This document shows positions 1 through 64,000 of a stretch of 64,000 bases of DNA, piece after piece. The notes beneath the pieces were generated by a model that was not told the DNA's origin, made no database searches, and was given only the letters and a program-made list of their open reading frames with translations. The DNA is from Pseudooceanicola marinus. Lineage in GTDB: Bacteria; Pseudomonadota; Alphaproteobacteria; Rhodobacterales; Rhodobacteraceae. The stretch's first letter is position 1; every line of letters starts with the position of its first letter. Both the position numbers and the translations under genes were made by a program. The DNA lies in assembly GCF_020177265.1 (NCBI RefSeq), contig NZ_JAIVMC010000004.1:124001-188000 (forward strand). The letters run 5' to 3'.

Positions 1-299
1 TGATGGACGAACCCTTCGGCGCGCTGGACCAGATCCTGCGCCGGTCGATGAACATCGAGCTGCAACGCATCTGGAGCCAGCAGAAGGCCACCACCCTGTT
101 GGTCACCCACGGCATCGACGAGGCGGTCTTCCTGGCCGACCAGATCGTCGTCATGCACGCCAAGCCGGGGCGCATCGCGGAAATCGTCGACGTGCCGTTC
201 GAGCGGCCGCGCACCAAGGCGCTGTTCTCCGACCCGGCCTTCCACGCCATGTGCGAAGAGCTGATGGAGAAGCTGCACCCGGGCCATAAGGACGACTGA
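1..299 (+). CDS. ABC transporter ATP-binding protein, C-terminal part (SsuB/TauB/NrtD type), cut by window edge
   Basis: Only the last ~98 codons are present; the frame runs off the left edge. It opens in the Walker B/D-loop (MDEPFGALD), followed by the switch histidine in LLVTHGIDEA and the short C-terminal segment typical of nitrate/sulfonate/taurine importers. It would energise uptake at the inner membrane. The MDEPFGALD methionine is an internal residue, not the start. A hairpin terminator follows the stop. The nearest permease (831-2414) is on the other strand, so this ATPase either serves that transporter from a separate unit or ends an operon lying to the left. Family is confident; the substrate is unknown. 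Confidence 0.9.
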   Translation, partial: MDEPFGALDQILRRSMNIELQRIWSQQKATTLLVTHGIDEAVFLADQIVVMHAKPGRIAEIVDVPFERPRTKALFSDPAFHAMCEELMEKLHPGHKDD

Positions 300-352
300 C
301 CCACGGAGCTAGCCAGGTGCGGGCCGCATCCCGATGCCCGGACTAGCAAGGA

Positions 353-384
353 ACCGTCGCGCCCCTCGGGGCGTGGCGGTTTTG
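353..384 (+). terminator. Rho-independent terminator after the ABC ATPase gene
   Basis: A 13-bp stem (353-365 with 368-380, two G-T wobbles) closes a very short loop and is followed by a T-rich tract (ttttgctttt). It lies 53 bases past the stop and before the convergent VOC gene. Confidence 0.7.
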
Positions 385-402
385 CTTTTGGGGTAGCGGG
401 CG

Positions 403-834
403 TCAGCTGGCGGGGGCCATCCACTCCAGCTCGACGAAGGCGTCACCCGGCGTGCGGATGTAGCAGCAGCGCCCGCCGGGGAAGGCGATGACCTCTCCCA
501 GAACCGTGGCGCCGGCGGTGCGGCAGGTGGTCAGCGTCGTCTCCAGATCGTCGACGTGGAAACAGACATGCCCCGCGCCGGGCCGCCAGGGCAGCGGATC
601 TGCGGGGGGCGGGCCGTCCGGATGGGTGAAGGCGATCAGTTCCAGCACCAGATCCATCCCGGGCGCGCGCATCTGGGTGAAGGCGCACAGAAGCCCCGGG
701 TGCCCCGCCATACGGGCGATGTCGGCGCCCATCTCCTCCTCGACGAAGTCGGGGGCGAAGCCGAAGGCAGCGCGGAAGAACTCCATGGCGGCGGGCAGGT
801 CCGAGACGGTCATCGAGGCGTGGTGAAACCTCAT
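403..834 (-). CDS. VOC (glyoxalase/bleomycin resistance/dioxygenase) family protein
   Basis: A 143-residue protein with one VOC module pair: an N-terminal MRFHHASMTVSDL strand and helix, then a second half starting at GHVCFHVDDLE and ending in DAFVELEWM. Histidines near residue 4 and in the GHVCFHVDD segment plus the final E are candidate metal ligands. The family includes glyoxalases, epimerases and extradiol dioxygenases, so the reaction cannot be fixed. Its ATG overlaps the stop of the permease gene (ATGA), so it is translated after the permease. That suggests it acts on the imported compound or a breakdown product. Confidence 0.8.
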   Translation of the reverse strand: MRFHHASMTVSDLPAAMEFFRAAFGFAPDFVEEEMGADIARMAGHPGLLCAFTQMRAPGMDLVLELIAFTHPDGPPPADPLPWRPGAGHVCFHVDDLETTLTTCRTAGATVLGEVIAFPGGRCCYIRTPGDAFVELEWMAPAS

Positions 835-2414
835 CGCCGGGTTTTCCGCTCCAGGATGCCGACCAGTTCATAGGTCAGGGCCGAGATCAGGATCGAGATC
901 AGCGCCCCGGCCCAGATCGTTTCGTAATCCAGCGCCGGGCGGGCGAGGTTCAGCAGGTTGCCCAGGCCGATGCCCGAGACCAGCCATTCCGCCACCATGA
1001 CGCCCAGCAGGGCCATCGGCGCCACCATCTTGGCCGCCGCAAAGAGGTAGGAGATGGAATAGGGTATCGCGATGCGCCACAGCAGCTGCCAGCGCGATCC
1101 GCCATAGACCGAGACCAGGTCCCGCGCCGCCGAGGGGATCGAGGCGAAGCCCTGGGTCAGCAGCACATAAGCCGGGAAGAAGACCACCAGCATGGCGAGG
1201 AAGACCGAGGCCGCCACGCCCCGCCCAAAGGCCAGAACGACAAAGGGCACCAGCGCCACCAGCGGCGTGTTCTGCACCACCATGGCCACCGGCACCAGCG
1301 CGCGGGCGACGGCCGGCGACAGGATCGACATCGAGGCCAGCACAAAGGCGAAGGCCAGCCCGGCGATCAGCCCCAGCACCGCCATCGGCAGGGTGATCGA
1401 TAGCGCCTCCCAGATCGGGAAGGCGTCTTCGGTGAAGATGAAGCGGATCGTGGTCAGCGGCCCCGGCGCGATGATCGAGGGCATGTCGGCCAGGTCGATC
1501 AGGAAGGCCCAAAGCAGGAAGGGCACCACGAAGGCCAGCACGCCGAACCCCAGCCGTTCCACCCAGCTGCCGCTGCGCGCGGGCGCGGCCATGGCGGTGG
1601 CCAGCGTCGCGCTTTCGGTGGTGCGGCGCAGCCAGACGGCGGGGATCATGAAGATCAGATAGCCGCAGAGCCCGATCATCGAGGTCGAAATGGCGATCCC
1701 CCACAGCCGCGTCGGATTGGCCTGCGGCAGGGTCGACAGCAGGAAGGACCCGAAGCCGAACCGCGTGCCCGATCCGAACTCCCCCAGCACCGCGCCCAGC
1801 ACGGCGATCGGGGCGGCGACGCGCAGCCCGGCGAAGATGGCGGGCAGGGCGCCGCGCAGGCGGACATAGCGCATCAGCGCGCCTTCATGGCCGCCGTAGA
1901 CCTCGATCAGGTCCGACAGCCTCTGGTCGACCTGCTTCAGCCCCAGCAACATGGTGGACATGGCGGGGAAATAGACCATCAGCGCCGACAGGATCGTCTG
2001 CGGCCAGTCGCCCTTGAAGAACAGCACCAGCAGCGGACCGACGACGATGGCGGGCATGGTGTAGATGGCGATGTTCACGCCCCGAAACGCGGTGTCGAGC
2101 CAGGGCAGCACGCAGTAGAGCAGCGCCATGACGAAGGCCGCGCCACAGCCTATGGCAAAGCCCGTCGCGGCGATTTTCACCGTGGCCGCGCCGTGCAGCA
2201 GGTACAGATCGGCGCCGGTCCACATGTCCCCCAGGATATAGACCGGGCTCGACAGGATCAGTCGTCCCATCCGGGTCTGGGTGCCCAGCAGGTGCCAGAC
2301 CAGCAGCACCGACAGCACCAGCGCCACCTTCAGCGCGATCAGCGCCGCAGGGGACCGCAGCAGCGCCAGCAGCGGGCGGGGGGCGGTTTCGGGCAGGGGC
2401 AGCGTATCGGACAT
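831..2414 (-). CDS. ABC transporter permease with two fused BPD_transp_1 domains
   Basis: A 527-residue membrane protein containing two complete binding-protein-dependent permease domains in tandem. Each carries an EAA-type loop (VYGGHEGALMRYVRLRGALPA near residue 175 and VYGGSRWQLLWRIAIP near 430) and about six membrane spans. Normally two separate or identical subunits form the pore; here one chain can do so. The family is the SsuC/TauC/ThiX type that pairs with NMT1/SsuA-like binding proteins, such as the one encoded divergently at 2901. I chose the ATG of MSDTLPLPE rather than an upstream in-frame ATG because the extra 22 residues are arginine- and proline-rich with no membrane character. 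Confidence 0.88.
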   Translation of the reverse strand: MSDTLPLPETAPRPLLALLRSPAALIALKVALVLSVLLVWHLLGTQTRMGRLILSSPVYILGDMWTGADLYLLHGAATVKIAATGFAIGCGAAFVMALLYCVLPWLDTAFRGVNIAIYTMPAIVVGPLLVLFFKGDWPQTILSALMVYFPAMSTMLLGLKQVDQRLSDLIEVYGGHEGALMRYVRLRGALPAIFAGLRVAAPIAVLGAVLGEFGSGTRFGFGSFLLSTLPQANPTRLWGIAISTSMIGLCGYLIFMIPAVWLRRTTESATLATAMAAPARSGSWVERLGFGVLAFVVPFLLWAFLIDLADMPSIIAPGPLTTIRFIFTEDAFPIWEALSITLPMAVLGLIAGLAFAFVLASMSILSPAVARALVPVAMVVQNTPLVALVPFVVLAFGRGVAASVFLAMLVVFFPAYVLLTQGFASIPSAARDLVSVYGGSRWQLLWRIAIPYSISYLFAAAKMVAPMALLGVMVAEWLVSGIGLGNLLNLARPALDYETIWAGALISILISALTYELVGILERKTRR

Positions 2415-2900
2415 GATCGGTCGGGCCTTTGCTGGGGCGGACGGGACGCGCCATCCTGGTCGCATGAAGCCTGCCCGCAAACTGGATCGCGGCGCCAGAA
2501 TCGCGCGTCGCTCGGCGGCGCGGCAAAACTTGGCCGCAGGTGCGCCTGCCTTGCGATAGGGGCGCCACCGGGCCGCAGGCGGGCCAGATTGGCCAGGGTT
2601 TTGTGCAATTCCTGTGCAAAGGCCGGGAAACGGTGTCGCGGCGTTTTCCGCCGCCGAGTCCCGAAAATCCCGCCCGGAACGGCAAAAACGGGGCGAAATA
2701 GCGCGCTCTGCATGGATTTCATGCGCTTTGCAAATCGCATTTGCTGCTTCGCAGAAACCGTCAAGTCAGCGCGCATGACAGGCCAAGCCAGCCAAATTGA
2801 CCGCGCCCGGATCCGCTACCTAGGCTGGGTCCTATCGCCGGGAACCGGAAAAACGGACCGCGCCAGGAAAACGATAACCTCACCCAACAGGATCTTCCCC
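2415..2900. other. Divergent intergenic region, 486 bp
   Basis: No convincing gene lies here. Reading frames that run through it on both strands are arginine-rich GC artefacts. The 3' third (about 2700-2890) is less GC-rich and holds one plausible promoter for the rightward genes. I looked for a thiamine-pyrophosphate riboswitch because the downstream binding protein is of the NMT1/THI5 type, and saw none. Confidence 0.6.
2797..2826 (+). promoter_or_regulatory. Possible sigma-70-type promoter for the binding-protein operon
   Basis: TTGACC at 2797-2802 is separated by 18 bp from TAGGCT at 2821-2826. It lies 75 bp before the start codon at 2901 and is the best -35/-10 pair in the region. Confidence 0.4.
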
Positions 2901-3878
2901 ATGACCAAGCTTTCCCGTCGCGCCTTCACCGCCTCTGCCCTGGGCGGTCTGGCCGCTGCCTCCGTCCCCGGCCGCCTGTTCGCGCAGGATCTGACCACGC
3001 TGACCCTTCAGGCCATCTGGATCAACGACCCCGAATTCAACGGCTACTACATCGCCATGGAAGAAGGGTACTACGCCGACGAGGGTCTGAAGATCGACTA
3101 TATCCCCGGCGGCCCCGACGTGATCCCCCAGGCCTCTTTGCTGACCGGCAAGGCCGATATCGCGCTGGTCTCGCCCATGGAAACCGCCGAGGCGATCTTT
3201 GAAAAAGGCGCCGATTTCAAGGTGATCGGCGCCCAGTTCCAGAAAAGCCCCGACTCGGTGATCTTCCTGAAGGACAGCGGCATCGAGACGATGAAGGATC
3301 TGGAGGGCCGCACCGTTGCCTGCCCGCCGCTTAACGTCGGCCCCTTCAAGGTCGTCCTCGGCCTGGCCGGTGTCGACGGCGAAAAGGTGAACTTCGTCCC
3401 CTATACCTTCGACCCGACCCCGCTGGTCGCCGGTCAGGTGGACGCGGTCGTCGATTTCATGACCTCGATGCCCTATGTGATCAGCCAGGCCGCCGGCAAG
3501 GAATCCGATTTCATCCTCTTCTCCGACGTGGGCATGGTGATGGGCCAGGACCTGGTCTGCGCCAATGTGGAAACCATCGAGACCCGTCGCGAAGACCTGG
3601 TGGGCTTCCTGCGCGCCTCGCGCCGCGGCTGGGAAAAGGAATTCGAGGCCCCCGGCAAGGCCGCGCTGGAATGGGAAGACAGCTGGTTCAAGGGCAACGG
3701 CTATACCCCCGACATGACCCAGTTCCATTCGAACATCCAGGTCGACCTGATCCAGCATCCCGACGGGATCTTCGCCATGGACGACGAATGGATCGCTGCT
3801 ACGATCGAGTCGATGCACAAGGTGGGGATCGAGGCCGACGAGAGCATGTTCGATACCTCGCTTCTGAAAGAAATCTGA
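2901..3878 (+). CDS. ABC transporter substrate-binding protein, NMT1/THI5-like
   Basis: A 325-residue exported protein. The N-terminus has a twin-arginine-like signal (KLSRRAFTASALGGLAAAS) ending near FAQD. The mature part begins with LTLQAIWINDPEFNGYYIA and contains the NMT1/SsuA features GYYADEGL, DIALVSP and a hinge around residue 190. It should capture a small organic ligand in the periplasm and deliver it to the permease encoded divergently at 831-2414. The start is the ATG after AACAGGATCTTCCCC; longer in-frame upstream sequence is not protein-like. It is followed 10 bp later by an OYE gene, so uptake and reduction are probably co-expressed. Pyrimidine, sulfonate or aromatic ligands are all possible. 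Confidence 0.9.
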   Translation: MTKLSRRAFTASALGGLAAASVPGRLFAQDLTTLTLQAIWINDPEFNGYYIAMEEGYYADEGLKIDYIPGGPDVIPQASLLTGKADIALVSPMETAEAIFEKGADFKVIGAQFQKSPDSVIFLKDSGIETMKDLEGRTVACPPLNVGPFKVVLGLAGVDGEKVNFVPYTFDPTPLVAGQVDAVVDFMTSMPYVISQAAGKESDFILFSDVGMVMGQDLVCANVETIETRREDLVGFLRASRRGWEKEFEAPGKAALEWEDSWFKGNGYTPDMTQFHSNIQVDLIQHPDGIFAMDDEWIAATIESMHKVGIEADESMFDTSLLKEI

Positions 3879-3888
3879 GCCGGATCGA

Positions 3889-5013
3889 ATGACTGACAAG
3901 ACCACCGGGCCAAGCGCCCTGTTCACCCCCCTGATCGTCAGGGGGGTGACGTTTCATAACCGCCTTCTCCTGTCCCCCATGTGCCAGTACGCCGCCGAGG
4001 ATGGCCGCGCGACGGGCTGGCATTTCGATCACTACGCCCACATGGCCATGTCCGGTCTGGGCGGCGCCCTGATCGAGGCGACGGCGGTGCAGCCCGAGGG
4101 GCGGATCACGCCGGATTGCCTCGGGGCATGGTCGGATGACCAGATCCCCGGGTTGGCGATGATCGCCGAGGCGTTTCACCGTCACGGTGTCCCCGCAGGA
4201 GTGCAACTGGCGCATGCGGGCCGCAAGGCCTCGACCGAGCCGCCCTGGAACGGGGCGAAATTCCTGCCCGCAGGCGACCCGCGGCGCTGGACCTGCGTTG
4301 CGCCCTCGGCTGTGCCCTACGCCGACGGTTGGCCCGCCCCAGCCGAGCTGAGCCTGGACGACATCGCCGCCCTGCGCGCGGCCTTTGTCGCGGCGGCGCA
4401 GCGGGCCATGGCGGCCGGGTTCGATTTCGTCGAGATCCACGGCGCCCACGGCTACCTGCTGCACAGCTTCGTCTCCCCCCTGTCGAACCGGCGCACCGAC
4501 GGCTACGGCGGGTCCGCCGAGGCGCGGCATCGCCTGCCGGTGGAGATCGCGCAGGACCTGCGCGCCGCCCTGCCCGAGGACATGCCGATCTTCTACCGCG
4601 CCTCCTGCGTTGATCGCGTCGAGGGCGGGCTGGACCTGGAGGACACTGTGGCCCTGGCCGCCGCGCTGAAGGGCGTAGGCGTCGACGTGGTGGATTGCTC
4701 CGCCGGTGGCATCGCGCCGGGCACCAATGGCTCGCAGGTCGGGGAGGAGATCACGGCCCAGCACGACATGGCCGCACGCGTGCGGGCCGAGGCGGGGGTG
4801 GCGACCATGGCCGTGGGCGGCACCCACAGCCCCGCCGTCGCCATGGGCAGCATCGACGACGGTAAGGCTGACCTGGTCGCGGTGGCCAGCGAGATGCTGA
4901 ACAACTTCGACTTCCCCCGGCAATGCGCCGAGGCGGCGGGCGTGGAGACACCCGATTTCATCCAGCCGCACCGCTACGCCTTCTACAACCAGTTCGCGCG
5001 AGGGGCCTCATGA
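3889..5013 (+). CDS. NADH:flavin oxidoreductase, Old Yellow Enzyme family (YqjM class)
   Basis: A 374-residue FMN-dependent TIM barrel that reduces activated C=C bonds (enones, maleimides and similar) with NAD(P)H. Visible features are the SPMCQY motif with Cys32 (the redox-sensing cysteine position of YqjM), the substrate-binding His184/His187 and the tyrosine in IHGAHGYLL, and the family signature SPLSNRRTDGYGGS. These place it in the YqjM/thermophilic-like class. It is transcribed with the binding protein upstream, and its stop overlaps the start of the aldo/keto reductase. A ring-reduction or enone-reduction step in catabolism is the likely role; the substrate is not determinable. Confidence 0.9.
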   Translation: MTDKTTGPSALFTPLIVRGVTFHNRLLLSPMCQYAAEDGRATGWHFDHYAHMAMSGLGGALIEATAVQPEGRITPDCLGAWSDDQIPGLAMIAEAFHRHGVPAGVQLAHAGRKASTEPPWNGAKFLPAGDPRRWTCVAPSAVPYADGWPAPAELSLDDIAALRAAFVAAAQRAMAAGFDFVEIHGAHGYLLHSFVSPLSNRRTDGYGGSAEARHRLPVEIAQDLRAALPEDMPIFYRASCVDRVEGGLDLEDTVALAAALKGVGVDVVDCSAGGIAPGTNGSQVGEEITAQHDMAARVRAEAGVATMAVGGTHSPAVAMGSIDDGKADLVAVASEMLNNFDFPRQCAEAAGVETPDFIQPHRYAFYNQFARGAS

Positions 5014-6032
5014 CACTGCCCCGCGTGCCCCTGGGGGGCACCGGGCTTTGCGTCAGTCGCATCGGGCTTGGTACCGCGCCTCTAGGGGATTTCTACGCGC
5101 ATCTGGACGACCATCAGGCCATCGCCACGGTGGAGGCCGCGCTGGCGGCCGGCATCACCCTGCTGGACACCTCGCCGCACTACGGCAACGGCCTGGCCGA
5201 ACATCGTACCGGCACCGGCCTGCGGTCGGTCCCGCGCGATCAGCTGGTGCTGTCGACCAAGGTGGGCCGGGTGATGGACCCGCACCGCCATGGCTCCGTG
5301 GCGGCGCCCGCGCGCGGTTTCGTCGGGTCCCTGCCGCATGCCGCGCGGTTCGACTACAGCTATGACGGGACGATGCGGTCCATCGACCAGTCCCTTCTGC
5401 GGCTGGGCACGGACCGGCTGGACCTGGTGCTGATCCACGATGTGGACAGCTGGACCCATGGCGAGGCGATGATCGAGGCCCGTTATCGTCAGGCGCTGGA
5501 TGGCGCCACGCGGGCGCTGGCGGAGCTGAAGGGGCAGGGGGTGATCGCCGGCTACGGGCTGGGTCTCGATGACCACGAGATGGCCGAGCGGTTCCTGGGC
5601 GATGCGGATTATGACGTGGTGCTGCTCGCCGGGCGCTATTCCCTGCTGGAACAGCCAGCGCTTGCCACGATGATGCCCCGGGCGCAGGCCAGGGGCACGG
5701 CGCTGATCCTGGGCGGGGTGTTCAACTCCGGCATCCTGGCCACCGGCGCGGTGCCGGGGGCGAAATACAATTATGCCGAGGCCGGGCCGGACGTCCTCGA
5801 CCGGGTTGCCCGGATCGAGCGGATCTGCGCCGCCCATGGCACCGCGCTGCCCCATGCGGCGCTGCACTTCGCCCTCGCGCATCCGGCCGTCGCCTCGGTC
5901 GTCCTCGGCGCCGTGCGTCCCGAGGAGGTCACCCGCAACATCGCCGCCCTGCAGGCGGAGATCCCCTCCGCCCTCTGGGCCGACCTGAGGGGCGAGGGCC
6001 TGCTGGACCCCGCCGCCCCGGTGCCCGACTAG
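5010..6032 (+). CDS. Aldo/keto reductase (pyridoxal 4-dehydrogenase / D-threo-aldose dehydrogenase-like)
   Basis: A 340-residue NAD(P)-dependent TIM-barrel enzyme with the complete AKR tetrad: Asp53 and Tyr58 (LLDTSPHYG), Lys84 (LSTKVGR) and His143 (LVLIHDVD). The sequence style (PLGDFY at the N-terminus, PHAARFDYSYDG in the middle) resembles the group annotated as D-threo-aldose 1-dehydrogenase, L-fucose dehydrogenase or pyridoxal 4-dehydrogenase, which oxidise a cyclic hemiacetal to a lactone. The start ATG overlaps the OYE stop (ATGA) and is preferred over an in-frame start 87 bp upstream. It probably acts on a carbonyl intermediate of the same pathway. Confidence 0.87.
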   Translation: MTLPRVPLGGTGLCVSRIGLGTAPLGDFYAHLDDHQAIATVEAALAAGITLLDTSPHYGNGLAEHRTGTGLRSVPRDQLVLSTKVGRVMDPHRHGSVAAPARGFVGSLPHAARFDYSYDGTMRSIDQSLLRLGTDRLDLVLIHDVDSWTHGEAMIEARYRQALDGATRALAELKGQGVIAGYGLGLDDHEMAERFLGDADYDVVLLAGRYSLLEQPALATMMPRAQARGTALILGGVFNSGILATGAVPGAKYNYAEAGPDVLDRVARIERICAAHGTALPHAALHFALAHPAVASVVLGAVRPEEVTRNIAALQAEIPSALWADLRGEGLLDPAAPVPD

Positions 6033-6089
6033 GGCTGGGCGGCGGCCTCCTCGGCCCTGCCGGGCCTCCTCGGACCGACGGGGCCCGCG

Positions 6090-6836
6090 TCAGTCGAACA
6101 TCTGACCCCAGCCGGTGATGGCGGGGCGCACCCCGGCCTTTAGGCAGGCATCCAGATAGGTGACAGAGATGGAATCGGCCAGCGGGATCCCCGTCTCGGC
6201 CTCGTATTCCGCCGCCAGCGCCGTGGCGGGGAAGTTGGTGCAGACCACCGCGACGCAATCGGCGGCATCGTCGGCGGCCTCGTGCAATAGGGCGCGCATC
6301 CGATCCAGCGGCGTCGCGCCGATGTCGACGTTGGCCACGCAGCCCAGCGAGACGGCCTTCACCACCTCGAAGCCGGACCGCGTGTAGTTCTCGACGATGG
6401 CCGCCGTCACATCCTCGGTATAGGGCACGGCCAGCGAGATCTTGCGCCAGTTCTTCGCGGCGAACAGATCGAAATAGCCGATGGTGGCCGAGGTCGCGGT
6501 GATCCCGGTTTCCGCCTCGATCAGCTCGCACAGCTTGCGGTCCTGGTCGATGCCGCGCCAGCTGGCGGCGGTGCCGTTCCAGGTGATCACGTCCAGCGGC
6601 GCATCGGCCAGAAGCCGCGCCGCAGACAGCATCGGGTCGTACTGGAAATGGCTTTCCGAGCTTTCGTTCAGCGCCAGGGTCTTCACCACGATCCGCGAGA
6701 AATGGTTCGAGATGCGCGCCGCCTCCTGCATGCTCAGGGCATAGGTCAGCGGCTCGGCCCAGGTGTTTGACGAGGGCATGATATGGCCGATGCGGGTATA
6801 GCTGGCGGGGTCGCTGTAGGGATAGGGCAGGGTCAT
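6090..6836 (-). CDS. Arylmalonate decarboxylase / maleate isomerase family protein with one catalytic Cys
   Basis: A 248-residue member of the Asp/Glu racemase superfamily, recognised from PSSNT near residue 21 and VVCTNFPAT near 199. The second catalytic cysteine is kept (Cys199), but the first site reads WNGTAASWRG with Gly88 where isomerases and racemases have Cys. Arylmalonate decarboxylase has the same Gly-for-Cys exchange with a nearby ...S-x-x-RG context, so decarboxylation of a malonate-type acid is more likely than isomerisation. It is the last gene of the minus-strand series, and its ATG overlaps the amidohydrolase stop. The family is confident; the decarboxylase reading is inference from the active site. 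Confidence 0.82.
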   Translation of the reverse strand: MTLPYPYSDPASYTRIGHIMPSSNTWAEPLTYALSMQEAARISNHFSRIVVKTLALNESSESHFQYDPMLSAARLLADAPLDVITWNGTAASWRGIDQDRKLCELIEAETGITATSATIGYFDLFAAKNWRKISLAVPYTEDVTAAIVENYTRSGFEVVKAVSLGCVANVDIGATPLDRMRALLHEAADDAADCVAVVCTNFPATALAAEYEAETGIPLADSISVTYLDACLKAGVRPAITGWGQMFD

Positions 6837-8293
6837 GACGGGTCCATGGGCAGGGTGCGGGTAAAGCCGAGGTCGGGTTTCGGCCGGGTGTCGAGAAACT
6901 GCTGGATATGGGGCAGGGCGGCCTCGGCGGCGGCGCGCTGGTCGGCGCGGGCAGCCTCCAGCGCAGGCATGTGGCGGGCGATGCGGGCGCGCAAGGCGCG
7001 GGTGTCGAAACGGGGCTGGCCGTCTGTCAGCACCTCGCGTCCCGCGACGAAGACCGAGGTGACCGAGCTGCCGGTTTCCGCCGTCACCATCTGCACCACC
7101 GGATCGTTCAGGGGGGTGAAGGCGAGGGTGTCGAGGGACAGGATCGTCAGGTCGGCGGGGGCGCCGGGGCGCAGGGTCGAGGGCGCCAGCCCCATGCAGG
7201 CCGCGCCGCCTTGGGTGGCCATCCCATAGGCGGTGGCGGCGTCGATCCAGTGGTCGCGTGTGGTCTCGGACAGACGCGACAGGTTGGTCGCATGGCGCAT
7301 CGCCTCGAACGTGTTCATGGCGTCCGACGAGTTCGCCCCGTCGGTGGCGAGGCCAGGCGTCAGCCCTGCCTCGCGCATCATCTGCACCGGGGCCACGCCT
7401 GCGCCCAGGCGCTGGTTCGACGCCGGGATATGCGCCACTGACGCGCCGTGCCGCGCCAGGGTGGCGAAGTCGCGCGCGCCCAGCCAGATCGCGTGACCGG
7501 CGGTGAAATCGGGGCCCAGAATGCCCAGGCTTTCCAGCCGGTCGACGGGCGAGCCGCCCCAAAGCTGGCGCGCCACTTCGGCCTGAAGGCGGCTCTCGGC
7601 AACATGCATGTGCAGCCGCCAGCCCCGGCGTCGGGCCAGGTCGGCGGCGCCTCGCAGGAAGGCCTCGGAACATTGGTGCGGGATGGTCGGCGCCAGGCCC
7701 CAGGTGATCCCCTCCGGCAGGGCAAAGCCCATGCCCTTGTCGATACGGGTCAGCAGGGCCTCGGGGTCCTGCGGGGCGGTGCTCAGGCTGGCGGCGATCT
7801 CGGGCGGCAGGGTCTCGACCAGCCCGGGGATGCTGTCCGCAAAGCCGATGTCGGCGACCATTGGCGCGATAACGGCGCGCAGGCCCGCGTCGGCATAGGC
7901 TTGGGCCACGGCGGCCAGATGGTCGGGATCGGGGGCGGGCATCCCCACGGCCAGGTCATAGACCGCCGTCACCCCTTTCGACAGCATGTCCCAGGCGCCC
8001 AAGAGGGTACTGTCATAGACCATCTGTGCATCACGACCGGCAGCCATCCAGCCGCCCGAGGTCAGGGAAAACTCCAGCGGCCAGCGGTCGGCCACGCCCT
8101 TGTTCAGGTTGGCGTGCCCATGGGTATGGGCGTTGACCAGCCCGGCGATCACCATCTGCCCGCTGATGTCGCGGCGCGGCAGGCCGGCGGCGTCCGCGCT
8201 GATCACCCCGTCGCGCAGGATCACGTCACGGACGGTCACCGCGCCGGTCAGGGGGCATGCCACGAGGCCGCCGGTCAGAACCAGGCCTGTCAT
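6833..8293 (-). CDS. Amidohydrolase (ATZ/TRZ, MTA/SAH-deaminase-like)
   Basis: A 486-residue metal-dependent hydrolase. Metal and catalytic residues are visible: His56 and His58 in NAHTHGHANLNKG, His230 and Glu233 in LHMHVAESR, His267 in AGHAIW, and Asp318 in ATDGANSSDAMN. This is the pattern of subtype III amidohydrolases, which deaminate or dechlorinate N-heterocycles (5'-methylthioadenosine, s-triazines, guanine-like rings). It is translationally coupled on both sides by 4-nt overlaps. A deamination step on an N-ring or its cleavage product fits the cluster, but cyclic amide hydrolysis cannot be excluded. Confidence 0.88.
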   Translation of the reverse strand: MTGLVLTGGLVACPLTGAVTVRDVILRDGVISADAAGLPRRDISGQMVIAGLVNAHTHGHANLNKGVADRWPLEFSLTSGGWMAAGRDAQMVYDSTLLGAWDMLSKGVTAVYDLAVGMPAPDPDHLAAVAQAYADAGLRAVIAPMVADIGFADSIPGLVETLPPEIAASLSTAPQDPEALLTRIDKGMGFALPEGITWGLAPTIPHQCSEAFLRGAADLARRRGWRLHMHVAESRLQAEVARQLWGGSPVDRLESLGILGPDFTAGHAIWLGARDFATLARHGASVAHIPASNQRLGAGVAPVQMMREAGLTPGLATDGANSSDAMNTFEAMRHATNLSRLSETTRDHWIDAATAYGMATQGGAACMGLAPSTLRPGAPADLTILSLDTLAFTPLNDPVVQMVTAETGSSVTSVFVAGREVLTDGQPRFDTRALRARIARHMPALEAARADQRAAAEAALPHIQQFLDTRPKPDLGFTRTLPMDPS

Positions 8294-9171
8294 CTTGGGC
8301 AGACCTGCGCAAAGTGGCGGGCCACTTCGGCGCGGGGCGCGAACCAGACGCCCGGGGTGCCCGCGACCTCTTCCAGGAAGTTGCGGATGCCTTCGAACCG
8401 TGCGGGCTGGCCCGAGATGCGGTTGTGCAGCGAGATGGTCATCAGCCGGGGCGAGCGGGCGCTTTCGCGCAGCAAGGTCCGGAAGGCCGACCAGAGGTAG
8501 GCGTGGAAATCGCCCGGCGTCGGCAGCTTGGCGGTGGCCAGGCGGTTGTCGTTCAGGGTGAAGGTATGGGGCACCACCAGGCGACCTTCGGTCCAGTATG
8601 GTAAATCGTCTGCATAGCCGTCTGCATCGTAGATCAGACAGGGGTGATCGGCTAGAAGCATACGGGTGCGTTCGGATGCGGCATAGCGGCATTGCCAGCC
8701 CGTGGGGGCGCGGCCCGTGGCGGCGGTGATGCCCTCGACGGCGGCGGCGATGGCGGCGCGTTCCTCGGCCTCGGTCATCAGGAAATGGCGCTGAAAGCGG
8801 TTGCCATGGGCGCAGATGTCCCAGCCTTTTTCGGCGATGAACCCCGCCGCCTCGGGGTTGCGCGCCAGGGCCTGGGCGCAGGCACCGATCGTGGGGGGGA
8901 TGTCAAAATCTTCGAACATCTCGGCCAGCCGCCAGAACCCCGCGCGGCTGCCGTATTCAAACAGGCTTTCGGCCACCAGATCGCGTTGGCCCAGGGGCAC
9001 CTCGCCCGGGATGGCGTCGGTCAGGGCCAGCTCGGTGGCCGGATCGCCGTCGGGGATCGAAGGCTCGGCGCCCTCTTCGAAGTTCAGCACCACGACCACC
9101 GCCAGACCGGCGCCGCCGGGCCAACGGAAGTCGGGCTTCACCCGCCCGTATCCGACGAAATCGCGCGTCAT
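8290..9171 (-). CDS. Polysaccharide-deacetylase-family protein, PuuE (allantoinase)-like
   Basis: A 293-residue NodB-fold protein. It shows the PuuE-type sequence series VVLNFEEGAE near the N-terminus, DGD, a LFEYGSRAGFWRL block and the metal-site segment WDICAHGNRF. Members of this branch hydrolyse cyclic amides or N-acyl groups (metal-independent allantoinase PuuE, cyclic imidases) rather than polysaccharides, and there is no signal peptide here. I start it at the ATG of MTRDFVGYG, which overlaps the amidase stop. It probably opens a cyclic amide/imide or removes an N-acyl group in the same pathway as its amidase and amidohydrolase neighbours. Confidence 0.85.
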   Translation of the reverse strand: MTRDFVGYGRVKPDFRWPGGAGLAVVVVLNFEEGAEPSIPDGDPATELALTDAIPGEVPLGQRDLVAESLFEYGSRAGFWRLAEMFEDFDIPPTIGACAQALARNPEAAGFIAEKGWDICAHGNRFQRHFLMTEAEERAAIAAAVEGITAATGRAPTGWQCRYAASERTRMLLADHPCLIYDADGYADDLPYWTEGRLVVPHTFTLNDNRLATAKLPTPGDFHAYLWSAFRTLLRESARSPRLMTISLHNRISGQPARFEGIRNFLEEVAGTPGVWFAPRAEVARHFAQVCPR

Positions 9172-10355
9172 GCGGTGCCCTCTGGCAGTTGCGCGAAGAT
9201 CTCGGCGGCGATGGCCAGCAGCCGTTCCTCGCCACGCGGGCCGGCGATGAAGGACAGGCCCACGGGCACGCCCTCGACCGTGGTCGCGGGGATGTTCAGC
9301 TGCGGCAGCCGGGTCAGCGAGGCGACGCAGGTCAGCGCCAGGGTCTTTTCGCGGAACTCGATCAGCTGTTCCAGACCGCCCCCCACTTCGGGCGGCAGGT
9401 CGTGGGCCGTGGGAATGCACAGCACGCCGTCGCCGCCCAACAGGTCCACCATGTAGCCGGTCAGCGCATCGCGCCAGATCGTCGCCGGGGCGATGTCGGC
9501 GGCGGTGACGGTGCTGGCCAGTTCCATACGCTGGGCGATGGAGGCCGAGACCTGCCGCCCGGGCTGCGCCGCCCAGGTGCCCAGGGTGGCGTGCAGGTCG
9601 CCCAGTTGCAGCGGGCGGAAGGTCTCCAGCCAGTGCTCGACCCCGCCGCGATACAGATCGACCTCGGTCGTGGTCAGTGCCTGCGCCAGCGGCGCCAGCG
9701 CCTCGGCCACCCGCGCATTGGGAATGGCGAAGGCATCGCGGGCCAGCATCAGCCGGGTCGCCGACAGGGGTTTCGGGGCACCGAAATAGGCCTCGCCCAC
9801 GCGCGACATCACCTCGGGCGTGCGGGCCATCCAGCCCACGGTGTCGAAGCTGGGCGCCATGGCCATGACGCCCGCCACCGACAGCCGCCCGAAGGTGGTG
9901 CGCAGCCCGAAGATGCCGCAGAAACTGCCCGGCACGCGGACCGAGCCGCCTGTGTCGGTGCCGAGCGCAAAATCCACCAGCCCCCCCGCCACGGCCGAAG
10001 CCGAGCCGGAGGAAGAGCCCCCCGGCACGCGGGACGGCGCGCGGGGGTTGATGGGGGTACCGTAGAACTCATTGTCACCGAACATCCCGCAGGCGACTTC
10101 GTCGGTATGGGTCTTGCCCAGACAGAGCGCGCCGGCGGCCAGCGGCACCTGCACCGCAGGTGCTGTGGCGGCGGCCACCACCCCAGCTTTCAGCCGGTCG
10201 GGATTGCCGCAGGCGGTGACGCTGCCTGCGATGTCGAACAGATCCTTCACGGCGAAGGTCAGGTCCGACAGCGGGCCGGTCTCCGCCGCCCGGAAGGGCG
10301 CCGGGGAATGGCCGACGAAGGCTGCGCGGCGGAGCGTTTCGGCGTCCATGCTCAC
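9168..10355 (-). CDS. Amidase (amidase-signature family)
   Basis: A 395-residue amidase-signature hydrolase. The Ser-cisSer-Lys triad is recognisable: Lys37 in FAVKDLFD, the cis-Ser within PGGSSSGSAS (residues 112-119) and the nucleophile Ser138 in TDTGGSVRVP. It hydrolyses a linear amide to acid plus ammonia or amine. The predicted start is a GTG at 10355-10353 that overlaps the upstream TGA, the same coupling used throughout this series; an ATG two codons in (10349) is the alternative. With about 395 residues it is at the short end of the family, like AtzF-, biuret- or indoleacetamide-type amidases. Confidence 0.88.
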   Translation of the reverse strand: MSMDAETLRRAAFVGHSPAPFRAAETGPLSDLTFAVKDLFDIAGSVTACGNPDRLKAGVVAAATAPAVQVPLAAGALCLGKTHTDEVACGMFGDNEFYGTPINPRAPSRVPGGSSSGSASAVAGGLVDFALGTDTGGSVRVPGSFCGIFGLRTTFGRLSVAGVMAMAPSFDTVGWMARTPEVMSRVGEAYFGAPKPLSATRLMLARDAFAIPNARVAEALAPLAQALTTTEVDLYRGGVEHWLETFRPLQLGDLHATLGTWAAQPGRQVSASIAQRMELASTVTAADIAPATIWRDALTGYMVDLLGGDGVLCIPTAHDLPPEVGGGLEQLIEFREKTLALTCVASLTRLPQLNIPATTVEGVPVGLSFIAGPRGEERLLAIAAEIFAQLPEGTA

Positions 10356-11836
10356 TCTGCCGCCGCCTTGGCCAGCAGGTTGTCGACCTCCAGGTCATAG
10401 GTGCCCATGAAGCCGTCGACGCGCGATTTCACCTCGTCCCAGTCGAAGAAGCGGAAGGAGTTGCCACGGATCACGAACTGGGCGCCCGAGTAGAACATCT
10501 CGTACTGCAAGTGGCGCGAGCCGAACTCGGATCCGACCGCGTCCCAGGCCAGTTTCATCAGCTTCACCCGGTCATGGCTGTCCATCACGGGCGAGCGTTG
10601 CGTGCGGCCGATGATGTCTGCGGTTTCGGGGCTGGCGAAGTCGAGATCCGACGAAGGCACCATGATCATGCCACCGCCCGACAAGATGCGGATCGCCTCG
10701 ACCACTTCCGGATAGGTCGTCTGGGCGATGACCTGCGCGGTGACGAGGATCGAGCGGTCGGGGACGTAGTATTTCCCGTATTGCTCGCCCTTCGCCTCCA
10801 TCGCCAGCACCAAGGCATCCATGTTCTGGACCTTGGCGGCGATCAGGCCCAGCTGTTCGCGTACCTGCGGATAGCCGATGATGTTGTTGGTCTCGGCGAT
10901 CTTGCGCGCCAGGCCCAGCAGGAAGTGAAGTTTTTGCGTCAGGCGGATCATGCATTGGTAGTTCTGCATGACGTGACCGCGCGTCTGGTGCCACTGCGCC
11001 TGCGCCAGCTTCAGGTCGCGGAACATGAAGACCCGTTCCCAGGGCACCTTCACATCGTCGAAGACGACCACGGCGTCGTTCTCGTCGAAACGGGCGGAGA
11101 GCGGGTAGTCGAAGGTCGAGGTGGCGCTGGCCTCGTAGCTGCGGCGCGACAGCATCTTCAGGCCCTTCGTGCCAAGCGGCATCGTCAGGGTGAAGGCGTA
11201 ATCCTCATCGCCCGGTTGCAGCGGCGTGATGCCCGACACCATGATCTCGTTCGCGACGATGCCCGAGGTGGCCAGCATCTTGGCGCCGCGGATCGTCACG
11301 CCTTCGCTGTCCTCGTCGACGATGCGCGCGACCAGGTCGCGGTCGGCCTGACCGGCGGCGGATTTCGCCTTGTCCGCCTGCGGGTTGATGATGACGTAGC
11401 TGAGGTACAGGTCATTGTCGCGCACGTAGTCGAAGTAATCGGCCAGGGCGGCGGAGCGTTTGGGGTCGGCGGCCTCGTAGACGTCCAGGCCCATGCGGAA
11501 GCCCACGAAGGTGGAGGCGACGTGATCGGGCGAGCGGCCCATCATGCCGCAGGTCAGGGCCGACCATTCCTCGATCGCCTTGCGACGCTCGACCAGTTCG
11601 GCATGGGTGGTGGGCATCATCCAGGACTTGTTGATCCGCTTGCCGGTCTTGGGCGAGGCGAATGTCATCCGGTCCTGGTTCTCGGGCGCGGCCTGGTAAT
11701 CATAGAGCGCGCAGGCCGAAGCGACGGCGCCACGAAAGGCGGGGTCGGTGTTGATATCCGCGACGCGTTTGCCGTCGAGGTAGATACAGCGGTCGTCCTG
11801 AAGCGAGGCGAGGTGGTCGGCACCGTTCTTGGGCAT
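10352..11836 (-). CDS. HpaB-family flavin-dependent monooxygenase (4-hydroxyphenylacetate 3-hydroxylase-like)
   Basis: A 494-residue oxygenase component. Family blocks are clear: IYLDGKRVADINTDPAFRG at the N-terminus, CGMMGRSPDHV, NDLYLSYVIINPQADKAK, GAKMLATSGIVANEIMV and the C-terminal GSRHLQYEMFYSG. These enzymes use FADH2 from a separate reductase to hydroxylate or cleave aromatic and N-heteroaromatic rings. No flavin reductase gene is seen in the window, so one must be supplied elsewhere. The stop overlaps the amidase start. A 228-bp gap separates it from the gene upstream, so a second promoter may lie there. Confidence 0.9.
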   Translation of the reverse strand: MPKNGADHLASLQDDRCIYLDGKRVADINTDPAFRGAVASACALYDYQAAPENQDRMTFASPKTGKRINKSWMMPTTHAELVERRKAIEEWSALTCGMMGRSPDHVASTFVGFRMGLDVYEAADPKRSAALADYFDYVRDNDLYLSYVIINPQADKAKSAAGQADRDLVARIVDEDSEGVTIRGAKMLATSGIVANEIMVSGITPLQPGDEDYAFTLTMPLGTKGLKMLSRRSYEASATSTFDYPLSARFDENDAVVVFDDVKVPWERVFMFRDLKLAQAQWHQTRGHVMQNYQCMIRLTQKLHFLLGLARKIAETNNIIGYPQVREQLGLIAAKVQNMDALVLAMEAKGEQYGKYYVPDRSILVTAQVIAQTTYPEVVEAIRILSGGGMIMVPSSDLDFASPETADIIGRTQRSPVMDSHDRVKLMKLAWDAVGSEFGSRHLQYEMFYSGAQFVIRGNSFRFFDWDEVKSRVDGFMGTYDLEVDNLLAKAAAE

Positions 11837-12064
11837 CTTGGGTCTCCGGTCTGGCGGCGCAGGGGGAATCTGATCCTGCGATGCACCGCGGAAGGGGTGT
11901 GGTCTGGGGTCCGTGGCCCCGTCTCCTATCGCCCTTTTTCGGGTCAGGCTCCGGGTCTCGGGTCAGGGTGGAAAGCGGACTTTCCAGGGTCAATCCCGGC
12001 GGGGCGGCCCCGCAGGGACAGGCATCGTCGGGCGCAGGTCCGGCCATGCGGCCCGCGCCACTGG
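11837..12064. other. 228-bp gap inside the catabolic series, with a small inverted repeat
   Basis: This is the only sizeable gap between 6.1 and 15.5 kb on the minus strand. A 7-bp inverted repeat (tggaaag at 11969-11975, ctttcca at 11980-11986) sits in its middle. No clear -10/-35 pair or coding frame was recognised; it may hold a promoter or a processing/attenuation site. Confidence 0.35.
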
Positions 12065-13048
12065 TCAGGTCGCCAGCATGTCGGCGTCGAACATGTCTTC
12101 GGGGGTCATGTTGGTCTTCAGCAGACCTTCCTCGCCCATGTAGCGGATGATCGCCTGCAACGTGTCGCGGTTGCGGGCGAAGCCGCCGGACCAGTAGCCT
12201 TGGCCGAGGCGTCTTTCGGTGTCCAGCAGGGCCTCCAGCTGCCAGGGCAGCATCGTCTTCAGCACGCCGGAGTGGTAGATCTGGTCACGCGCCATCTGCT
12301 GCGCGTCGTTCAGCGCGGTGAACAGGCGACGGGTCAGGCCCGGGTGGGCTTCGGCGATGGTGCGCTTGACCGCGAAGATGTGCATCGGCGGCAGGATCCC
12401 GGTCTTCGCATAGAAGGCGGTTTCCGTCTCGCGCGGGTCCTCGTAGAGGCGGGTCACCGGGCAATCGGGGTCGAAGGGATCCCAGGTCGAGGGCGCCGCG
12501 GCGGTATAAAGCGCGTCGATCTTGCCCTCGGCCAGCATCCGGGCCAGCCCGCCCTCGTCATCGGCATGGACGATCTCGAAATCCGCCGGGTATTGCTGCG
12601 GGTGCTCATCGCCGCTGCGGCCGAACTCCAGCCCGTTGGTGACGTAGATGGGCGCGCGCATCGGCAGGCCGTAATGTTCGTCGAAGATGCCGCGCAGCCA
12701 GACGGCGGCGGCCATGTCCCAGATCGGGATGCCGACGCGTTTGCCGGCCAGATCGGCGGGCGAGGTCAGCCCCGCCGCGCGGTTCACGAAGACGCAGGAA
12801 AAGCGGAAGTGCCGCGAGGGGAAGATCGGCACCGCCAAGTAGCGGCGCGGCCCTTCCAGATCGCGCAGGTAGGTGGCCAGCGGATATTCGGCAGCGTCGT
12901 AGACGTGGCGCGCGCATTGCAGGTTGAACAGTTCCTGCACCGGGTGGGTGTGCCAGGTGGCCGCGACCCCGTCGATGCGGATCTCGTCGTTGATCAGCGG
13001 GCGCAGGCGGTCGTTGTCGGAGGAGCCGATGGTCAGCGACAGGGTCAT
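12065..13048 (-). CDS. 4,5-dihydroxyphthalate decarboxylase (Pht5)-like protein
   Basis: A 327-residue protein with no signal peptide. It starts with LTIGSSDNDRLRPLIND and has YDAAEYPLATYLRD, VAVPIFPSRHFRFSC-type and LAGKRVGIPIWDMAAAVWLRG segments, all typical of the Pht5/4,5-dihydroxyphthalate decarboxylase group. That group shares the fold of periplasmic binding proteins, but this copy appears cytoplasmic and is encoded among enzymes, which argues for catalysis. The ATG overlaps the stop of the ArcS-motif gene. Decarboxylation of a dihydroxylated aromatic acid made by the nearby hydroxylases is a reasonable guess, not shown. Confidence 0.8.
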   Translation of the reverse strand: MTLSLTIGSSDNDRLRPLINDEIRIDGVAATWHTHPVQELFNLQCARHVYDAAEYPLATYLRDLEGPRRYLAVPIFPSRHFRFSCVFVNRAAGLTSPADLAGKRVGIPIWDMAAAVWLRGIFDEHYGLPMRAPIYVTNGLEFGRSGDEHPQQYPADFEIVHADDEGGLARMLAEGKIDALYTAAAPSTWDPFDPDCPVTRLYEDPRETETAFYAKTGILPPMHIFAVKRTIAEAHPGLTRRLFTALNDAQQMARDQIYHSGVLKTMLPWQLEALLDTERRLGQGYWSGGFARNRDTLQAIIRYMGEEGLLKTNMTPEDMFDADMLAT

Positions 13049-14079
13049 GCGTCTTCCTTTTCCAGGATGTTCTCGACCAAGACGTCCAGCAGTTCCGGCA
13101 GGGCCAGCGGCGTCGCGTTCGCCCCGCCGCGCGACCAGTGGCTGCCGACGCGGTCGGGCGTGGTGCCCAGGCGCTTGGCCAGCCGCGCGATCGCGTCGGT
13201 GCAGTCCTCGGCCAGGGGCAGGCAGGTGATCTTCAGCGGATCGGGCAGCAGGTCATTGGCGCCGATGAAGGCCAGGTTGCGCCCCGCGACCTTCTTCGAG
13301 GCCGGCACGCCATGGGCCTTGCGCGCGCCCTTCTCCAGCACGAAGGACCGGTGGGTCAGCCCCGGCGCCACCCAGGAAATGCGCGCGTCGTAGAATCCGC
13401 CGATCCGTTCCATCGCCTTGGCCAGCAGGCGGGCCATTTCGTTGTGCATCTCGACATAGGCGCGTTTTTCATTGTCGCCCCAGGCCCATTTCGACGGGCC
13501 GACCTGAACCGCCGTGCTGTCCCCGCGCCAGGGCGAGACGGCATTGCCGCGCTTCTCGAAAAGCCCCGGATCGTCATAGGCATGGCAGGGCGAGGGCTTG
13601 CCCTCGTAGCCGGTGATCGTCTCGTAAGGGACCAGCGCCATGGGTTCGGAAATCACCGCGCGGTGAATGTAGGTGCCCTTGCCGTCACTGAGGATCGACA
13701 CGTCGAGCAGCTCCTGCGGATCGTCGGGACCCAGTCGCGCGCACAGCTCCTGCGCCAGGGGCTGGCGGGCGACGGGACGGAACCCTTCGTCATGCAGGCG
13801 GCGGTTGATCGCCCGGTGTTCGGTCGAGAAGGGATAGGGTTTCGTCGCCGTGCAGGGCATCATCAGCAGCACCTTGCGCCCGCCCTCGGGCAGGGGCGGC
13901 ATGTAGCGTTCCGTGACGAACTCGATCCAGTCGGCAATGCGCGGATGCGACAGCGAGTCCATGTTGTCCTGGGGGGAATAAAGGCACAGCTCTGGGTCGA
14001 GCTCATAAGGCGCCTGGATCTTCTCCTGCGACTGGAGGAAGCGGGCGGCCTTGTCTTCGACGATGACCTGGTTCGACAT
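13045..14079 (-). CDS. DUF5591-like protein with the archaeosine synthase motif
   Basis: A 344-residue protein containing, at residues 75-88, PCTATKPYPFSTEH. This is an exact fit to PC-x3-KPY-x2-S-x2-H, which I recall as the signature of archaeal archaeosine synthase ArcS, where a lysine is added to a tRNA-bound nitrile. A later EPMALVPYE segment also resembles that domain. No tRNA-guanine transglycosylase or PUA domain is present, so tRNA modification is unlikely. The start ATG follows a strong AGGAGG that overlaps the TAG stop of the monooxygenase gene, so the two are coupled. It sits among ring-degradation enzymes; addition to or cleavage at a C-N centre is possible. The function is unknown. 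Confidence 0.78.
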   Translation of the reverse strand: MSNQVIVEDKAARFLQSQEKIQAPYELDPELCLYSPQDNMDSLSHPRIADWIEFVTERYMPPLPEGGRKVLLMMPCTATKPYPFSTEHRAINRRLHDEGFRPVARQPLAQELCARLGPDDPQELLDVSILSDGKGTYIHRAVISEPMALVPYETITGYEGKPSPCHAYDDPGLFEKRGNAVSPWRGDSTAVQVGPSKWAWGDNEKRAYVEMHNEMARLLAKAMERIGGFYDARISWVAPGLTHRSFVLEKGARKAHGVPASKKVAGRNLAFIGANDLLPDPLKITCLPLAEDCTDAIARLAKRLGTTPDRVGSHWSRGGANATPLALPELLDVLVENILEKEDA

Positions 14080-14088
14080 GGGATCCTC

Positions 14089-15531
14089 CTAGATGGTTTC
14101 CGGCGTCAGATGGGGCAGGGGGGCGGTTTCGGGGCGCAGCTCGGGCTCGTCATAGGCGCGCAGGGTCGCCAGATGATCGGCCGCGTCCTCGGTGAACAGC
14201 TGGCGGGTGATGCCGCGTACGACCCGTTCGGCGCCAAACTTCAGCGCCGAGATCCCGGCGGAGCAGCCCTGGGAGACCATGGCGGCGAAGGTATAGCAGT
14301 AGTGGCGCGCCAGCACGGCGTCGGAGACGGCATCGCGGCCCTGGAACTGGAAGGCATCGCCCAGGTAGGGATAGGCGCCCAGCCCGTAGGCCTCGGGCCC
14401 GGCGGCGGGGGCAAACCGATCGGCCCAGGTGGCGATGCCGGGGGCCAGGCGGGCCAGTTCGGGGCGCAGGGTCGGGTCGATGGCCATGCCGGTTCCGACG
14501 ATCAGGAAATCCGCGTCAAAGCTGCCCTGGGGCGTGGCGATCTGCACCTTCCCATCCACGTGCGCCAGGGCGGTGAAGGGGCTGTCGTAATGGATGCCGA
14601 AGCTCTGCCAGACATGGCAGCGGTTGAAGGTGTCCTGCGGCGGCGGCTGGTTCATGCGGAAGATGGTCTGCATGAACTCCCACTTCGTCGCATCGTCCAG
14701 ATCGGGGAAATGGCGCAGGAAGCCGGTGTATTCCATCCAGCGGTAGGGGTTCACCGGCGGCAGTTTCGGGCGCCGCACGAACAGATCCACCTTGGCCGCG
14801 CCCGCCTCCAGCGCGCAGGCGGCATTGTCGAAGGCCGAGGCGCCGCCGCCCAGCACCGCCACCCGCTTGCCCGCCAGGGCGGCAAAGTCGATGGTCTCGG
14901 CGGTATGGGCGTAAAGGGTGTCGGGCAGGGCGTCGCGGACGAACTCGGGCACCGCCCAGGCGCCGGTGGCCTCGATGCCGGGCGCCAGCACCACGGCGCG
15001 GGCGTAGTCGACGCTTTCGTGCCCGTCACGGTCGCGCAGGCGGATGGCGGTAATGCCTCCCTCCAGCGGCTCCAGGTCCACGACCTCCACCCCGTGAAAG
15101 ACCGGCTGGCCGACAATGCCCGCAACCCAGCCCAGGTAGTCCTGCCATTGCGCCTTCGGGATCTTGTCCAGTACCTCCCAGGCGGCATCGCCGTAGCGGG
15201 CGCGATACCAGGCCTCGGGGGTCAGGGCGGGGATGCCCATCTCGGGGCCGGAGACGTGTTTCGGCGTGCGCAGCGTCTGCATCCGCGCGTAGGAGGTCCA
15301 GGGGCCAGCCTCGCCGGGGCGGTTGCGGTCATAGAGGCGGATATTGGTGACATTCTCGCGCATCAGGCCGAAGGCGATCGACAGGCCCGACTGGCCGCCG
15401 CCGACAATCGCCACGTCCAGCACCGGCTGGCCCTTGTACTGGCGCGGCGTGACCCAGGGTCTGCGGGGATAGGACAGCGCATCAATCTGCGCCTGCGCGG
15501 CCGCGGCCAGCGCATTCAGCGGGTCTGACAT
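14089..15531 (-). CDS. FAD-dependent NAD(P)H oxidoreductase, flavin-containing monooxygenase type
   Basis: A 480-residue protein with two dinucleotide-binding motifs: FAD site AIVGGGQSGL (about residues 41-50) and NAD(P)H site VAVLGGGASAFDNA near residue 225. A TPKHVSGPE segment and the overall layout match class B flavin monooxygenases and Baeyer-Villiger-like enzymes. I start it at the ATG preceded by AGGAG five bases upstream; a GTG two codons earlier would sit inside that ribosome site. It is the first gene of the long minus-strand series. Oxygenation of the imported substrate or of a later ketone intermediate is the expected role. Confidence 0.87.
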   Translation of the reverse strand: MSDPLNALAAAAQAQIDALSYPRRPWVTPRQYKGQPVLDVAIVGGGQSGLSIAFGLMRENVTNIRLYDRNRPGEAGPWTSYARMQTLRTPKHVSGPEMGIPALTPEAWYRARYGDAAWEVLDKIPKAQWQDYLGWVAGIVGQPVFHGVEVVDLEPLEGGITAIRLRDRDGHESVDYARAVVLAPGIEATGAWAVPEFVRDALPDTLYAHTAETIDFAALAGKRVAVLGGGASAFDNAACALEAGAAKVDLFVRRPKLPPVNPYRWMEYTGFLRHFPDLDDATKWEFMQTIFRMNQPPPQDTFNRCHVWQSFGIHYDSPFTALAHVDGKVQIATPQGSFDADFLIVGTGMAIDPTLRPELARLAPGIATWADRFAPAAGPEAYGLGAYPYLGDAFQFQGRDAVSDAVLARHYCYTFAAMVSQGCSAGISALKFGAERVVRGITRQLFTEDAADHLATLRAYDEPELRPETAPLPHLTPETI

Positions 15532-15725
15532 GGACACTCCTGATCAGGACGTTTGACGCCCCGCGCAGGGGCGCCGCACGGCCGGACCCGATTTTCCGGT
15601 TGCCACGGCCTTTGCCTGTCAGATTTCCACGTTCCGACCCGCCGGTCAGCGCCCTTGGCGCGCTTTGCCAGTGGAGCAAAGAAAAACCGCGCCCCTGTCC
15701 GCCGCCCTGCCTATTTCGTGACCGT

Positions 15726-16463
15726 TCAGGCCGGGCTGTCGGGCCCGTTCGGCGCCTCTGCCGGGTCCATGTCGCGGGTCAGCAACAGTTCCCGCGACTG
15801 CGACGCGAACTCGCGACGCCACAGGATGGCGCAGGTGGTCAGGGTCGCGGCCAGCAGGCCCCAGGGGCCCAGGAACCAGCCGGTCGCGGCCATGGCGAAA
15901 TAGATCGACCGCAGCCCCCGGTTGAAGCTGCGCGCGGCGAAGATGTTGATCTGCGCCGCCTTCTGCGCCCGCGGCATGGCGCGCGGATCGGTCGGTTCGT
16001 TCGGGATCGCGCCCATCAACACGCCGCAATAGCCGAACAGGCGGTTGGCCCAGACGAACTTCAGGAAGGCGTTGACCATGAACAGCAACACCAGGATCAG
16101 CTTGATTTCCCAGAAGACTTCGGAGCTGCGGTCGATCACGCCCAGGTCGCTGACGACCCCGCGCAGCTGGTCGGAATTGCCCAGGAGGGCCAAAGTGCCG
16201 CCGATGGCGATCAGCGTGGAGGAGGCAAAGAAGGAGCTGTTGGCGCGCAGCATGCCCAGGATCTGGCTGTCGACGATGCGGTTGCCGCGTTCGATCGTCA
16301 TGCGCAGCCATTCGCGGCGGTTCTCGGCCATCAGGATCGACACCGAGGGGCGCGGCCCGGGGTGTTCGATCCGCCAGCCGATCCCCAGCCAGCCGGCCAG
16401 GATCAGCACCACGGCGGCGGCGTCTGCGGTGGAAAACAGGGTCAGGACATCGCTCATCGTCAT
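15726..16463 (-). CDS. DUF599 family membrane protein
   Basis: A 245-residue protein with about four membrane helices: one at the N-terminus (AAVVLILAGWLGIGW), two in the middle (FFASSTLIAIGGTLALLG and LILVLLFMVNAFLKFVW) and one near the C-terminus. The ILMAENRREWL and ARSFNRGLRSIYFA segments are typical of DUF599 proteins of alphaproteobacteria, whose role is not known. The first of two close ATG codons is chosen because an AGGTAG lies five bases before it. It is divergent from glcD; nothing ties it functionally to glycolate oxidation. Confidence 0.83.
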   Translation of the reverse strand: MTMSDVLTLFSTADAAAVVLILAGWLGIGWRIEHPGPRPSVSILMAENRREWLRMTIERGNRIVDSQILGMLRANSSFFASSTLIAIGGTLALLGNSDQLRGVVSDLGVIDRSSEVFWEIKLILVLLFMVNAFLKFVWANRLFGYCGVLMGAIPNEPTDPRAMPRAQKAAQINIFAARSFNRGLRSIYFAMAATGWFLGPWGLLAATLTTCAILWRREFASQSRELLLTRDMDPAEAPNGPDSPA

Positions 16464-16531
16464 GCCGCTACCTAGCCGTGGGACGCGGCGTCTGGCTATC
16501 GAAAAATGGCGCTGGATATTTCTGGCAAGAA

Positions 16532-16554
16532 ATTGGTTCAAAAATCTTACCAAT
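16532..16554. promoter_or_regulatory. Inverted repeat ATTGGT-N11-ACCAAT upstream of glcD
   Basis: Perfect 6-bp arms at 16532-16537 and 16549-16554 lie in an unusually AT-rich stretch 48 bp before glcD. The arms match half-sites of GntR/FadR-type regulators such as PdhR and GlcC, but the spacer (11 bp) is longer than the usual 3-4 bp, so regulator identity is uncertain. Confidence 0.45.
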
Positions 16555-16601
16555 CCTGATATTCCCGGGCCAGCGATCCGCGGACCAAGGGGAGGAGAGC
16601 C

Positions 16602-18056
16602 ATGCAGATGCCAGCGCCCGATGCGGCGGTCCTGTCGAAGAAACCCGCGCTGGTGGCGCGTCTGCGCAAGGTGCTGCCCGCGCAGGCCGTCATCGACGAC
16701 CCGGCCGAGACCCGCGCCTATGAATGCGACGCCCTGACGGCCTATCGCTGCCCGCCCCTCTGCGCCGTGCTGCCCAGCTCCACCGAGGAAGTCGCGGCGG
16801 TGCTGAGGATCTGTCACGAGATGGGGGTTCCGGTGGTGCCGCGCGGCGCGGGCACCTCGCTGGCGGGCGGGGCCCTGCCCACGGCGGATTGCGTGATCCT
16901 GGGCGTGGCGCGGATGAACGCGGTGCTGGAAACCGATTATGCCAACCGGTTCATCCGGGTGCAGACCGGGCGCACCAACCTGTCCGTTTCGGGCGCGGTG
17001 GAGGCCGACGGGTTCTTCTACGCCCCCGACCCCTCCAGCCAGCTGGCCTGTGCCATCGCCGGCAACATCGCCATGAACTCCGGCGGGGCGCATTGCCTGA
17101 AATACGGGGTGACGACGAACAACCTGCTGGGTGTCACGATGGTCACCATGGAGGGCGAGGTGATCGAGTTGGGCGGCGCGCATCTGGACGCCGCCGGGCT
17201 GGACCTGCTGGGCCTCGTCTGCGGGTCCGAGGGGCAGCTGGGCGTGGTGACGGAGGCGACGCTGCGCATCCTCGCGAAACCCGAGGGCGCGCGGCCGGTG
17301 CTGATCGGCTACGACAGCCTGGAGGTGGCGGGCCAATGCGTCAGCGACATCATCGAGGCGGGCGTGCTGCCCGTGGCGATCGAGTTCATGGACCGCCCCT
17401 GCATCCGCGCCACAGATGCCTTCTCCGGCGCGGGCTATCCCGATTGCGAGGCCTTGCTGATCGTCGAGGTCGAGGGATCGGGGGCCGAGATTGCCGAGCA
17501 GCTGGAGATCATCACAGCCATCGCCCGCCGCCACGATCCGGTGGAGCTGCGCGAAAGCGGCTCGGCCGAGGAAAGCGCGCGGATCTGGCTGGGGCGCAAG
17601 TCGGCCTTCGGCGCCATGGGGCAGATCAACGATTATATGTGCCTGGACGGCACGATCCCGGTGACCGAACTGCCCCGCGTGCTGGGCCGTATTGGCGAGT
17701 TGAGCCGCGAGTACGGTCTCGACGTGGCCAATGTCTTTCACGCGGGCGACGGCAACATGCACCCTCTGATCCTGTTCAACGCCAACCAGGAAGGCCAGCT
17801 GGAGCTGTGCGAGGCCCTGGGGGCCGAGATCCTGAAGCTCTGTGTCGAGGTCGGCGGCTGCCTGACCGGTGAACATGGGGTGGGCATCGAGAAACGCGAC
17901 CTGATGGGCCACCAGTATCGCCCGGCCGATCTGGAGGCGCAGATGCGGGTGAAGGATGTCTTCGACGGCAAGTGGCTGCTGAACCCGGCCAAGGTGTTCC
18001 CGCTGGAGGTCTCGGCCTCGCGCCGGGCAGGGGGCCTTGCCCCCCGGGTCGCCTGA
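16602..18056 (+). CDS. glcD: Glycolate oxidase subunit GlcD
   Basis: A 484-residue FAD-linked oxidase that oxidises glycolate (and D-lactate) to glyoxylate within the membrane-associated GlcDEF complex. The FAD-binding PCMH segment contains VPRGAGTSLAGGALP (around residue 80) and PDPSSQLACAIAGNIAMNSG. The C-terminal domain has NVFHAGDGNMHPL and GEHGVGIEKRDLM, both characteristic. A GGGGAGGAG ribosome site precedes the ATG. The last dozen codons (RRAGGLAPRVA) are encoded by a dispersed repeat element that overlaps the 3' end, so the native C-terminus has probably been altered. It is followed by glcE and glcF. Confidence 0.95.
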   Translation: MQMPAPDAAVLSKKPALVARLRKVLPAQAVIDDPAETRAYECDALTAYRCPPLCAVLPSSTEEVAAVLRICHEMGVPVVPRGAGTSLAGGALPTADCVILGVARMNAVLETDYANRFIRVQTGRTNLSVSGAVEADGFFYAPDPSSQLACAIAGNIAMNSGGAHCLKYGVTTNNLLGVTMVTMEGEVIELGGAHLDAAGLDLLGLVCGSEGQLGVVTEATLRILAKPEGARPVLIGYDSLEVAGQCVSDIIEAGVLPVAIEFMDRPCIRATDAFSGAGYPDCEALLIVEVEGSGAEIAEQLEIITAIARRHDPVELRESGSAEESARIWLGRKSAFGAMGQINDYMCLDGTIPVTELPRVLGRIGELSREYGLDVANVFHAGDGNMHPLILFNANQEGQLELCEALGAEILKLCVEVGGCLTGEHGVGIEKRDLMGHQYRPADLEAQMRVKDVFDGKWLLNPAKVFPLEVSASRRAGGLAPRVA

Positions 18057-18083
18057 CGGCGCCCCTCCCCCCAGAGTATTTGG
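18030..18083 (+). repeat. Dispersed two-hairpin element, copy A (overlaps end of glcD)
   Basis: Hairpin 1 is GGGGGC (18030-18035) with GCCCCC (18039-18044). Hairpin 2 spans about 18046-18064 with a CGCC/GGCG core. The tail CTCCCCCCAGAGTATTTGG follows. The first part lies inside glcD codons; related copies are at 22959, 29465 and 35457. Confidence 0.7.
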
Positions 18084-18099
18084 CCCCCAGAGTATTTGG
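18068..18099 (+). repeat. Perfect tandem duplication of a 16-nt unit
   Basis: CCCCCAGAGTATTTGG at 18068-18083 is repeated exactly at 18084-18099. It duplicates the tail of repeat copy A, and the second unit places GGAG just before the glcE start. Confidence 0.9.
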
Positions 18100-18108
18100 A
18101 GCTTTCGG

Positions 18109-19239
18109 ATGATGAGACCCGGGACGGAGACCGAACTGGCCGAGCTGCTGCGGGCCGCCCGCGCGCCGCTGGCGGTGCGGGGCGGGGGCACGCGGGGGGT
18201 GCCCCTGGCGGGCGAGGTGCTGGAGACCGGCGGGCTGTCGGGCGTGCGTCTTTACGAGCCGGGCGCGCTGACGCTGGTGATGGGGGCGGGGACGCCCCTG
18301 GCCGAGGTCGAGGCGCTGCTGGCCGAAAAGGGCCAGCGCCTGGCCTTCGAGCCGATGGATCACCGCGCGCTTCTGGGCACCGGGGGGGAGCCGACCATCG
18401 GGGGCGTGGTGGCCGCCAATGTCTCGGGGCCGCGCCGGGTGCAGGTCGGCGCCTGCCGCGATCACCTGCTGGGGGTGCGGTTTGTCTCCGGTGCCGGTGA
18501 GGTCGTGTCGAACGGCGGGCGAGTGATGAAGAACGTCACCGGCTATGACCTGGTGAAGCTGCTGGCGGGCAGCTGGGGGACGCTGGGCGTGTTGACCGAG
18601 GTCAGCCTGAAGGTGCTGGCCCGGCCCCAGGCGGAGGCCACGCTGGTGCGCGCGGGGCAGGGGGTGGCGCAGGCCGTTACCGACATGTGCCGCGCCATGG
18701 GCACCCCCTATGACGTCAGCGGTGCCGGGTGGGCCGGGGGCCAGACGCGGTTGCGGGTCGAGGGGCTGGCCGGTTCGGTCGCCTATCGCGCAGGCGCCCT
18801 GAACACGGCCCTGGGCGGCGGCTGGGACGTGGTCGAGGGCGCGGAGAGCGCGGCCCTGTGGCAGGCCTTGCGCGACGTTTCGCCCTTCGCCGGGCAGCCG
18901 GGCGCGGTCTGGAAGCTGTCGGTGAAACCCACCGAGGCGCCGGGGCTGCTGGAGCGGCTGTCGGGCGCGGGGGTGGATCATGAGGCCCTGCTGGACTGGT
19001 CCGGCGGGTTGATCTGGCTGCGCGTGCCGGAAGAGGGCGACGCGGGCGCCGCCGCGATCCGCGCCGAATGCGCCACGCGGGGCGGTCATGCCACGCTGAT
19101 CCGCGCAGGCGAGGCCCTGCGCGCGCAGGTGCCGATGTTCCAGCCGCGCCCGGCGCCGATTGCCCGGCTGGAGGCCGGCCTGCGGGCGAAGTTCGACCCC
19201 AGGGGCCTCCTCAATCCCGGCCTGATGGAAGGGGCCTGA
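18109..19239 (+). CDS. glcE: Glycolate oxidase subunit GlcE
   Basis: A 376-residue FAD-binding subunit of the glycolate oxidase complex. It shows the truncated FAD_binding_4 pattern of GlcE: VRGGGTRG, GGEPTIGGVVAANVSGPRR, then GGRVMKNVTGYDLVKLLAGS. It lacks the large C-terminal domain of GlcD. The start is the first of two adjacent ATG codons after TTTGGAGCTTTCGG. Its ribosome site is formed by the 16-nt duplication upstream. glcF begins two bases past its stop. Confidence 0.93.
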   Translation: MMRPGTETELAELLRAARAPLAVRGGGTRGVPLAGEVLETGGLSGVRLYEPGALTLVMGAGTPLAEVEALLAEKGQRLAFEPMDHRALLGTGGEPTIGGVVAANVSGPRRVQVGACRDHLLGVRFVSGAGEVVSNGGRVMKNVTGYDLVKLLAGSWGTLGVLTEVSLKVLARPQAEATLVRAGQGVAQAVTDMCRAMGTPYDVSGAGWAGGQTRLRVEGLAGSVAYRAGALNTALGGGWDVVEGAESAALWQALRDVSPFAGQPGAVWKLSVKPTEAPGLLERLSGAGVDHEALLDWSGGLIWLRVPEEGDAGAAAIRAECATRGGHATLIRAGEALRAQVPMFQPRPAPIARLEAGLRAKFDPRGLLNPGLMEGA

Positions 19240-19240
19240 C

Positions 19241-20611
19241 ATGCAGACCAACTTCACCCCCGAACAGCTGGAAGACCCCGGTACGGCTACCGCCAACAAG
19301 ATCCTGCGCGCCTGCGTGCATTGCGGGTTCTGCACCGCCACCTGTCCCACCTACCAGATGCTGGGCGACGAGCTGGACAGCCCGCGGGGCCGCATCTACC
19401 TGATCAAGGACATGTTGGAGAACGAGCGGGTGCCGGACGCCAAGACGGTCAAGCATATCGACCGGTGCCTGTCCTGCCTCGCCTGCATGACCACCTGTCC
19501 CTCGGGCGTGCATTACATGCATCTGGTGGACCATGCCCGCGCCTATATCGAAACCCACTACCGCCGCCCCTGGCATGACCGCGCCTTGCGGGCCCTGCTT
19601 GCGCGCATCCTGCCCTATCCGGGGCGCTTCCGCCTGGCGATGATGGGGGCGAAGATCGCCCGGCCCTTCCGCCGGCTGATCCCCGATGCCCGCCTGCGCG
19701 CCATGCTGGAGATGGCACCGCGCCACCTGCCGCCCGTCTCGCCCAACGACCGGCCGCAGACCTTCGCGCCATCCGCGCCGCGCCGGATGCGCGTGGCGCT
19801 GATGACCGGCTGTGCGCAGCGCGCGCTGAACACCGACATCAACGATGCCACCATTCGCCTGCTGCGCCGTCTGGGCGTCGAGGTGGTGGTGGCGAAAGGC
19901 GCCGGCTGCTGCGGCGCGCTGACCCATCACATGGGCCGCGAAGACGACAGCCACGCTGCCGCCGAGGCCAATATCCGCGCCTGGGAGGCGGAGATGGAGG
20001 GCGAGGGCCTGGACGCCATCGTCATCAACACCTCCGGCTGCGGCACCACGGTGAAGGACTACGGCCATATGTTCCGGGACAGCGACATTGCGGGCCCGGC
20101 GGAGAAGGTCGCGGGCCTTGCGATGGACATCACCGAGCTGCTGGCCAAACTGGATCTGCCCGAAGTCGCCCCTGATCACCCCGCGCGGGGAATGCGCGTG
20201 GCCTATCACGCCGCCTGTTCACTGCAACACGGCCAGAAGGTGACCGACCCGCCCAAGGCCCTGCTGAAGGCCGCCGGCTTCGAGGTGCTTCTGCCCGCCG
20301 ATGCGCATCTGTGCTGCGGCTCCGCGGGCACCTACAACCTGATGCAGCCCGGGATCTCGGGCCAGCTGAAGGCGCGCAAGGTCGACACGCTGGAGGCGCT
20401 GAGCCCGCAGGTGATCGCCGCGGGCAACATCGGCTGCATGATGCAGATCGGATCGGGGACGGGGGTGCCGGTGGTGCATTCGGTGGAACTGCTGGACTGG
20501 GCCACGGGCGGGCCGGTGCCGCCCTCGCTGTCGGGGGATCCGCTGCCGCAGCCCCGTTCGGTGTCTGGTGCGACGCCCGATGTGATGCCGGTGCCGAACC
20601 TGCGCGATTAA
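19241..20611 (+). CDS. glcF: Glycolate oxidase iron-sulfur subunit GlcF
   Basis: A 456-residue electron-transfer subunit passing electrons from the flavoprotein to the respiratory chain. Two 4Fe-4S motifs are visible, CVHCGFCTATCPTYQ (near residue 26) and CLSCLACMTTCPSG (near residue 77). Two CCG domains follow, with GCCGALTHHMG and HLCCGSAGTYNL. The order D-E-F and the tight spacing mark a single operon. No glcC regulator or malate synthase gene is present in the window. Confidence 0.95.
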   Translation: MQTNFTPEQLEDPGTATANKILRACVHCGFCTATCPTYQMLGDELDSPRGRIYLIKDMLENERVPDAKTVKHIDRCLSCLACMTTCPSGVHYMHLVDHARAYIETHYRRPWHDRALRALLARILPYPGRFRLAMMGAKIARPFRRLIPDARLRAMLEMAPRHLPPVSPNDRPQTFAPSAPRRMRVALMTGCAQRALNTDINDATIRLLRRLGVEVVVAKGAGCCGALTHHMGREDDSHAAAEANIRAWEAEMEGEGLDAIVINTSGCGTTVKDYGHMFRDSDIAGPAEKVAGLAMDITELLAKLDLPEVAPDHPARGMRVAYHAACSLQHGQKVTDPPKALLKAAGFEVLLPADAHLCCGSAGTYNLMQPGISGQLKARKVDTLEALSPQVIAAGNIGCMMQIGSGTGVPVVHSVELLDWATGGPVPPSLSGDPLPQPRSVSGATPDVMPVPNLRD

Positions 20612-20679
20612 ATCCCGTCTTCGCCCAAATTTGGCCCGAAGCGGCAGGCAGTGTAGGGCGGCAAGACCCCGGAGACCCA

Positions 20680-21546
20680 ATGCCCCGCCCCCACGCCCGT
20701 ACCCCGCGCCGATCGCGCCTTCGCTCAGCCCTGCTTGGCCTTCTGGCGCCCATCCTGGTCAGTGGCCCGATGCTGGCGCAGCCCGACGATTCGGCGCTGC
20801 AGCGTCTGGATACCGGCGACGCGGGGCGCGGCTGGGAAGCCGTGGGGCGGCTCGATATCGGCGGCAAGGGATTCTGCACCGGGGCTCTGGTGGCGCCCGA
20901 CCTGGTGCTGACGGCGGCGCATTGCCTCTACGAACGCGGCAGCGGCGCGCGCATCGACCCCGGCCAGATCGAGTTCCTGGCGGGCATGCGCAACGGCCGC
21001 GCCAGCGCCTATCGGCAGGTGCGTCGCGCGGTCACCCATCCCGACTACGTCTACCAGGCCGCCGTCTCCGCCGACCGGGTGCGCAACGACCTGGCCCTGT
21101 TGGAGCTGTACCAGCCCATTCGCAACACCACCGTCATCCCCTTCCAGACCGACATGCGACCCGCCGCCGGGGACAAGGTGGGCATCGTCTCCTACGCCCA
21201 TGACCGGGCCGAGGCGCCGTCGTTGCAGGAAATCTGCGGCGTGATCGCGCGTCAGGGCGGGGTTCTGGTCACGTCGTGCAACGTCGACTACGGCAGCTCC
21301 GGCGCGCCGATCTTCTCCTTTGCCAGCGGCGTGCCCCGCATCGTCTCGGTGGTTTCGGCCAAGGCTGAGGTCGACGGCGGGCCAGTGGCCCTGGGGACCG
21401 AGCTGGAAACCCCGCTGTCGGTGCTGAAGGCCGAACTGGCCGCCGGCCAGGGCTACGGGCTGGAGCCCGCGCCGCGGGCCAATCGTGTCACCGTCGGCGG
21501 CGGGCGCGAGGATATCGGTGCGAAATTCATCCGCCCCGGCGACTGA
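20680..21546 (+). CDS. Trypsin-like serine protease (S1 family)
   Basis: A 288-residue exported peptidase. A signal peptide covers about residues 1-33 (basic N-region, LLGLLAPILVSGPMLAQ). The catalytic triad is readable: His81 in LTAAHC, Asp137 in RNDLALLEL and Ser207 in YGSSGAP (the GDSGGP position). Cysteine pairs around the His and Ser sites could form disulfides, fitting a periplasmic location. The start is the ATG after GGAGACCCA; in-frame sequence upstream overlaps glcF and is not protein-like. Substrate unknown. Confidence 0.9.
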   Translation: MPRPHARTPRRSRLRSALLGLLAPILVSGPMLAQPDDSALQRLDTGDAGRGWEAVGRLDIGGKGFCTGALVAPDLVLTAAHCLYERGSGARIDPGQIEFLAGMRNGRASAYRQVRRAVTHPDYVYQAAVSADRVRNDLALLELYQPIRNTTVIPFQTDMRPAAGDKVGIVSYAHDRAEAPSLQEICGVIARQGGVLVTSCNVDYGSSGAPIFSFASGVPRIVSVVSAKAEVDGGPVALGTELETPLSVLKAELAAGQGYGLEPAPRANRVTVGGGREDIGAKFIRPGD

Positions 21547-21566
21547 GGCGGACCCTCGCCCACCCT

Positions 21567-21595
21567 CTTGAAATCGCGAAAACGCCTTCCCAGAT
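21567..21595 (+). promoter_or_regulatory. RpoH (heat-shock sigma)-type promoter of hsp20
   Basis: CTTGAAA at 21567-21573, a 15-bp spacer and CCCAGAT at 21589-21595 closely fit the heat-shock consensus CTTGAAA-N13-15-CCCCATnT. A ~90-nt leader to the start codon follows. Confidence 0.65.
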
Positions 21596-21601
21596 CAGGG
21601 A

Positions 21602-21690
21602 TACGGGACGCCAGACGGGTCCCGAAAGACCGGCTCGTCCCCGTGGGAGGGCCACCAGACATAGTTATCGCTTCGAGAAGGATGACAGAC
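21602..21690 (+). promoter_or_regulatory. ROSE-like RNA thermometer in the hsp20 leader
   Basis: Three successive hairpins can form: CGGGAC/GTCCCG (21604-21624); GGCTCGTCC with GGAGGGCC (21632-21653); and a small one at 21667-21683. In the last, ATCGCTT pairs with AAGGAT across a CGAG loop, leaving one bulged G. The U-Y-G-C-U opposite the Shine-Dalgarno AAGGA is the known ROSE signature: heat melts it and frees the ribosome site for the ATG at 21691. Confidence 0.68.
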
Positions 21691-22155
21691 ATGCGTAACT
21701 TCGATCTTGCGCCGCTTTACCGTGCCACCGTTGGCTTCGATCAACTGGCCGACATGATGGATCGCGTGCTGACCAATGACGGCGCCCAATCCACCTATCC
21801 CCCCTACAACATTGAAAAAACCGCCGATGATGCCTACCGCATCTCGATCGCCGTCGCCGGCTTTGCCGAAGACGAGCTGACGGTCGAGGTGAAGGACCGC
21901 GCGCTGGTCGTCTCTGCCCGCAAGGCGGAGGAAAACGACAGCCGCACCTACCTGCATCGCGGCATCGCCACCCGCGCCTTCGAACGCCGCTTCCAGCTGG
22001 CGGACCATGTCCAGGTGACAGGGGCCACCCATACCGATGGTATGCTCCACATCGACCTGGTGCGCGAAGTGCCCGAAGCACTGAAGCCGCGCCGGATCGA
22101 GATCGCCCGTGGCAATACCGTGAACCACCGCGCGATCGCCGCACAGGACGCCTGA
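21691..22155 (+). CDS. Small heat-shock protein, Hsp20/IbpA family
   Basis: A 154-residue alpha-crystallin-type holdase that keeps unfolded proteins soluble in the cytoplasm. The N-terminus MRNFDLAPLYRATVGFD matches the IbpA/HspH class. The crystallin domain runs from about YPPYNIEKTADDAYRI to VPEALKPRRIEI, with AFERRFQLADHV inside. I choose the ATG at 21691 (AAGG nine bases upstream, and the family's standard N-terminus) over ATG 21682, which sits directly on that ribosome site. RpoH-like promoter, thermometer and terminator make it a complete heat-controlled unit. Confidence 0.93.
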   Translation: MRNFDLAPLYRATVGFDQLADMMDRVLTNDGAQSTYPPYNIEKTADDAYRISIAVAGFAEDELTVEVKDRALVVSARKAEENDSRTYLHRGIATRAFERRFQLADHVQVTGATHTDGMLHIDLVREVPEALKPRRIEIARGNTVNHRAIAAQDA

Positions 22156-22211
22156 TACCCTCGGGCCCTGTAGTTCCGGGAATGAGAGCGCCTGGGACTT
22201 ACCTCAGTCGG

Positions 22212-22249
22212 GCGCGGCCTCCATCCGGGGGTCGCGCCTTCTGTGTTTG
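22212..22249 (+). terminator. Rho-independent terminator of hsp20
   Basis: A 12-bp stem (22212-22223 with 22228-22239, two G-T pairs) with an ATCC loop is followed by ttctgtgttt. It lies 56 bases past the hsp20 stop and just before the convergent VOC gene. Confidence 0.7.
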
Positions 22250-22254
22250 CGATG

Positions 22255-22890
22255 TCAGCCCAAAACCACTTCGCCCGACGGCCCGGTGAGGCGGGCGGTG
22301 AGGGCGGGGGTATCCGAGACCGCCCAGCGGACCCGCTCATCCTGCAGGATCGGCGCCAGCAGGGTCTCGGCCTGGGCGGCGCGGGGGTGCGACAGCTCCA
22401 GCGCGGTCAGGGTGAACGCGCCACCGGGCATGGCGCGCGGCGGGATCGCCGCCTCGTCACATTCCCAGTCGAGGAAGGACGGAAAGACGCCCCCGAAGGG
22501 CAGGTGGCCGTCTTCGGGCACGGTGATCTTCCAGCGCAGATCGCCGCGTTGCTGCGCCAGTGCAGGGCCACAGGTCAGGGGCAGGGCGTCACGCCGGGCC
22601 ACCAACCCCGGCACCCGCACCAACCAGTGCGCTAGGCGCGGGCTGTCCGGCGGGTTGTCCAGCCCGAACCAGCGCGCGTGTCCCGGGTCCGGGGCCTCCG
22701 GATCCGGGGCGATCACCTCCAGGAAACTGGCCTCGCCCAGGCGCATGACCCGGTTGTGGGTGCCCATCAGGGGATGCTTGCCGCCCGCCGGCGGCAGGGC
22801 CACGCCCAGCCTCTCCTCGGTCCAGGCGAGGCCCGCCTCCAGCGTGCTGGCGGCGACCACGATATGATCCAGACGGCTGTCTGCCTGCAT
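22255..22890 (-). CDS. VOC family protein, glyoxalase-like (Glyoxalase_3 type)
   Basis: A 211-residue protein beginning SRLDHIVVAASTLEAGLAW and continuing VALPPAGGKHPLMGTHNRVMRLG, the opening pattern of the glyoxalase-like domain found in many alphaproteobacterial VOC proteins. The central part has FLEVIAPDPEAP. The start is the ATG after CTAGGGAGGAAGAC; 31 further in-frame codons upstream run into a repeat element and are not credible. No enzymatic role is established for this subgroup. It is convergent with hsp20 and separate from patB. Confidence 0.82.
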   Translation of the reverse strand: MQADSRLDHIVVAASTLEAGLAWTEERLGVALPPAGGKHPLMGTHNRVMRLGEASFLEVIAPDPEAPDPGHARWFGLDNPPDSPRLAHWLVRVPGLVARRDALPLTCGPALAQQRGDLRWKITVPEDGHLPFGGVFPSFLDWECDEAAIPPRAMPGGAFTLTALELSHPRAAQAETLLAPILQDERVRWAVSDTPALTARLTGPSGEVVLG

Positions 22891-22958
22891 GTCTTCCTCC
22901 CTAGGGCATGACCGCCGGTTCCGGGCGCTCCGCCCCTCTCTCCATTTGTTGGCCGGAC

Positions 22959-23008
22959 ATATCCCGGGGGGAATTGAGCCCATGAGGGCTCAAGGGGAGC
23001 AGAGCCCC
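22959..23008 (-). repeat. Dispersed two-hairpin element, copy B (downstream of patB)
   Basis: Read on the minus strand after the patB stop: a GGGGGCTC..CTCCCC hairpin, then a perfect 8-bp stem TTGAGCCC/GGGCTCAA (22974-22981 with 22986-22993), then CCCCCCGGGATAT. Same architecture as copies A, C and D. Confidence 0.7.
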
Positions 23009-23021
23009 CGCCCCCTCGCGA

Positions 23022-24203
23022 TCACTGCAAATCGGCGAAGGCGGCCTGCATCCGTGCCACGGCCTCTTCCACCCGCGCGCGCGGCGTGGCCAGGTTGAAC
23101 CGTTGGAAGTCGTCGCCGCCCAGACCGAAGACCGCGCCGTAGTTCACCGCGATCTTCGCCTCTTCCAGGATCCGCCGCTTCACCTCTGCCGGGTCCATGC
23201 CGGTGCCGGAGAAATCGACCCAGGCCAGGTAGGTGCCTTCCAGGCGCATTGATTTCAGCCCCGGGATCGCCTCGATGCCGGCATCGAAGACCTTCCGGTT
23301 GCCATCGAGGTAGTCGCACAGCGCATCGACCCACTCGGCCCCTTCGGGCGAATAGGCGGCGGTGGCCATGTGCAGCGCGAAGGAGTTGGGAGAGATGCCC
23401 AGGGCGCCCATCACCTTCTCGAACCGCCGGCGCAGGGCGGCGTCGTGGATGATGACATTGCCCACGTGCCCGCCGGCCAGGTTGAAGGTCTTGGTGGTGG
23501 CCGTCATCATCACCAGACGGTCGGCGATCTCGGGGCAGGCCACGGCCATGGGGATATGCTTTTGCCCGGGCATCACCAGGTCATGGTGGATCTCGTCCGA
23601 CACGACGATCAGGTCGTGGCGCTGCGCGAAGGCCGCCATGCCCTCCAGCTCCGCCTGGGTCCAGACGCGGCCGCCGGGGTTATGCGGCGAACAGAGCAGC
23701 AGCATTTTCTCGTTGCCGGTCATCTGCGCGTCGTAGGCATCGAAGTCGAGCGTGTAGTGCCCTTCGTCCAGCACCATCGGGCATTCCACCACCTTGCGGT
23801 CGGCGGCATTAATCACCCGGGCGAAGGCATGGTAGATCGGCGTGAACATCACGATCCCGTCGCCCGGCTCGGTAAAGGCCTGAAGGCAGAGGCCGGTGCC
23901 GTTGACCAGCCCATGGGTGGAGAAGATGGCGACCGGGTCCACCTCCCAGCCGTGGCGGTTCTGCATCCACCAGACGATCGCGTTCTTGTAGGCGGTGTCA
24001 TCCCCGAAATAGCCGAAGACGCCCTGGTCGACGAAATCGCGCAGCGCCTGGGTGACGCAGGCCGGCGGACGGAAATCCATGTCGGCCACCCACATCGGGA
24101 TGCCCTCGTCCGGGGACAGGCCGTAGTAGGTTTCCAGGTTGTCCCATTTCGCGGAATGGGTGCCGCGGCGGTCGATGATCTCGTCGAAATCGGGGGTCGT
24201 CAT
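23022..24203 (-). CDS. PatB/MalY-type PLP-dependent C-S lyase (cystathionine beta-lyase-like)
   Basis: A 393-residue fold-type I aminotransferase-like enzyme. It begins with the PatB pattern FDEIIDRRGTHSAKWD and PMWVADMDFRPP. It carries SPHNPGGRVWT, VVSDEIHHDLV and the PLP-binding Lys238 in TATTKTFNLAG. Members cleave the C-S bond of cystathionine or related thioethers to pyruvate, ammonia and a thiol. The ATG follows AAGGAGCCCCGC. It is divergent from the purine nucleoside phosphorylase gene with a 207-bp gap between. Confidence 0.9.
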   Translation of the reverse strand: MTTPDFDEIIDRRGTHSAKWDNLETYYGLSPDEGIPMWVADMDFRPPACVTQALRDFVDQGVFGYFGDDTAYKNAIVWWMQNRHGWEVDPVAIFSTHGLVNGTGLCLQAFTEPGDGIVMFTPIYHAFARVINAADRKVVECPMVLDEGHYTLDFDAYDAQMTGNEKMLLLCSPHNPGGRVWTQAELEGMAAFAQRHDLIVVSDEIHHDLVMPGQKHIPMAVACPEIADRLVMMTATTKTFNLAGGHVGNVIIHDAALRRRFEKVMGALGISPNSFALHMATAAYSPEGAEWVDALCDYLDGNRKVFDAGIEAIPGLKSMRLEGTYLAWVDFSGTGMDPAEVKRRILEEAKIAVNYGAVFGLGGDDFQRFNLATPRARVEEAVARMQAAFADLQ

Positions 24204-24410
24204 GCGGGGCTCCTTTGCGTCGAAGCCGACGCTAGCGTCTCGGGTCCTCGGTGCAAGGCGATTCCGGCAGGATGGTGGACCGTCCCTGTGCAGTGGCGCG
24301 AAGCCGGGCGGCTGTCGCATCGGCAGGGCTTGCCCGAGGCGGGCCAGGCCGCTACCGGGGAAGGAACGGCCCGCAGGCGCGGGCACCCGACAGACAGCAG
24401 AGGATCCACC

Positions 24411-25229
24411 ATGACAGCCCCCAGCATCGAGACCCTTGTCGAGACGATCCGCGCCCGGGCGGGCGACGCCCCGGTGGAAATGGCGATGATCCTCGGCTCG
24501 GGCCTGGGCCCGCTGGCCGATGAGGTCGAGGGCACGCATATCCCCTATACCGACCTGCCGGGCTTTCCCCATTCCGGCGTCTCCGGCCATTCCGCCGAGC
24601 TGGTCATCGGCACCCTGCACGGCATGCGCGTCGCGGTGATGAGCGGGCGGGAGCACTACTACGAGAACGGTCGTTCGGACGCGATGCGCCTGCCGCTGGA
24701 GGTGATGAAAGAACTGGGCGCCAAGGCGCTGCTGGTGACCAACGCCTGCGGCAGCTTCCGCGGTGACATTCCGCCGGGCGACCTGATGATCATCGCCGAT
24801 CACATCAACTACTCGGGTCTGAACCCGCTGATCGGCGAGCCCACCGATGCGCGTTTCGTCAACATGACCGATGCCTACGATCCCGCCATCCGCGCCGCCA
24901 TCGAGGAGGCGGCCCAGGCCCAGGGCATCGATATCAAGTCGGGCGTCTATTCCTGGTATTCCGGTCCCTCCTTCGAAACGCCGGCCGAGATCCGCATGCT
25001 GAAGATGCTGGGCGCCGATACCGTCGGCATGTCCACCGTTCCCGAGGTCATCCTGGGCCGCTTCCTGGGCCTGCGCTGTGCCGCCGTCAGCGTGGTGACC
25101 AACATGGCCGCGGGCCTGTCGGACGAGAATATCAGCCACGAGCACACCAAGAACAGCGCCCCCATTGGCGCGGCCAAGCTGAAGGGCATCATCGCCCGGC
25201 TGCTGCCCGGGCTGACCGGGACGCTCTGA
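24411..25229 (+). CDS. Purine-nucleoside phosphorylase, trimeric class
   Basis: A 272-residue PNP/MTAP-family enzyme that splits purine (deoxy)nucleosides with phosphate in nucleoside salvage. Motifs are MILGSGLGPLADEVEG (phosphate loop), MSGREHYYENG (ribose/phosphate site), LLVTNACGS, GPSFETPAEIRM, GMSTVPEVI and VVTNMAAGLS, where the Asn contacts the base. This is the hexa/trimer-forming PunA/XapA class rather than E. coli DeoD. The start ATG follows CAGAGGATCCACC. No other nucleoside genes are adjacent. Confidence 0.93.
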   Translation: MTAPSIETLVETIRARAGDAPVEMAMILGSGLGPLADEVEGTHIPYTDLPGFPHSGVSGHSAELVIGTLHGMRVAVMSGREHYYENGRSDAMRLPLEVMKELGAKALLVTNACGSFRGDIPPGDLMIIADHINYSGLNPLIGEPTDARFVNMTDAYDPAIRAAIEEAAQAQGIDIKSGVYSWYSGPSFETPAEIRMLKMLGADTVGMSTVPEVILGRFLGLRCAAVSVVTNMAAGLSDENISHEHTKNSAPIGAAKLKGIIARLLPGLTGTL

Positions 25230-25266
25230 CGCTGCGGAAGGGGCTCTCGGGGGCGTGCCTTGCCAT

Positions 25267-25294
25267 TTGACATGAAGCATGGTGAGGCTAGCTG
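25267..25294 (+). promoter_or_regulatory. Likely promoter of the pqi operon
   Basis: A perfect TTGACA at 25267-25272 lies 16 bp before TAGCTG (25289-25294), 34 bp ahead of the first pqiA-like start codon. Confidence 0.5.
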
Positions 25295-25327
25295 ATACCT
25301 GATTTTTCCGCCCCGGGACGCCCGTCC

Positions 25328-26050
25328 ATGGCCCATGCCAAAGCTTCCGCCGATCCGCTTGCCGATCTCATCGCCTGTCCGCGATGCGACGCGGTTCAGC
25401 ACGTGGTGGAGCCGCAGCCGGGGCAGCGCGCGCTGTGCGGGCGCTGCGATCACGTGTTGATCGCGCCCCGCAAGAGCGCGGGCAAGCAGATCATCGCGGT
25501 GGCGGTTTCGGTGCTGATCCTGGCGGTGTCGGCGACCTCGCTGCCCTTCCTGCGGATCAGCCGGGCCGGGCTGGCCAATGCCTCCTCGATCCTCGACGCG
25601 GCGCTGGCCTTTTCCTCCTCGACGCTCTTCACCTTGCTGTCCCTTCTGCTGGCCGGGCTGATCGTCTTCATCCCGGCGCTGCGGGCGCTGCTGTCGATCT
25701 ACGTGCTGTGGCCGCTGGTGCGCGACCGCGCCCCCTGGCCCGGCGCCATCGGCGCCTTCCGCCTGTCCGAGGCACTGCGCCCCTGGTCCATGGCCGAGGT
25801 CTTCGCCATCGGCTGTGCCGTGGCGCTGATCAAGGTCAGCGACCTGGCGCGGGTGGAATTCGGCCCCGCCTTCTGGATCTTCGCCTTCCTGGTCATCCTG
25901 GTGCCGGTGCAGGACGGGCTGACCTGCCGCCAGTCGGTCTGGCGCAGCCTTGACCGCAGCCTGGTGCACCCCGGCCGCAAGGAACGCCGCGCGGCCCGCG
26001 ATGCCGCCCGCGCTGGCACCCCTGACCTGCCGACGGGGCGCACCCCATGA
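25328..26050 (+). CDS. pqiA: PqiA-domain protein, first of two (N-terminal-half equivalent)
   Basis: A 240-residue inner-membrane protein. It starts with a zinc-ribbon-like pair, CPRC at residues ~18-21 and CGRC at ~38-41, followed by about four membrane helices (IIAVAVSVLILAVSATSLPF, LFTLLSLLLAGLIVFIPAL and two further on). In E. coli one PqiA protein carries two such modules; here they are separate genes. PqiABC proteins form a trans-envelope lipid-transfer path with the MCE protein PqiB. The stop overlaps the second pqiA-like start (ATGA). Confidence 0.88.
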   Translation: MAHAKASADPLADLIACPRCDAVQHVVEPQPGQRALCGRCDHVLIAPRKSAGKQIIAVAVSVLILAVSATSLPFLRISRAGLANASSILDAALAFSSSTLFTLLSLLLAGLIVFIPALRALLSIYVLWPLVRDRAPWPGAIGAFRLSEALRPWSMAEVFAIGCAVALIKVSDLARVEFGPAFWIFAFLVILVPVQDGLTCRQSVWRSLDRSLVHPGRKERRAARDAARAGTPDLPTGRTP

Positions 26051-26712
26051 AGTCGGCACGCGAAATGGGCCTGGTGGCCTGCACCCGCTGCAACCGCGTC
26101 TGGGAACCGGGGATCGCCCATTGCGGGCGCTGCGGCCACAAGCTGCAAAGCCGCAATCCCCTCGGGCTTCAGAAGGTCTGGGCGTGGTGGGTGCTGGGGC
26201 TGATCTGCTACATCCCCGCCAACCTCGATCCGATGCTGATCACCCGCACCCTGGTCAGCCGCCAGGACAACACGATCATCGGCGGCGCGCTGGAACTGGG
26301 GCGCCATGGCAGCTGGGGGATCGCGCTGGTGATCCTCGCGGCCTCGGTGGCGATCCCGGTGGCCAAGTTCTCGGTCATCGCGGCCCTGGCCCTCGGCGTG
26401 CGCCACGGTAGCCGCATGTCGGCCGAACGGCGCCAGCACCTGCATGAGATCGTGGAATACATCGGACGCTGGTCGATGATCGATGTCTTCGTCGTCGCCA
26501 TCCTCAGTTCGCTGGTGCAACTGGGCGCGGTGGTGGCGATCCGCCCGGGCCAGGCCAGTCTCTACTTCGCGCTGTCGGTGATCTTCACCATGTTCTCGGC
26601 CATGGCTTTTGACAGCCGCCTGATCTGGGATGCGGAGGAGGGCGAGGTGCCGGACCTGGCGCCCTTGCCCGCCCCCTCCCCGAAAGACCCCAAAGAGGAG
26701 CCCGCCGGATGA
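26047..26712 (+). CDS. pqiA: PqiA-domain protein, second of two
   Basis: A 221-residue inner-membrane protein with its own CTRC (residues 12-15) and CGRC (26-29) pair and about four helices, including WWVLGLICYIPANLDPML and GIALVILAASVAIPVAKFSVI. IPANLDPM and PVAKF are typical PqiA module features. Starts and stops overlap on both sides (ATGA upstream; the next gene starts 4 nt before its end), so the two halves and PqiB are made together, consistent with a split PqiA acting as a heterodimer. Confidence 0.88.
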   Translation: MKSAREMGLVACTRCNRVWEPGIAHCGRCGHKLQSRNPLGLQKVWAWWVLGLICYIPANLDPMLITRTLVSRQDNTIIGGALELGRHGSWGIALVILAASVAIPVAKFSVIAALALGVRHGSRMSAERRQHLHEIVEYIGRWSMIDVFVVAILSSLVQLGAVVAIRPGQASLYFALSVIFTMFSAMAFDSRLIWDAEEGEVPDLAPLPAPSPKDPKEEPAG

Positions 26713-28793
26713 GCGAGACCCCCGACGTTCATGTCACCTCCACCCGCCGGTCCGTCATCCAGCGGCTGTCGGTGATCTGGCTGCTGCCGGTGATCGCCCT
26801 GGCAATCGCCCTGGGCGTGGCCTGGCAGAGCTATGCCGAACGTGGCCCGCTGATCGAGGTCACCTTCGGCAATGCCGAGGGCGTGGCCGCCGGAGAGACC
26901 GAGCTGCGCTATCGCGACGTGGCCGTCGGCGTGGTGGAAAAGGTGGGCTTCAGCGAGGGCCTCAGCCGGGTGCAGGTTTTCATCCGCGTGGATCGCGACG
27001 TGGCCGAATACGTGGATGACGAGGCCGCCTTCTGGATCGTGCGCCCCCAGGTCACCGCGCGGGGGGTGACGGGCCTCGGCACCGTGCTGTCGGGCGTCTA
27101 CATCGAAGGGCTTTGGGACAGCGAAGCCCAGGGCGGCCAGGAAAGCTTCGAGGGGCTGGACCGCGCGCCGCTGAACCGCGAGGGTCGCGAGGGGCTGCGC
27201 ATCCGCCTGCGTGCCTCCGCCGATGGCGATCTGACCAGCGACGTGCCGATCGAGTTCCGCGGCATCGAGGTCGGCCACCTGGGCCAGGCGCAGGTCAGCG
27301 AGGATGGATCGACCGTCGAGGCCGACGCGATCATCTTTTCCCCCCATGACCGGCTCATCAGCTCCGCCACGCGGTTCTGGGATACCTCCGGGTTCAACTT
27401 CTCGCTGGGCCCGAACGGCGCCAGCCTCGACTTCTCCTCCGTCGCCTCGCTGCTGGCGGGGGGCGTGACCTTCAACACCGTCGTCTCGGGCGGGGAGCCT
27501 GTGGATGAGGGCACCCTCTTCACCGTCTATCCCAGCGAGGGCACGGCCCGAGCCAGCGCCTTCGGCGAGCAGGACGGAGAGCGAATGGTCTTCAACGCCA
27601 TCTTCGAGGAGAACGTGGCGGGCCTGTCGGTGGATGCCCCCGTGACCTACGGCGGGCTGCGGATCGGCCGCGTGGATGCGGTCAGCGGCATCGTCGATCC
27701 GGACCGCTTCGGTGACAACCGGGTGCGGCTGGCCGTCACCCTGCAGATCCGTCCGCAGCGCCTGGGGCTGGAGGCCTCCGGCGTGGCGATAGACCCCCTG
27801 CAGTTCTTCGAGGATCGCGTCCGCGAGGACGGGCTGCGCGCGCGGCTGGCCACCGCCTCGATCCTGACCGGCGGGCTGAAGGTGGAGCTGGCCGAGATCG
27901 ATGATGCCGCACCCGCCGAGGTCGTGGTGGACGAGGACGGTTCGATCACCTTCCCCACCACCGAGGGCGCGATTTCCGACGTCTCCGCCACCGCCGAGGG
28001 CGTGATGGAGCGGATCAACAACCTCAAGATCGAGGAGCTGATCGACAGTGCCATCCATACGCTGGACAACATCGGCAATCTGGCCGGCAATGAAGAGCTG
28101 AACGCGGTGCCGGGTGACGTGCGTGATCTGCTGGGCAACGCCCGTAGCCTGGTCGGGTCGGACGCGGTGCAGGCGCTGCCCGAACAGATCGGCGGCATCG
28201 CCGATCAGGTCGAGGAACTGGTGGCGGCGCTGAACGCCCAGGCCGCGGCGGAGAAACTGGCGGCTGCGCTCGACGGTGTGTCCTCGGCCGCCGACAGTGT
28301 CAGCGGTGCCGTTGCCGGCGTGCCCGACGTGGTGGCCCGTATCGACGCCATTGCCGCCAATGCCGAACAGGTCCCGCTGGACGAGCTGGCCGCGACGCTG
28401 GACCGGCTGATGCAAAGCGCCGATGCGGTGCTCTCGACCGAAGGCGCCCGGGACCTGCCCGCGCATCTGAACGAGGCCCTGGACGAGCTGCGCGCCACCC
28501 TGGCCGAGCTGCGCGAGGGCGGCGTGGTGGCCAACCTGAACGAGACCCTGGCCTCGGCCCGCGATGCCGCCGGGTCGATCGAGGTGGCCGCGGATGACCT
28601 GCCGCGGCTGATCGAACAGGCGCGCGGGGTCCTGTCGCGCGCCGCCACCGTGCTGTCGGGCTATGACGCCGACGCCGGCGTGGGCCGCGACCTGCGCGGC
28701 ACCCTGCGGGAGCTGGACCGCGCCGCCCAGGCGATCAGCGCCCTGGCGCGCGAGCTGGAACGCAACCCCAATTCCATTCTCTTCGGGAGATGA
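26709..28793 (+). CDS. pqiB: PqiB-type MCE-domain protein
   Basis: A 694-residue envelope protein with an N-terminal anchor (LSVIWLLPVIALAIALGVAW, about residues 20-40) and successive MCE modules. The first is around IEVTFGNAEGVAAGETELRYRDVAVG; later ones are around LRIRLRASADGDLTSDVPIEF and MVFNAIFEENVAGLSVDAPVTYGGL. MCE hexamers stack into a lipid tunnel between inner and outer membranes. The last ~270 residues are alanine-rich and probably helical, making the protein clearly longer than E. coli PqiB (about 546). It ends in the LARELERNPNSILFGR motif seen in this family. Confidence 0.92.
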   Translation: MSETPDVHVTSTRRSVIQRLSVIWLLPVIALAIALGVAWQSYAERGPLIEVTFGNAEGVAAGETELRYRDVAVGVVEKVGFSEGLSRVQVFIRVDRDVAEYVDDEAAFWIVRPQVTARGVTGLGTVLSGVYIEGLWDSEAQGGQESFEGLDRAPLNREGREGLRIRLRASADGDLTSDVPIEFRGIEVGHLGQAQVSEDGSTVEADAIIFSPHDRLISSATRFWDTSGFNFSLGPNGASLDFSSVASLLAGGVTFNTVVSGGEPVDEGTLFTVYPSEGTARASAFGEQDGERMVFNAIFEENVAGLSVDAPVTYGGLRIGRVDAVSGIVDPDRFGDNRVRLAVTLQIRPQRLGLEASGVAIDPLQFFEDRVREDGLRARLATASILTGGLKVELAEIDDAAPAEVVVDEDGSITFPTTEGAISDVSATAEGVMERINNLKIEELIDSAIHTLDNIGNLAGNEELNAVPGDVRDLLGNARSLVGSDAVQALPEQIGGIADQVEELVAALNAQAAAEKLAAALDGVSSAADSVSGAVAGVPDVVARIDAIAANAEQVPLDELAATLDRLMQSADAVLSTEGARDLPAHLNEALDELRATLAELREGGVVANLNETLASARDAAGSIEVAADDLPRLIEQARGVLSRAATVLSGYDADAGVGRDLRGTLRELDRAAQAISALARELERNPNSILFGR

Positions 28794-28795
28794 CC

Positions 28796-29359
28796 ATGCG
28801 CCACCTGATCCTTGCCACCTCCGCCGCCCTGGCCCTCGCCAGCTGCGCCGCCGATGAACGGTTCTACACCGTGCCCGACGTGGCCCCCGAGACGCTGGCC
28901 CCGGTCAGCATCCGCTACAGCTCCGTCGAGGTGCTGGAGGTGTCGCTGCCCGACTATGCCGAGCGTCAGCAGATCGCGCGGCGCCAGGCCGATGGCGCGG
29001 TGGCCGCCGAGACCGATGTGCTCTGGGCCGATCTGCCATCGCGCGGGATGAGCCTGGAACTGGCGCGGCATCTGGGCCGGATCACCGGCGTGCAGGTGGC
29101 GGGCGAGCCCTGGCCCTTCAACGACCGGGCTCAGGCGCGACTGGAGGTCCGGGTGGAGCAGATGCTGGCCGAGGCCGATGGCACCTTCCGCCTGTCAGGG
29201 CAGTATTTCGTGGCGCCTGACCTGGGCGGGCGTGGCCGGACGGGGCTGTTCGACATCACCGTCCCGGTGGCCGGGCCGGGCCCGTCGGAGATCGCGGCGG
29301 CCCGGGCGCAGGCGGTGGCGGAACTGGCGGGCCAGGTGGCGCGCGACGGCCTGCGCTGA
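28796..29359 (+). CDS. pqiC: PqiC-type outer-membrane lipoprotein (ABC-type transport auxiliary)
   Basis: A 187-residue lipoprotein. The signal peptide ends in a lipobox LASC (Cys near residue 17), and the mature part starts ERFYTVPDV and continues in the PqiC/YmbA pattern (VEVLEVSLPDYAERQQIARR, a LEVRVEQMLAE strand). It would dock the PqiB needle to the outer membrane. I choose ATG 28796, six bases after GGGAG, over ATG 28790, which abuts that site and overlaps the pqiB stop. Last gene of the pqi operon. Confidence 0.87.
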   Translation: MRHLILATSAALALASCAADERFYTVPDVAPETLAPVSIRYSSVEVLEVSLPDYAERQQIARRQADGAVAAETDVLWADLPSRGMSLELARHLGRITGVQVAGEPWPFNDRAQARLEVRVEQMLAEADGTFRLSGQYFVAPDLGGRGRTGLFDITVPVAGPGPSEIAAARAQAVAELAGQVARDGLR

Positions 29360-29464
29360 GAGGGGCAGGGGACCAGCCCAACTCTGGTTTGCAGTGCCCC
29401 CGACGCGAGCGCCCGGTGAGGCATCGCGTCTTTTTCGAAGGACTGTGCAGATAGCTGAAGGGGC

Positions 29465-29522
29465 GGGGGGCGCTGCCCCCCTTGAGCCCGTGCCGGGCTC
29501 ACTTCCCCCCGGAGTATTTTCG
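29465..29522 (+). repeat. Dispersed two-hairpin element, copy C (downstream of pqiC)
   Basis: Hairpin 1 is GGGGGC/GCCCCC at 29466-29480. Hairpin 2 is TGAGCCC (29483-29489) with GGGCTCA (29495-29501). The tail CTTCCCCCCGGAGTATTTTCG runs 29502-29522. The whole gap 29360-29642 contains nothing else I can support. Confidence 0.75.
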
Positions 29523-29642
29523 ACGACGTGAAGACAGGGGCGGGGTGCCTGGTGTCCTGTCCGCTGCGACGGGTGGCGGATGCGCCACGCGCGGCGATCA
29601 GGGTGGGGCGCGCGGATCCTGCCGCGCGCGCCCGGGGCTGTG

Positions 29643-31100
29643 TCAGCGCAGGCGGGACAGCAGGGCGACCGAGGGGTGGCCGTCCGGCGTGGCGCCGATG
29701 GAGCGCTGGTAGGCGCGAATCGCGGCGGTGGAGCGCGAGCCGAGGATGCCGTCGACGCCCCCGGTGTCATAGCCGCGCCGGGTCAGCAGGCGCTGCAGTT
29801 CCACCCGCTCGGACCGTTTCAGCATCCGTTCCCCCTGCGGCCAGGGGCGAGTGATGTCACCCGCGCCGGCGATCCGGTCGCCGAGGATGCCCACGGCCAG
29901 GGCGTAGGTGTCGGCGTTGTTGTAGCGCTTGATCACATCGAAGTTGTGGAACACCAGGAAGGCTGGCCCGCGGGCGCCGGCCAGCAGCAGCAGCCGGGCA
30001 TTGCCGTAGTCGCGCAGCTGGCCGCGCGCGGGGCGCACGCCCAGGCGGGCCCAGGCGGAGGGCATCCGTTCCGGCGCGTTGGCCTGGGTGTAGTCGAAAT
30101 TGGCGGGCAGGGTCACCTCGACCCCCCAGGGCTGACCGCGCCGCCAGCCGTGTTTCGCCAGGTAGTTGGCCGAGGAGGCCAGCGAATCCGACGGATCGTC
30201 CGACCAGATGTCGCGCCGCCCGTCACCGGTGTGGTCCACCGCGTAGCCGAGGTAGGAGGTGGGCATGAACTGCGTATGGCCCGAGGCCCCGGCCCAGGAG
30301 CCCAGCATGTTCTCCGGCTGGCTGTCGCCGTGCTGCACGACTTTCAGCAGCGCGATCAGCTGCGCCTCGTAGAAGGAGCCGCGGCGGCCCTCATAGGCCA
30401 GCGTCGCCATGGAGGAGATCAGCGGCGTCTTGCCCCGGTAGGAGCCATAGGCCGTCTCCAGCCCCCAGATCGCGGTGATGTACTGCCCTGGCACGCCGTA
30501 GCTGCTTTCGATGCTCGAAAGAAGCCGCGTGTTGCGGGAATACTCGCGCCGGCCATTGCGCACGCGGCTGTCGGAGACGGCGCCATCCATGTAGTCGCCG
30601 ATCGACTTGGTGAACTCGGACTGGTTGCGGTCCTTGGCGATCACCTCGGGCATGAAGCGGGCGTTGCGGAAGGCGCGGTCGAAGGTGGCACCGGTGATGC
30701 CTTCGGCCATGGCGCGACGGCGGAAGCCGCGCAGCCAGGCGGTGAAACCGGGGTCGGCGGCGACGGGCGTCGCCTGCGGCGTGGCGGAGCGGCTGCCCGA
30801 GCTGGCCAGCGCCGAGGGCCGCAGGCGCGGGCGCAGCGAGCTGGCCGAGGCCAGGATCACGCTGGCGCGCGGCGTCGTCTGTGCCTGGGACGCGGGGGCG
30901 GTGGTCGGGGCCGCAGCTGGGGTCGCCCGGTCGATGACCTGCGCCAGCGAGGCGGCGGTGACCGACCCGGCTATGACCACGGGCCTGGCCTGCGGGCGCA
31001 GGGAGGTCTGGGGGGCATCGGCCACCGCGGCGCCGCTCATCGGCGGGGCGAGGGTGGCCGCGAAGGCGGCAAGGGCAAAGGCCTTGGCGGGAACGCGCAT
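29643..31100 (-). CDS. Lytic murein transglycosylase, MltB family, with peptidoglycan-binding domain
   Basis: A 485-residue exported enzyme that cleaves the MurNAc-GlcNAc bond of peptidoglycan. There is a signal peptide (residues ~1-28), then a low-complexity Ala/Pro/Thr linker of about 90 residues. The SLT_2/MltB catalytic domain follows, with the acid Glu in AIWGLETAYGSYRG and a second signature GASGHTQFMPTSYL. The C-terminal PG_binding_1 repeat (LQRLLTRRGYDTGGVDGILG) ends the protein. The start ATG of MRVPAKAFAL is preferred because a proper signal peptide follows; 24 upstream codons are unlikely. Confidence 0.92.
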   Translation of the reverse strand: MRVPAKAFALAAFAATLAPPMSGAAVADAPQTSLRPQARPVVIAGSVTAASLAQVIDRATPAAAPTTAPASQAQTTPRASVILASASSLRPRLRPSALASSGSRSATPQATPVAADPGFTAWLRGFRRRAMAEGITGATFDRAFRNARFMPEVIAKDRNQSEFTKSIGDYMDGAVSDSRVRNGRREYSRNTRLLSSIESSYGVPGQYITAIWGLETAYGSYRGKTPLISSMATLAYEGRRGSFYEAQLIALLKVVQHGDSQPENMLGSWAGASGHTQFMPTSYLGYAVDHTGDGRRDIWSDDPSDSLASSANYLAKHGWRRGQPWGVEVTLPANFDYTQANAPERMPSAWARLGVRPARGQLRDYGNARLLLLAGARGPAFLVFHNFDVIKRYNNADTYALAVGILGDRIAGAGDITRPWPQGERMLKRSERVELQRLLTRRGYDTGGVDGILGSRSTAAIRAYQRSIGATPDGHPSVALLSRLR

Positions 31101-31232
31101 GGCTGAAAATCCGACTGCTCTGACGTTATTATTAACCCCAGTGTAACCGGAAAAATGCCGTGCCGAAAGCATGGGCTGACGCGAAAGCGGGACCGGCGGG
31201 CGGGCGCCGTGCGCACCGCCCGGGGCCGACGG

Positions 31233-33539
31233 TCAGCCGTTGCGCTTGCGGGTCAGCTTGCGCTTGGTCTTGTCGGTCTTGGCCTTGGCGCGGATCAGCT
31301 TGCGCTTGGGGTTGCCCTTGGGCTTCCCCTTCCCCTTGCCGAAGCTCTTGCGCGGGCCGCCGCGCCCCGGGCGCCCGCCACGGGGGCCGGGGGTGACGGC
31401 CTCGCCCTCCAGCTCGATCAGCTCCAGTTCCAGCCCGCCAGTGACGGGGGCGGCTTCGGCCAGCTTCACCTTCACCCGCATGCCCGGTTCCACCAGCATC
31501 CCCGATTGCGAGCCCATCAGGGTCATCGCTTCGCGGTCGAAGTGGAAGAATTCCTGCCCGAGGGAGCGGATGGGGATCAGCCCGTCGGCGCCGGTCTCAT
31601 CCAGCCGCACGAAGGCACCGAAGCGGGCCACGCCCGAGACGCGGCCCTCGAACTCCTGCCCGATGCGTTCGGACAGGTAGGCGGCCAGGTAGCGATCCGT
31701 CGTGTCGCGTTCCGCCATCATCGAGCGGCGCTCGGTCTCCGAGATATGGGTGGCGGTCTGCTCCAGGTTCTCGATGTCCTGGGCGGTCAGCCCGTCCTTG
31801 CCCCAGTGGTGGGCGTTGACCAGCGCGCGGTGCACCACGAGGTCGGAATAGCGCCGGATGGGCGAGGTGAAATGGGCGTAGTTCTGCAACGCCAGGCCGA
31901 AGTGGCCGAAGTTCACCGGCGCGTAATAGGCCTGCATCATGGACCGCAGGGTGGCCATGTTGATCAGTTCGGCCTGATCCGTGCCCGCCGCCTGGTCCAG
32001 CAGCCGGTTGATATGCGCGGTCTTCAGGACCTGTCCCTTGGCCAGGCCGAAGCCGGCGGCATCCGCCGTCTCGCGCAGGGCGTTCAGCTTCTCGGGGCTG
32101 GGTTCCTCGTGCACGCGGAACAGCAGCGGCGAGTTCTTGGCGATCAGCGTCTCGGCGGCGGCCACGTTGGCCAGCACCATGAATTCCTCGATCAGCTTGT
32201 GCGCGTCCAGCCGGTCGCGGAAGTTGACCGACAGCACCTCGCCCTCGTCCGACAGCACGATCTTGCGCTCCGGCAGGTCGAGGTTCAGCGGCTGGCGTGC
32301 CTCGCGCGCGGCCTTCAGCGCGGCGTAGGCCTCGTAGAGCGGCTTGATCACCGTCTCCAGCAGCGGCGCGGTCTTGTCGTTCGGCGCCCCGTCCATGGCG
32401 GCCTGCACGTCCTCGTAGGCCAGCGAGGCGGCGGAGCGCATCAGGGCGCGGTGGAAGGTGTGGCGCAGCTTCTTGCCATGCCGGTCCAGCACCATGCGCA
32501 CGGCGATACAGGCGCGCGGCACGCCTTCGTGCAGCGAACAAAGGTCGCCTGACAGCCGGTCGGGCAGCATCGGCACGACGCGGTCGGGGAAATAGCTGGA
32601 GTTGCCGCGCCGCTTCGCCTCGCGGTCCAGGGCGGAGCCGGGGGTGACGTAGTGGGCCACGTCGGCGATGGCGACCCACAGGATATGGCCGCCGGGGTTC
32701 TTCGGATCGTCGTCCGCCTCGGCATAGCAGGCGTCGTCGTGGTCGCGGGCATCGCTGGGGTCGATGGTGACCAGGGGCAGCTCGCGCAGGTCCTCGCGGC
32801 CCGACAGGCCGGCGGGCTTCTTGGCGTCGGCCTCGGCGATCACCTCGTCAGGGAAGGCATCGGGGATGCCGTGCTGGTGGATGGCGATCAGCGAGACGGC
32901 GCGCGGGGCCGTGGGATCACCCAGGCGGGCGACGATGCGCGCCTTGGGCAGGCCCATGCGCGCCTTCGGCCCGGCCTGTTCGCCCTCGACCAGCTCGCCG
33001 TCCTTGGCGCCATGGGTGGCGCCGGCGGGCACCATCCATTCCTTGTCGTTGCCCTTGTCGATCGGCACGATCCGCCCGCCTTCGGATCCCATGCGGAAGA
33101 CGCCCAGGATGCGGGTCGGGTTGGTGCCGATCTTGCGGATCAGCCGCGCCTCGTAGGCATTCTCGCCCTCGATCGGGGTCAGCCGGCCCAGGATGCGGTC
33201 GCCGGCGCCAAGCGCGGGGTCCGAGGCGCGCAGGATCAGGTGGACGGCCGGTTCCACCCCTTCGCCATGCCATTCCAGCGGCCGCGCAGTCAGGTCGCCA
33301 TCGGCATCGGGCGCATTGACCAGCAGCACCGAGACGGGCGGCAGCCGGTCCGGGTCACGGTAGGTCTTCTTGCGCTTTTCCAGCACGCCTTCGTCCTCAA
33401 GCTCCTTCAGGATGCGCTTGAGGTCGATCCGGGCGGCGCCCTTGATGCCGAAGGCCTTGGCGATGTCGCGTTTGGCCGTGAGGGTGGGGTTGGCAGCGAT
33501 CCAGTCGAGGATCTCTTGCTTCGTCGGTAGCTGGGACAT
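31233..33539 (-). CDS. rnr: Ribonuclease R
   Basis: A 768-residue 3'-5' exoribonuclease degrading structured RNA. An N-terminal winged helix (residues ~5-60) is followed by cold-shock-like OB folds and the RNB catalytic domain with the metal-binding TIDPSDARDHDDA. A C-terminal S1 domain (FEGRVSGVARFGAFVRLDE) follows, then a Lys/Arg/Gly-rich tail of about 60 residues. The length is normal for alphaproteobacterial RNase R. It appears monocistronic, with no recognisable partner next to it. Confidence 0.95.
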   Translation of the reverse strand: MSQLPTKQEILDWIAANPTLTAKRDIAKAFGIKGAARIDLKRILKELEDEGVLEKRKKTYRDPDRLPPVSVLLVNAPDADGDLTARPLEWHGEGVEPAVHLILRASDPALGAGDRILGRLTPIEGENAYEARLIRKIGTNPTRILGVFRMGSEGGRIVPIDKGNDKEWMVPAGATHGAKDGELVEGEQAGPKARMGLPKARIVARLGDPTAPRAVSLIAIHQHGIPDAFPDEVIAEADAKKPAGLSGREDLRELPLVTIDPSDARDHDDACYAEADDDPKNPGGHILWVAIADVAHYVTPGSALDREAKRRGNSSYFPDRVVPMLPDRLSGDLCSLHEGVPRACIAVRMVLDRHGKKLRHTFHRALMRSAASLAYEDVQAAMDGAPNDKTAPLLETVIKPLYEAYAALKAAREARQPLNLDLPERKIVLSDEGEVLSVNFRDRLDAHKLIEEFMVLANVAAAETLIAKNSPLLFRVHEEPSPEKLNALRETADAAGFGLAKGQVLKTAHINRLLDQAAGTDQAELINMATLRSMMQAYYAPVNFGHFGLALQNYAHFTSPIRRYSDLVVHRALVNAHHWGKDGLTAQDIENLEQTATHISETERRSMMAERDTTDRYLAAYLSERIGQEFEGRVSGVARFGAFVRLDETGADGLIPIRSLGQEFFHFDREAMTLMGSQSGMLVEPGMRVKVKLAEAAPVTGGLELELIELEGEAVTPGPRGGRPGRGGPRKSFGKGKGKPKGNPKRKLIRAKAKTDKTKRKLTRKRNG

Positions 33540-33663
33540 GGGCCAGCCCTAGCACGCGGCGCGGGCGGGGTCATCGGGAAAAGGGGCAGGGCAGGACGCT
33601 TGACCTTTCCCCGCCGGCGGCCTTTGCTGTCGGGCGTTTCCCCTGCCCGGAAGGCCCCCGCCC

Positions 33664-34437
33664 ATGCTGCCCGACCTTGCCGTCCTGCCCGACCTCGTGG
33701 CGGTGCTCGTCACCCTGGCGGCCGCCGGGATGATCGCCTTCGTCAAGGGCGCCTTCGGCGGCGGCTTCGCCCTGATCGGTATCCCGCTGATGTCGCTGGC
33801 GATGGACCCGCTGACGGCGGGCGTGGTGCTGGCCCCGCTCTTCCTGACGATGGATCTCTTCGGGCTGCGCTACTGGTCCCCCTCAACCTGGAGCCGGCAG
33901 GACGCCAGCTGGCTGGTGCCCGGGGTGCTGGCGGGCACCCTTCTGGGCACGGTCCTGCTGGGGGTGCTGCCGGAACCGGCGGTGGCGATCCTGGTGGGGG
34001 GCATCGCGCTGATCTTCACCGGGCTGTGGCTGCGCGGGGGCCGCAGGACAGGGCACCGGGGCTTCAGCGCGCCGGGGGCGCTGTTGTCGGGGCTGGGCTG
34101 CGGCACCACCTCGATGGTGGCCCATGCGGGCGGCCCGCCGCTGGCCATGTACCTGCTGCCGCGCGACCTGCCGACGCGGCTCTACGCCGGTACGACCTCC
34201 ATCGTCTTCACCGCGGCCAACCTGTTCAAGCTGGTGCCCTGGATGCTGGTGGCGCCGCCCGGCGCGTCCGAACTGATCCTGATGGCCGCCGCCGTGCCGG
34301 TGATCCCGCTGGCGCTATGGCTGGGCCACCGGCTGCATGGCCGGATGGACGCTCGCCGCCTCTACGCGATCTGCTACGCCCTGGTGGCGCTGGCGGCGGT
34401 GAAGCTGCTCTGGGACGGCATCACCGGCCTGGGTTAA
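33664..34437 (+). CDS. TSUP family transporter (TauE/SafE-like)
   Basis: A 257-residue membrane protein with about eight helices and the duplicated TSUP pattern: FVKGAFGGGFALIGIPLMSL near residue 27 and GLGCGTTSMVAHAGGPPLAMYLL near residue 145. Members export or import small sulfur- or carbon-containing anions (sulfite, sulfoacetate, organic acids). GGAAGG precedes the ATG by about ten bases. Its stop codon overlaps that of the convergent reductase gene within a TTAA. The substrate is not indicated by context. Confidence 0.88.
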   Translation: MLPDLAVLPDLVAVLVTLAAAGMIAFVKGAFGGGFALIGIPLMSLAMDPLTAGVVLAPLFLTMDLFGLRYWSPSTWSRQDASWLVPGVLAGTLLGTVLLGVLPEPAVAILVGGIALIFTGLWLRGGRRTGHRGFSAPGALLSGLGCGTTSMVAHAGGPPLAMYLLPRDLPTRLYAGTTSIVFTAANLFKLVPWMLVAPPGASELILMAAAVPVIPLALWLGHRLHGRMDARRLYAICYALVALAAVKLLWDGITGLG

Positions 34438-35405
34438 GCGAGACTTTCATCCAGCAGCCGGGTCAGGCCATAGACGCCGGCCATGGCGGGCACCGGCATC
34501 TCCAGCTTGCTGGCCAGCTCCACCAGCGCCCCCAGGATCGGGTCGATCTCCAGCCGCCGCCCGGCCTCGACATCCTGCAACATCGAGGTGCGGATCGGGC
34601 CCAGCTTGCGCGTCGTGGCGATGCGTTCGTCCATGTCGTCGAAGCCCGGCAGCCCGATGCGCGCGCCCAGATCGGCCATCTCGCGCATCATCTGCAGGGT
34701 CAGGGCGCGCACGCCCGGATCGGCCAGCATGGCGGCGGTATCGGCGCGCGACAGGGCCGACAGCGGGTTCATGTTGGAATTGCCCCAGAGCTTTGCCCAG
34801 ACCTCGCGCCGGACCTCGCCGGTCTCCTCCGCCGGGATGCCGCCCTTGCGGAAGACCTCGGCCAGCGCGGTGATGCGCGCGACGGGACCGCCCGGCGTGA
34901 TCTGACCCAGCAGCAGCTTGTTGGCTTTCACCAGCTCCACTTGCCCCGGCGCGGGCGTGCGCGAGGCGGCATGCACCACGTTGCCGACGATCCGCTCCGC
35001 CGGAATGGCCCGGGCCAGCGCCCCGCCGGGATCCACGGCGTCCAGCACCATCCCCTCGGCCGGGCCGCCGAAATCCTGCAGGAACCAGAAGGGCAGGCCG
35101 TTCACCGCCGGCATCACCAGCGTCTCCGGCCCCATGGCGGCCTCGATGGCGGGCAGCAGACCGGGCAGCGCATGGGCTTTCACCCCCAGCACCAGCAGAT
35201 CGGCCCCCGCCAGATTCGCCGGGTCATCGGTGGCCGTCACCGCGATCCGCTCCGGCCCCGCGCCCTCGTCCAGCATCAGCCCCTCGGCCCGCAGCGCGGC
35301 CAGCGTCGCACCCCGCGCCAGTACCACCGCCTCGGCGCCGCCGCGCAACAGCCCCGCCGTCAGCCATCCGCCGATAGCCCCGCATCCGATCACCGCAACT
35401 TTCAT
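34434..35405 (-). CDS. Ketopantoate reductase family protein (ApbA/PanE)
   Basis: A 323-residue NADPH-dependent 2-hydroxyacid reductase. The N-terminal Rossmann motif is MKVAVIGCGAIGGWL. The catalytic Lys lies in VKANKLLLGQ, and the C-terminal helical domain has VWAKLWGNSNMNPLSAL with the conserved Asn and Ser. It could make pantoate for CoA, but families of PanE paralogues with other substrates are common in this group and no pan genes are adjacent, so the biosynthetic assignment is tentative. Confidence 0.87.
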   Translation of the reverse strand: MKVAVIGCGAIGGWLTAGLLRGGAEAVVLARGATLAALRAEGLMLDEGAGPERIAVTATDDPANLAGADLLVLGVKAHALPGLLPAIEAAMGPETLVMPAVNGLPFWFLQDFGGPAEGMVLDAVDPGGALARAIPAERIVGNVVHAASRTPAPGQVELVKANKLLLGQITPGGPVARITALAEVFRKGGIPAEETGEVRREVWAKLWGNSNMNPLSALSRADTAAMLADPGVRALTLQMMREMADLGARIGLPGFDDMDERIATTRKLGPIRTSMLQDVEAGRRLEIDPILGALVELASKLEMPVPAMAGVYGLTRLLDESLA

Positions 35406-35456
35406 GCTCTCACTCCCCTCGGGCCATCCGGCTCCGTCTTTCCTTCATACGCAGGC

Positions 35457-35506
35457 TGAAAATACTCCGGGGGAGTCGCCCGGCGGGCGACGGGGGCAGC
35501 GCCCCC
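35457..35506 (-). repeat. Dispersed two-hairpin element, copy D (downstream of the GNAT gene)
   Basis: Read on the minus strand directly after the acetyltransferase stop: GGGGGC/GCCCCC (35492-35506), then GTCGCCC/GGGCGAC (35475-35491), then CTCCCCCGGAGTATTTTCA. Perfect arms in both hairpins. Confidence 0.75.
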
Positions 35507-35507
35507 T

Positions 35508-35930
35508 TCACCCCTCCAGCCGCAGCTCCATCTCCCGATGCGGCACACCGCCGTCATCATACTCCGGGCCGCAGGCCACGAACCCCAGGCCCTCGTAGAA
35601 CCCCATGGCCCGCACCTGGGCGCCCAGCACGATACGATTGTGCCCGCGCGCCGCCAGCCGTTCGATACCCGCGCGCACCAGCGCCGCGCCCAGGCCGGTG
35701 CCGCGCTGCGCCTTCACCACGCAGATCCGTCCGATCCGCCCCGCACCGTCCTCTTCCAGCAGCCGCGCGGTGCCGACAGACGCGCCGTCCAGCGTCGCCA
35801 GCAAATGTTCGGCGCCTGCGTCCAGGTCGTCCCATTCCTCCTCTGCCGTGAACCCCTGCTCGGCCATGAAGACCTCTTCGCGCAGGGCGAAACAGGGGGC
35901 GGGGTCGGTGACGGGGGCGATTTGCAGCAT
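35508..35930 (-). CDS. GNAT family N-acetyltransferase
   Basis: A 140-residue acetyltransferase. The acetyl-CoA pyrophosphate loop is in VVKAQRGTGLGAALV (about residues 72-86), and the C-terminal half has IVLGAQVRAMGFYEGLGF, a typical GNAT motif B region. It resembles the ElaA/YjcF branch that modifies small amines; the acceptor is unknown. Its ATG overlaps the dapE stop by one base (TGATG), so it is coupled to lysine-pathway expression, though no direct role in that pathway is known to me. Confidence 0.87.
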   Translation of the reverse strand: MLQIAPVTDPAPCFALREEVFMAEQGFTAEEEWDDLDAGAEHLLATLDGASVGTARLLEEDGAGRIGRICVVKAQRGTGLGAALVRAGIERLAARGHNRIVLGAQVRAMGFYEGLGFVACGPEYDDGGVPHREMELRLEG

Positions 35931-37093
35931 CAGGCGAAATAGTCCTTTAGCACCCGCGCATAGACTGCCTTCAGCTGCGGGATCTGCTCCACCGGCACGT
36001 TCTCGTCCACCTGGTGCATGGTCTCACCCACCAGGCCAAACTCGACCACCGGGCAGAGATCCTTGACGAAACGCGCATCCGAGGTGCCGCCCGTGGTCGA
36101 CAGCTCCGGGGTCACGCCGGTCTCGGCCTCCACGGCCCCGGCCACCAGCGCCGACAGCTCGCCCGGGGGCGTCAGGAAGGCCTCGCCGGAGATCTTGATG
36201 CGCGGCTCGATCACGATGTCGAACTGGCGCGACACGTCCTGCGCCTCGCGGCGCAGCCATTGGCTCAGGCTTTCGCCGGTGTGGATGTCGTTGAAGCGGA
36301 TGTTGACGGCGGCGCGGCACTGGGCGGGGATGACGTTGGTGGCGTCATTGCCGGTGTCGAACTGCACCACGGCCAGGGTCGAGGGGTCGAAATGGTCGGT
36401 CCCCTGGTCAAGCTCTTGGCTGGCCAGCCGGTCGATCAGCCGCGCCATGGCGGGCAGGGGGTTCTTCGCGCGGTGCGGATAGGCGGAATGGCCCTGCTTG
36501 CCGGTCGCCGTGAACCAGGCGGTCATCGACCCGCGGCGACCGATCTTGATCATCTCGCCCATGGTGGTGGGGCAGGTCGGTTCACCAACCAGGCAATGGG
36601 TCATGCTCTCGCCGTTGGCCTCCATCCAGTCCAGCAGGGCGATGGTGCCATCGGTCGAGTCGCCTTCCTCGTCGCCGGTGATCGCCAGCACCACCGCGCC
36701 GTCCTCGGGCGGGGTCCGGGTGACGAAGTCGATGGCGGCGGTGGCGAAACAGGCCACCCCGGATTTCATGTCGGTGGCGCCGCGCCCGTACATGCGGCCG
36801 TCGCGGATCTCGGCGCCGAAGGGATCGGCGGTCCAGGCGGCGGCGTCGCCCACGGGCACCACGTCGGTGTGACCGTTGAAGCCGAAGGTGCGGGCGGCCC
36901 CCTTCTCGCCCCAGCGGGCGAAGAGGTTGGCGATGCCGTTGCGGTCGGCCCGGAAACAGGTGAAGCCCGCGGCCTCCAGCCGCTCCTGCAGCAGGACCAG
37001 CGCCCCGCCCTCTTCCGGCGTGACGGAGGGGCAGCGGATCAGCTCGGCGGTCAGGGCAACGGGATCGGTGGGCGCGGAGGCGTCGGCGGGCAT
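35930..37093 (-). CDS. dapE: Succinyl-diaminopimelate desuccinylase
   Basis: A 387-residue M20-family metallohydrolase that removes succinate from N-succinyl-LL-diaminopimelate in lysine and peptidoglycan biosynthesis. Metal-site motifs are [13 protein letters not shown] (His and catalytic Asp), [10 protein letters not shown] (bridging Asp), [13 protein letters not shown] (catalytic Glu-Glu) and a late His in [12 protein letters not shown]. The start ATG of [10 protein letters not shown] follows AAGGAGTTCCCC; upstream in-frame sequence is rejected. dapD, acting two steps earlier, lies about 4 kb to the right on the same strand. Confidence 0.95.
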
Positions 37094-37448
37094 GGGGAAC
37101 TCCTTTTCTGGCCGAATGGCTAGCCGGTTTCGCGCCTGTTGCAAAGGGCGGGGCCGTGCCGGAGCGCCGGGCGCGGGGCCGGGACGGCCTCCGGAGAGGC
37201 GTGAGGCGGCCCGAAACCGGAGCGACGGGCCATATCTGCCCGGTGAAATGCAGTTTGCCACCATATGATCTTTACCTGAGAGCCAAGGAATGCGATTTTA
37301 CCTGCAAGAGCGCGCAGAGAGACGCGCCGGGCGAGGCGCCATGACAGGGCAGACGATCTTTCTTTCCAGCACGGCGCGGGGATCTGCGCGGCGGTCCGTA
37401 CTTCGGGTCGTGCTTCGCGCCATGTCGGCGCGCGGGCGGGGCTAGGCC
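37094..37448. other. 355-bp gap between dapE and the Hint gene
   Basis: No supported gene. A 34-codon frame (37340-37445, basic, MTGQTIFLSSTARGSARR...) has no ribosome site. Bases about 37250-37310 are less GC-rich and may hold promoters for the divergent genes, but no convincing -35/-10 pair was seen. Confidence 0.45.
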
Positions 37449-38555
37449 ATGGGCTGGGTCGCCGTTTCCTGCCCCGGCGTGGGGGCCATCGCGGCCAGCG
37501 GGCCGGACACGCCGGCCGGTCGGGGCACTGGCACGTTGCTGCGCAGCGCCGGCCCGGCCGAGCTGATGGGTCAGGGCTCGATCCTGCTGGAGGCGCAGAT
37601 CACCGCGACCCGCGTGCTGAATCCGCTTCTCGACATCACCTTCCGCCACCCCGTCGCCGGGCGGCTGACCCTCAGCCAGGTGCCTGGCGGGGCGTTGAGC
37701 CTCGTGCTCGAACGGGGCAGCAAGGTGCGCCAGTGCAGCCTGACGCTGGACAGTGGCGAGCGGCCCGAACGGATCCGCGCCATGCTGTCCTGGGAAAGCC
37801 GGTCCGGCGTGGCGCGGCTGGTGGTGGAGCGGCCCGAACGGGACGTGGCGCCGCTGGCCACGGGTTTTGCCGATCCCGTCGCACTGCCTTTCCAGGCGCT
37901 GACCGAGGCGGCGCTTTACCCCGAGCTGGAGATGCTGGGCGCGGGCGTCGATTTCCTGGCCGTGTCGGACGGGATCGAACCGATCGGGCCGATGCCGGGG
38001 TTGCAGGGCGACACGCTGATCGACACGCCCGAGGGGCGCCGTGCGGTGCGCGAGCTGCGCCGCGGCGACCTGGTGCTGATCGAGGGCGAGGGCGCCGTGC
38101 CCGTGCTGGCCGCGGTGCGCCGCACCCTGCCGGCGCGCGGGCTGTTCCGCCCGGTGCAGCTGTTTGCCCCGCATTTCGGCCTGACCCGTGACGTGGTCGT
38201 GGCCGCGGGCCAGCGCCTGGTGACCGGGGGGGAGGAGGTGCGCTATCTTTTCCACAGCGAAAGCGTGCTGGTCGCCGCGCAGCATCTGGTGACGGACCAG
38301 ACCGGCGCCTGGGCCGAGACCGGGCCGCTGGTCACGATGCACCAGCTGCTGCTGCCGGATCAGCAGGTGCTGGGAGTCTGCGGGGCCCAGATGGAAAGCC
38401 TGCACGTGGGGCGTCTGCGCCGGTCGGCCGCCCTGGTCGAGGCCAGCCTGCTGGCGGGCTACCAACGCTCACGCCTGCCGCACCAGCCAGGCCATGCGCG
38501 GCCCGTCCTGCGCGACTACGAGGCGAAGATCCTGGCCAACCACCGCGCGGCCTGA
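37449..38555 (+). CDS. Hint-domain (Hint_2 type) protein with a degenerate active site
   Basis: A 368-residue protein. Residues ~190-330 follow the Hedgehog/intein Hint_2 plan common in Rhodobacteraceae: DTLIDTPEGRRAVRELRRGD, then PVQLFAPHFGLTRDVVVAAG and VRYLFHSESVLVAAQHLV. Two hallmarks are missing. The Cys that normally precedes the first Hint strand is absent (the sequence reads PGLQGDTLID), and the usual SPQHR-type histidine is replaced by AAGQR. Self-cleavage therefore looks unlikely. The N-terminal half has no recognised domain. No signal peptide is evident. Role unknown. Confidence 0.75.
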   Translation: MGWVAVSCPGVGAIAASGPDTPAGRGTGTLLRSAGPAELMGQGSILLEAQITATRVLNPLLDITFRHPVAGRLTLSQVPGGALSLVLERGSKVRQCSLTLDSGERPERIRAMLSWESRSGVARLVVERPERDVAPLATGFADPVALPFQALTEAALYPELEMLGAGVDFLAVSDGIEPIGPMPGLQGDTLIDTPEGRRAVRELRRGDLVLIEGEGAVPVLAAVRRTLPARGLFRPVQLFAPHFGLTRDVVVAAGQRLVTGGEEVRYLFHSESVLVAAQHLVTDQTGAWAETGPLVTMHQLLLPDQQVLGVCGAQMESLHVGRLRRSAALVEASLLAGYQRSRLPHQPGHARPVLRDYEAKILANHRAA

Positions 38556-38619
38556 GCGGCGCGGGCGGTCGTTCTGTTGAAACCGTGGGAATTTGCGGCG
38601 CGCCATGGGGGCGCGCGCC

Positions 38620-38991
38620 TCAGTTCGGGCGGTCCGCGCTGCCCTGTTCATCGCCGAAGAAGGGCGTCATCTGGGCGACGATGACGGAGTTTTCCTCCGC
38701 CGCGCGGGCCATCAGATCGCGCTCTTCCTGCTCGACCTCGTGACCCATCTCGATGCGGTCGTCCAGCGTGCCGTAGCCGGTCACGTCCAGCGGCGCCAGG
38801 TCGGCCTGTTTCAGGATCGCCACGGTCTCGCGCACCGCCTCGGCCTCGTCCACGCCGGAGGCATAGCACATCAGCGCCGCACCGGTGCTGCCCTCGGGCA
38901 ACCCGTCGCCGTCATGGCGGCCGACCTCGACCAGCAGGGTGTAGACCTGTTGCCGTTTCGGGGCCTTCTTGTCCTTGCCGTCCTTGGCCAT
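38620..38991 (-). CDS. Conserved-looking hypothetical protein, 123 aa
   Basis: I do not recognise a family. The protein has a lysine-rich start (AKDGKDKKAPKRQQ), a core with alternating hydrophobic strands and helices (VYTLLVEVGRHDGDGLP, GAALMCYASGVDEAEAVRETVAILKQADL) and an acidic helical C-terminal third ending FFGDEQGSADRPN. It is predicted soluble. Codon use matches the neighbours, and the region between the convergent Hint gene and divergent DUF2235 gene is otherwise empty, so the gene is probably real. Confidence 0.7.
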   Translation of the reverse strand: MAKDGKDKKAPKRQQVYTLLVEVGRHDGDGLPEGSTGAALMCYASGVDEAEAVRETVAILKQADLAPLDVTGYGTLDDRIEMGHEVEQEERDLMARAAEENSVIVAQMTPFFGDEQGSADRPN

Positions 38992-39126
38992 CTCGCGCTC
39001 CTCGCTGATGCGCAGGGCCGTGCCAGAAAGGGCGCGCCGAGTAAAGGGGGGCTTTCGCTACTCGCGCCCGCAGCGGCCGGGCGCTAGGGTCGGGGCATAC
39101 GTGATGGTATCGGGAAGGGCGCGGGC

Positions 39127-40332
39127 ATGGCCAAGGACATCGTGATCCTGCTGGACGGGACGTCGAACGAGATCGGGCGCAAGCGTACGAATGTCCTGCG
39201 CCTTTACGGGTGCCTCAAAAGCGACGAGGCGCAGCTGGTCTACTACGACCCCGGCGTCGGGACGCTGGAGGCCCAGAACGCCTGGTCCCGGCTGCGGCGG
39301 CGGAGCCTTGAGATCTGGGGCATGGCCACCGGCAGCGGCATGGATCGCAACGTGAAGGAGGCCTATCGTTTTCTCTGCGCCAACTACGAGCACGGAGAGG
39401 GCGGCGAGGACGCGGACCGGATCTGGCTGATGGGATTCTCGCGGGGCGCCTACACGGCGCGGGTGCTGGCCGGGTTCCTGCATGCCTTCGGCGTGCTGCG
39501 GCCCGAACAGATGAACCTGCTGGATTATGCCTATCGCGCTTACAAGGGCATCGGAGAGGGCGCCGGGGCGAGGGAAGACGCGGATGCCGAGGCAGCCTTC
39601 GCCGAGATCCGCCTGCATGAGCGTGCCTTGCGCCCGCAGAAGGTGGCTGTGGCCGGTCTGGCCCTGATGGACACCGTGGCCAGCGTGATCGAATGGGGGC
39701 GGCGCGGCATCCGGCTGAAGCACCACGCCTATACGGCCAACAACCCGTCCGTCCGATTCCTGCGTCATGCGGTGGCCATCGACGAGCGCCGCTCAATGTA
39801 TCGGGCCGCGCTGTGGGGGCCGGATCGCGAGGTGCGCAAACCCTTTGCCAAACCCGGCAGCGGAGAGCCGCAGGATGCCAAGGAGGTCTGGTTCGCCGGT
39901 GTCCATGGCGACGTCGGCGGCGGCTACGAGGAGGCGCGTAGCCAACTGGGCAAGATCCCCCTGGCCTGGCTCATCGAGGAAACGCAGGCCGCGGGGCTGC
40001 GCTACAAGACCCGCAGCGTGAACCGCCTGGTCCTTGGGACGACCGAGGGGGACAAATACGTCGCACCGGACCCGACCGCCGATCAGAACGTCTCGCTAAC
40101 CTGGGGCTGGTGGCCGCTGGAGCTCTGGCCTTCCCTCGATCGCGAGGCGCCGGGGCGCCGCTTCCTCGGGCTGACCTGGCCCCTTGGAGCCTATCGGCAC
40201 ATACCGGAGAGCGCGACGATCCACCCCAGTGTCGCGACGCGCCTGCAGGCTCGGCCCGACTATCGGCCCCCGAACCTGGCGGGCCACCTGCCGCAGCTTG
40301 CGGACGAAGACGACCCCAACACAAACGCATGA
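39127..40332 (+). CDS. DUF2235 alpha/beta-hydrolase (Tle1-like phospholipase fold)
   Basis: A 401-residue protein. It opens with IVILLDGTSNEIG, has YYDPGVGT, and carries the nucleophile elbow GFSRGAYTARVLAGFL (G-x-S-x-G) near residue 105. VWFAGVHGDVGGGY supplies the likely catalytic Asp/His. DUF2235 proteins include type VI secretion phospholipase effectors of the Tle1 group, but many are free-standing. No signal peptide, VgrG/PAAR gene or immunity-like gene is adjacent here, so a cytoplasmic esterase or lipase role is at least as likely. Confidence 0.85.
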   Translation: MAKDIVILLDGTSNEIGRKRTNVLRLYGCLKSDEAQLVYYDPGVGTLEAQNAWSRLRRRSLEIWGMATGSGMDRNVKEAYRFLCANYEHGEGGEDADRIWLMGFSRGAYTARVLAGFLHAFGVLRPEQMNLLDYAYRAYKGIGEGAGAREDADAEAAFAEIRLHERALRPQKVAVAGLALMDTVASVIEWGRRGIRLKHHAYTANNPSVRFLRHAVAIDERRSMYRAALWGPDREVRKPFAKPGSGEPQDAKEVWFAGVHGDVGGGYEEARSQLGKIPLAWLIEETQAAGLRYKTRSVNRLVLGTTEGDKYVAPDPTADQNVSLTWGWWPLELWPSLDREAPGRRFLGLTWPLGAYRHIPESATIHPSVATRLQARPDYRPPNLAGHLPQLADEDDPNTNA

Positions 40333-40361
40333 AGGGCGGAGTAGCCCCGCCCTTCATGCGT
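40325..40361. terminator. Bidirectional hairpin terminator, overlapping a stop codon
   Basis: A perfect 15-bp stem (40325-40339 with 40347-40361) lies between the convergent DUF2235 and GlsB/YeaQ genes. Its left arm contains the TGA stop of the DUF2235 gene. There is only a short T tract on the plus side (tctt). Confidence 0.65.
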
Positions 40362-40381
40362 CTTGCAGTCTCTTGTCCGGC

Positions 40382-40633
40382 TCAGGCCCGGCGCAGGCCA
40401 CGCACGATGGCGATCAGCAGGCAGGCGCCCAGCACGGCCACGATCATCTGGCCTATGATGCCGTAAAGCGTGGCGCCGACGATGGCGGTCAGAAGGAAAT
40501 TGCCCACCACGGCGCCGATGATGCCCATCACGATGTTCATCAAAAGCCCCATGCTGGAGTTCATGATCTTCTCCGCGATCCAGCCCGCCAGGGCGCCGAG
40601 GATGATTGCCAGAAACCAGCCGATGCCGACCAT
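40382..40633 (-). CDS. GlsB/YeaQ/YmgE family small membrane protein
   Basis: An 83-residue protein with three membrane helices: IGWFLAIILGALAGWIAEKI, LLMNIVMGIIGAVVGNFLL and GQMIVAVLGACLLIAIV. The WxxAE-and-GIIGAVVG layout is the transglycosylase-associated/GlsB family linked to general stress responses. It is a single-gene unit bounded by hairpins on both sides. Confidence 0.88.
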   Translation of the reverse strand: MVGIGWFLAIILGALAGWIAEKIMNSSMGLLMNIVMGIIGAVVGNFLLTAIVGATLYGIIGQMIVAVLGACLLIAIVRGLRRA

Positions 40634-40761
40634 GTGTTCTCTCCTGTCCGTGTCTGCGCCCGCGTGGGGCCTGTTTTCATGACAACGTGAAACCCGGCGC
40701 TGCGGTTCCCTGTGTCCAGTCCCTTCGGCGCTTCCCTTTGGCCCGCGCGGGCGCGGCCATG

Positions 40762-40793
40762 AAAAAGGCCCGCCTCCCCGGGGGAGGCGGGCC
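40762..40793 (-). terminator. Rho-independent terminator of dapD
   Basis: A GGCCCGCCTCCCC/GGGGAGGCGGGCC stem (40767-40779 with 40781-40793) is followed on the minus strand by TTTTTC. It lies 35 bases past the dapD stop. Confidence 0.8.
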
Positions 40794-40827
40794 GATCCGT
40801 GGCGCCGCGTCAGCGGGCGAGGCGCGA

Positions 40828-41655
40828 TCAGTCGCGCAGCAGCTCGTTCACGCCGGTCTTGGAACGGGTGCGTTCATCCACGCGCTTCACGATGACCGCG
40901 CAGTAGAGGTTCACGCCGTTCTTCGACGGCATGGTGCCCGCGACGACGACGGAATAGGGCGGCACTTCGCCGTAGAAGACCTCGCCGGTTTCGCGGTCGA
41001 CGATCTTGGTGGACTGTCCGAGGTAGACACCCATGCCCAGCACCGAGCCTTCGCGCACGATCACGCCTTCGGCCACTTCGGAGCGTGCCCCGATGAAGCA
41101 GTTGTCCTCGATGATGACGGGACCCGCCTGCAGCGGTTCCAGCACGCCGCCGATGCCTGCGCCGCCGGAGATGTGGCAGTTCTTGCCGATCTGCGCGCAG
41201 GAGCCGACGGTGGCCCAGGTGTCGACCATGGTGCCGCTGTCGACATAGGCGCCCAGGTTCACGAAGGACGGCATCAGCACGGTGCCCGGCGCGATGAAGG
41301 CGGATTTGCGCACGACGCAGTTGGGCACGGCGCGGAAGCCCGCGTCCTTCCATTCCTTCTCGCCCCAGCCGAAGAACTTGCTGTCGACCTTGTCCCACCA
41401 GGTGGAGCCCTGCGGGCCGCCGGCGTGGGGTTCCATGTCCTTGATGCGGAAGCCCAGCAGGACGGCCTTCTTGGCCCACTGGTTGACGTGCCAGTTGCCG
41501 TCTTCGCCCTTCTCGGCGACGCGCAGCTTGCCGCTGTCCAGCGCGTTCAGCGTGGCTTCGATCGCCTCGCGGGTCTCGCCTTCGGTGGCGGGGGTGATCT
41601 GGTCGCGCGCCTCCCAGGCGGCTTCGATGGCAGCTTCGAGCTGGGCGTTGGACAT
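40828..41655 (-). CDS. dapD: Tetrahydrodipicolinate N-succinyltransferase
   Basis: A 275-residue left-handed beta-helix enzyme that transfers succinyl from succinyl-CoA to tetrahydrodipicolinate in the lysine/diaminopimelate pathway. Hexapeptide repeats are visible across [32 protein letters not shown] and [30 protein letters not shown] and the C-terminal [17 protein letters not shown] block are diagnostic for DapD. The length is normal. It is monocistronic with a strong terminator; dapE is on the same strand 3.7 kb away. Confidence 0.96.
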
Positions 41656-41939
41656 GGTCTTCCTCCGGGAACGTCAGGCGATGAATTCGGTCCAGCGCGG
41701 TATAAGCGCTTGCCGCCCGCACCGCAATTGCATGCAGCGACCCCTTGGGGCCCTTTGGCGAAGGAATTGCCCCTGCGCGCGGCGGGGGCGGGGCGTTTCG
41801 GCGGTGCAGGTGGCCGCGGATTGCGCCACCGTTGCGGGCACATCCGCCCTTGCCCGCCGCTTCCACGACGATCCGGCCATCCCCCATGGCGCCCGGGCGC
41901 GGCCTGCGCTAGGCAGGTCGGGTCATTGAAGGAAAGACC

Positions 41940-42821
41940 ATGAGCCACGACAGCCGCCATTCCCGTTTCCGCGACGCCCATGACGACAAGACGACCGCCC
42001 GCTATGTCGAACAGACGCCGCAGACCATGTCGCCCAGCTACCGGCTGGCCTACGCCGACGAGGAATTTCTGCTGCGCGACGAGATGCGCTCGGTCCGGTT
42101 GCAGCTGGAACTGATGAAGCCCGAGCTGGCGCTGGACGAGGCGGGGATCAACTCCACCGTGGTCCTGTTCGGCGGTGCGCGCATCCGGGCGCCGGGGGTG
42201 GTGCCAGAGGGGCATCCGATGGCGAAGCTGGCGACCTATTACACCCAGGCGGAGCGGCTGGCGGCGCTGGTGACGAAGAAGTCGCTGGACGCGGGCGGCA
42301 CCGACTGGGTGGTCTGCACCGGCGGCGGCCCCGGCGTGATGGAGGCGGGCAACAAGGGCGCCCATGAGGCGGGCGGGCGCTCCGTCGGCCTGTCCATCGT
42401 GCTGCCGCATGAACAGGTGCCCAACAGCTATGTCACGCCCGAGCTGACCTTCAACTTCCACTATTTCGCCGTGCGCAAGATGCACTTCCTGATGCGCGCC
42501 CGCGCCGTCTGCGTCTTCCCCGGCGGCTTCGGCACGCTGGATGAGACCTTCGAGGCGCTGACCCTGATCCAGACCGGTCGGATGGAACGTCAGCCGGTGC
42601 TGTTCTTCGGCCGCAGCTTCTGGGAGGGGGTCATCAACTTCGAGAAGCTGGTGGAGGCGGGCACCATTTCGCCCGAGGACCTCGACCTCTTCCGCTTCGT
42701 CGAAACCGCCGAGGAGGCGCTGGAGGCGATCGAGAGCTGGGAAGGTGCCGGCACCAAGCGCAGCGAGATCCCGGGCCGCAAGGACCTGGGCGACCCGACG
42801 GAAGAAGGCGGCGCCGCGTGA
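41940..42821 (+). CDS. LOG family protein (Rossmann-fold nucleotide-binding, TIGR00730-like)
   Basis: A 293-residue protein with the LOG signature PGGFGTLDETFE (about residue 197) and the upstream VVCTGGGPGVMEAGNKGA nucleotide-binding block. True LOG proteins release free cytokinin bases by cleaving nucleoside 5'-monophosphates; bacterial homologues often act as nucleotide phosphoribohydrolases and were formerly misnamed lysine decarboxylases. The N-terminal ~75 residues are an extension beyond the core. The stop overlaps the GTG start of the MFS gene. Confidence 0.88.
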   Translation: MSHDSRHSRFRDAHDDKTTARYVEQTPQTMSPSYRLAYADEEFLLRDEMRSVRLQLELMKPELALDEAGINSTVVLFGGARIRAPGVVPEGHPMAKLATYYTQAERLAALVTKKSLDAGGTDWVVCTGGGPGVMEAGNKGAHEAGGRSVGLSIVLPHEQVPNSYVTPELTFNFHYFAVRKMHFLMRARAVCVFPGGFGTLDETFEALTLIQTGRMERQPVLFFGRSFWEGVINFEKLVEAGTISPEDLDLFRFVETAEEALEAIESWEGAGTKRSEIPGRKDLGDPTEEGGAA

Positions 42822-44002
42822 TCACCTGGCTGCGCGTCGTCCTGCTGTTCTGCGCGGGCATGGGGGCCGCGGCGCAGTTCGGCAAGGTCTCCGTCCTGTT
42901 TCACGCCTGGGAAGGGGTCTACCCGCAGGGCGGCGCGGCGCTCGGCTTCCTGGTGTCGCTGGTGTCGCTGATGGGGGTCCTGCTGGGCCTGCTGGCCGGT
43001 ATGGTGGTGACGCGCGTCGGCTTTCGCCGCACGCTGATCTGGGCGCTGGTGGCGGGCGCGGTGATCTCCGGGTTGGAGATGCTGCTGCCGCCACTGCCGG
43101 TGATGCTGGCGCTGCGGGCGCTGGAAGGCCTGCCGCATCTGGCCATCGTCGTCGCCGCGCCGACCCTGCTGGCGGAGATCACCGACGACCGCTCGCGCCC
43201 CATGGCGATGACGCTCTGGGGGACCTACTTCGGCGTGACCTTCGCGATCTACGCGGCCTTGGGCCCCTGGATGCTGGACGCGGGCGGGGTGCAGCTGGTG
43301 CTGGCCACGCATGCCGGCTTCCTGTTGGTGATGGCCGCGCTCCTCTGGGTGTTGCTGCCCGATGATCGCTCCGTTCCCGATGGCGAAGTGGCCCACCCGG
43401 GCGAACGGCTGGGCCTGCGGATGATCCTGGATCGCCACGCCACCGCCTATTCCTCGCCCTTCATCGCGGCGTCGGGCGTGGCCTGGCTGTTCTACGCCAT
43501 CAACTTCGTCGCGCTGATGACGGTACTGCCCACCTTCCTGCCCGAGGCGACGCGGGAGATGCAGATGACGGTCCTGCCACTCGTTGGCATCGCCTCGGCC
43601 CTGACGCTGGGCGCACTGGCGCTGAAGCTGTTCCGCGCGGTGCCGGTGGCCATCGCGGGCTACATCATGGCCGCGGCCTCGGTCGTGCTGCTGGTGCTGG
43701 CGCCGGGCGTGGTCTGGGTGCCGGCGGTGCTGTTCATCGCCATGGGCTTCATGCAGAGCGGCGGTTTCGCCTCCGTGCCGCAGATCAACGTCGATCCGGC
43801 GGACCGGGCGCTGGCCAACGGGGTGCTGGCGCAGATGGGCAACGTGGGCAACCTCAGCGGGACGCCGATCCTGCTGGCGATGACCGGGGCCTTCGATTTT
43901 GCCGGGCTGGTGGTGTTTTCCGTGCTGTTCTACGGGCTGGGCGCACTGGTGCATATCCTGGCCGCGCGGATGCGGGCCGGTCGGGTGCTGGGCGCGGCCT
44001 AG
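42818..44002 (+). CDS. MFS transporter
   Basis: A 394-residue protein with about twelve membrane helices and the MFS loop motif between helices 2 and 3 (GMVVTRVGFRRTL). It starts at a GTG (42818) overlapping the TGA of the LOG gene, which sets the start. The stop overlaps that of the convergent arsJ in a CTAG. The fold is clear but the substrate is not. Coupling to the LOG gene hints at a nucleoside-derived or related small molecule; proximity to the arsenic operon is probably chance because the strand differs. Confidence 0.85.
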   Translation: MITWLRVVLLFCAGMGAAAQFGKVSVLFHAWEGVYPQGGAALGFLVSLVSLMGVLLGLLAGMVVTRVGFRRTLIWALVAGAVISGLEMLLPPLPVMLALRALEGLPHLAIVVAAPTLLAEITDDRSRPMAMTLWGTYFGVTFAIYAALGPWMLDAGGVQLVLATHAGFLLVMAALLWVLLPDDRSVPDGEVAHPGERLGLRMILDRHATAYSSPFIAASGVAWLFYAINFVALMTVLPTFLPEATREMQMTVLPLVGIASALTLGALALKLFRAVPVAIAGYIMAAASVVLLVLAPGVVWVPAVLFIAMGFMQSGGFASVPQINVDPADRALANGVLAQMGNVGNLSGTPILLAMTGAFDFAGLVVFSVLFYGLGALVHILAARMRAGRVLGAA

Positions 44003-45267
44003 GCCGTCTGCCCCTGCGCCCCGGCGTCCAGCCGCCCGGCGCCGACCCGCGACAGCAGCAGCAACAGCGCCGCCACGCCGAGGCAGGCGGGCAGCCCGCC
44101 CAGCTGATAGCTGAGCCCCGACAGCAGCGTGCCCAACAGCCGCCCGGCGGCATTGGCCATGTAGTAGAACCCCACGTCCATCGTCACCCGCTCACCGCTG
44201 GTGAAGGCCAGGATCAGGTAGCTGTGCAGCGAGGAGTTCACGGCGAAGACCGCGCCGAAGATCAGCAACCCCGCCACCAGCGTCACCGTCAGCCAGGGCG
44301 CCGGATCACCGGCCGCCGCCACCAGGGCTGCCAGCAGCGCCGGGATCGCCACCAGGGCGCCGACCCAGCCTCGCGCGGCACGGATCAGCTCGCCCTCGGG
44401 GCGGCTGGCGGCGCGCAACAGCCTCGGGGCGCTGGCCTGCACGGCGCCGTAGAGGATCGTCCAGATCGCCATGAAGGTGCCAATGGTGAAGAAGGCCGCG
44501 CGGTTGCCCGCCTCGGACCCGTCCGACAGCACGGCGTAGAAATAGATCGGGATGCCGACGACGAACCACACGTCGCGGGCGCCGAACAGGAAGACGCGGG
44601 CGAAGGACAGCCAGTTGACGTTGGCATCCTTGGAGAAGACCTCGGCGAACTTGGTGCCCTTGCGGCCCTGCGGCAGGCCCGCGGGCATGAAGCAGGCGAC
44701 GGCCAGCAGGATCACCGCCAGCACGCCCGCCATGGCCCAGACCGAGGCGACGAAGCCCAGGAGGCCCAGCAGGGCCGCGCCCAGAAGGAAGCCCAGCCCC
44801 TTCACCGCGTTCTTCGATCCCGTCAGCACCGCGACCCACCGGAAAAGGCCACCATTGCCCGCAGGCGCCAACAGCTTCACCGCCGATTTCGACGACATCT
44901 TGGCCAGGTCCTTGGCCACGCCGGAGGCCCCCTGCACCGCCATCACGAAGGCGACCGAGCCCCAGAGCGTCCAGCCCGGATCCAGCTGCGCCAGCGCCAC
45001 CAGCGCCGCGACCTGAATGCCAAGGCCCGCGTAGAGCGTCTTCGTCAGGCCAAACCGCGCGGCGATCCAGCCCGCCGAGAGGTTGGTGATGATGCCTGCC
45101 AGTTCATAGAGCAGGAACAGGTAGGCCAGCTGCACCGGCGAGAAGCCCAGCGTGTGAAAGTGCAGCAGCACCAGCATCCGCAGGGCGCCGTCGGACAGCA
45201 TGAAGGCCCAGTAGGCGGCCGTGACCGCGACATAGGCCGCAAGGCCCTCGGGACGTGTCGCGGTCAC
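43999..45267 (-). CDS. arsJ: ArsJ, organoarsenical efflux MFS transporter
   Basis: A 422-residue MFS protein with about twelve helices, including [23 protein letters not shown], and conserved cytoplasmic segments [19 protein letters not shown] and [19 protein letters not shown] typical of ArsJ. ArsJ exports 1-arseno-3-phosphoglycerate made by the adjacent GAPDH; the ester then falls apart outside, so arsenate is detoxified. The start is a GTG overlapping the GAPDH stop (GTGA). The assignment rests on family pattern plus the diagnostic arsR-arsC/GAPDH context. Confidence 0.9.
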
Positions 45268-46262
45268 AGCCTGTCCCCAACCATGCGCGCCACGTCCACC
45301 AGACGGTTCGCATAGCCCCACTCGTTATCGTACCAGGCGTAGATCTTCACCTGGGTGCCATTCACAACCATGGTCGACGGCGCGTCGATGACGGACGATC
45401 GCGCATCGTTGAGGAAATCGGAGGAGACCAGCGGCCGGGTCTCGAAGCCCAGGATGCCCGCCAGCGGCCCTTCGGCTGCGGCCTGTAGCAGGGCGTTCAC
45501 CTCTTCCACGGTGGTCTCGCGCTCCACCTCGAAGACGCAGTCGGTCAGCGAGGCGTTCAGCAGCGGGATGCGCACCGCGTGGCCGTTCAGGCGGCCGGTC
45601 AGCTCGGGGAAGATCTGGGTGATTGCTTTGGCCGACCCGGTGGTCGTCGGGATCATGGAGTTCAGCGCCGAGCGCGCCCGGCGCAGATCCTTGGCGGGGC
45701 GGTCCACCATGGTCTGGGTGTTGGTGACGTCGTGGATCGTGGTGATCGAGCCATGGCGGATGCCAAGGCCCTCGTGGATGACCTTCACCACCGGGGCCAG
45801 GCAGTTGGTGGTACAGCTGGCCGCCGTCACGATGCGGTGCGCCGCCGGGTCGTAGTCTTGATTGTTCACGCCATACACGATGTTGGCCGTGGGGCCGTCC
45901 TTGACGGGGGCCGAAACGACGACCTTTTGCACCCCGGCCTCGAAATAGGGGGCGATCTTCGCCTCGGTCTTGAAGACGCCGGTGCAGTCGATGACCACGT
46001 CCACACCCTCCAGCGGCAGCTCCGCGATGTTGCGCGCGCCGACGAAGGGCAGGCGGGTGCCGTCGACGGTCACGCTATCCGCGTCATGGGCGAAGGTCGC
46101 GGGCCAGCGGCCATGCACGCTGTCGAACTCCAGCAGATGCGCGTGCATCTCGGGATCTCCCACGGCGTCGTTGATCCAGGCGATATCCGCGCCGCTTTCC
46201 AGCAGGGGGCGCAGGGCGAGCTTTCCCATCCGGCCGAGGCCGTTCAGTGCATAGGTGGTCAT
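45264..46262 (-). CDS. Glyceraldehyde-3-phosphate dehydrogenase of the arsenic operon
   Basis: A 332-residue NAD-dependent GAPDH. The N-terminus is [18 protein letters not shown] (Rossmann motif) and the catalytic Cys lies in [23 protein letters not shown] and [14 protein letters not shown] are also canonical. In ArsJ systems this enzyme uses arsenate in place of phosphate to form 1-arseno-3-phosphoglycerate. The gene is translationally coupled on both sides (ATGA with arsR-arsC, GTGA with arsJ), so it is a dedicated arsenic-resistance copy, not the glycolytic one. Confidence 0.93.
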
Positions 46263-47095
46263 GCGGCGGGTTCCTTGTCGGTGAGGGCCAGGCCATCGAC
46301 GGCGCGTTGCAGCGAAATCCGGTCGAGGCTGTCCATGGGAAGGGCGGCGAAGCCGTGCAGGCGGTTCTGCAGGATCCCGAAGGCCTGCTGGAAGGCGAGC
46401 GCCCGTTCGGCGTCCGATCCCATGGCCTTGGCCGGGTCGGGCAGGCCCCAGTGGGCGCTGATCGGCTGGCCGTCCCAGGCCGGGCATTCCTCGTTCGCGG
46501 CCTGGTCACAGACGGTGAAGACGAAATCCATCACCGGCGCGTCGGGATCCTGGAATTCATCCATGTTCTTCGATCGCAGCGGTGCGGTGTCGAACCCCTT
46601 GTCTTGCAGCAGGCGCAGGGCGAAAGGGTTGGGCAGGCCCGCAGGCGCGGTGCCGGCGGAATAGACGTTGAATCGGTCCCCCGCCATGTCGCGCAGCAGC
46701 GCCTCGGCAAAGAGGGAGCGGGCGGAGTTGGCGGTGCAGATGAACAGCACGTTCAGCTTGCGATCAGCCATGTCGAAAGGTCCCTTGGCGGCGCCGGTCA
46801 GGCAGGTTTCGGGCCGGCTGCGGCAGCAATCGGCGAAGAGGTAGTCCAGCAGGTCATTGGCCGCCGACATGCCCGCACGGTAGCGCAGCGAGGTGCCCTC
46901 GCGCTTCTGCTCGATCAGCCCGTTGACGCGCAGTGAGGACAGGTAGACCGACAGGGTCGAGGGCTTCAGCCCCGTCGCTTCGGCGATTTCACCGGCGGGC
47001 ACAGCCTGGGGGTAGCGCCGCATCAGCAGGCGCCAGACCCGCAGGCGTTGCGGGTGGCCAAGGATGGCAAGGGTGTCGGCGGCTTCTATTTCCAT
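46259..47095 (-). CDS. ArsR repressor fused to ArsC-type arsenate reductase
   Basis: A 278-residue two-domain protein. Residues 1-105 are an ArsR winged helix ([19 protein letters not shown]-recognition helix in [14 protein letters not shown]) ending in Cys90, Cys91 and Cys98. That layout resembles the As(III)-binding triad described for Acidithiobacillus ArsR. Residues 112-278 are a low-molecular-weight phosphatase-type reductase with the CX5R loop CTANSAR (Cys120-Arg126), [11 protein letters not shown] and the WGLPDPA loop. An internal ATG (46771) preceded by AAGGGA could also yield free ArsC. The start codon lies inside the palindromic operator. Confidence 0.92.
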
Positions 47096-47117
47096 ATTTC
47101 ATGAAATATGGAAATAG
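47086..47117. promoter_or_regulatory. ArsR operator: perfect 32-bp AT-rich palindrome over the arsR-arsC start
   Basis: Bases 47086-47101 are the exact reverse complement of 47102-47117 (half-site CTATTTCCATATTTCA). The start ATG (47095-47093) lies inside. TTGCGC about 17 bp before TATTTC on the minus strand could be the promoter, giving tight autorepression and a very short leader. Confidence 0.8.
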
Positions 47118-47212
47118 GTGATCGCGCGCAAGGATTCTTTTGCCGCGGACGGGAGCAAAACACTGAGGTCTGTCAACTGGTGGCGTCGGAGCGCGCCTGG
47201 CCGCGCAGGTCT

Positions 47213-47506
47213 CTAGGTGTTCCTGCGGCTGTCCTCGGGATCGGCGTCCTCAGCCTCCCCGGGCTCATCCGGCGTGTTGTTGATTTCGGGATCGTTGTAA
47301 TCGTTGGGATCGAAATCCTCGGGGTCGAACCCGTCTTCGCCCTCTTCGATGCCGGTCACATGGGTCGTTCCGGTTTCCTCGTTGTAGACCAGCCCGTAGT
47401 TGGCACGCCCCTCGGACTTGTACCGCCGGAACTCGTGAAAGGCGGCGTAGAGAAAGGCGAGGGCGAAGGGCAGAAGGAGGACGGCGGCGATGACCTGGGC
47501 TTGCAT
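47213..47506 (-). CDS. Hypothetical single-pass membrane protein with acidic tail, 97 aa
   Basis: No family recognised. Residues ~4-22 (QVIAAVLLLPFALAFLYAA) form one membrane helix, followed by a short basic stretch (EFRRYKSEGR). The C-terminal half is very rich in Asp, Glu, Asn and Pro and probably disordered. A GGAG lies a few bases before the ATG. The gene stands alone between the arsenic operon and chrR, with no sign of a shared function. Confidence 0.65.
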   Translation of the reverse strand: MQAQVIAAVLLLPFALAFLYAAFHEFRRYKSEGRANYGLVYNEETGTTHVTGIEEGEDGFDPEDFDPNDYNDPEINNTPDEPGEAEDADPEDSRRNT

Positions 47507-47698
47507 TCAAACTCCGTTGTCGGGGCCCCGGACCATTCCGGGACGCGGGCGGGATGTCCGGCGGACCGGAGACCGAGGAGTCTCACAGACGCAGCCTCCG
47601 CTGTCCAGCGGACAGGCAGAGTATCGCCGAGCGCGACAACAGGGGATGGTGGGAAAACGGCCTGATCCGGTCGCGCAGCGACGCCGGCGCGGACCGGG

Positions 47699-48349
47699 TC
47701 AGATCCGCAGGAAGGGCTGCGCCAGCCGGGGCAGCAGCGAGCGGAACCGCAGCCGCGCGTCGGTGGCCGCCAGGCAGATGCAGGCCGCGCCCGCATCGGC
47801 AATGGGTGTATGCTCCAGGCTTTCGTCCGCCACCTCGACATCGCCGGGACCGAAATGGCCGGTCTCGTCGTGGAAGGCGCCCTGCAGCACCATGGTCAGT
47901 TCGGTGCCGCCGTGGCCGTGGTCTGGCACAGCCTGGCCGCCGGGAATGTAGAGCAGCCGAACGGAGCTCTTGCCGTCTTCCGCCAGGATCTGCTGGCGCA
48001 CGCCGCCACCCGCGGCGCGCCAGCGGGGCGGGCCGTGGTGCAGCGCCTCGGCCACGGGGCCGGGATAGATGCCCATGCGGGCCGGGGGCGTGCGGGCGGC
48101 ACCATCGGGCTCAACCGGGGCGTCCAACTGCGCCAGGGTGCGTTCCAGCAGGTCGCCTTCCAGCGGGGCGGCGGGGGCGGCGGTTTCCATCAGGGTGCCG
48201 CCCAGCATCTCATGGGTTTCCAGCGCGGCGCGGCAGGCGTCGCACATCGACACATGGGCCGCGACGATCATCTCGAAGGTCGCGGGCAGCCGGCCGGCGG
48301 CATAGGCAGCCAGCATTTCGTCCGGGATATGATGCGCGATCTTGGTCAT
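47699..48349 (-). CDS. chrR: ChrR family zinc-dependent anti-sigma factor
   Basis: A 216-residue anti-sigma factor that holds RpoE until singlet oxygen appears. The N-terminal ZAS domain has His6, His32, Cys36 and Cys39 (HVSMCDACR). The C-terminal cupin domain has His143, His145, Glu149 and His179, then Cys189 and Cys191 (CIC). These match, with an offset of about two, the zinc ligands and cysteines I recall for Rhodobacter sphaeroides ChrR. The ATG overlaps the rpoE stop, giving balanced synthesis of sigma and anti-sigma. Confidence 0.95.
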   Translation of the reverse strand: MTKIAHHIPDEMLAAYAAGRLPATFEMIVAAHVSMCDACRAALETHEMLGGTLMETAAPAAPLEGDLLERTLAQLDAPVEPDGAARTPPARMGIYPGPVAEALHHGPPRWRAAGGGVRQQILAEDGKSSVRLLYIPGGQAVPDHGHGGTELTMVLQGAFHDETGHFGPGDVEVADESLEHTPIADAGAACICLAATDARLRFRSLLPRLAQPFLRI

Positions 48350-48978
48350 TCGCGTCGTAGGTCCTTCAACTCGTGGCGCAGGCGTTCCAGCCCCAGCCGG
48401 ATGCGCGACTTGATCGTCCCGAGCGGCAGCCCGGTTTCCTCGCGGATCTCGCCGTGGGTCAGGTCGCCCAGGTAGGCGCGCGAGATCACCTCGCGCTGAT
48501 CCGGGGTCAGGCGGGCCAGGGCGGCGCGCAGTTCCCCGGCTTCCTGGGCCAGGCCCAGGATCGCGCCCGGGTCGGCCTCGGGCGGGGTTTCCGTCTCGAC
48601 CTCCTCGGGCAGGGGGCGCCCGGCCTTGCGCGCCAGGTCGACCTGGCGGTTCCGGGCGATGCGGTAGACCCAGCCGGACACTTGGGCCCGCGCCGGATCG
48701 AACTGATGCGCCTTGTGCCAGACCGCCAGCATGACGTCCTGCACCACATCCTCGGCGGCCGCCGCGCCCATGCCGGAACGCATCAGCATGCCCTTCACGC
48801 GGGGCGCGAAGTGGGCAAAGAGCCGGGCAAAGGCCGCCCGGTCCCGATTGTCACGCACGGCCAGCATCCAGCTCGTCTGCTCCGTTAGGTCCTGGTCTTG
48901 ATCCACCTGCGGTCTTTCGTTCCGGCGGGGCGACCGCGCCATCGGGGCGGGCCGTTGCCGGTCGAGTGTCGCAGGCAT
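48346..48978 (-). CDS. rpoE: ECF sigma factor RpoE (singlet-oxygen response)
   Basis: An ECF sigma factor with region 2 (AFARLFAHFAPRVKGMLMR, AAEDVVQDVMLAVWHKAHQF) and region 4 (LTPDQREVISRAYLGDLTHGEI, then LPLGTIKSRIRLGLERLRHEL). It is paired with ChrR and directs genes protecting against singlet oxygen. The start is uncertain and none of the candidates has a clear ribosome site: ATG 48996 lies at the probable transcription start, so ATG 48978 (210 aa) is given; ATG 48942 or GTG 48906 (186 aa, typical ECF length) are possible. The first ~25 residues given are not conserved-looking. Confidence 0.92.
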   Translation of the reverse strand: MPATLDRQRPAPMARSPRRNERPQVDQDQDLTEQTSWMLAVRDNRDRAAFARLFAHFAPRVKGMLMRSGMGAAAAEDVVQDVMLAVWHKAHQFDPARAQVSGWVYRIARNRQVDLARKAGRPLPEEVETETPPEADPGAILGLAQEAGELRAALARLTPDQREVISRAYLGDLTHGEIREETGLPLGTIKSRIRLGLERLRHELKDLRRE

Positions 48979-49001
48979 CGGATCTGGGTTCAACATGGAC
49001 A

Positions 49002-49030
49002 GGATACGCGGGCGCAGGCGGGTCGGATCA
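49002..49030 (-). promoter_or_regulatory. RpoE-dependent promoter of rpoE-chrR (autoregulated)
   Basis: Minus strand: -35 TGATCC (49030-49025), 17-bp spacer, -10 GTATCC (49007-49002). TGATCC is the -35 I recall for R. sphaeroides RpoE targets. Transcription would begin close to 48995. Confidence 0.65.
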
Positions 49031-49073
49031 CAGAAGCGGCGAAAAAATCCTGCGAAAAAACTGGCGCCGCATG

Positions 49074-49102
49074 TGAACCGATCCGTCGGGCCGCCCGTAT
49101 CC
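49074..49102 (+). promoter_or_regulatory. RpoE-dependent promoter of the divergent lipid-modification operon
   Basis: Plus strand: -35 TGAACC (49074-49079), 17-bp spacer, -10 GTATCC (49097-49102), mirroring the rpoE promoter exactly in spacing and -10. It leaves a leader of about 40 nt to the ATG at 49151. Confidence 0.62.
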
Positions 49103-49150
49103 TCCATGAAACACGCCGGAAAGACCGTCCGGCGACAGCCAGGAGCGCCC

Positions 49151-50458
49151 ATGTCCTTCGATGCCCTTTCCAATCGCCCGCAGCGGATCGCCGTGATCGG
49201 TGGCGGCATCTCGGGCATGGCGGCGGCCTGGCGGCTGGCGCCGCAGCACCGGGTGACCCTTTTCGAGGCCGCGCCGCGCCTGGGCGGCCACGCCCGCACG
49301 GTGATTGCCGGCAAGCGCGGCGACCAGCCGGTGGATACCGGCTTCATCGTCTTTAACTATGCCAACTATCCGCATCTGACCGCGATGTTCCGCGACCTCG
49401 ACGTGCCGGTGGAACGCTCCGACATGAGCTTTGGCGCCACGATCGACAATGGTCGCGTGGAATACGGGCTGCAGACGCCGGCCGCCCTGATCGGCCAGCG
49501 CCGCAATCTGACGCGACCCGGGTTTGCCGCGATGGTGCGTGACATCCTGCGGTTCAATGCCAGGGCCGAGGCGGTCGTGGCCGCCCATCCCGAGATGTCG
49601 ATGGGCGATCTGATGCGCCACCTGCGTCTGGGGTCGTGGTTCCGCGATTATTACCTGAAGCCCATCTCGGGCGCGATCTGGTCCACCGCTCCCGACCGGA
49701 TCGAGGATTTCCCCGCCGCCGCGCTCGTCCGCTTCTTCCGCAATCATGCCCTGTTGTCGACGACCGGCCAGCACCAGTGGTGGACCGTTTCCGGCGGGTC
49801 GGTGGAATACGTCCGCCGGCTGGAGGCTTCGATGATCGCACGCGGCGTCACGATCCGTACGGGCGCGCCGGTGCAGGCGGTCCGCCGGGATGGCCCGGTG
49901 CCGCAGGTCCTGACCCCGGGGCAGGAGCCCGAGGCCTTCGACCAGGTGATCCTGGCCTGCCATTCGGACGAGGCACTGGCCCTGCTGGCGCAGCCCAGCG
50001 AGGAAGAACAGGCGGCGCTGTCCGCCGTGCGCTACCAGGACAACCACGCGGTGCTGCATTGCGACGCGGCGCAGATGCCGCGCCGCCGCGCCTGCTGGTC
50101 CTCCTGGGTCTACAAGGCCGATACCCGCCAGCGGCAGCAGGCCATTGGCGTGACCTACTGGATGAACAAGCTGCAGAATATCGACGAGAGCGATCCGCTC
50201 TTCGTTTCCCTCAACCCGGTGGTGCCGGTGCGCGAGGAGGCGATCTATGACGAGAAGACCTTCCGCCACCCGGTCTTCGACGCCGCCGCCCTGGAGGCGC
50301 AGAACCGCATCGGGCTGATCCAGGGGCAGAACGCCACCTGGTACGCTGGCGCCTGGCTGCGCCACGGCTTCCACGAGGACGGCTTTGCCAGCGCCATGCG
50401 TGTGGTGCGGGCGCTGGATCCGCTGCCCGAACCCGCCGGTCGTCAGGCAGTGGCATGA
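49151..50458 (+). CDS. FAD-dependent amine oxidase/desaturase-like protein of the RpoE regulon
   Basis: A 435-residue flavoprotein with an N-terminal FAD motif (RIAVIGGGISGMAAAWRLAP) and a LFEAAPRLGGHARTV second signature. It belongs to the NAD(P)-binding/amine-oxidase group found beside DUF1365 and cyclopropane-synthase genes, thought to act on fatty acyl chains. In R. sphaeroides the matching RpoE-controlled genes contribute to furan fatty acid formation, as I recall. The start has AGGAG five bases upstream; in-frame codons before it overlap the promoter. The stop overlaps the DUF1365 start. Confidence 0.88.
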   Translation: MSFDALSNRPQRIAVIGGGISGMAAAWRLAPQHRVTLFEAAPRLGGHARTVIAGKRGDQPVDTGFIVFNYANYPHLTAMFRDLDVPVERSDMSFGATIDNGRVEYGLQTPAALIGQRRNLTRPGFAAMVRDILRFNARAEAVVAAHPEMSMGDLMRHLRLGSWFRDYYLKPISGAIWSTAPDRIEDFPAAALVRFFRNHALLSTTGQHQWWTVSGGSVEYVRRLEASMIARGVTIRTGAPVQAVRRDGPVPQVLTPGQEPEAFDQVILACHSDEALALLAQPSEEEQAALSAVRYQDNHAVLHCDAAQMPRRRACWSSWVYKADTRQRQQAIGVTYWMNKLQNIDESDPLFVSLNPVVPVREEAIYDEKTFRHPVFDAAALEAQNRIGLIQGQNATWYAGAWLRHGFHEDGFASAMRVVRALDPLPEPAGRQAVA

Positions 50459-51225
50459 CCCGCTGGCCCGAACACATCCCCGGCACCACCGTCCATGCCC
50501 GCAAGGGCAGCGCCGAGCACAGCTTTCGCTACGGGGTGGATTACGTGCTGATCGATCCGGACAGCCAGGCCGGCCCACGCCTGTTTGCCCGCAACGCCCG
50601 CGGTTTAGCCGCGGTGCAGGACCGCGACCACGGCGGGCCGCGCGGCGATGGCGAGGGGGCGCCCTGGGTGCGCCGCATGCTGGCGGCGCAGGGGCTGGAC
50701 ATGACCCGGGTCGACCAGTTGCTGCTACTGACCCAGCCGTCGTTCCTCGGCATGGTCTTCAACCCCGTGTCCTTCTGGATGGCCTTTGAGACCCGCGATG
50801 GCCATCCCGCCCTGATCGCCGTGATCGCCGAGGTGAACAATACCTTCGGGGATCGCCACAGCTACCTCTGCGCCAAGCCGGGATTCGCGGAGATCGAAAA
50901 GTCCGACACTGTCCATACGACCAAAGTCTTTCACGTTTCCCCCTTTCGCGAGATCGCTGGTCACTATAGCTTCCGGTTTCACATGGGAGAGGAGAGGATT
51001 TCGATCCTTATCCTCCACGGCGAAGAGGGAGGGGAGACCCTGTTCGCCACCTTGGCCGGGCCCCGTCGTAGGTTGACGTCCTGGGGGCTGCTTCGCGCAG
51101 CTCTCAGACGACCCTTCGGCGGGGCCCGCGTTCTTTCCCTGATCTACTGGCAGGCATTGCGTCTGAAGCTGAAAGGCGCAAACTACCGTACCCGCCCAGA
51201 GCCCCCGACCGAGGAGATCACCTGA
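50455..51225 (+). CDS. DUF1365 family protein
   Basis: A 256-residue protein of a family found almost only next to amine-oxidase and cyclopropane-fatty-acid-synthase genes. Features include HSFRYGVDYVLIDPD at the N-terminus, LLTQPSFLGMVFNPVSFWMAFE and a KVFHVSPFREIAGHYSFRF block. No catalytic motif is established. The gene is coupled by ATGA to the flavoprotein and ends one base before the methyltransferase start, so all three are co-translated. Bases about 50880-51190 are a little less GC-rich than the surroundings. Confidence 0.9.
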   Translation: MTRWPEHIPGTTVHARKGSAEHSFRYGVDYVLIDPDSQAGPRLFARNARGLAAVQDRDHGGPRGDGEGAPWVRRMLAAQGLDMTRVDQLLLLTQPSFLGMVFNPVSFWMAFETRDGHPALIAVIAEVNNTFGDRHSYLCAKPGFAEIEKSDTVHTTKVFHVSPFREIAGHYSFRFHMGEERISILILHGEEGGETLFATLAGPRRRLTSWGLLRAALRRPFGGARVLSLIYWQALRLKLKGANYRTRPEPPTEEIT

Positions 51226-51226
51226 C

Positions 51227-52432
51227 ATGCCCCTGATTACGTCCCGCGTGAAACGTGACTTCCTGGCCAGCTGCGAAGAGATCGAGACAGGCCGCCTGAC
51301 GGTGATCACGCCGGAGGGCGAGACCCACCATTTCGGGCGCGAGGGCATCGAGGCCGAGTTCCGGATCAACGACTGGGCCGCCGTCACGGCGGCGCTGGCA
51401 CGCGGTGACGTGGGCCTGGGCGAGGCCTATGTGGCCGGGTTGTGGGACACGCCGTCGATCGAGGCGCTGACCGCGCTGGCGTTGCAAAACCTCGACCAGT
51501 TCGGCCGTTACGCCTATGCCGGGCCCTGGCAGGCGCTGAAGTTCCGCGCGGTGGACCGCATCCTGCGGGCCAATTCCAAAAGCGGCGCGTCGAAGAACAT
51601 CCAGGCGCATTACGACGTGGGTAACGAGTTCTTCCAGCTCTGGCTGGACCCGTCGATGACCTATTCCTCGGCTCTCTTCGCCCCCGGTGACGACGACCTG
51701 GAGCGCGCCCAGTACCGCAAGTACGACCGCATCCTGGAAAAGGTCGGCGGCGGTGAGCGGCTGCTGGAGGTGGGTTGTGGCTGGGGCGGCTTTGCCGAAC
51801 GCGCCGCCGAGCAGGGCCGGCACGTGACTGGGCTGACCATCTCTCCGGCGCAGAAGGGCTACGCCGATGCGCGGCTCGACGGGCGGGCCGACATCCAGCT
51901 GCGCGACTACCGCGACAGTGACGGAAAGTTCGACGGCATCGTGTCGATCGAGATGATCGAGGCCGTGGGCGAACGCTATTGGCCGACCTTCTTCGAGACG
52001 CTGAAGGCGCGGCTGTCGGAAGGTGGTCGGGCCGTGGTGCAGGCGATCACCGTCTCCGACCATTATTTCCCGACCTATCGGCAGGGGTCCGACTACATCC
52101 GCCAGCACGCCTTCCCGGGGGGCATGCTGCTGTCCGAAGGGCAGATCCGCGAGGCCGCCGCCCGCGCCGGGCTGCAACTGCGCAATTCCTTCGCCTTCGG
52201 GCCGGATTATGCCCGCACCTGCCGTACCTGGTTGGAACGGATGGATGCCGAGGCCGGACGGATCGCCCGCCTGGGCTACGGCGAGGCCTTCCTGCGCAGC
52301 TGGCGCTACTACCTTGGCATCTGTGCGGGGTCGTTCGAGGTAGGGCAGACCCAGGTGCTGCAGGTGGAACTGGCCCATGCCGGTGCAGGGATGGAGCGAG
52401 CTCCGAAGACCCTCGGTCGGTCCGCAGCATAA
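51227..52432 (+). CDS. Cyclopropane-fatty-acyl-phospholipid synthase-like SAM methyltransferase
   Basis: A 401-residue enzyme that adds a methylene or methyl group from S-adenosylmethionine to unsaturated acyl chains of phospholipids. The family pattern is clear: IQAHYDVGNEFFQLWLDPSMTYS (around residue 125), SAM-binding LLEVGCGWGGFAERAAEQG, SIEMIEAVGERYW and FPGGMLLSE. In the RpoE-linked setting it may methylate a double bond on the way to furan fatty acids rather than form cyclopropanes. The protein ends LGRSAA followed by a 246-bp gap. Confidence 0.92.
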   Translation: MPLITSRVKRDFLASCEEIETGRLTVITPEGETHHFGREGIEAEFRINDWAAVTAALARGDVGLGEAYVAGLWDTPSIEALTALALQNLDQFGRYAYAGPWQALKFRAVDRILRANSKSGASKNIQAHYDVGNEFFQLWLDPSMTYSSALFAPGDDDLERAQYRKYDRILEKVGGGERLLEVGCGWGGFAERAAEQGRHVTGLTISPAQKGYADARLDGRADIQLRDYRDSDGKFDGIVSIEMIEAVGERYWPTFFETLKARLSEGGRAVVQAITVSDHYFPTYRQGSDYIRQHAFPGGMLLSEGQIREAAARAGLQLRNSFAFGPDYARTCRTWLERMDAEAGRIARLGYGEAFLRSWRYYLGICAGSFEVGQTQVLQVELAHAGAGMERAPKTLGRSAA

Positions 52433-52535
52433 CCCAAACCTTTGCGCTGCTTGGCGCAGAAAGTGTCGCCCCCTGGTCTCAAGGACCTCGATTCGTACGA
52501 GGCCCTGTCCTAAGTGTTTGCGGAAATCCGCCGAA

Positions 52536-52613
52536 TACCCCCTAATCAGGGGGGGCCGGGTGCAGATATGAAGCGTCTTGAAACTCCACGCAGCTCTACT
52601 GCGTTGATTAGGG
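52536..52613. promoter_or_regulatory. Paired inverted sites CCCTAATCA / TGATTAGGG upstream of the SDR gene
   Basis: CCCTAATCA at 52540-52548 sits in a symmetrical TACCCCC..AGGGGG context. Its exact reverse complement TGATTAGGG is at 52605-52613. Two identical half-sites about 65 bp apart before the SDR start suggest binding of a dimeric regulator; the identity is unknown. Confidence 0.35.
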
Positions 52614-52678
52614 CACGACGCCGCGTGTTGGCGGCTGCGTCAGGCCAAGGTACTAGGACTGCAGAAGGATCGCCGCCG

Positions 52679-53455
52679 ATGCGCGCACGCCCCATCAATG
52701 ACAAGACTTACTGGATCGTCGGTGCCAGCGAGGGATTGGGGCGGGAGGTCGCCCGCGAGATGCACCGTCTCGGGGCAAAGCTGATCTTGTCGGCGCGCAG
52801 CGAAGAGCGGCTTCAGGAACTGGCGGAGGAATTGCCAGGCAGCGAGGTGCTTCCACTGGACGTGACGGACCGCGACGCGATCTGCTCCGCGGCGGAGCGG
52901 GCGCGCCATGCGGACGGGCTGATCTATTCGGTCGGAATGTACGACCCGATGACAGCGCAGGAATGGGATGCAGCTGTTGCCGAAACCATCGCCGAAGCGA
53001 ATTTCATGGGCGCGCTGCGGCTTCTGGGTCAGGTCGTGCCGGGCTGGGTGCAGCGGAACTCGGGCCATGTTGTCCTGATCGGCTCGCTTGCCGGTTTCAG
53101 CGGCCTGCCCGGTGCCATCGGCTATGGCGCAAGCAAGGCGGCACTGCGGCACCTGGGGGAAGATATGTACCTGGATCTGCAGGGCACCGGTGTCGATGTG
53201 CAGGTGGCCAACCCCGGCTTCATCCGCACCCGGCTGACCGAGAAGAATGATTTCACCATGCCGCAGATCATGGATCCGAAAGAGGCGGCGCGCCACGTCA
53301 TGGTCCTGATCCGCAATCCCGGCACGCGGGAGGTCAGCTTCCCGCGGCCCTTCGCCTGGGTGTTCACCAAGCTGGGCCGGTGCCTGCCCTTCGGCCTCTA
53401 CGCGCGCATCGTCGCGCCGGGGCGCGGGGCCGATGCACCGGCGGCGGCCGAGTAG
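52679..53455 (+). CDS. Short-chain dehydrogenase/reductase
   Basis: A 258-residue SDR. The cofactor motif is WIVGASEGLGREVA (TGxxxGxG variant), with DGLIYSVGMYD in the NNAG position, catalytic Ser in VLIGSLAGFSG, and Tyr/Lys in YGASKAAL. It would oxidise or reduce an alcohol or keto group with NAD(P)H. GAAGGA precedes the ATG at about ten bases; an in-frame ATG 165 bp upstream lies in a regulatory-looking region and is rejected. SDR genes also occur in the R. sphaeroides RpoE regulon near these lipid genes, which supports a shared role. Confidence 0.88.
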   Translation: MRARPINDKTYWIVGASEGLGREVAREMHRLGAKLILSARSEERLQELAEELPGSEVLPLDVTDRDAICSAAERARHADGLIYSVGMYDPMTAQEWDAAVAETIAEANFMGALRLLGQVVPGWVQRNSGHVVLIGSLAGFSGLPGAIGYGASKAALRHLGEDMYLDLQGTGVDVQVANPGFIRTRLTEKNDFTMPQIMDPKEAARHVMVLIRNPGTREVSFPRPFAWVFTKLGRCLPFGLYARIVAPGRGADAPAAAE

Positions 53456-53464
53456 GCCGCAATC

Positions 53465-54619
53465 TCATTTATTGGCGGGCGCCAGGCGCGCCCGCGCGAT
53501 GGCGGCGTAAAGCTGCGCGCCATGCAGCAGCGCCGCATCGTCGAAATCATAGTTTGCCGCGTGCAGCGGGGCCGATGCGGTGCCGTTGCCCAGAAAGGCG
53601 AAGCAGCCCGGCACATGCGCCAGGAAGCGGGCGAAATCCTCTGATGCGCTGATCGGGGCACTGTCCGCCGCCACATGGGTCGAGACCGCGCCGGCCGCTT
53701 CGGCAAAGGCGCGGGTGGCGTCCGCATCATTGATCGTGGCGACGAATTCCCGCGCATAGCCCACCTCGACCGACAGGCCGAATTGCCGGGCGGTGCCCTC
53801 CGCGATGCGGCGCATCTCCGTCTCGATCCGGGCGGAGACCTCGGGGCGGAAACTGCGGGCGTCGCCCAGGATCCGGGCCTGTCCCGGCAGGGCGTTGCGG
53901 GTGCCATCGGTCACGATCTCGGTCACCGAAACCACCGCAGTCTCCGCCGGATCGAGGCGGCGCGCGACGATGCTCTGCAACGCCAGCACCAGCTGGCAGG
54001 CCGGCACCATCACCTCGGCCCCCAGGTGCGGGGCGGAGGCATGGCCGCCCTGACCCTGCAGAATGATCTCGAAGACATCTTCGGCGGCCATGATCGGCCC
54101 CACCCGGGTGGCGAAATGGCCGACGGGCAGGCCCGGCATGTTGTGCAGCCCATAGACCTCATCGAAGGGAAAGCGGGTCAGCAGCCCGTCATCCAGCATC
54201 GCCTGCGCCCCGCGCCCCCATTCCTCCGCCGGCTGGAAGAGGAACTGCACCGTGCCCTCCAGATCCTCCTGCGCCGCCAGCAGCTGCGCGGCGCCCAGAA
54301 GCATCGCCGTGTGCCCGTCATGGCCGCAGGCGTGCATCAGCCCCTCCCGGGTGGATGCATGCGGCGCGCCCGTCGCCTCGGTGATGCGCAGGGCGTCCAT
54401 GTCGGCGCGCAGGGCAATGGCGCGGTTCGACGTGCCCCGGCGCAGGGTGCCCACGACGCCGGTGCCGCCGACACCCTCGGTCACCTCCAGCCCCAGGGCG
54501 CGCAGTTCATCGGCGACCAGCCGGGCGGTGCGGTGTTCCTCGAAGCCGAACTCGGGATGGGCGTGCAGGTCGTGACGCCAGGCGCGCATGCGGCGGTCGA
54601 GGGCGGCAAGATCGGTCAT
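53465..54619 (-). CDS. M20D-family amidohydrolase (hippurate hydrolase/N-acyl amino acid hydrolase-like)
   Basis: A 384-residue zinc hydrolase. Motifs are WRHDLHAHPEFGFEEHRTA at the N-terminus, LRADMDALRI, the metal-binding HACGHDGHTAMLLG (around residue 98), FQPAEEWGRGAQ and a late His in LHAANYDFDD. Members remove acyl groups from amino acids or cleave indole-3-acetyl conjugates. It is divergent from the AsnC-type regulator gene at 54749 with 129 bp between, so that regulator probably controls it. Confidence 0.92.
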   Translation of the reverse strand: MTDLAALDRRMRAWRHDLHAHPEFGFEEHRTARLVADELRALGLEVTEGVGGTGVVGTLRRGTSNRAIALRADMDALRITEATGAPHASTREGLMHACGHDGHTAMLLGAAQLLAAQEDLEGTVQFLFQPAEEWGRGAQAMLDDGLLTRFPFDEVYGLHNMPGLPVGHFATRVGPIMAAEDVFEIILQGQGGHASAPHLGAEVMVPACQLVLALQSIVARRLDPAETAVVSVTEIVTDGTRNALPGQARILGDARSFRPEVSARIETEMRRIAEGTARQFGLSVEVGYAREFVATINDADATRAFAEAAGAVSTHVAADSAPISASEDFARFLAHVPGCFAFLGNGTASAPLHAANYDFDDAALLHGAQLYAAIARARLAPANK

Positions 54620-54748
54620 GTCGGGCTCCGGTCGTCTGAGGCTTGTGGGCAGGATAGCGGGGAAATCTGCGGTTTGGGCTTATCATATGTGGCGGATCGT
54701 GAGAAATTCGGTCACCCATCCGTCGAAACGTGAAGGAAACCGGTCGCT

Positions 54749-55213
54749 ATGGATATCGCCCCCTCCGATCGCACCATCCTGTCGATGCTGCAGGCCAACG
54801 CCCGTGAGCGACTGGAAACCATCGCCGCCGAGGCCGGGGTCTCCGTCGCCACGGTCCAGCGGCGCATCCGGGCGATGAAGGCCGAGGGGGTGATCGCCGC
54901 CGACGTGGCACAGCTGTCGCCCGCCGCTCTGGGCTTCCCCATGTCCTTCGTCATCCTGGTGGAGCTGGAGCGCGAACGCATCGACCAGCTGGATGCCTTC
55001 CGCCGCAAGGTCCGGGACGAGCCGCAGGTGCAGCAGTGCTACTACATCACCGGCGACGCGGATTTCGCCCTGATCGCCCTGGCGCGCGACATGGACGACT
55101 ACCAGGCGCTGACCCATCGGCTGTTCTTCGACGACAGCAACGTGAAACGATTCCGTACCTCGGTGGTGATGGACCGCTCCAAGGTCAGCCTGGACGTGCC
55201 GCTGGAGGACTAG
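54749..55213 (+). CDS. Lrp/AsnC family transcriptional regulator
   Basis: A 154-residue regulator. The N-terminal winged helix reads DRTILSMLQANARERLETIAAEAG followed by recognition helix SVATVQRRIRAMKAEG. The C-terminal RAM/AsnC ligand domain has QCYYITGDADFALIALARDMDDY. Such proteins sense amino acids and often control adjacent uptake or degradation genes. It lies divergent to the M20 amidohydrolase and convergent with the DAPAL-like gene. A GTGAAGGAA precedes the ATG. Confidence 0.93.
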   Translation: MDIAPSDRTILSMLQANARERLETIAAEAGVSVATVQRRIRAMKAEGVIAADVAQLSPAALGFPMSFVILVELERERIDQLDAFRRKVRDEPQVQQCYYITGDADFALIALARDMDDYQALTHRLFFDDSNVKRFRTSVVMDRSKVSLDVPLED

Positions 55214-55216
55214 GCC

Positions 55217-56269
55217 TCAGTCCTCTGGCCCTTCCGACAGGATGACCAGCGCGCGCGACTGTGCGGGCAGGTCGGCGGCCAGCAGCGCCGCCAGCCCCGC
55301 GGCTCCGCTTGGGGTGGTGGCCAGCCCCGCCCCCTCGGCCAGCAGGGTCACGGCCTGCGCCGCCTGATCCTCGGTCACGGTGGCGAAGCGGTCGGCGTCA
55401 TGGCGCAGCGTCTGATAGGCCAGCAGCGAGGCGTCCTTGCAATCCAGCCGCCCCATGGCGGAGACCGGCCCCTCGGCCCGGGTCAGCGCCCCCGCCGCGA
55501 CGCTGCGCAACAGGCAGGGGGCGGCCTCGGGTTCGACCACGATGATCTCGGGCTGTTGGCCCCAGCTTTCGCGGATATGGGCGGCGGTGGCGGCGGCCAG
55601 CCCGCCGACGCCGGCCTGCAGGAAAACGTGGGTGGGCCACTGGCCCCGGGCGGCGAAGGCGGCGCGGCATTCCTCGGCCAGCACGGTGTAGCCTTCCATG
55701 ATCAGTGCCGGCGCGGCGGTGTAGCCGGGCCAGGAGCCATCGGCCAGGTGGATCCAGCCCTGCGCCTCGGCCAGGCGCATCGCCTCGGCCACGCTGTCCT
55801 CGTAGCTGCCGTCGACGCGGATCACCTCGGCGCCCATGGCCTCGATCCGGCGGGCGAAGGCCTGCGGCACGCTGGCCGACAGGACTATCCTGGCCCGGGC
55901 GCCGAAGACGCGGGCGCCGGCGGCCACCGACAGCCCGTGGTTGCCCGCGCTGGCGGTGATGAAGGTCATGTCGCGTGCCACGGCCTGGGCCTGCGGATCA
56001 ATCGGGTCATCTGTGCCCGCGCGGTCCAGGATCATCTGTGCCACGGCGAAGGCACCGCCCAGGGCCTTGAAACTGCCCAGGCCCATGCGCGGGCTTTCGT
56101 CCTTGATCCAGAGCTGGTCGAGGCCAAGCCGCGCCGCCAGCCCGGATGCCTCGCGCAGTGGTGTGGGGACATGGGCCGGACAGCGGGCCAGCAGGGCCAG
56201 CGGGCGCGCGGGGCTGGTGCGGAAACCCGGCGTACGGGGCGAGGTCGGGGAGGGCGTTTCGATCATCAT
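55217..56269 (-). CDS. Diaminopropionate ammonia-lyase-like PLP enzyme
   Basis: A 350-residue fold-type II PLP enzyme. The cofactor lysine is Lys68 in KDESPRMGLGSFKALGG, the diagnostic block of diaminopropionate ammonia-lyase. It is followed by ITASAGNHGLSVA and the phosphate loop in QAGVGGLAAATAAH. The family eliminates ammonia from 2,3-diaminopropionate or serine/threonine-like amino acids. I use the first of two adjacent ATG codons (56269); no good ribosome site is visible and an in-frame ATG at 56329 is possible. Next to the AsnC-type regulator it suggests amino acid catabolism. Confidence 0.87.
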   Translation of the reverse strand: MMIETPSPTSPRTPGFRTSPARPLALLARCPAHVPTPLREASGLAARLGLDQLWIKDESPRMGLGSFKALGGAFAVAQMILDRAGTDDPIDPQAQAVARDMTFITASAGNHGLSVAAGARVFGARARIVLSASVPQAFARRIEAMGAEVIRVDGSYEDSVAEAMRLAEAQGWIHLADGSWPGYTAAPALIMEGYTVLAEECRAAFAARGQWPTHVFLQAGVGGLAAATAAHIRESWGQQPEIIVVEPEAAPCLLRSVAAGALTRAEGPVSAMGRLDCKDASLLAYQTLRHDADRFATVTEDQAAQAVTLLAEGAGLATTPSGAAGLAALLAADLPAQSRALVILSEGPED

Positions 56270-56421
56270 GGGGGCATTTTGCAGGATTTCGGGACGTGCG
56301 TGCGACAGCCGGACCCGGTTTCGGCGCATAATCCTGTCACTGGCGCCCCATCGAATGCTCTGATCGCCTCAGGGCTTTCTGCGATGATCCGCCGGAGCCC
56401 CTTGCCAACCGGAGACCCGCC

Positions 56422-57591
56422 TTGCCTGCCGCCGCATCCCTGCCTGTCGCCGAGTACCGAAGTCGCACCGCCCGCGCACAGCAGGCCATGGCGGCGCAGG
56501 GCATCGCGGCACTGCTGCTGACTTCGGAGCCCGACGTGCGCTATTTCACCGGCTTCCTGACCCGATTCTGGGAAAGCCCGACGCGGCCCTGGTTCCTGGT
56601 GCTGCCCGCGACGGGCGTGCCGGTGGCGGTGATCCCCGCCATTGGCGCCGAACTGATGGGGCAAAGCTGGATCACCGACATCCGCAGCTGGGACGCGCCC
56701 GACTATGCCGATGACGGGGTGGGCCTGCTGGCTGAGACGCTGGTGAAGCTGGTGCCGCCCGGCGGCCGCATCGGTGTGCCCATGGGCCGCGAAAGCGTGC
56801 TGCGCATGCCGCTGGCCGATTGGGAACGGCTGACCCTGATCCTGGCGGACCGGCCGCGCGTCGATGCCTCGCCGCTGTTGCGCGACTTGCAGATGGTGAA
56901 GAGCGAGGCCGAGATCGCCCTGATCCGGCGGATCTGCGACATCGGCGGTCGCGCTTTCAGCCGGGTGCCGGAGGTGGCGCGCCCGGGAGTGACGCTGGCG
57001 CAGCTGTTCCGCTGCTTCCAGGGGCTGCTGCTGGAGGAAGGCGCCGACTGGGTGTCCTACTTGGCGGGCGGCGCGGCGCAGGGCGGTTATGGCGACGTGA
57101 TCTCCCCCGCCCATGACCGGCCGCTGACGCCCGGCGATCTGGTGATGCTGGACACCGGCGCGGTGCGCCACGGCTATTTCTGCGACTTCGATCGCAACTG
57201 GTCGGTCGGCCCGGCCAGCGAGGAGCTGCGCGCCGCGCACCGCATCCTGTGGGAGGCGACCGAACGGGCGGCGGAGGCGGCGCGGCCCGGCGCGCGGGCC
57301 TGTGACCTGCATGCGGCCATGTTGCCCCTGCTGGCACGCCACAACGCCGGTCCGGTGACCGGGCGGCTGGGCCACGGCCTCGGCATGCGCCTGACGGAGC
57401 CGCCCTCGCTGATCCCGGCGGATGAGACGGAGCTGCGCGCGGGCATTGTCCTGACCCTGGAACCCTCCCTGGTGCTGGGGCCGGGGCGGATGATGGTGCA
57501 GGAGGAAAACATCGTGATCCGCGAGGATCGCGTGGAATGGCTGACCCCGCGCGCGCCGCAGGATCTGCCCGAGCTGGAGTGGGGCGCGTGA
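56422..57591 (+). CDS. M24 family metallopeptidase (Xaa-Pro aminopeptidase/creatinase-like)
   Basis: A 389-residue pita-bread-fold enzyme. All five metal ligands are seen: two Asp in VMLDTGAVRHGYFCDFDRN, His in GHGLGMRL, Glu in LTLEPSLV and Glu in VQEENIVI. An N-terminal creatinase-type domain covers residues ~15-160. Members are proline peptidases or C-N hydrolases such as creatinase and ectoine hydrolase. The start is a TTG (56422) supported by GGAGACCCGCC just before it; the next ATG would cut into the domain. It is coupled by GTGA to a maleate-isomerase-like gene. Confidence 0.88.
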   Translation: MPAAASLPVAEYRSRTARAQQAMAAQGIAALLLTSEPDVRYFTGFLTRFWESPTRPWFLVLPATGVPVAVIPAIGAELMGQSWITDIRSWDAPDYADDGVGLLAETLVKLVPPGGRIGVPMGRESVLRMPLADWERLTLILADRPRVDASPLLRDLQMVKSEAEIALIRRICDIGGRAFSRVPEVARPGVTLAQLFRCFQGLLLEEGADWVSYLAGGAAQGGYGDVISPAHDRPLTPGDLVMLDTGAVRHGYFCDFDRNWSVGPASEELRAAHRILWEATERAAEAARPGARACDLHAAMLPLLARHNAGPVTGRLGHGLGMRLTEPPSLIPADETELRAGIVLTLEPSLVLGPGRMMVQEENIVIREDRVEWLTPRAPQDLPELEWGA

Positions 57592-58340
57592 CCAAGCTGC
57601 ATTTCACCCTCGGCCCGCCTCTGGGCCACCGGGCCACCTTCGGCCTGATCGTGCTGCGCACCGATGAGACGGTGGAGGGCGAGGCGCGGCAGATGCTGGC
57701 GGGCGACGGGCTGGCCCATTACGTCAGCCGGGTGCCGTGCCAGCCCCATGTGACGATGGCGGGTCTGGCCCTGATGGAGGCGGAGATCCCGCGCTCGGCC
57801 TCACTGCTGCCGGATGAGCGCGGCTATGACGTGGTGGGCTATGCCTGCACCTCTGGGGCGACCTCCATCGGGTCGGACCGGGTGGAGGCGGCGGTCAGGG
57901 CCGGCACGCAGGTGCGGCATGTGACCAACCCGCTGGTGGCGGCGATTGCCGCGATGCAGGCTCTTGGCGCCCGGCGTATCGGCTTTGTCACGCCCTACCT
58001 GCCGGAGGTGTCGCAGGCGATGCGGACCAAGCTGGAGGCGGCCGGGATGGAGATCGCGGGCTTCGGCTCGATGGAGGAACGCGATGACCTGCGCGTGGCG
58101 CGCATCGACGGCGCCTCGATCGCCGCGGGGATCCGCAACGTGGTGGCCCAGGCGCCCTGCGATGCGGTCTTCCTGTCCTGCACCAACCTGCGGGCGCTGC
58201 ACCTTGTCGCCCCGCTGGAGGCGGAGCTGGGCGTGCCGGTGCTGACCAGCAACCAGGTGCTGTTGTGGCACATGCTGCGGCTGGCGGGCCAAGACACGGG
58301 CCATCTGCCCTTCGGGCGGTTGATGACCCGGTCGTTCTAG
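57588..58340 (+). CDS. Maleate isomerase/arylmalonate decarboxylase-family protein with two Cys
   Basis: A 250-residue Asp/Glu-racemase-superfamily enzyme. Both catalytic cysteines are kept: Cys87 in GYACTSGATS and Cys198 in FLSCTNLRAL, the maleate cis-trans isomerase arrangement. The GTG start overlaps the M24 peptidase stop. An amide-cleaving hydrolase followed by an isomerase suggests a route like maleamate to maleate to fumarate, but the substrate is inferred only from family and order. Its stop overlaps the convergent racemase stop (CTAG). Confidence 0.87.
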   Translation: MTKLHFTLGPPLGHRATFGLIVLRTDETVEGEARQMLAGDGLAHYVSRVPCQPHVTMAGLALMEAEIPRSASLLPDERGYDVVGYACTSGATSIGSDRVEAAVRAGTQVRHVTNPLVAAIAAMQALGARRIGFVTPYLPEVSQAMRTKLEAAGMEIAGFGSMEERDDLRVARIDGASIAAGIRNVVAQAPCDAVFLSCTNLRALHLVAPLEAELGVPVLTSNQVLLWHMLRLAGQDTGHLPFGRLMTRSF

Positions 58341-59008
58341 CCCTCCGCTGCCGTCGCTGCACCGGCGAGGAAATCCGCCGCCGCCCGCGCCAGGTGGGCC
58401 GAGGCCGCCACCCCGTCGATCAGGGTCACGCCGCTGCGCCGTTGCAGGTCGGCGCGCAGGGGCGCCATGCCGGCGCAGCCCAGCACCACCGCCTGGGCGC
58501 CGGTGTCGGCATGGGCGCGGCGGATGCTGTCGGACAGCTGCCCGCGGGTCTCTTCGCTGGCCTCGTCTATGGTCAGCACGGGCAGGCCGCTGGCCTCCAC
58601 CCCGGCGCAGCCGCCGGAGAAGCCGCGCGCCTCGATATTGGCGCGGATCACGGGGATCGACACGGCGAGCGAGGTGACGACGCAGAACCGCGCGCCCAGC
58701 AGGCTGGCCATCTGATAGGCGGCCTGGCCGATGCCCAGCACGGGGCAGGGGGCAACCTGGCGCGCCTCGTCCAGGCCGGTGTCGTCGAAACAGGCGATGA
58801 CGATGGCATCCGCGTCGGCGGCCGCGCGCACATGGCCCAGCACGCCGGGCACGGCGCGGTCCCCGTCCTCGGGGCCTTCGATGGCGGGCGGGCCGTCGGT
58901 GTTGGTGACGCCGATGATCTCGGCATCCGGCAGGGCCGCGCGGGCCTCGTCCACGATCGCCCGGGTCATCGAAGCGGTGGCATTTGGGTTGATGTAGACT
59001 AGTTTCAT
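58337..59008 (-). CDS. Hydantoin racemase-like Asp/Glu racemase family protein
   Basis: A 223-residue protein with LVYINPNATASMTRAIV at the N-terminus, the hydantoin/allantoin racemase pattern. Catalytic Cys73 is in IACFDDTGLDEA and Cys178 in VVLGCAGMAPL. It should invert a stereocentre through two-cysteine proton exchange. The gene follows the two permease genes on the same strand (10 bp gap), so it belongs to the ABC transporter operon and may racemise the imported compound, such as a 5-substituted hydantoin or D-amino acid derivative. Confidence 0.88.
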   Translation of the reverse strand: MKLVYINPNATASMTRAIVDEARAALPDAEIIGVTNTDGPPAIEGPEDGDRAVPGVLGHVRAAADADAIVIACFDDTGLDEARQVAPCPVLGIGQAAYQMASLLGARFCVVTSLAVSIPVIRANIEARGFSGGCAGVEASGLPVLTIDEASEETRGQLSDSIRRAHADTGAQAVVLGCAGMAPLRADLQRRSGVTLIDGVAASAHLARAAADFLAGAATAAEG

Positions 59009-59017
59009 CGCCGCCCC

Positions 59018-59854
59018 TCAGACACCCTGGCCCGCATCGGACCCGGCCCGCGCCCGGCGCTTGCCCATGATCCAGGCGGCCAGCAGGAACGCCCCGATGA
59101 TCAGCAGCGAAAACAGCGTGGTCAGCGTGCCGAGGGCATAGATCACCGGCGTTGTCACGTTGGTGGTCATGCCGAAGATCTCCAGCGGCAGGGTGTTGTA
59201 GCTGCCCGAGGTCAGCAGGGTGCGGGCGAACTCGTCATAGCTGAGGGTGAAGCCGAAGAGCGCGACCCCGATCAGCGAGGGCGCGATGATCGGTAGGACC
59301 ACGTGGCGGATCGTCTGCCAGGCGGTGGCGCCCTGGTCGCGGGCCGCTTCCTCGTAGCTGCGGTCGAAGCGGTTGAAGACGGCGAACATGATCAGCAGGC
59401 CGAAGGGCAGCGTCCAGGTCAGTTGCGACCCGAAGCCGGAGGTGGCCCAGTGCACCTTGAACCCCAGCTGGTTGAAGATCAGCCCGACGCCCAGCGAGAT
59501 CAGGATCGAGGGGATCACCAGCGATGTGATGGCAAGGTAGAACAGCACGCCCGAGCCCTTGAACCGCTTGCGGAACGCGAGGCCGGCCATGACCGAGATG
59601 ACGACCGTGCTGACCATGACCATCAGGCCCAGGGCCAGGCTGCGGCGGAAGGCGCCCCAGATGTCGCCCACGGCCTGTTCCTGGAACAGGTCGCGGAACC
59701 AGTGCAGCGAGACCCCGTTCATCGGGAAGGTCAGCCCGCCCTGCGGCCCCTGGAACGACAGGATGCCGATGGTGATCGTCGGCCCGTAGAGGAAGAGAAC
59801 GAAGAGGGCGAAGAAGGCCGCCAGGACGTAGAAGCTGGTGGTGCGCTTTTCCAT
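59018..59854 (-). CDS. ABC transporter permease, PotC-like
   Basis: A 278-residue inner-membrane protein with about six helices and the EAA loop in YEEAARDQGATAWQTIRHVVLP (residues ~165-186). The DRSYEEAARD style and the FPMNGVSLHWFRDLF segment are typical of the second permease of spermidine/putrescine-family importers. It pairs with the permease encoded one base upstream. Polyamines, opines, mannopine-like compounds or amino-acid derivatives are possible substrates of this family. Confidence 0.9.
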   Translation of the reverse strand: MEKRTTSFYVLAAFFALFVLFLYGPTITIGILSFQGPQGGLTFPMNGVSLHWFRDLFQEQAVGDIWGAFRRSLALGLMVMVSTVVISVMAGLAFRKRFKGSGVLFYLAITSLVIPSILISLGVGLIFNQLGFKVHWATSGFGSQLTWTLPFGLLIMFAVFNRFDRSYEEAARDQGATAWQTIRHVVLPIIAPSLIGVALFGFTLSYDEFARTLLTSGSYNTLPLEIFGMTTNVTTPVIYALGTLTTLFSLLIIGAFLLAAWIMGKRRARAGSDAGQGV

Positions 59855-59855
59855 G

Positions 59856-60773
59856 TCAAAGCTCCTTGCGGATGTTCACGAAGCGCAGCAGCACCGCGAT
59901 GATGATCAGGACGGTGGCCAGCAGCACCACGGCGGTGGCTGCGGCCGAGGGGTATTGCAGCAGCGCGATGTCGTTGGAGATCAGCCGGCCCACGTTGGCC
60001 TTCTGGCTGCCCGACATGAAACGAACGGTGATGAAGTCGCCCATGACCAGGGTGACGACGAAGATCGTGCCGATCATGATGCCCGGCTTGGTCAGCGGCA
60101 GGATCACGTGGCGCAGGGTCTGCAAACCGCTGGCGCCATTGTCGCGCGCCGCCTCCAGCAGGGATTTGTCGATCCGCATCATGGTGTTGAAGATCGGCAC
60201 CACCATGAAGAGCGTGTAGAGGTGCACGAAGGCCAGGATCACCGAGAAGTCGGAGTAAAGCAGCCATTCCAGCGGCGCGTCGATCAGCCCCCAGTCCTGC
60301 AGGGTCTGGTTGGCGATGCCGTTGCGCCCCAGGAAGGGGATCCAGGAAATCATGCGGATGATGTTCGAGGTCCAGAACGGGATGGTGCAGAGCAGGAACA
60401 GCGCGATCTGCATGGTCTGGCTGCGCACGTGGAAAGCCAGGAAATAGGCCACGGTGAACCCGATGGACAGGGTCAGCGCCCAGGTGATCAGCGCGTATTT
60501 GAAGGTCGCCAGGAAGACCCGGTAGGTCACCGGCGATCCGAAGAGGAACTCGTAGTTGTCGAACTGAAAGGCGGGGTAGATCGAGAACTCGGTCGCGCCC
60601 CAGAAGCTGACGATGACGATCATGATGATCGGCGCCACCAGGAAGCCTGCCAGGATCACGGTCAGGGGCGCGGCCTGCAGCCAGCCCAGAAGATTGGCGC
60701 CCAGCCCGTGGCCGGCCCGTTTCGGGGCGGCGGTGGTTTCGGGCGGTGGGGTGTCTCCGGTCAGGTCGGTCAT
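59856..60773 (-). CDS. ABC transporter permease, PotB-like
   Basis: A 305-residue inner-membrane protein with about six helices; the EAA loop reads LLEAARDNGASGLQTLRHVILP near residue 210. A polar ~25-residue N-terminal segment precedes the first helix (APLTVILAGFLVAPIIMIVIV). It forms the translocation pore with the PotC-like subunit. It starts after a 113-bp gap containing two strong hairpins that separate it from the binding-protein gene, which probably lowers its expression relative to that gene. Confidence 0.9.
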   Translation of the reverse strand: MTDLTGDTPPPETTAAPKRAGHGLGANLLGWLQAAPLTVILAGFLVAPIIMIVIVSFWGATEFSIYPAFQFDNYEFLFGSPVTYRVFLATFKYALITWALTLSIGFTVAYFLAFHVRSQTMQIALFLLCTIPFWTSNIIRMISWIPFLGRNGIANQTLQDWGLIDAPLEWLLYSDFSVILAFVHLYTLFMVVPIFNTMMRIDKSLLEAARDNGASGLQTLRHVILPLTKPGIMIGTIFVVTLVMGDFITVRFMSGSQKANVGRLISNDIALLQYPSAAATAVVLLATVLIIIAVLLRFVNIRKEL

Positions 60774-60819
60774 GATCCGGTCGGTCCGTTCATTGGGGCA
60801 GGGTCAGGCGGGGCGGATG

Positions 60820-60880
60820 GGCCGGGTCCCGAGGGACCCGGCCACGGCGTTGCGGGCGGACAGGAAGGGAACCGCCCGCA
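60820..60880 (-). repeat. Two consecutive hairpins between the binding-protein and permease genes
   Basis: In transcript order (minus strand), TGCGGGCGG/CCGCCCGCA (60851-60880) comes first, then GGCCGGGTCCC/GGGACCCGGCC (60820-60843). Neither has a T-run, so mRNA stabilisation or partial attenuation is more likely than full termination. Confidence 0.6.
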
Positions 60881-60886
60881 ATGGGG

Positions 60887-62152
60887 TCAGGCGGCGATGA
60901 ACTCGTTCCACTTGCGGACCATGTACTGGTTTTCGTCCATCACGGCGTTCCAGCAGGCGACGGAGCCCATGCGTTCCTCGAAGGAGCCGCCATCGCGGAC
61001 CTCGCCGGCCTGGGCCAGCGTGTCGCCGGTGGGCGAGGTGATGACGTCGGTGGCTTCCTTGCCCTCGAACCAGTAGCCCCACTCGTTCTCGGACATGTAG
61101 TCCTTGGAGGTCTCCGGCACGGCCGAGTAGTAGCCCTGGCGCATCAGGTAGCCGCCGACCCAGCCGGACAGATACCAGTTGATGTATTCGTAGGCTGCAT
61201 CCAGCTCCATCCCGGACAGGGAGGAGGACAGGCCGATGCCGCCGCCCCAGGAGCGGTAGCCCTCTTTCAGCGGCTGGTAGACGCAGGGAATGCCGCGCGA
61301 TTTCACGGCCGTGATGGCGGGCGACCACATGGACTGGATCACCACCTCGCCCGAGGCCATCAGGTTGACGCTTTCGTCGAAGGTCTTCCAGAAGGCCCGG
61401 AACTGGCCGGCGCGCTTGGCTTCGGTGAAGATGGCGAAGGTGGCGTCGATCTCCTCGCGGGTCATGTTGCCCTTGTCGCCGTAGGTGATTTCTCCCATCG
61501 CCTCGCAGACCATGGCCATGTCCATGATGCCGATGGAGGAGATGTCGAGGATCGAGGCCTTGCCCTTGAATTCTGGGTTCAGCAGCTCGGCCCAGGTGTT
61601 GATCGGACGGCCGATCAGGTCGGGACGGATGCCCAGGGTGTCAGCGTTGTAGATCGTCGGGATGAGGGTCATCCAGTTGGTCTGTTCATCGGCGAAGGTG
61701 GTGGCGCCGGGTTCGGGGATGAAGCCCACGGTGTGCGGCGCGGTGCCCTGGGCGATCTCGCTGTCGGGCGTCAGCTTGCCGTCCTTGAAGATGCCGACGA
61801 TCTTGTCGTAGTTGGCGATCTTCGAGACATCCATGGCCTGCAGGTTGCCGGTCGGCCAGACCTTCTTGCAGATCCAGTATTCGATGTCGGCGATGTCGAA
61901 GCTGTCGGGCTGGGTCGCCGCGCGCTGCGTCACGCTGTCGGAGTCCAGCGCGGTCATCTCCAGGGTGAAGCCCAGGTCTTCCTTCACCTTCTGCGCCACG
62001 TCGTTGAGGTTCGACACGCCGGTGCCGAACTGGCGCAGGGTGATGTCCTTGATCTCCTGCGCCCAGATCATCGGGGCCGGAAGGGCGGTGGCGGCGGCTG
62101 CCGCGGCGCCGCCTTTCAGGATGGTGCGGCGGCTGTATCTCATCTTCGACAT
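60887..62152 (-). CDS. ABC transporter substrate-binding protein, spermidine/putrescine (PotD) type
   Basis: A 421-residue periplasmic protein with a twin-arginine signal (YSRRTILKGGAAAAAATA, residues ~6-23) and a probable cut after APMIWAQE. The mature part has the bacterial SBP_1/PotD layout (LRQFGTGVSNLNDVAQKV, later AYEYINWYLSGWVGGYLMRQ). A GGGGAG lies eight bases before the first ATG; a second ATG three codons later is less likely. Tat export suggests it folds in the cytoplasm. It follows the ATPase gene by 30 bp and is separated from the permeases by hairpins. Confidence 0.92.
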   Translation of the reverse strand: MSKMRYSRRTILKGGAAAAAATALPAPMIWAQEIKDITLRQFGTGVSNLNDVAQKVKEDLGFTLEMTALDSDSVTQRAATQPDSFDIADIEYWICKKVWPTGNLQAMDVSKIANYDKIVGIFKDGKLTPDSEIAQGTAPHTVGFIPEPGATTFADEQTNWMTLIPTIYNADTLGIRPDLIGRPINTWAELLNPEFKGKASILDISSIGIMDMAMVCEAMGEITYGDKGNMTREEIDATFAIFTEAKRAGQFRAFWKTFDESVNLMASGEVVIQSMWSPAITAVKSRGIPCVYQPLKEGYRSWGGGIGLSSSLSGMELDAAYEYINWYLSGWVGGYLMRQGYYSAVPETSKDYMSENEWGYWFEGKEATDVITSPTGDTLAQAGEVRDGGSFEERMGSVACWNAVMDENQYMVRKWNEFIAA

Positions 62153-62182
62153 GGTGGTAACTCCCCGTTGGATTGTCGTTGA

Positions 62183-63163
62183 TCAGGCTTGAAGACGGTT
62201 GGCCCGTCCTTCGTCCCAGGACAGGCGCACGGCCTCTCCCGGAGATTTCGGTGCCGCGAAGAAATCTTCCTCGGGCAGCAGCGCGAGCAGCTCCTCGCCG
62301 CTTTCGGTGGCGGCGGTCAGGGCGACGCTGGCGCCCTGGTATTCGACGGCCGTGACGGTGGCGGGCAGGCCCGCGTCGGGGCCGGCCAGGCGCACGCCAT
62401 CGGCGCGGAAGGCCACCTTGCCCTGGGGCGTGGCGATCACGTTGTGGCCGCCCATGAAGCGGGCCACGAATTCGGTGCGGGGTGCGTTGAAGACCTCGCG
62501 CGCGGGGCCGGCCTGTTCGATCACGGCGTTGTTCATCACCACGACCTCGTCCGCCAGCGCCAGGGCCTCGTCCTGGCCGTGGGTGACGTGGACGAAGGGA
62601 ATGCCCAGCTCGCGCTGCAGCTTCTTCAGCTCGGCGCGCATGCGGATGCGCAGGAAGGGGTCGAGCGCCGACAGCGGCTCGTCCAGCAGCAGGACCTTGG
62701 GGTCGGTGACCAGCGCGCGGGCCAGGGCGACACGCTGTTGCTGGCCGCCCGACAGCTGCGCCGGCAGCCGGTCGGCGAAACGGCCCATGTCCACAAGCTC
62801 CAGCAGCTCGTTGGCGCGCTTGTGGCGGGTGGGTTTGTCCACGCCCTTCATCCGCAGGGAGAAGGCGACGTTGTCGCGCACGTTCAGATGCGGAAACAGC
62901 GCGTAGTTCTGGAACATCATCGCGGTGCCGCGGCGCGCCGGCGGCAGGTCGGAGATGTCGAAGCCGTCCAGCAGGATCGAGCCCTCGGTCACCTCTTCAT
63001 GTCCGGCGATCATCCGCAGCGTCGTCGACTTGCCGCAGCCCGAGGGGCCCAGCAGGCAGACGTAGGCGCCGGCGGGGAAGGCGTGGGTGACATCATCCAC
63101 CGCCACCGTCTCGCCGTAGCGTTTCGTCAGTTGCACAAGTTCGAGTTGGTTGCTGCGTGCCAT
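62183..63163 (-). CDS. ABC transporter ATP-binding protein, PotA-like
   Basis: A 326-residue ATPase. Walker A is GPSGCGKST (residues 39-47), the signature is LSGGQQQRVALARAL, Walker B is VLLLDEPLSALDP and the switch His is in VHVTHGQDEALAL. A C-terminal TOBE-type regulatory domain covers the last ~90 residues. It is the first gene of the operon ATPase - binding protein - permeases - racemase. The divergent GntR gene and a palindromic site in the 227-bp gap suggest local control. Confidence 0.95.
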   Translation of the reverse strand: MARSNQLELVQLTKRYGETVAVDDVTHAFPAGAYVCLLGPSGCGKSTTLRMIAGHEEVTEGSILLDGFDISDLPPARRGTAMMFQNYALFPHLNVRDNVAFSLRMKGVDKPTRHKRANELLELVDMGRFADRLPAQLSGGQQQRVALARALVTDPKVLLLDEPLSALDPFLRIRMRAELKKLQRELGIPFVHVTHGQDEALALADEVVVMNNAVIEQAGPAREVFNAPRTEFVARFMGGHNVIATPQGKVAFRADGVRLAGPDAGLPATVTAVEYQGASVALTAATESGEELLALLPEEDFFAAPKSPGEAVRLSWDEGRANRLQA

Positions 63164-63301
63164 GAAGCCCTCTGGTCGCTGTCCTGTCTCACGCTGGTCA
63201 CGGCCAGGGTCCGCTGTCAGGTCTTTCCGGAGGGCGGTCGGGGCGAAAACAGACTCTGCTCAAGGAATGGGCGGTTCTACGGCGTCTGTGCGCAAAAATG
63301 A

Positions 63302-63320
63302 ATGCAAGATTGCATACAAT
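63302..63320. promoter_or_regulatory. Candidate GntR-family operator between the divergent transporter and regulator genes
   Basis: Two overlapping dyads occur in an AT-rich island: ATGCAA-GA-TTGCAT (63302-63315) and ATTG-CATA-CAAT (63309-63320). The second resembles the TTGTATACAA-like sites of FCD-type GntR regulators. Confidence 0.45.
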
Positions 63321-63390
63321 CCTGTCGACACATGGTCCGGGTGGTGATTCGCTTGCTCTCGGGCGGCTGTGCAGTAGTGTCCCGATGGTC

Positions 63391-64000
63391 ATGAAAGTTG
63401 GGACGATGACGAAGAAGCAAAGCCAGAGCGGCACAATCGAGAGCGTGGCAAGCGCGCTGGAAAAGGCGATTCACGAACATCGCCTGCCGCCGGGGTCGAA
63501 GCTGGGCGAGGATGACCTGGCGGAGATCTACGGGGTCAGCCGCACCCAGATCCGCGCCGCCCTGCAGGCGCTGTCGCACCTGAAACTGGTGGAGCACAAG
63601 CGCAACCGGGGCGCCTTCGTCGCCCAGCCCACCCTGCGCGAGGCGCGCGAGGTCTTCGAGGCCCGTGCCTTGCTGGAGCCGCGCACGGCCCATTCCGCCG
63701 CCGCGCGCTGCACGCCCGAGGATGTCGAGAAACTGCGCGCCCATATCGAGGCCGAGCATGCTGCGCTGGCCGCCGGCGACAATGGCCGCGCGCTGCATCT
63801 GTCGGGCCTCTTTCATATCGAGATCGCGCGGATCGCCGACCAGGAGACGATCGCCGCCTTCATCGCCCAGCTCGTCTCGCGGTCGTCGCTGATCATCGCG
63901 CTGTACTGGCGTCGCCGGATGGCGATGTGCGAAAGCCACGCCCATGATGCGTTGATCGCCGCCCTGGCCGCCCATGACGGTCCGCAGGCGGAAGAGCTGA
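63391..64000 (+). CDS. GntR family transcriptional regulator (FCD type), 5' part, cut by window edge
   Basis: An open frame continues past the right edge; about 203 codons are present. The N-terminal winged helix is recognisable from SVASALEKAIHEHRLPPGSKLGEDDLAEIYGVSRTQIR (positions ~18-55), followed by LVEHKRNRGAFVAQPT. The FCD ligand domain starts at EVFEARALLEPRTAH with helices to the edge, including LFHIEIARIADQ with a likely metal-binding His. Start candidates are ATG 63385, 63391 or 63406, all in frame, with no strong ribosome site. It probably represses the divergent polyamine-type transporter operon. Confidence 0.88.
   Translation, partial: MKVGTMTKKQSQSGTIESVASALEKAIHEHRLPPGSKLGEDDLAEIYGVSRTQIRAALQALSHLKLVEHKRNRGAFVAQPTLREAREVFEARALLEPRTAHSAAARCTPEDVEKLRAHIEAEHAALAAGDNGRALHLSGLFHIEIARIADQETIAAFIAQLVSRSSLIIALYWRRRMAMCESHAHDALIAALAAHDGPQAEEL

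Follow-up and report, generated by a model that had tools for sequence, protein, structure and literature searches.

The open reading frame at 13045..14079 of the window (the whole 64,000-nucleotide stretch of Pseudooceanicola marinus DNA analyzed here) encodes a free-standing bacterial protein related to the catalytic core of archaeosine synthase (ArcS). We tentatively propose that this core has been reused as a metabolic enzyme that acts on a nitrile-, amidine- or imidate-type carbon during the breakdown of a purine-like ring. The protein is homologous to the ArcS core and similar to it in fold, carries invariant ArcS-type residues, lacks tRNA-handling domains and is encoded in a recurring operon. 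Since the parts that hold tRNA are absent and catabolic genes lie around it, it seems that a fold for RNA modification was turned to small-molecule chemistry.

The DUF5591 protein, its motif and its fold

The gene begins with ATG, with AGGAGG directly 5' of the ORF, and encodes 344 residues. Two blocks of the protein are referred to throughout:

13045..14079, minus strand: free-standing DUF5591 / ArcS-core protein, 344 aa (ORF, profile and fold)
13816..13857, minus strand: motif PCTATKPYPFSTEH, residues 75-88, an exact PC-x3-KPY-x2-S-x2-H
13567..13650, minus strand: second block SEPMALVPYE...YDDP, residues 144-171, aligned with SSPLVVPRE...YDTP of AF0587

The exact motif that a preliminary description had noted at residues 75-88 was confirmed, and it is the only match across the six frames of the window. 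From residue composition 8.7e-6 occurrences are expected per window, which rules out chance as its origin. Its standing as an ArcS signature rests here on AF0587 (PDB 2q07), a DUF5591-type protein that we take from its name to be from Archaeoglobus and that has the motif; the printed consensus was absent from the ArcS literature searched. P75, C76, K80, P81, Y82, S85 and H88 are invariant in all 32 relatives of alignment A2, the invariance of K80, P81, Y82 and S85 being partly selected for, since the scan with alignment A1 picked loci through the exact peptides LCLYSPQD or KPYPFS[TS]E and the latter overlaps the motif. LCLYSPQD is held by 29 of the 32 rows of A2, and in the nine rows that have the motif without KPYPFS[TS]E it is still invariant. 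Altogether 68 of the 344 columns are invariant among the 32 proteins, and the invariance of the motif spans Alphaproteobacteria and Actinomycetota at identities down to 41%.

The Pfam profile PF17884 (DUF5591) matched the window protein with an E-value of 1.2e-7 and 32.2 bits (cut-off 26); the match is confined to residues 49-97, which counts against our preferred explanation. All 32 relatives matched the profile at E <= 0.001. In a control set of 14 genomes, PF17884 matched three at the default E-value, all of them archaea (M. jannaschii, H. volcanii and M. acetivorans), and five at E up to 1, two of which were bacteria with scores below the cut-off. Only two NCBIfam models, both for ArcS, matched the window protein, at residues 37-97, and with the ArcS equivalog NF040592 it scored 32.8 bits against a whole-protein cut-off of 440, which it does not reach; in the control set the same model gave E <= 0.001 in 13 of the 14 genomes and scores above the cut-off in three. 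No TGT or PUA family was detected in the window protein by Pfam at E up to 1, and the absence of both domains, claimed beforehand, agrees with Pfam and NCBIfam alike. The protein is therefore not ArcS itself but a free-standing relative of the ArcS core.

Sequence searches of the PDB returned AF0587 only, as a weak match on the motif (E 0.21 for the single sequence and 0.011 for a profile). Pairwise hhalign comparison between A2 and the DUF5591 region of AF0587, which is not a database search, gave 86.8% and an E-value of 4.3e-6 over 57 columns, and aligned two blocks, PC-x3-KPY-x2-S-x2-H and S-x-P...VP-x-E...YD-x-P. The corresponding pairwise values were 82.8% against AF0587 together with the phage protein described below and 11.9% against the phage protein alone. 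These profile and profile-profile comparisons support the relation to the archaeosine synthase catalytic module, and we have very little doubt that the window protein is homologous to the ArcS catalytic core (DUF5591).

The AlphaFold model of the window protein had a mean pLDDT of 90.1. Structural alignment placed it closest to AF0587 (2q07), with a Z-score of 11.1 over 139 residues at 3.1 A and 24% identity, while the next match had a Z-score of 6.0. Both residue blocks of this closest solved fold align with the window protein, although the core of the latter is longer and has inserts. Foldseek against the PDB gave a best E-value of 0.7, with 2q07 absent among the matches listed. A search of the viral library BFVD gave a sole match at E <= 0.001, with an E-value of 8.9e-4 and a probability of 1.00, to a DUF5591 protein encoded by Vibrio phage nt-1. 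The structural match to the ArcS module on which the preliminary description had staked its reading is thus present, both in AF0587 and in phage nt-1, even though plain Foldseek against the PDB missed AF0587.

Like the window protein, the nt-1 protein is free-standing, and the accessible part of PMC6884629 calls it an ArcS homologue and describes nt-1 as encoding ArcS. Its gene was also located by profile (L069:1369-2046) and, unlike the window gene, adjoins a QueD-like (6-pyruvoyl tetrahydropterin synthase-like) gene. The motif of the nt-1 homologue reads CTTTRPYENS, with R in place of K80 and W in place of H88, suggesting that not all motif residues are needed in all relatives and that the signature is not strict. 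With ArcS (NF040592) the window protein shares the DUF5591 core and PC-x3-KPY-x2-S-x2-H, the signature that the preliminary description gives for ArcS. It differs in having neither the TGT-like N-terminal domain nor PUA, in being bacterial and in belonging to a catabolic operon. No radical-SAM-like CX3CX2C protein that could stand for RaSEA, the radical-SAM partner of ArcS, was found near the DUF5591 genes beyond two chance matches judged by eye among 503 picked ORFs of 32 loci.

Relatives and the catabolic operon

Genome searches with the DUF5591 protein gave four matches among 60 relatives (the window's own, two real ones and a remnant), four among 385 genomes of the class (the window's own, two real ones and a spurious one) and a single match, the window's own, among 390 genomes of the order. 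One DUF5591 relative was found on a plasmid of Rhizobium sp. ACO-34A. While a single-sequence scan of genome contigs detected no relatives of the window protein, the scan with alignment A1 identified 30 loci, 27 alphaproteobacterial and three actinobacterial by title. We left out a match inside a glutathione synthase gene (G100/L007/L014; 30% identity, E 1.5e-4) as spurious and G021/L004/L013 as a deletion scar. L010, L016, L017 and L026, which are identical with or nearly copy the loci L009 to L011, were kept outside both A2 and the counts. L040 is in A2 with its first ~60 residues unaligned, probably through a frameshift in the MAG. L043 is also in A2, yet its gene is not among the picked ORFs, so that context counts refer to 31 loci and not 32; they include the near-kin pairs L008/L021, L037/L039 and L032/L041. 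The A1 scan of viral contigs gave no relatives. Twenty viral contigs with a PCTA-x-KPY DNA pattern were rejected, the frames at the match being short or without the remaining motif. A tblastn search of phage records with the window protein found none and is insensitive, since it missed the distant relative that nt-1 holds. Relatives are few, mostly alphaproteobacterial and patchily distributed.

The gene starts nine bases from the end of the upstream gene, and at its stop it shares the four bases ATGA with the start of the next gene. The coupling to catabolic genes that had been claimed is therefore real, with a 4,5-dihydroxyphthalate-decarboxylase-like protein and an HpaB-type monooxygenase encoded among the neighbors. 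The surrounding genes of the window are:

3..299, plus strand: C-terminal end of an ABC ATPase whose gene begins left of the window (G000:C4:123472-124299)
831..2480, minus strand: ABC transporter permease (BPD_transp_1)
1887..3878, plus strand: NMT1/THI5-like substrate-binding protein of an ABC transporter, residues 382-592 of the listed ORF
3889..5013, plus strand: NADH:flavin oxidoreductase (Oxidored_FMN), also in L008 and L015, probably accessory
4923..6032, plus strand: aldo/keto reductase, also in L008 and L015, probably accessory
6090..7673, minus strand: arylmalonate-decarboxylase/EutA-like protein, C-terminal residues 329-526 of the listed ORF
6833..8692, minus strand: amidohydrolase (Amidohydro_1), listed ORF; match from residue 180, the real start being further in
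8290..9420, minus strand: PuuE-like hydrolase (polysaccharide-deacetylase family), listed ORF; with the PuuE match starting at residue 85, the real start is probably internal
9168..10355, minus strand: amidase family amidase (NF006169, 420.8 bits against 391)
10352..11836, minus strand: HpaB-type flavin-dependent monooxygenase, oxygenase component (Pfam, NCBIfam)
12065..13048, minus strand: 4,5-dihydroxyphthalate decarboxylase-like protein (9jp7, E 5.9e-45), overlapping the DUF5591 stop
14089..15537, minus strand: FAD/NAD(P)-binding oxidoreductase, weakly similar to Lys/Orn N-monooxygenases and ArsO, directly upstream of the DUF5591 gene

There is strong support for identifying 12065..13048 as decarboxylase-like. 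The remaining genes of the set are found immediately left of the window in its own genome (G000:C4, ~115,700-124,300) and comprise a second polysaccharide-deacetylase-type gene, CobW, an AraC-type regulator, an 8-oxoguanine deaminase, an aminotransferase, an aldehyde dehydrogenase and the ABC ATPase.

The same gene families recur at the loci of the relatives. Among the 31 loci we counted decarboxylase-like genes in 22, amidohydrolase in 22, amidase in 21, HpaB in 20, the FAD enzyme in 20, PuuE in 16, class III aminotransferase in 12, aldehyde dehydrogenase in 11, HDAC-like genes in 8, CobW GTPase in 7 and flavin reductase in 7, all of these being lower bounds since ORF picking misses genes (for example, the window's PuuE and Amdase) and loci end ~10 kb to each side. 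A relative of the FAD enzyme is the immediate upstream neighbor of the DUF5591 gene at 18 of the 31 loci; the decarboxylase-like gene follows immediately downstream at 17 and stands upstream at four; and 16 loci have the DUF5591 gene directly flanked by both. The place in a catabolic operon proposed for the window gene is therefore common to the loci of many relatives, and we consider a catabolic context for the DUF5591 protein highly probable. Four relatives (L038, L040, L043 and L044) have surroundings of another type, with DUF1989 and class II aldolase-like genes nearby; DUF1989 was identified by scan in L044, an isochorismatase by scan in L040, and the aldolase was named by eye.

In G021, a genome of the same genus, ~24 kb with the whole catabolic set are missing (L013, 9867-10260), the flanks being 94% identical on both sides. 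At the joint, pieces of the FAD enzyme gene and of the DUF5591 gene remain, which makes it a deletion scar. The set is thus gained or lost as a unit. A cluster that adjoins the set in the window (16602-20611), with FAD-linked oxidase genes and a gene for a cysteine-rich 4Fe-4S protein in what is presumably a glycolate-oxidase-like order, is 95-98% identical in G021.

HpaB was absent from 11 of the 31 loci, of which L024, L028 and L037 are cut there by the end of the locus or contig, and L022 and L030 are 6-kb contigs. Loci without HpaB have other oxidation systems, namely a molybdenum-hydroxylase-type enzyme with a Rieske protein in L012, a Rieske oxygenase in L030 and a P450 in L034. In the tree, whose midpoint root serves for drawing only, L011, L012 and L022 fall among HpaB-bearing relatives, suggesting that one type of DUF5591 protein pairs with different ring-oxidizing partners. 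HpaB relatives at E <= 1e-100 occurred in 18 of 385 genomes of the class, 17 of these being outside the genomes with DUF5591 matches (two draws of 385 each). Besides HpaB, two such neighborhoods contained a flavin reductase and a weakly matching amidase, with the other operon families absent at E <= 1e-20. HpaB was dropped as a marker of the pathway, since its relatives are common elsewhere. An analogy with indole-3-acetate for the pair of HpaB and amidase was also dropped, HpaB not being found in the accessible parts of the auxin-degradation papers searched. On plasmids of Thioclava, Caballeronia and Roseateles (L087, L088 and L089), HpaB relatives of 54-56% identity belong to a different recurring set of flavin reductase, HpaB, cupin or DUF4437, amidase, DUF2848 and a branched-chain ABC transporter.

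Possible substrate and proposed chemistry

The 8-oxoguanine deaminase encoded 3.5 kb left of the window scored 615.8 bits against an NCBIfam cut-off of 532, and that of Kaistia soli was likewise above the cut-off. The island around the DUF5591 gene of L012 contains allantoicase, ureidoglycolate lyase, a PuuE-OHCU decarboxylase fusion, xanthine permease and cyanuric acid amidohydrolase, each scoring better than its cut-off. These genes point to a purine-like ring, without naming the compound, and a purine-like substrate is a reading that we put forward tentatively. Neither the window nor 22 loci contained a riboswitch or other Rfam family at gathering score that would hint at the substrate.

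The operon would thus import and dismantle a nitrogen-rich, purine-like heterocycle. HpaB and its flavin reductase may hydroxylate the ring, the FAD enzyme could oxidize a nitrogen or a carbon, and the deaminase with the several amide hydrolases would strip and open the ring. The decarboxylase-like protein would remove CO2, and the aminotransferase and aldehyde dehydrogenase may handle an amine side chain. A base-like intermediate would be bound by the DUF5591 enzyme in a pocket of the ArcS type, where Cys76, aided by Lys80, Ser85 and His88, could attack an sp or sp2 carbon of the nitrile, amidine or imidate type. The thioimidate-like adduct would be taken over by water or an amine, giving an amide or amidine that the neighboring amidase could hydrolyze. 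Since the motif Cys, Lys, Ser and His are kept, an attack of the ArcS kind, with a small base replacing the tRNA, is the economical reading, and C-N chemistry at a nitrile- or amidine-type carbon is a possibility that we put forward with caution.

According to the accessible part of PMC11298593, characterized ArcS adds lysine to the preQ0 of tRNA; it is active on a nucleoside, nucleotide or RNA and not on the free preQ0 base, which argues against the simplest small-molecule version of our proposal. In the literature searched, the thioimide step has its evidence from QueF-type enzymes and not from ArcS; the part of PMC5485725 available documents Cys-thioimide chemistry on the preQ0 nitrile, with absorbance at 376 nm, for QueF and QueF-L, which are unrelated to DUF5591. 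QueF and QueF-like enzymes resemble the present proposal in acting on a nitrile, that of preQ0, through a Cys thioimide (PMC5485725), but they have the T-fold and are compared for chemistry only.

A narrower version, which we think unlikely, is that the operon breaks down 7-deazaguanines (preQ0, preQ1 or queuine), with the DUF5591 enzyme acting on a free preQ0-type base. The enzyme would convert the nitrile to an amide or amidine, from which the amidase would produce 7-carboxy-7-deazaguanine. The dihydroxyphthalate-decarboxylase-like protein would take off CO2, the 8-oxoguanine-deaminase-like enzyme would deaminate, and HpaB would oxidize the pyrrole ring, while the aminotransferase and aldehyde dehydrogenase would provide entry from preQ1. 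A candidate gene is present for each step. We know of no earlier catabolic route for the tRNA bases preQ0, preQ1 or queuine, and if this version were true the operon would be the first known. No such route appeared by title among the matches listed in literature searches for one.

DUF5591 was not found by name in the literature searched, which mostly excludes subscription journals, nor was any paper on a free-standing DUF5591 protein of this kind or on its pathway. In the parts of that literature available, the DUF5591 core is tied only to 7-deazaguanine modification of tRNA and phage DNA, and a bacterial branch that stands alone within a catabolic operon would be a case of this fold at work on small molecules. 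Its gene marks a catabolic pathway, undescribed in the literature searched, for a probably purine-like compound, and the window protein could serve as a compact model of the active site of ArcS, for which AF0587 is the sole sequence relative found in the PDB.

Alternative explanations

The same operon could act on another bond, with the ArcS fold serving as a hydrolase, lyase or deaminase on a ring-opened intermediate (an amide, ureide or enamine) by an acid-base or Cys mechanism that has nothing to do with nitriles. Amide and ureide hydrolases are numerous in the operon, and a scan that, among nitrile-converting enzymes, covered the Cys motif of nitrile hydratases found no such motif in the 503 ORFs of the 32 loci. 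Furthermore, the conserved GLFExR, WVxPGLTHRSF and TPLxLPE lie outside the region that hhalign aligned with AF0587, suggesting that the pocket may differ. The motif residues are nevertheless shared with a family whose one characterized member found in the literature adds an amine to a nitrile (PMC11298593, as far as its accessible part goes), and we judge this alternative somewhat unlikely.

The best fold matches after AF0587 were thymine-DNA and uracil-DNA glycosylases (Z 6.0 to 5.2, with several TDG/UDG chains down to 4.3). They would fit a uracil-DNA-glycosylase-like enzyme that cleaves the N-glycosidic bond of an imported modified nucleoside and passes the base to the deaminase and oxygenase. 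According to the tool, however, Z-scores below 8 may mean merely a common arrangement, so that this weak similarity does not imply function. The unrelated folds of cutinase and the tubulins follow closely at Z 5.1 to 4.8, and the closest sequence relatives are not known as glycosylases. We regard such an activity as improbable.

Catalysis by the window protein is so far a prediction from sequence, which leaves room for a non-enzymatic ligand-binding or regulatory protein with a structural motif. Against this, Cys, Lys, Tyr, Ser and His are invariant in 32 of 32 proteins from two phyla at the identities given above, and we consider a non-enzymatic role quite improbable. Finally, although relatives of known or proposed role act on 7-deazaguanine in tRNA or DNA (accessible parts of PMC11298593 and PMC6884629), a tRNA- or nucleic-acid-modifying enzyme that merely travels with catabolic genes is very improbable, given the missing PUA and TGT domains, the want of a radical-SAM-like partner among the nearby ORFs beyond the two chance matches, the patchy distribution, and the tight coupling and recurring gene order with the catabolic genes.
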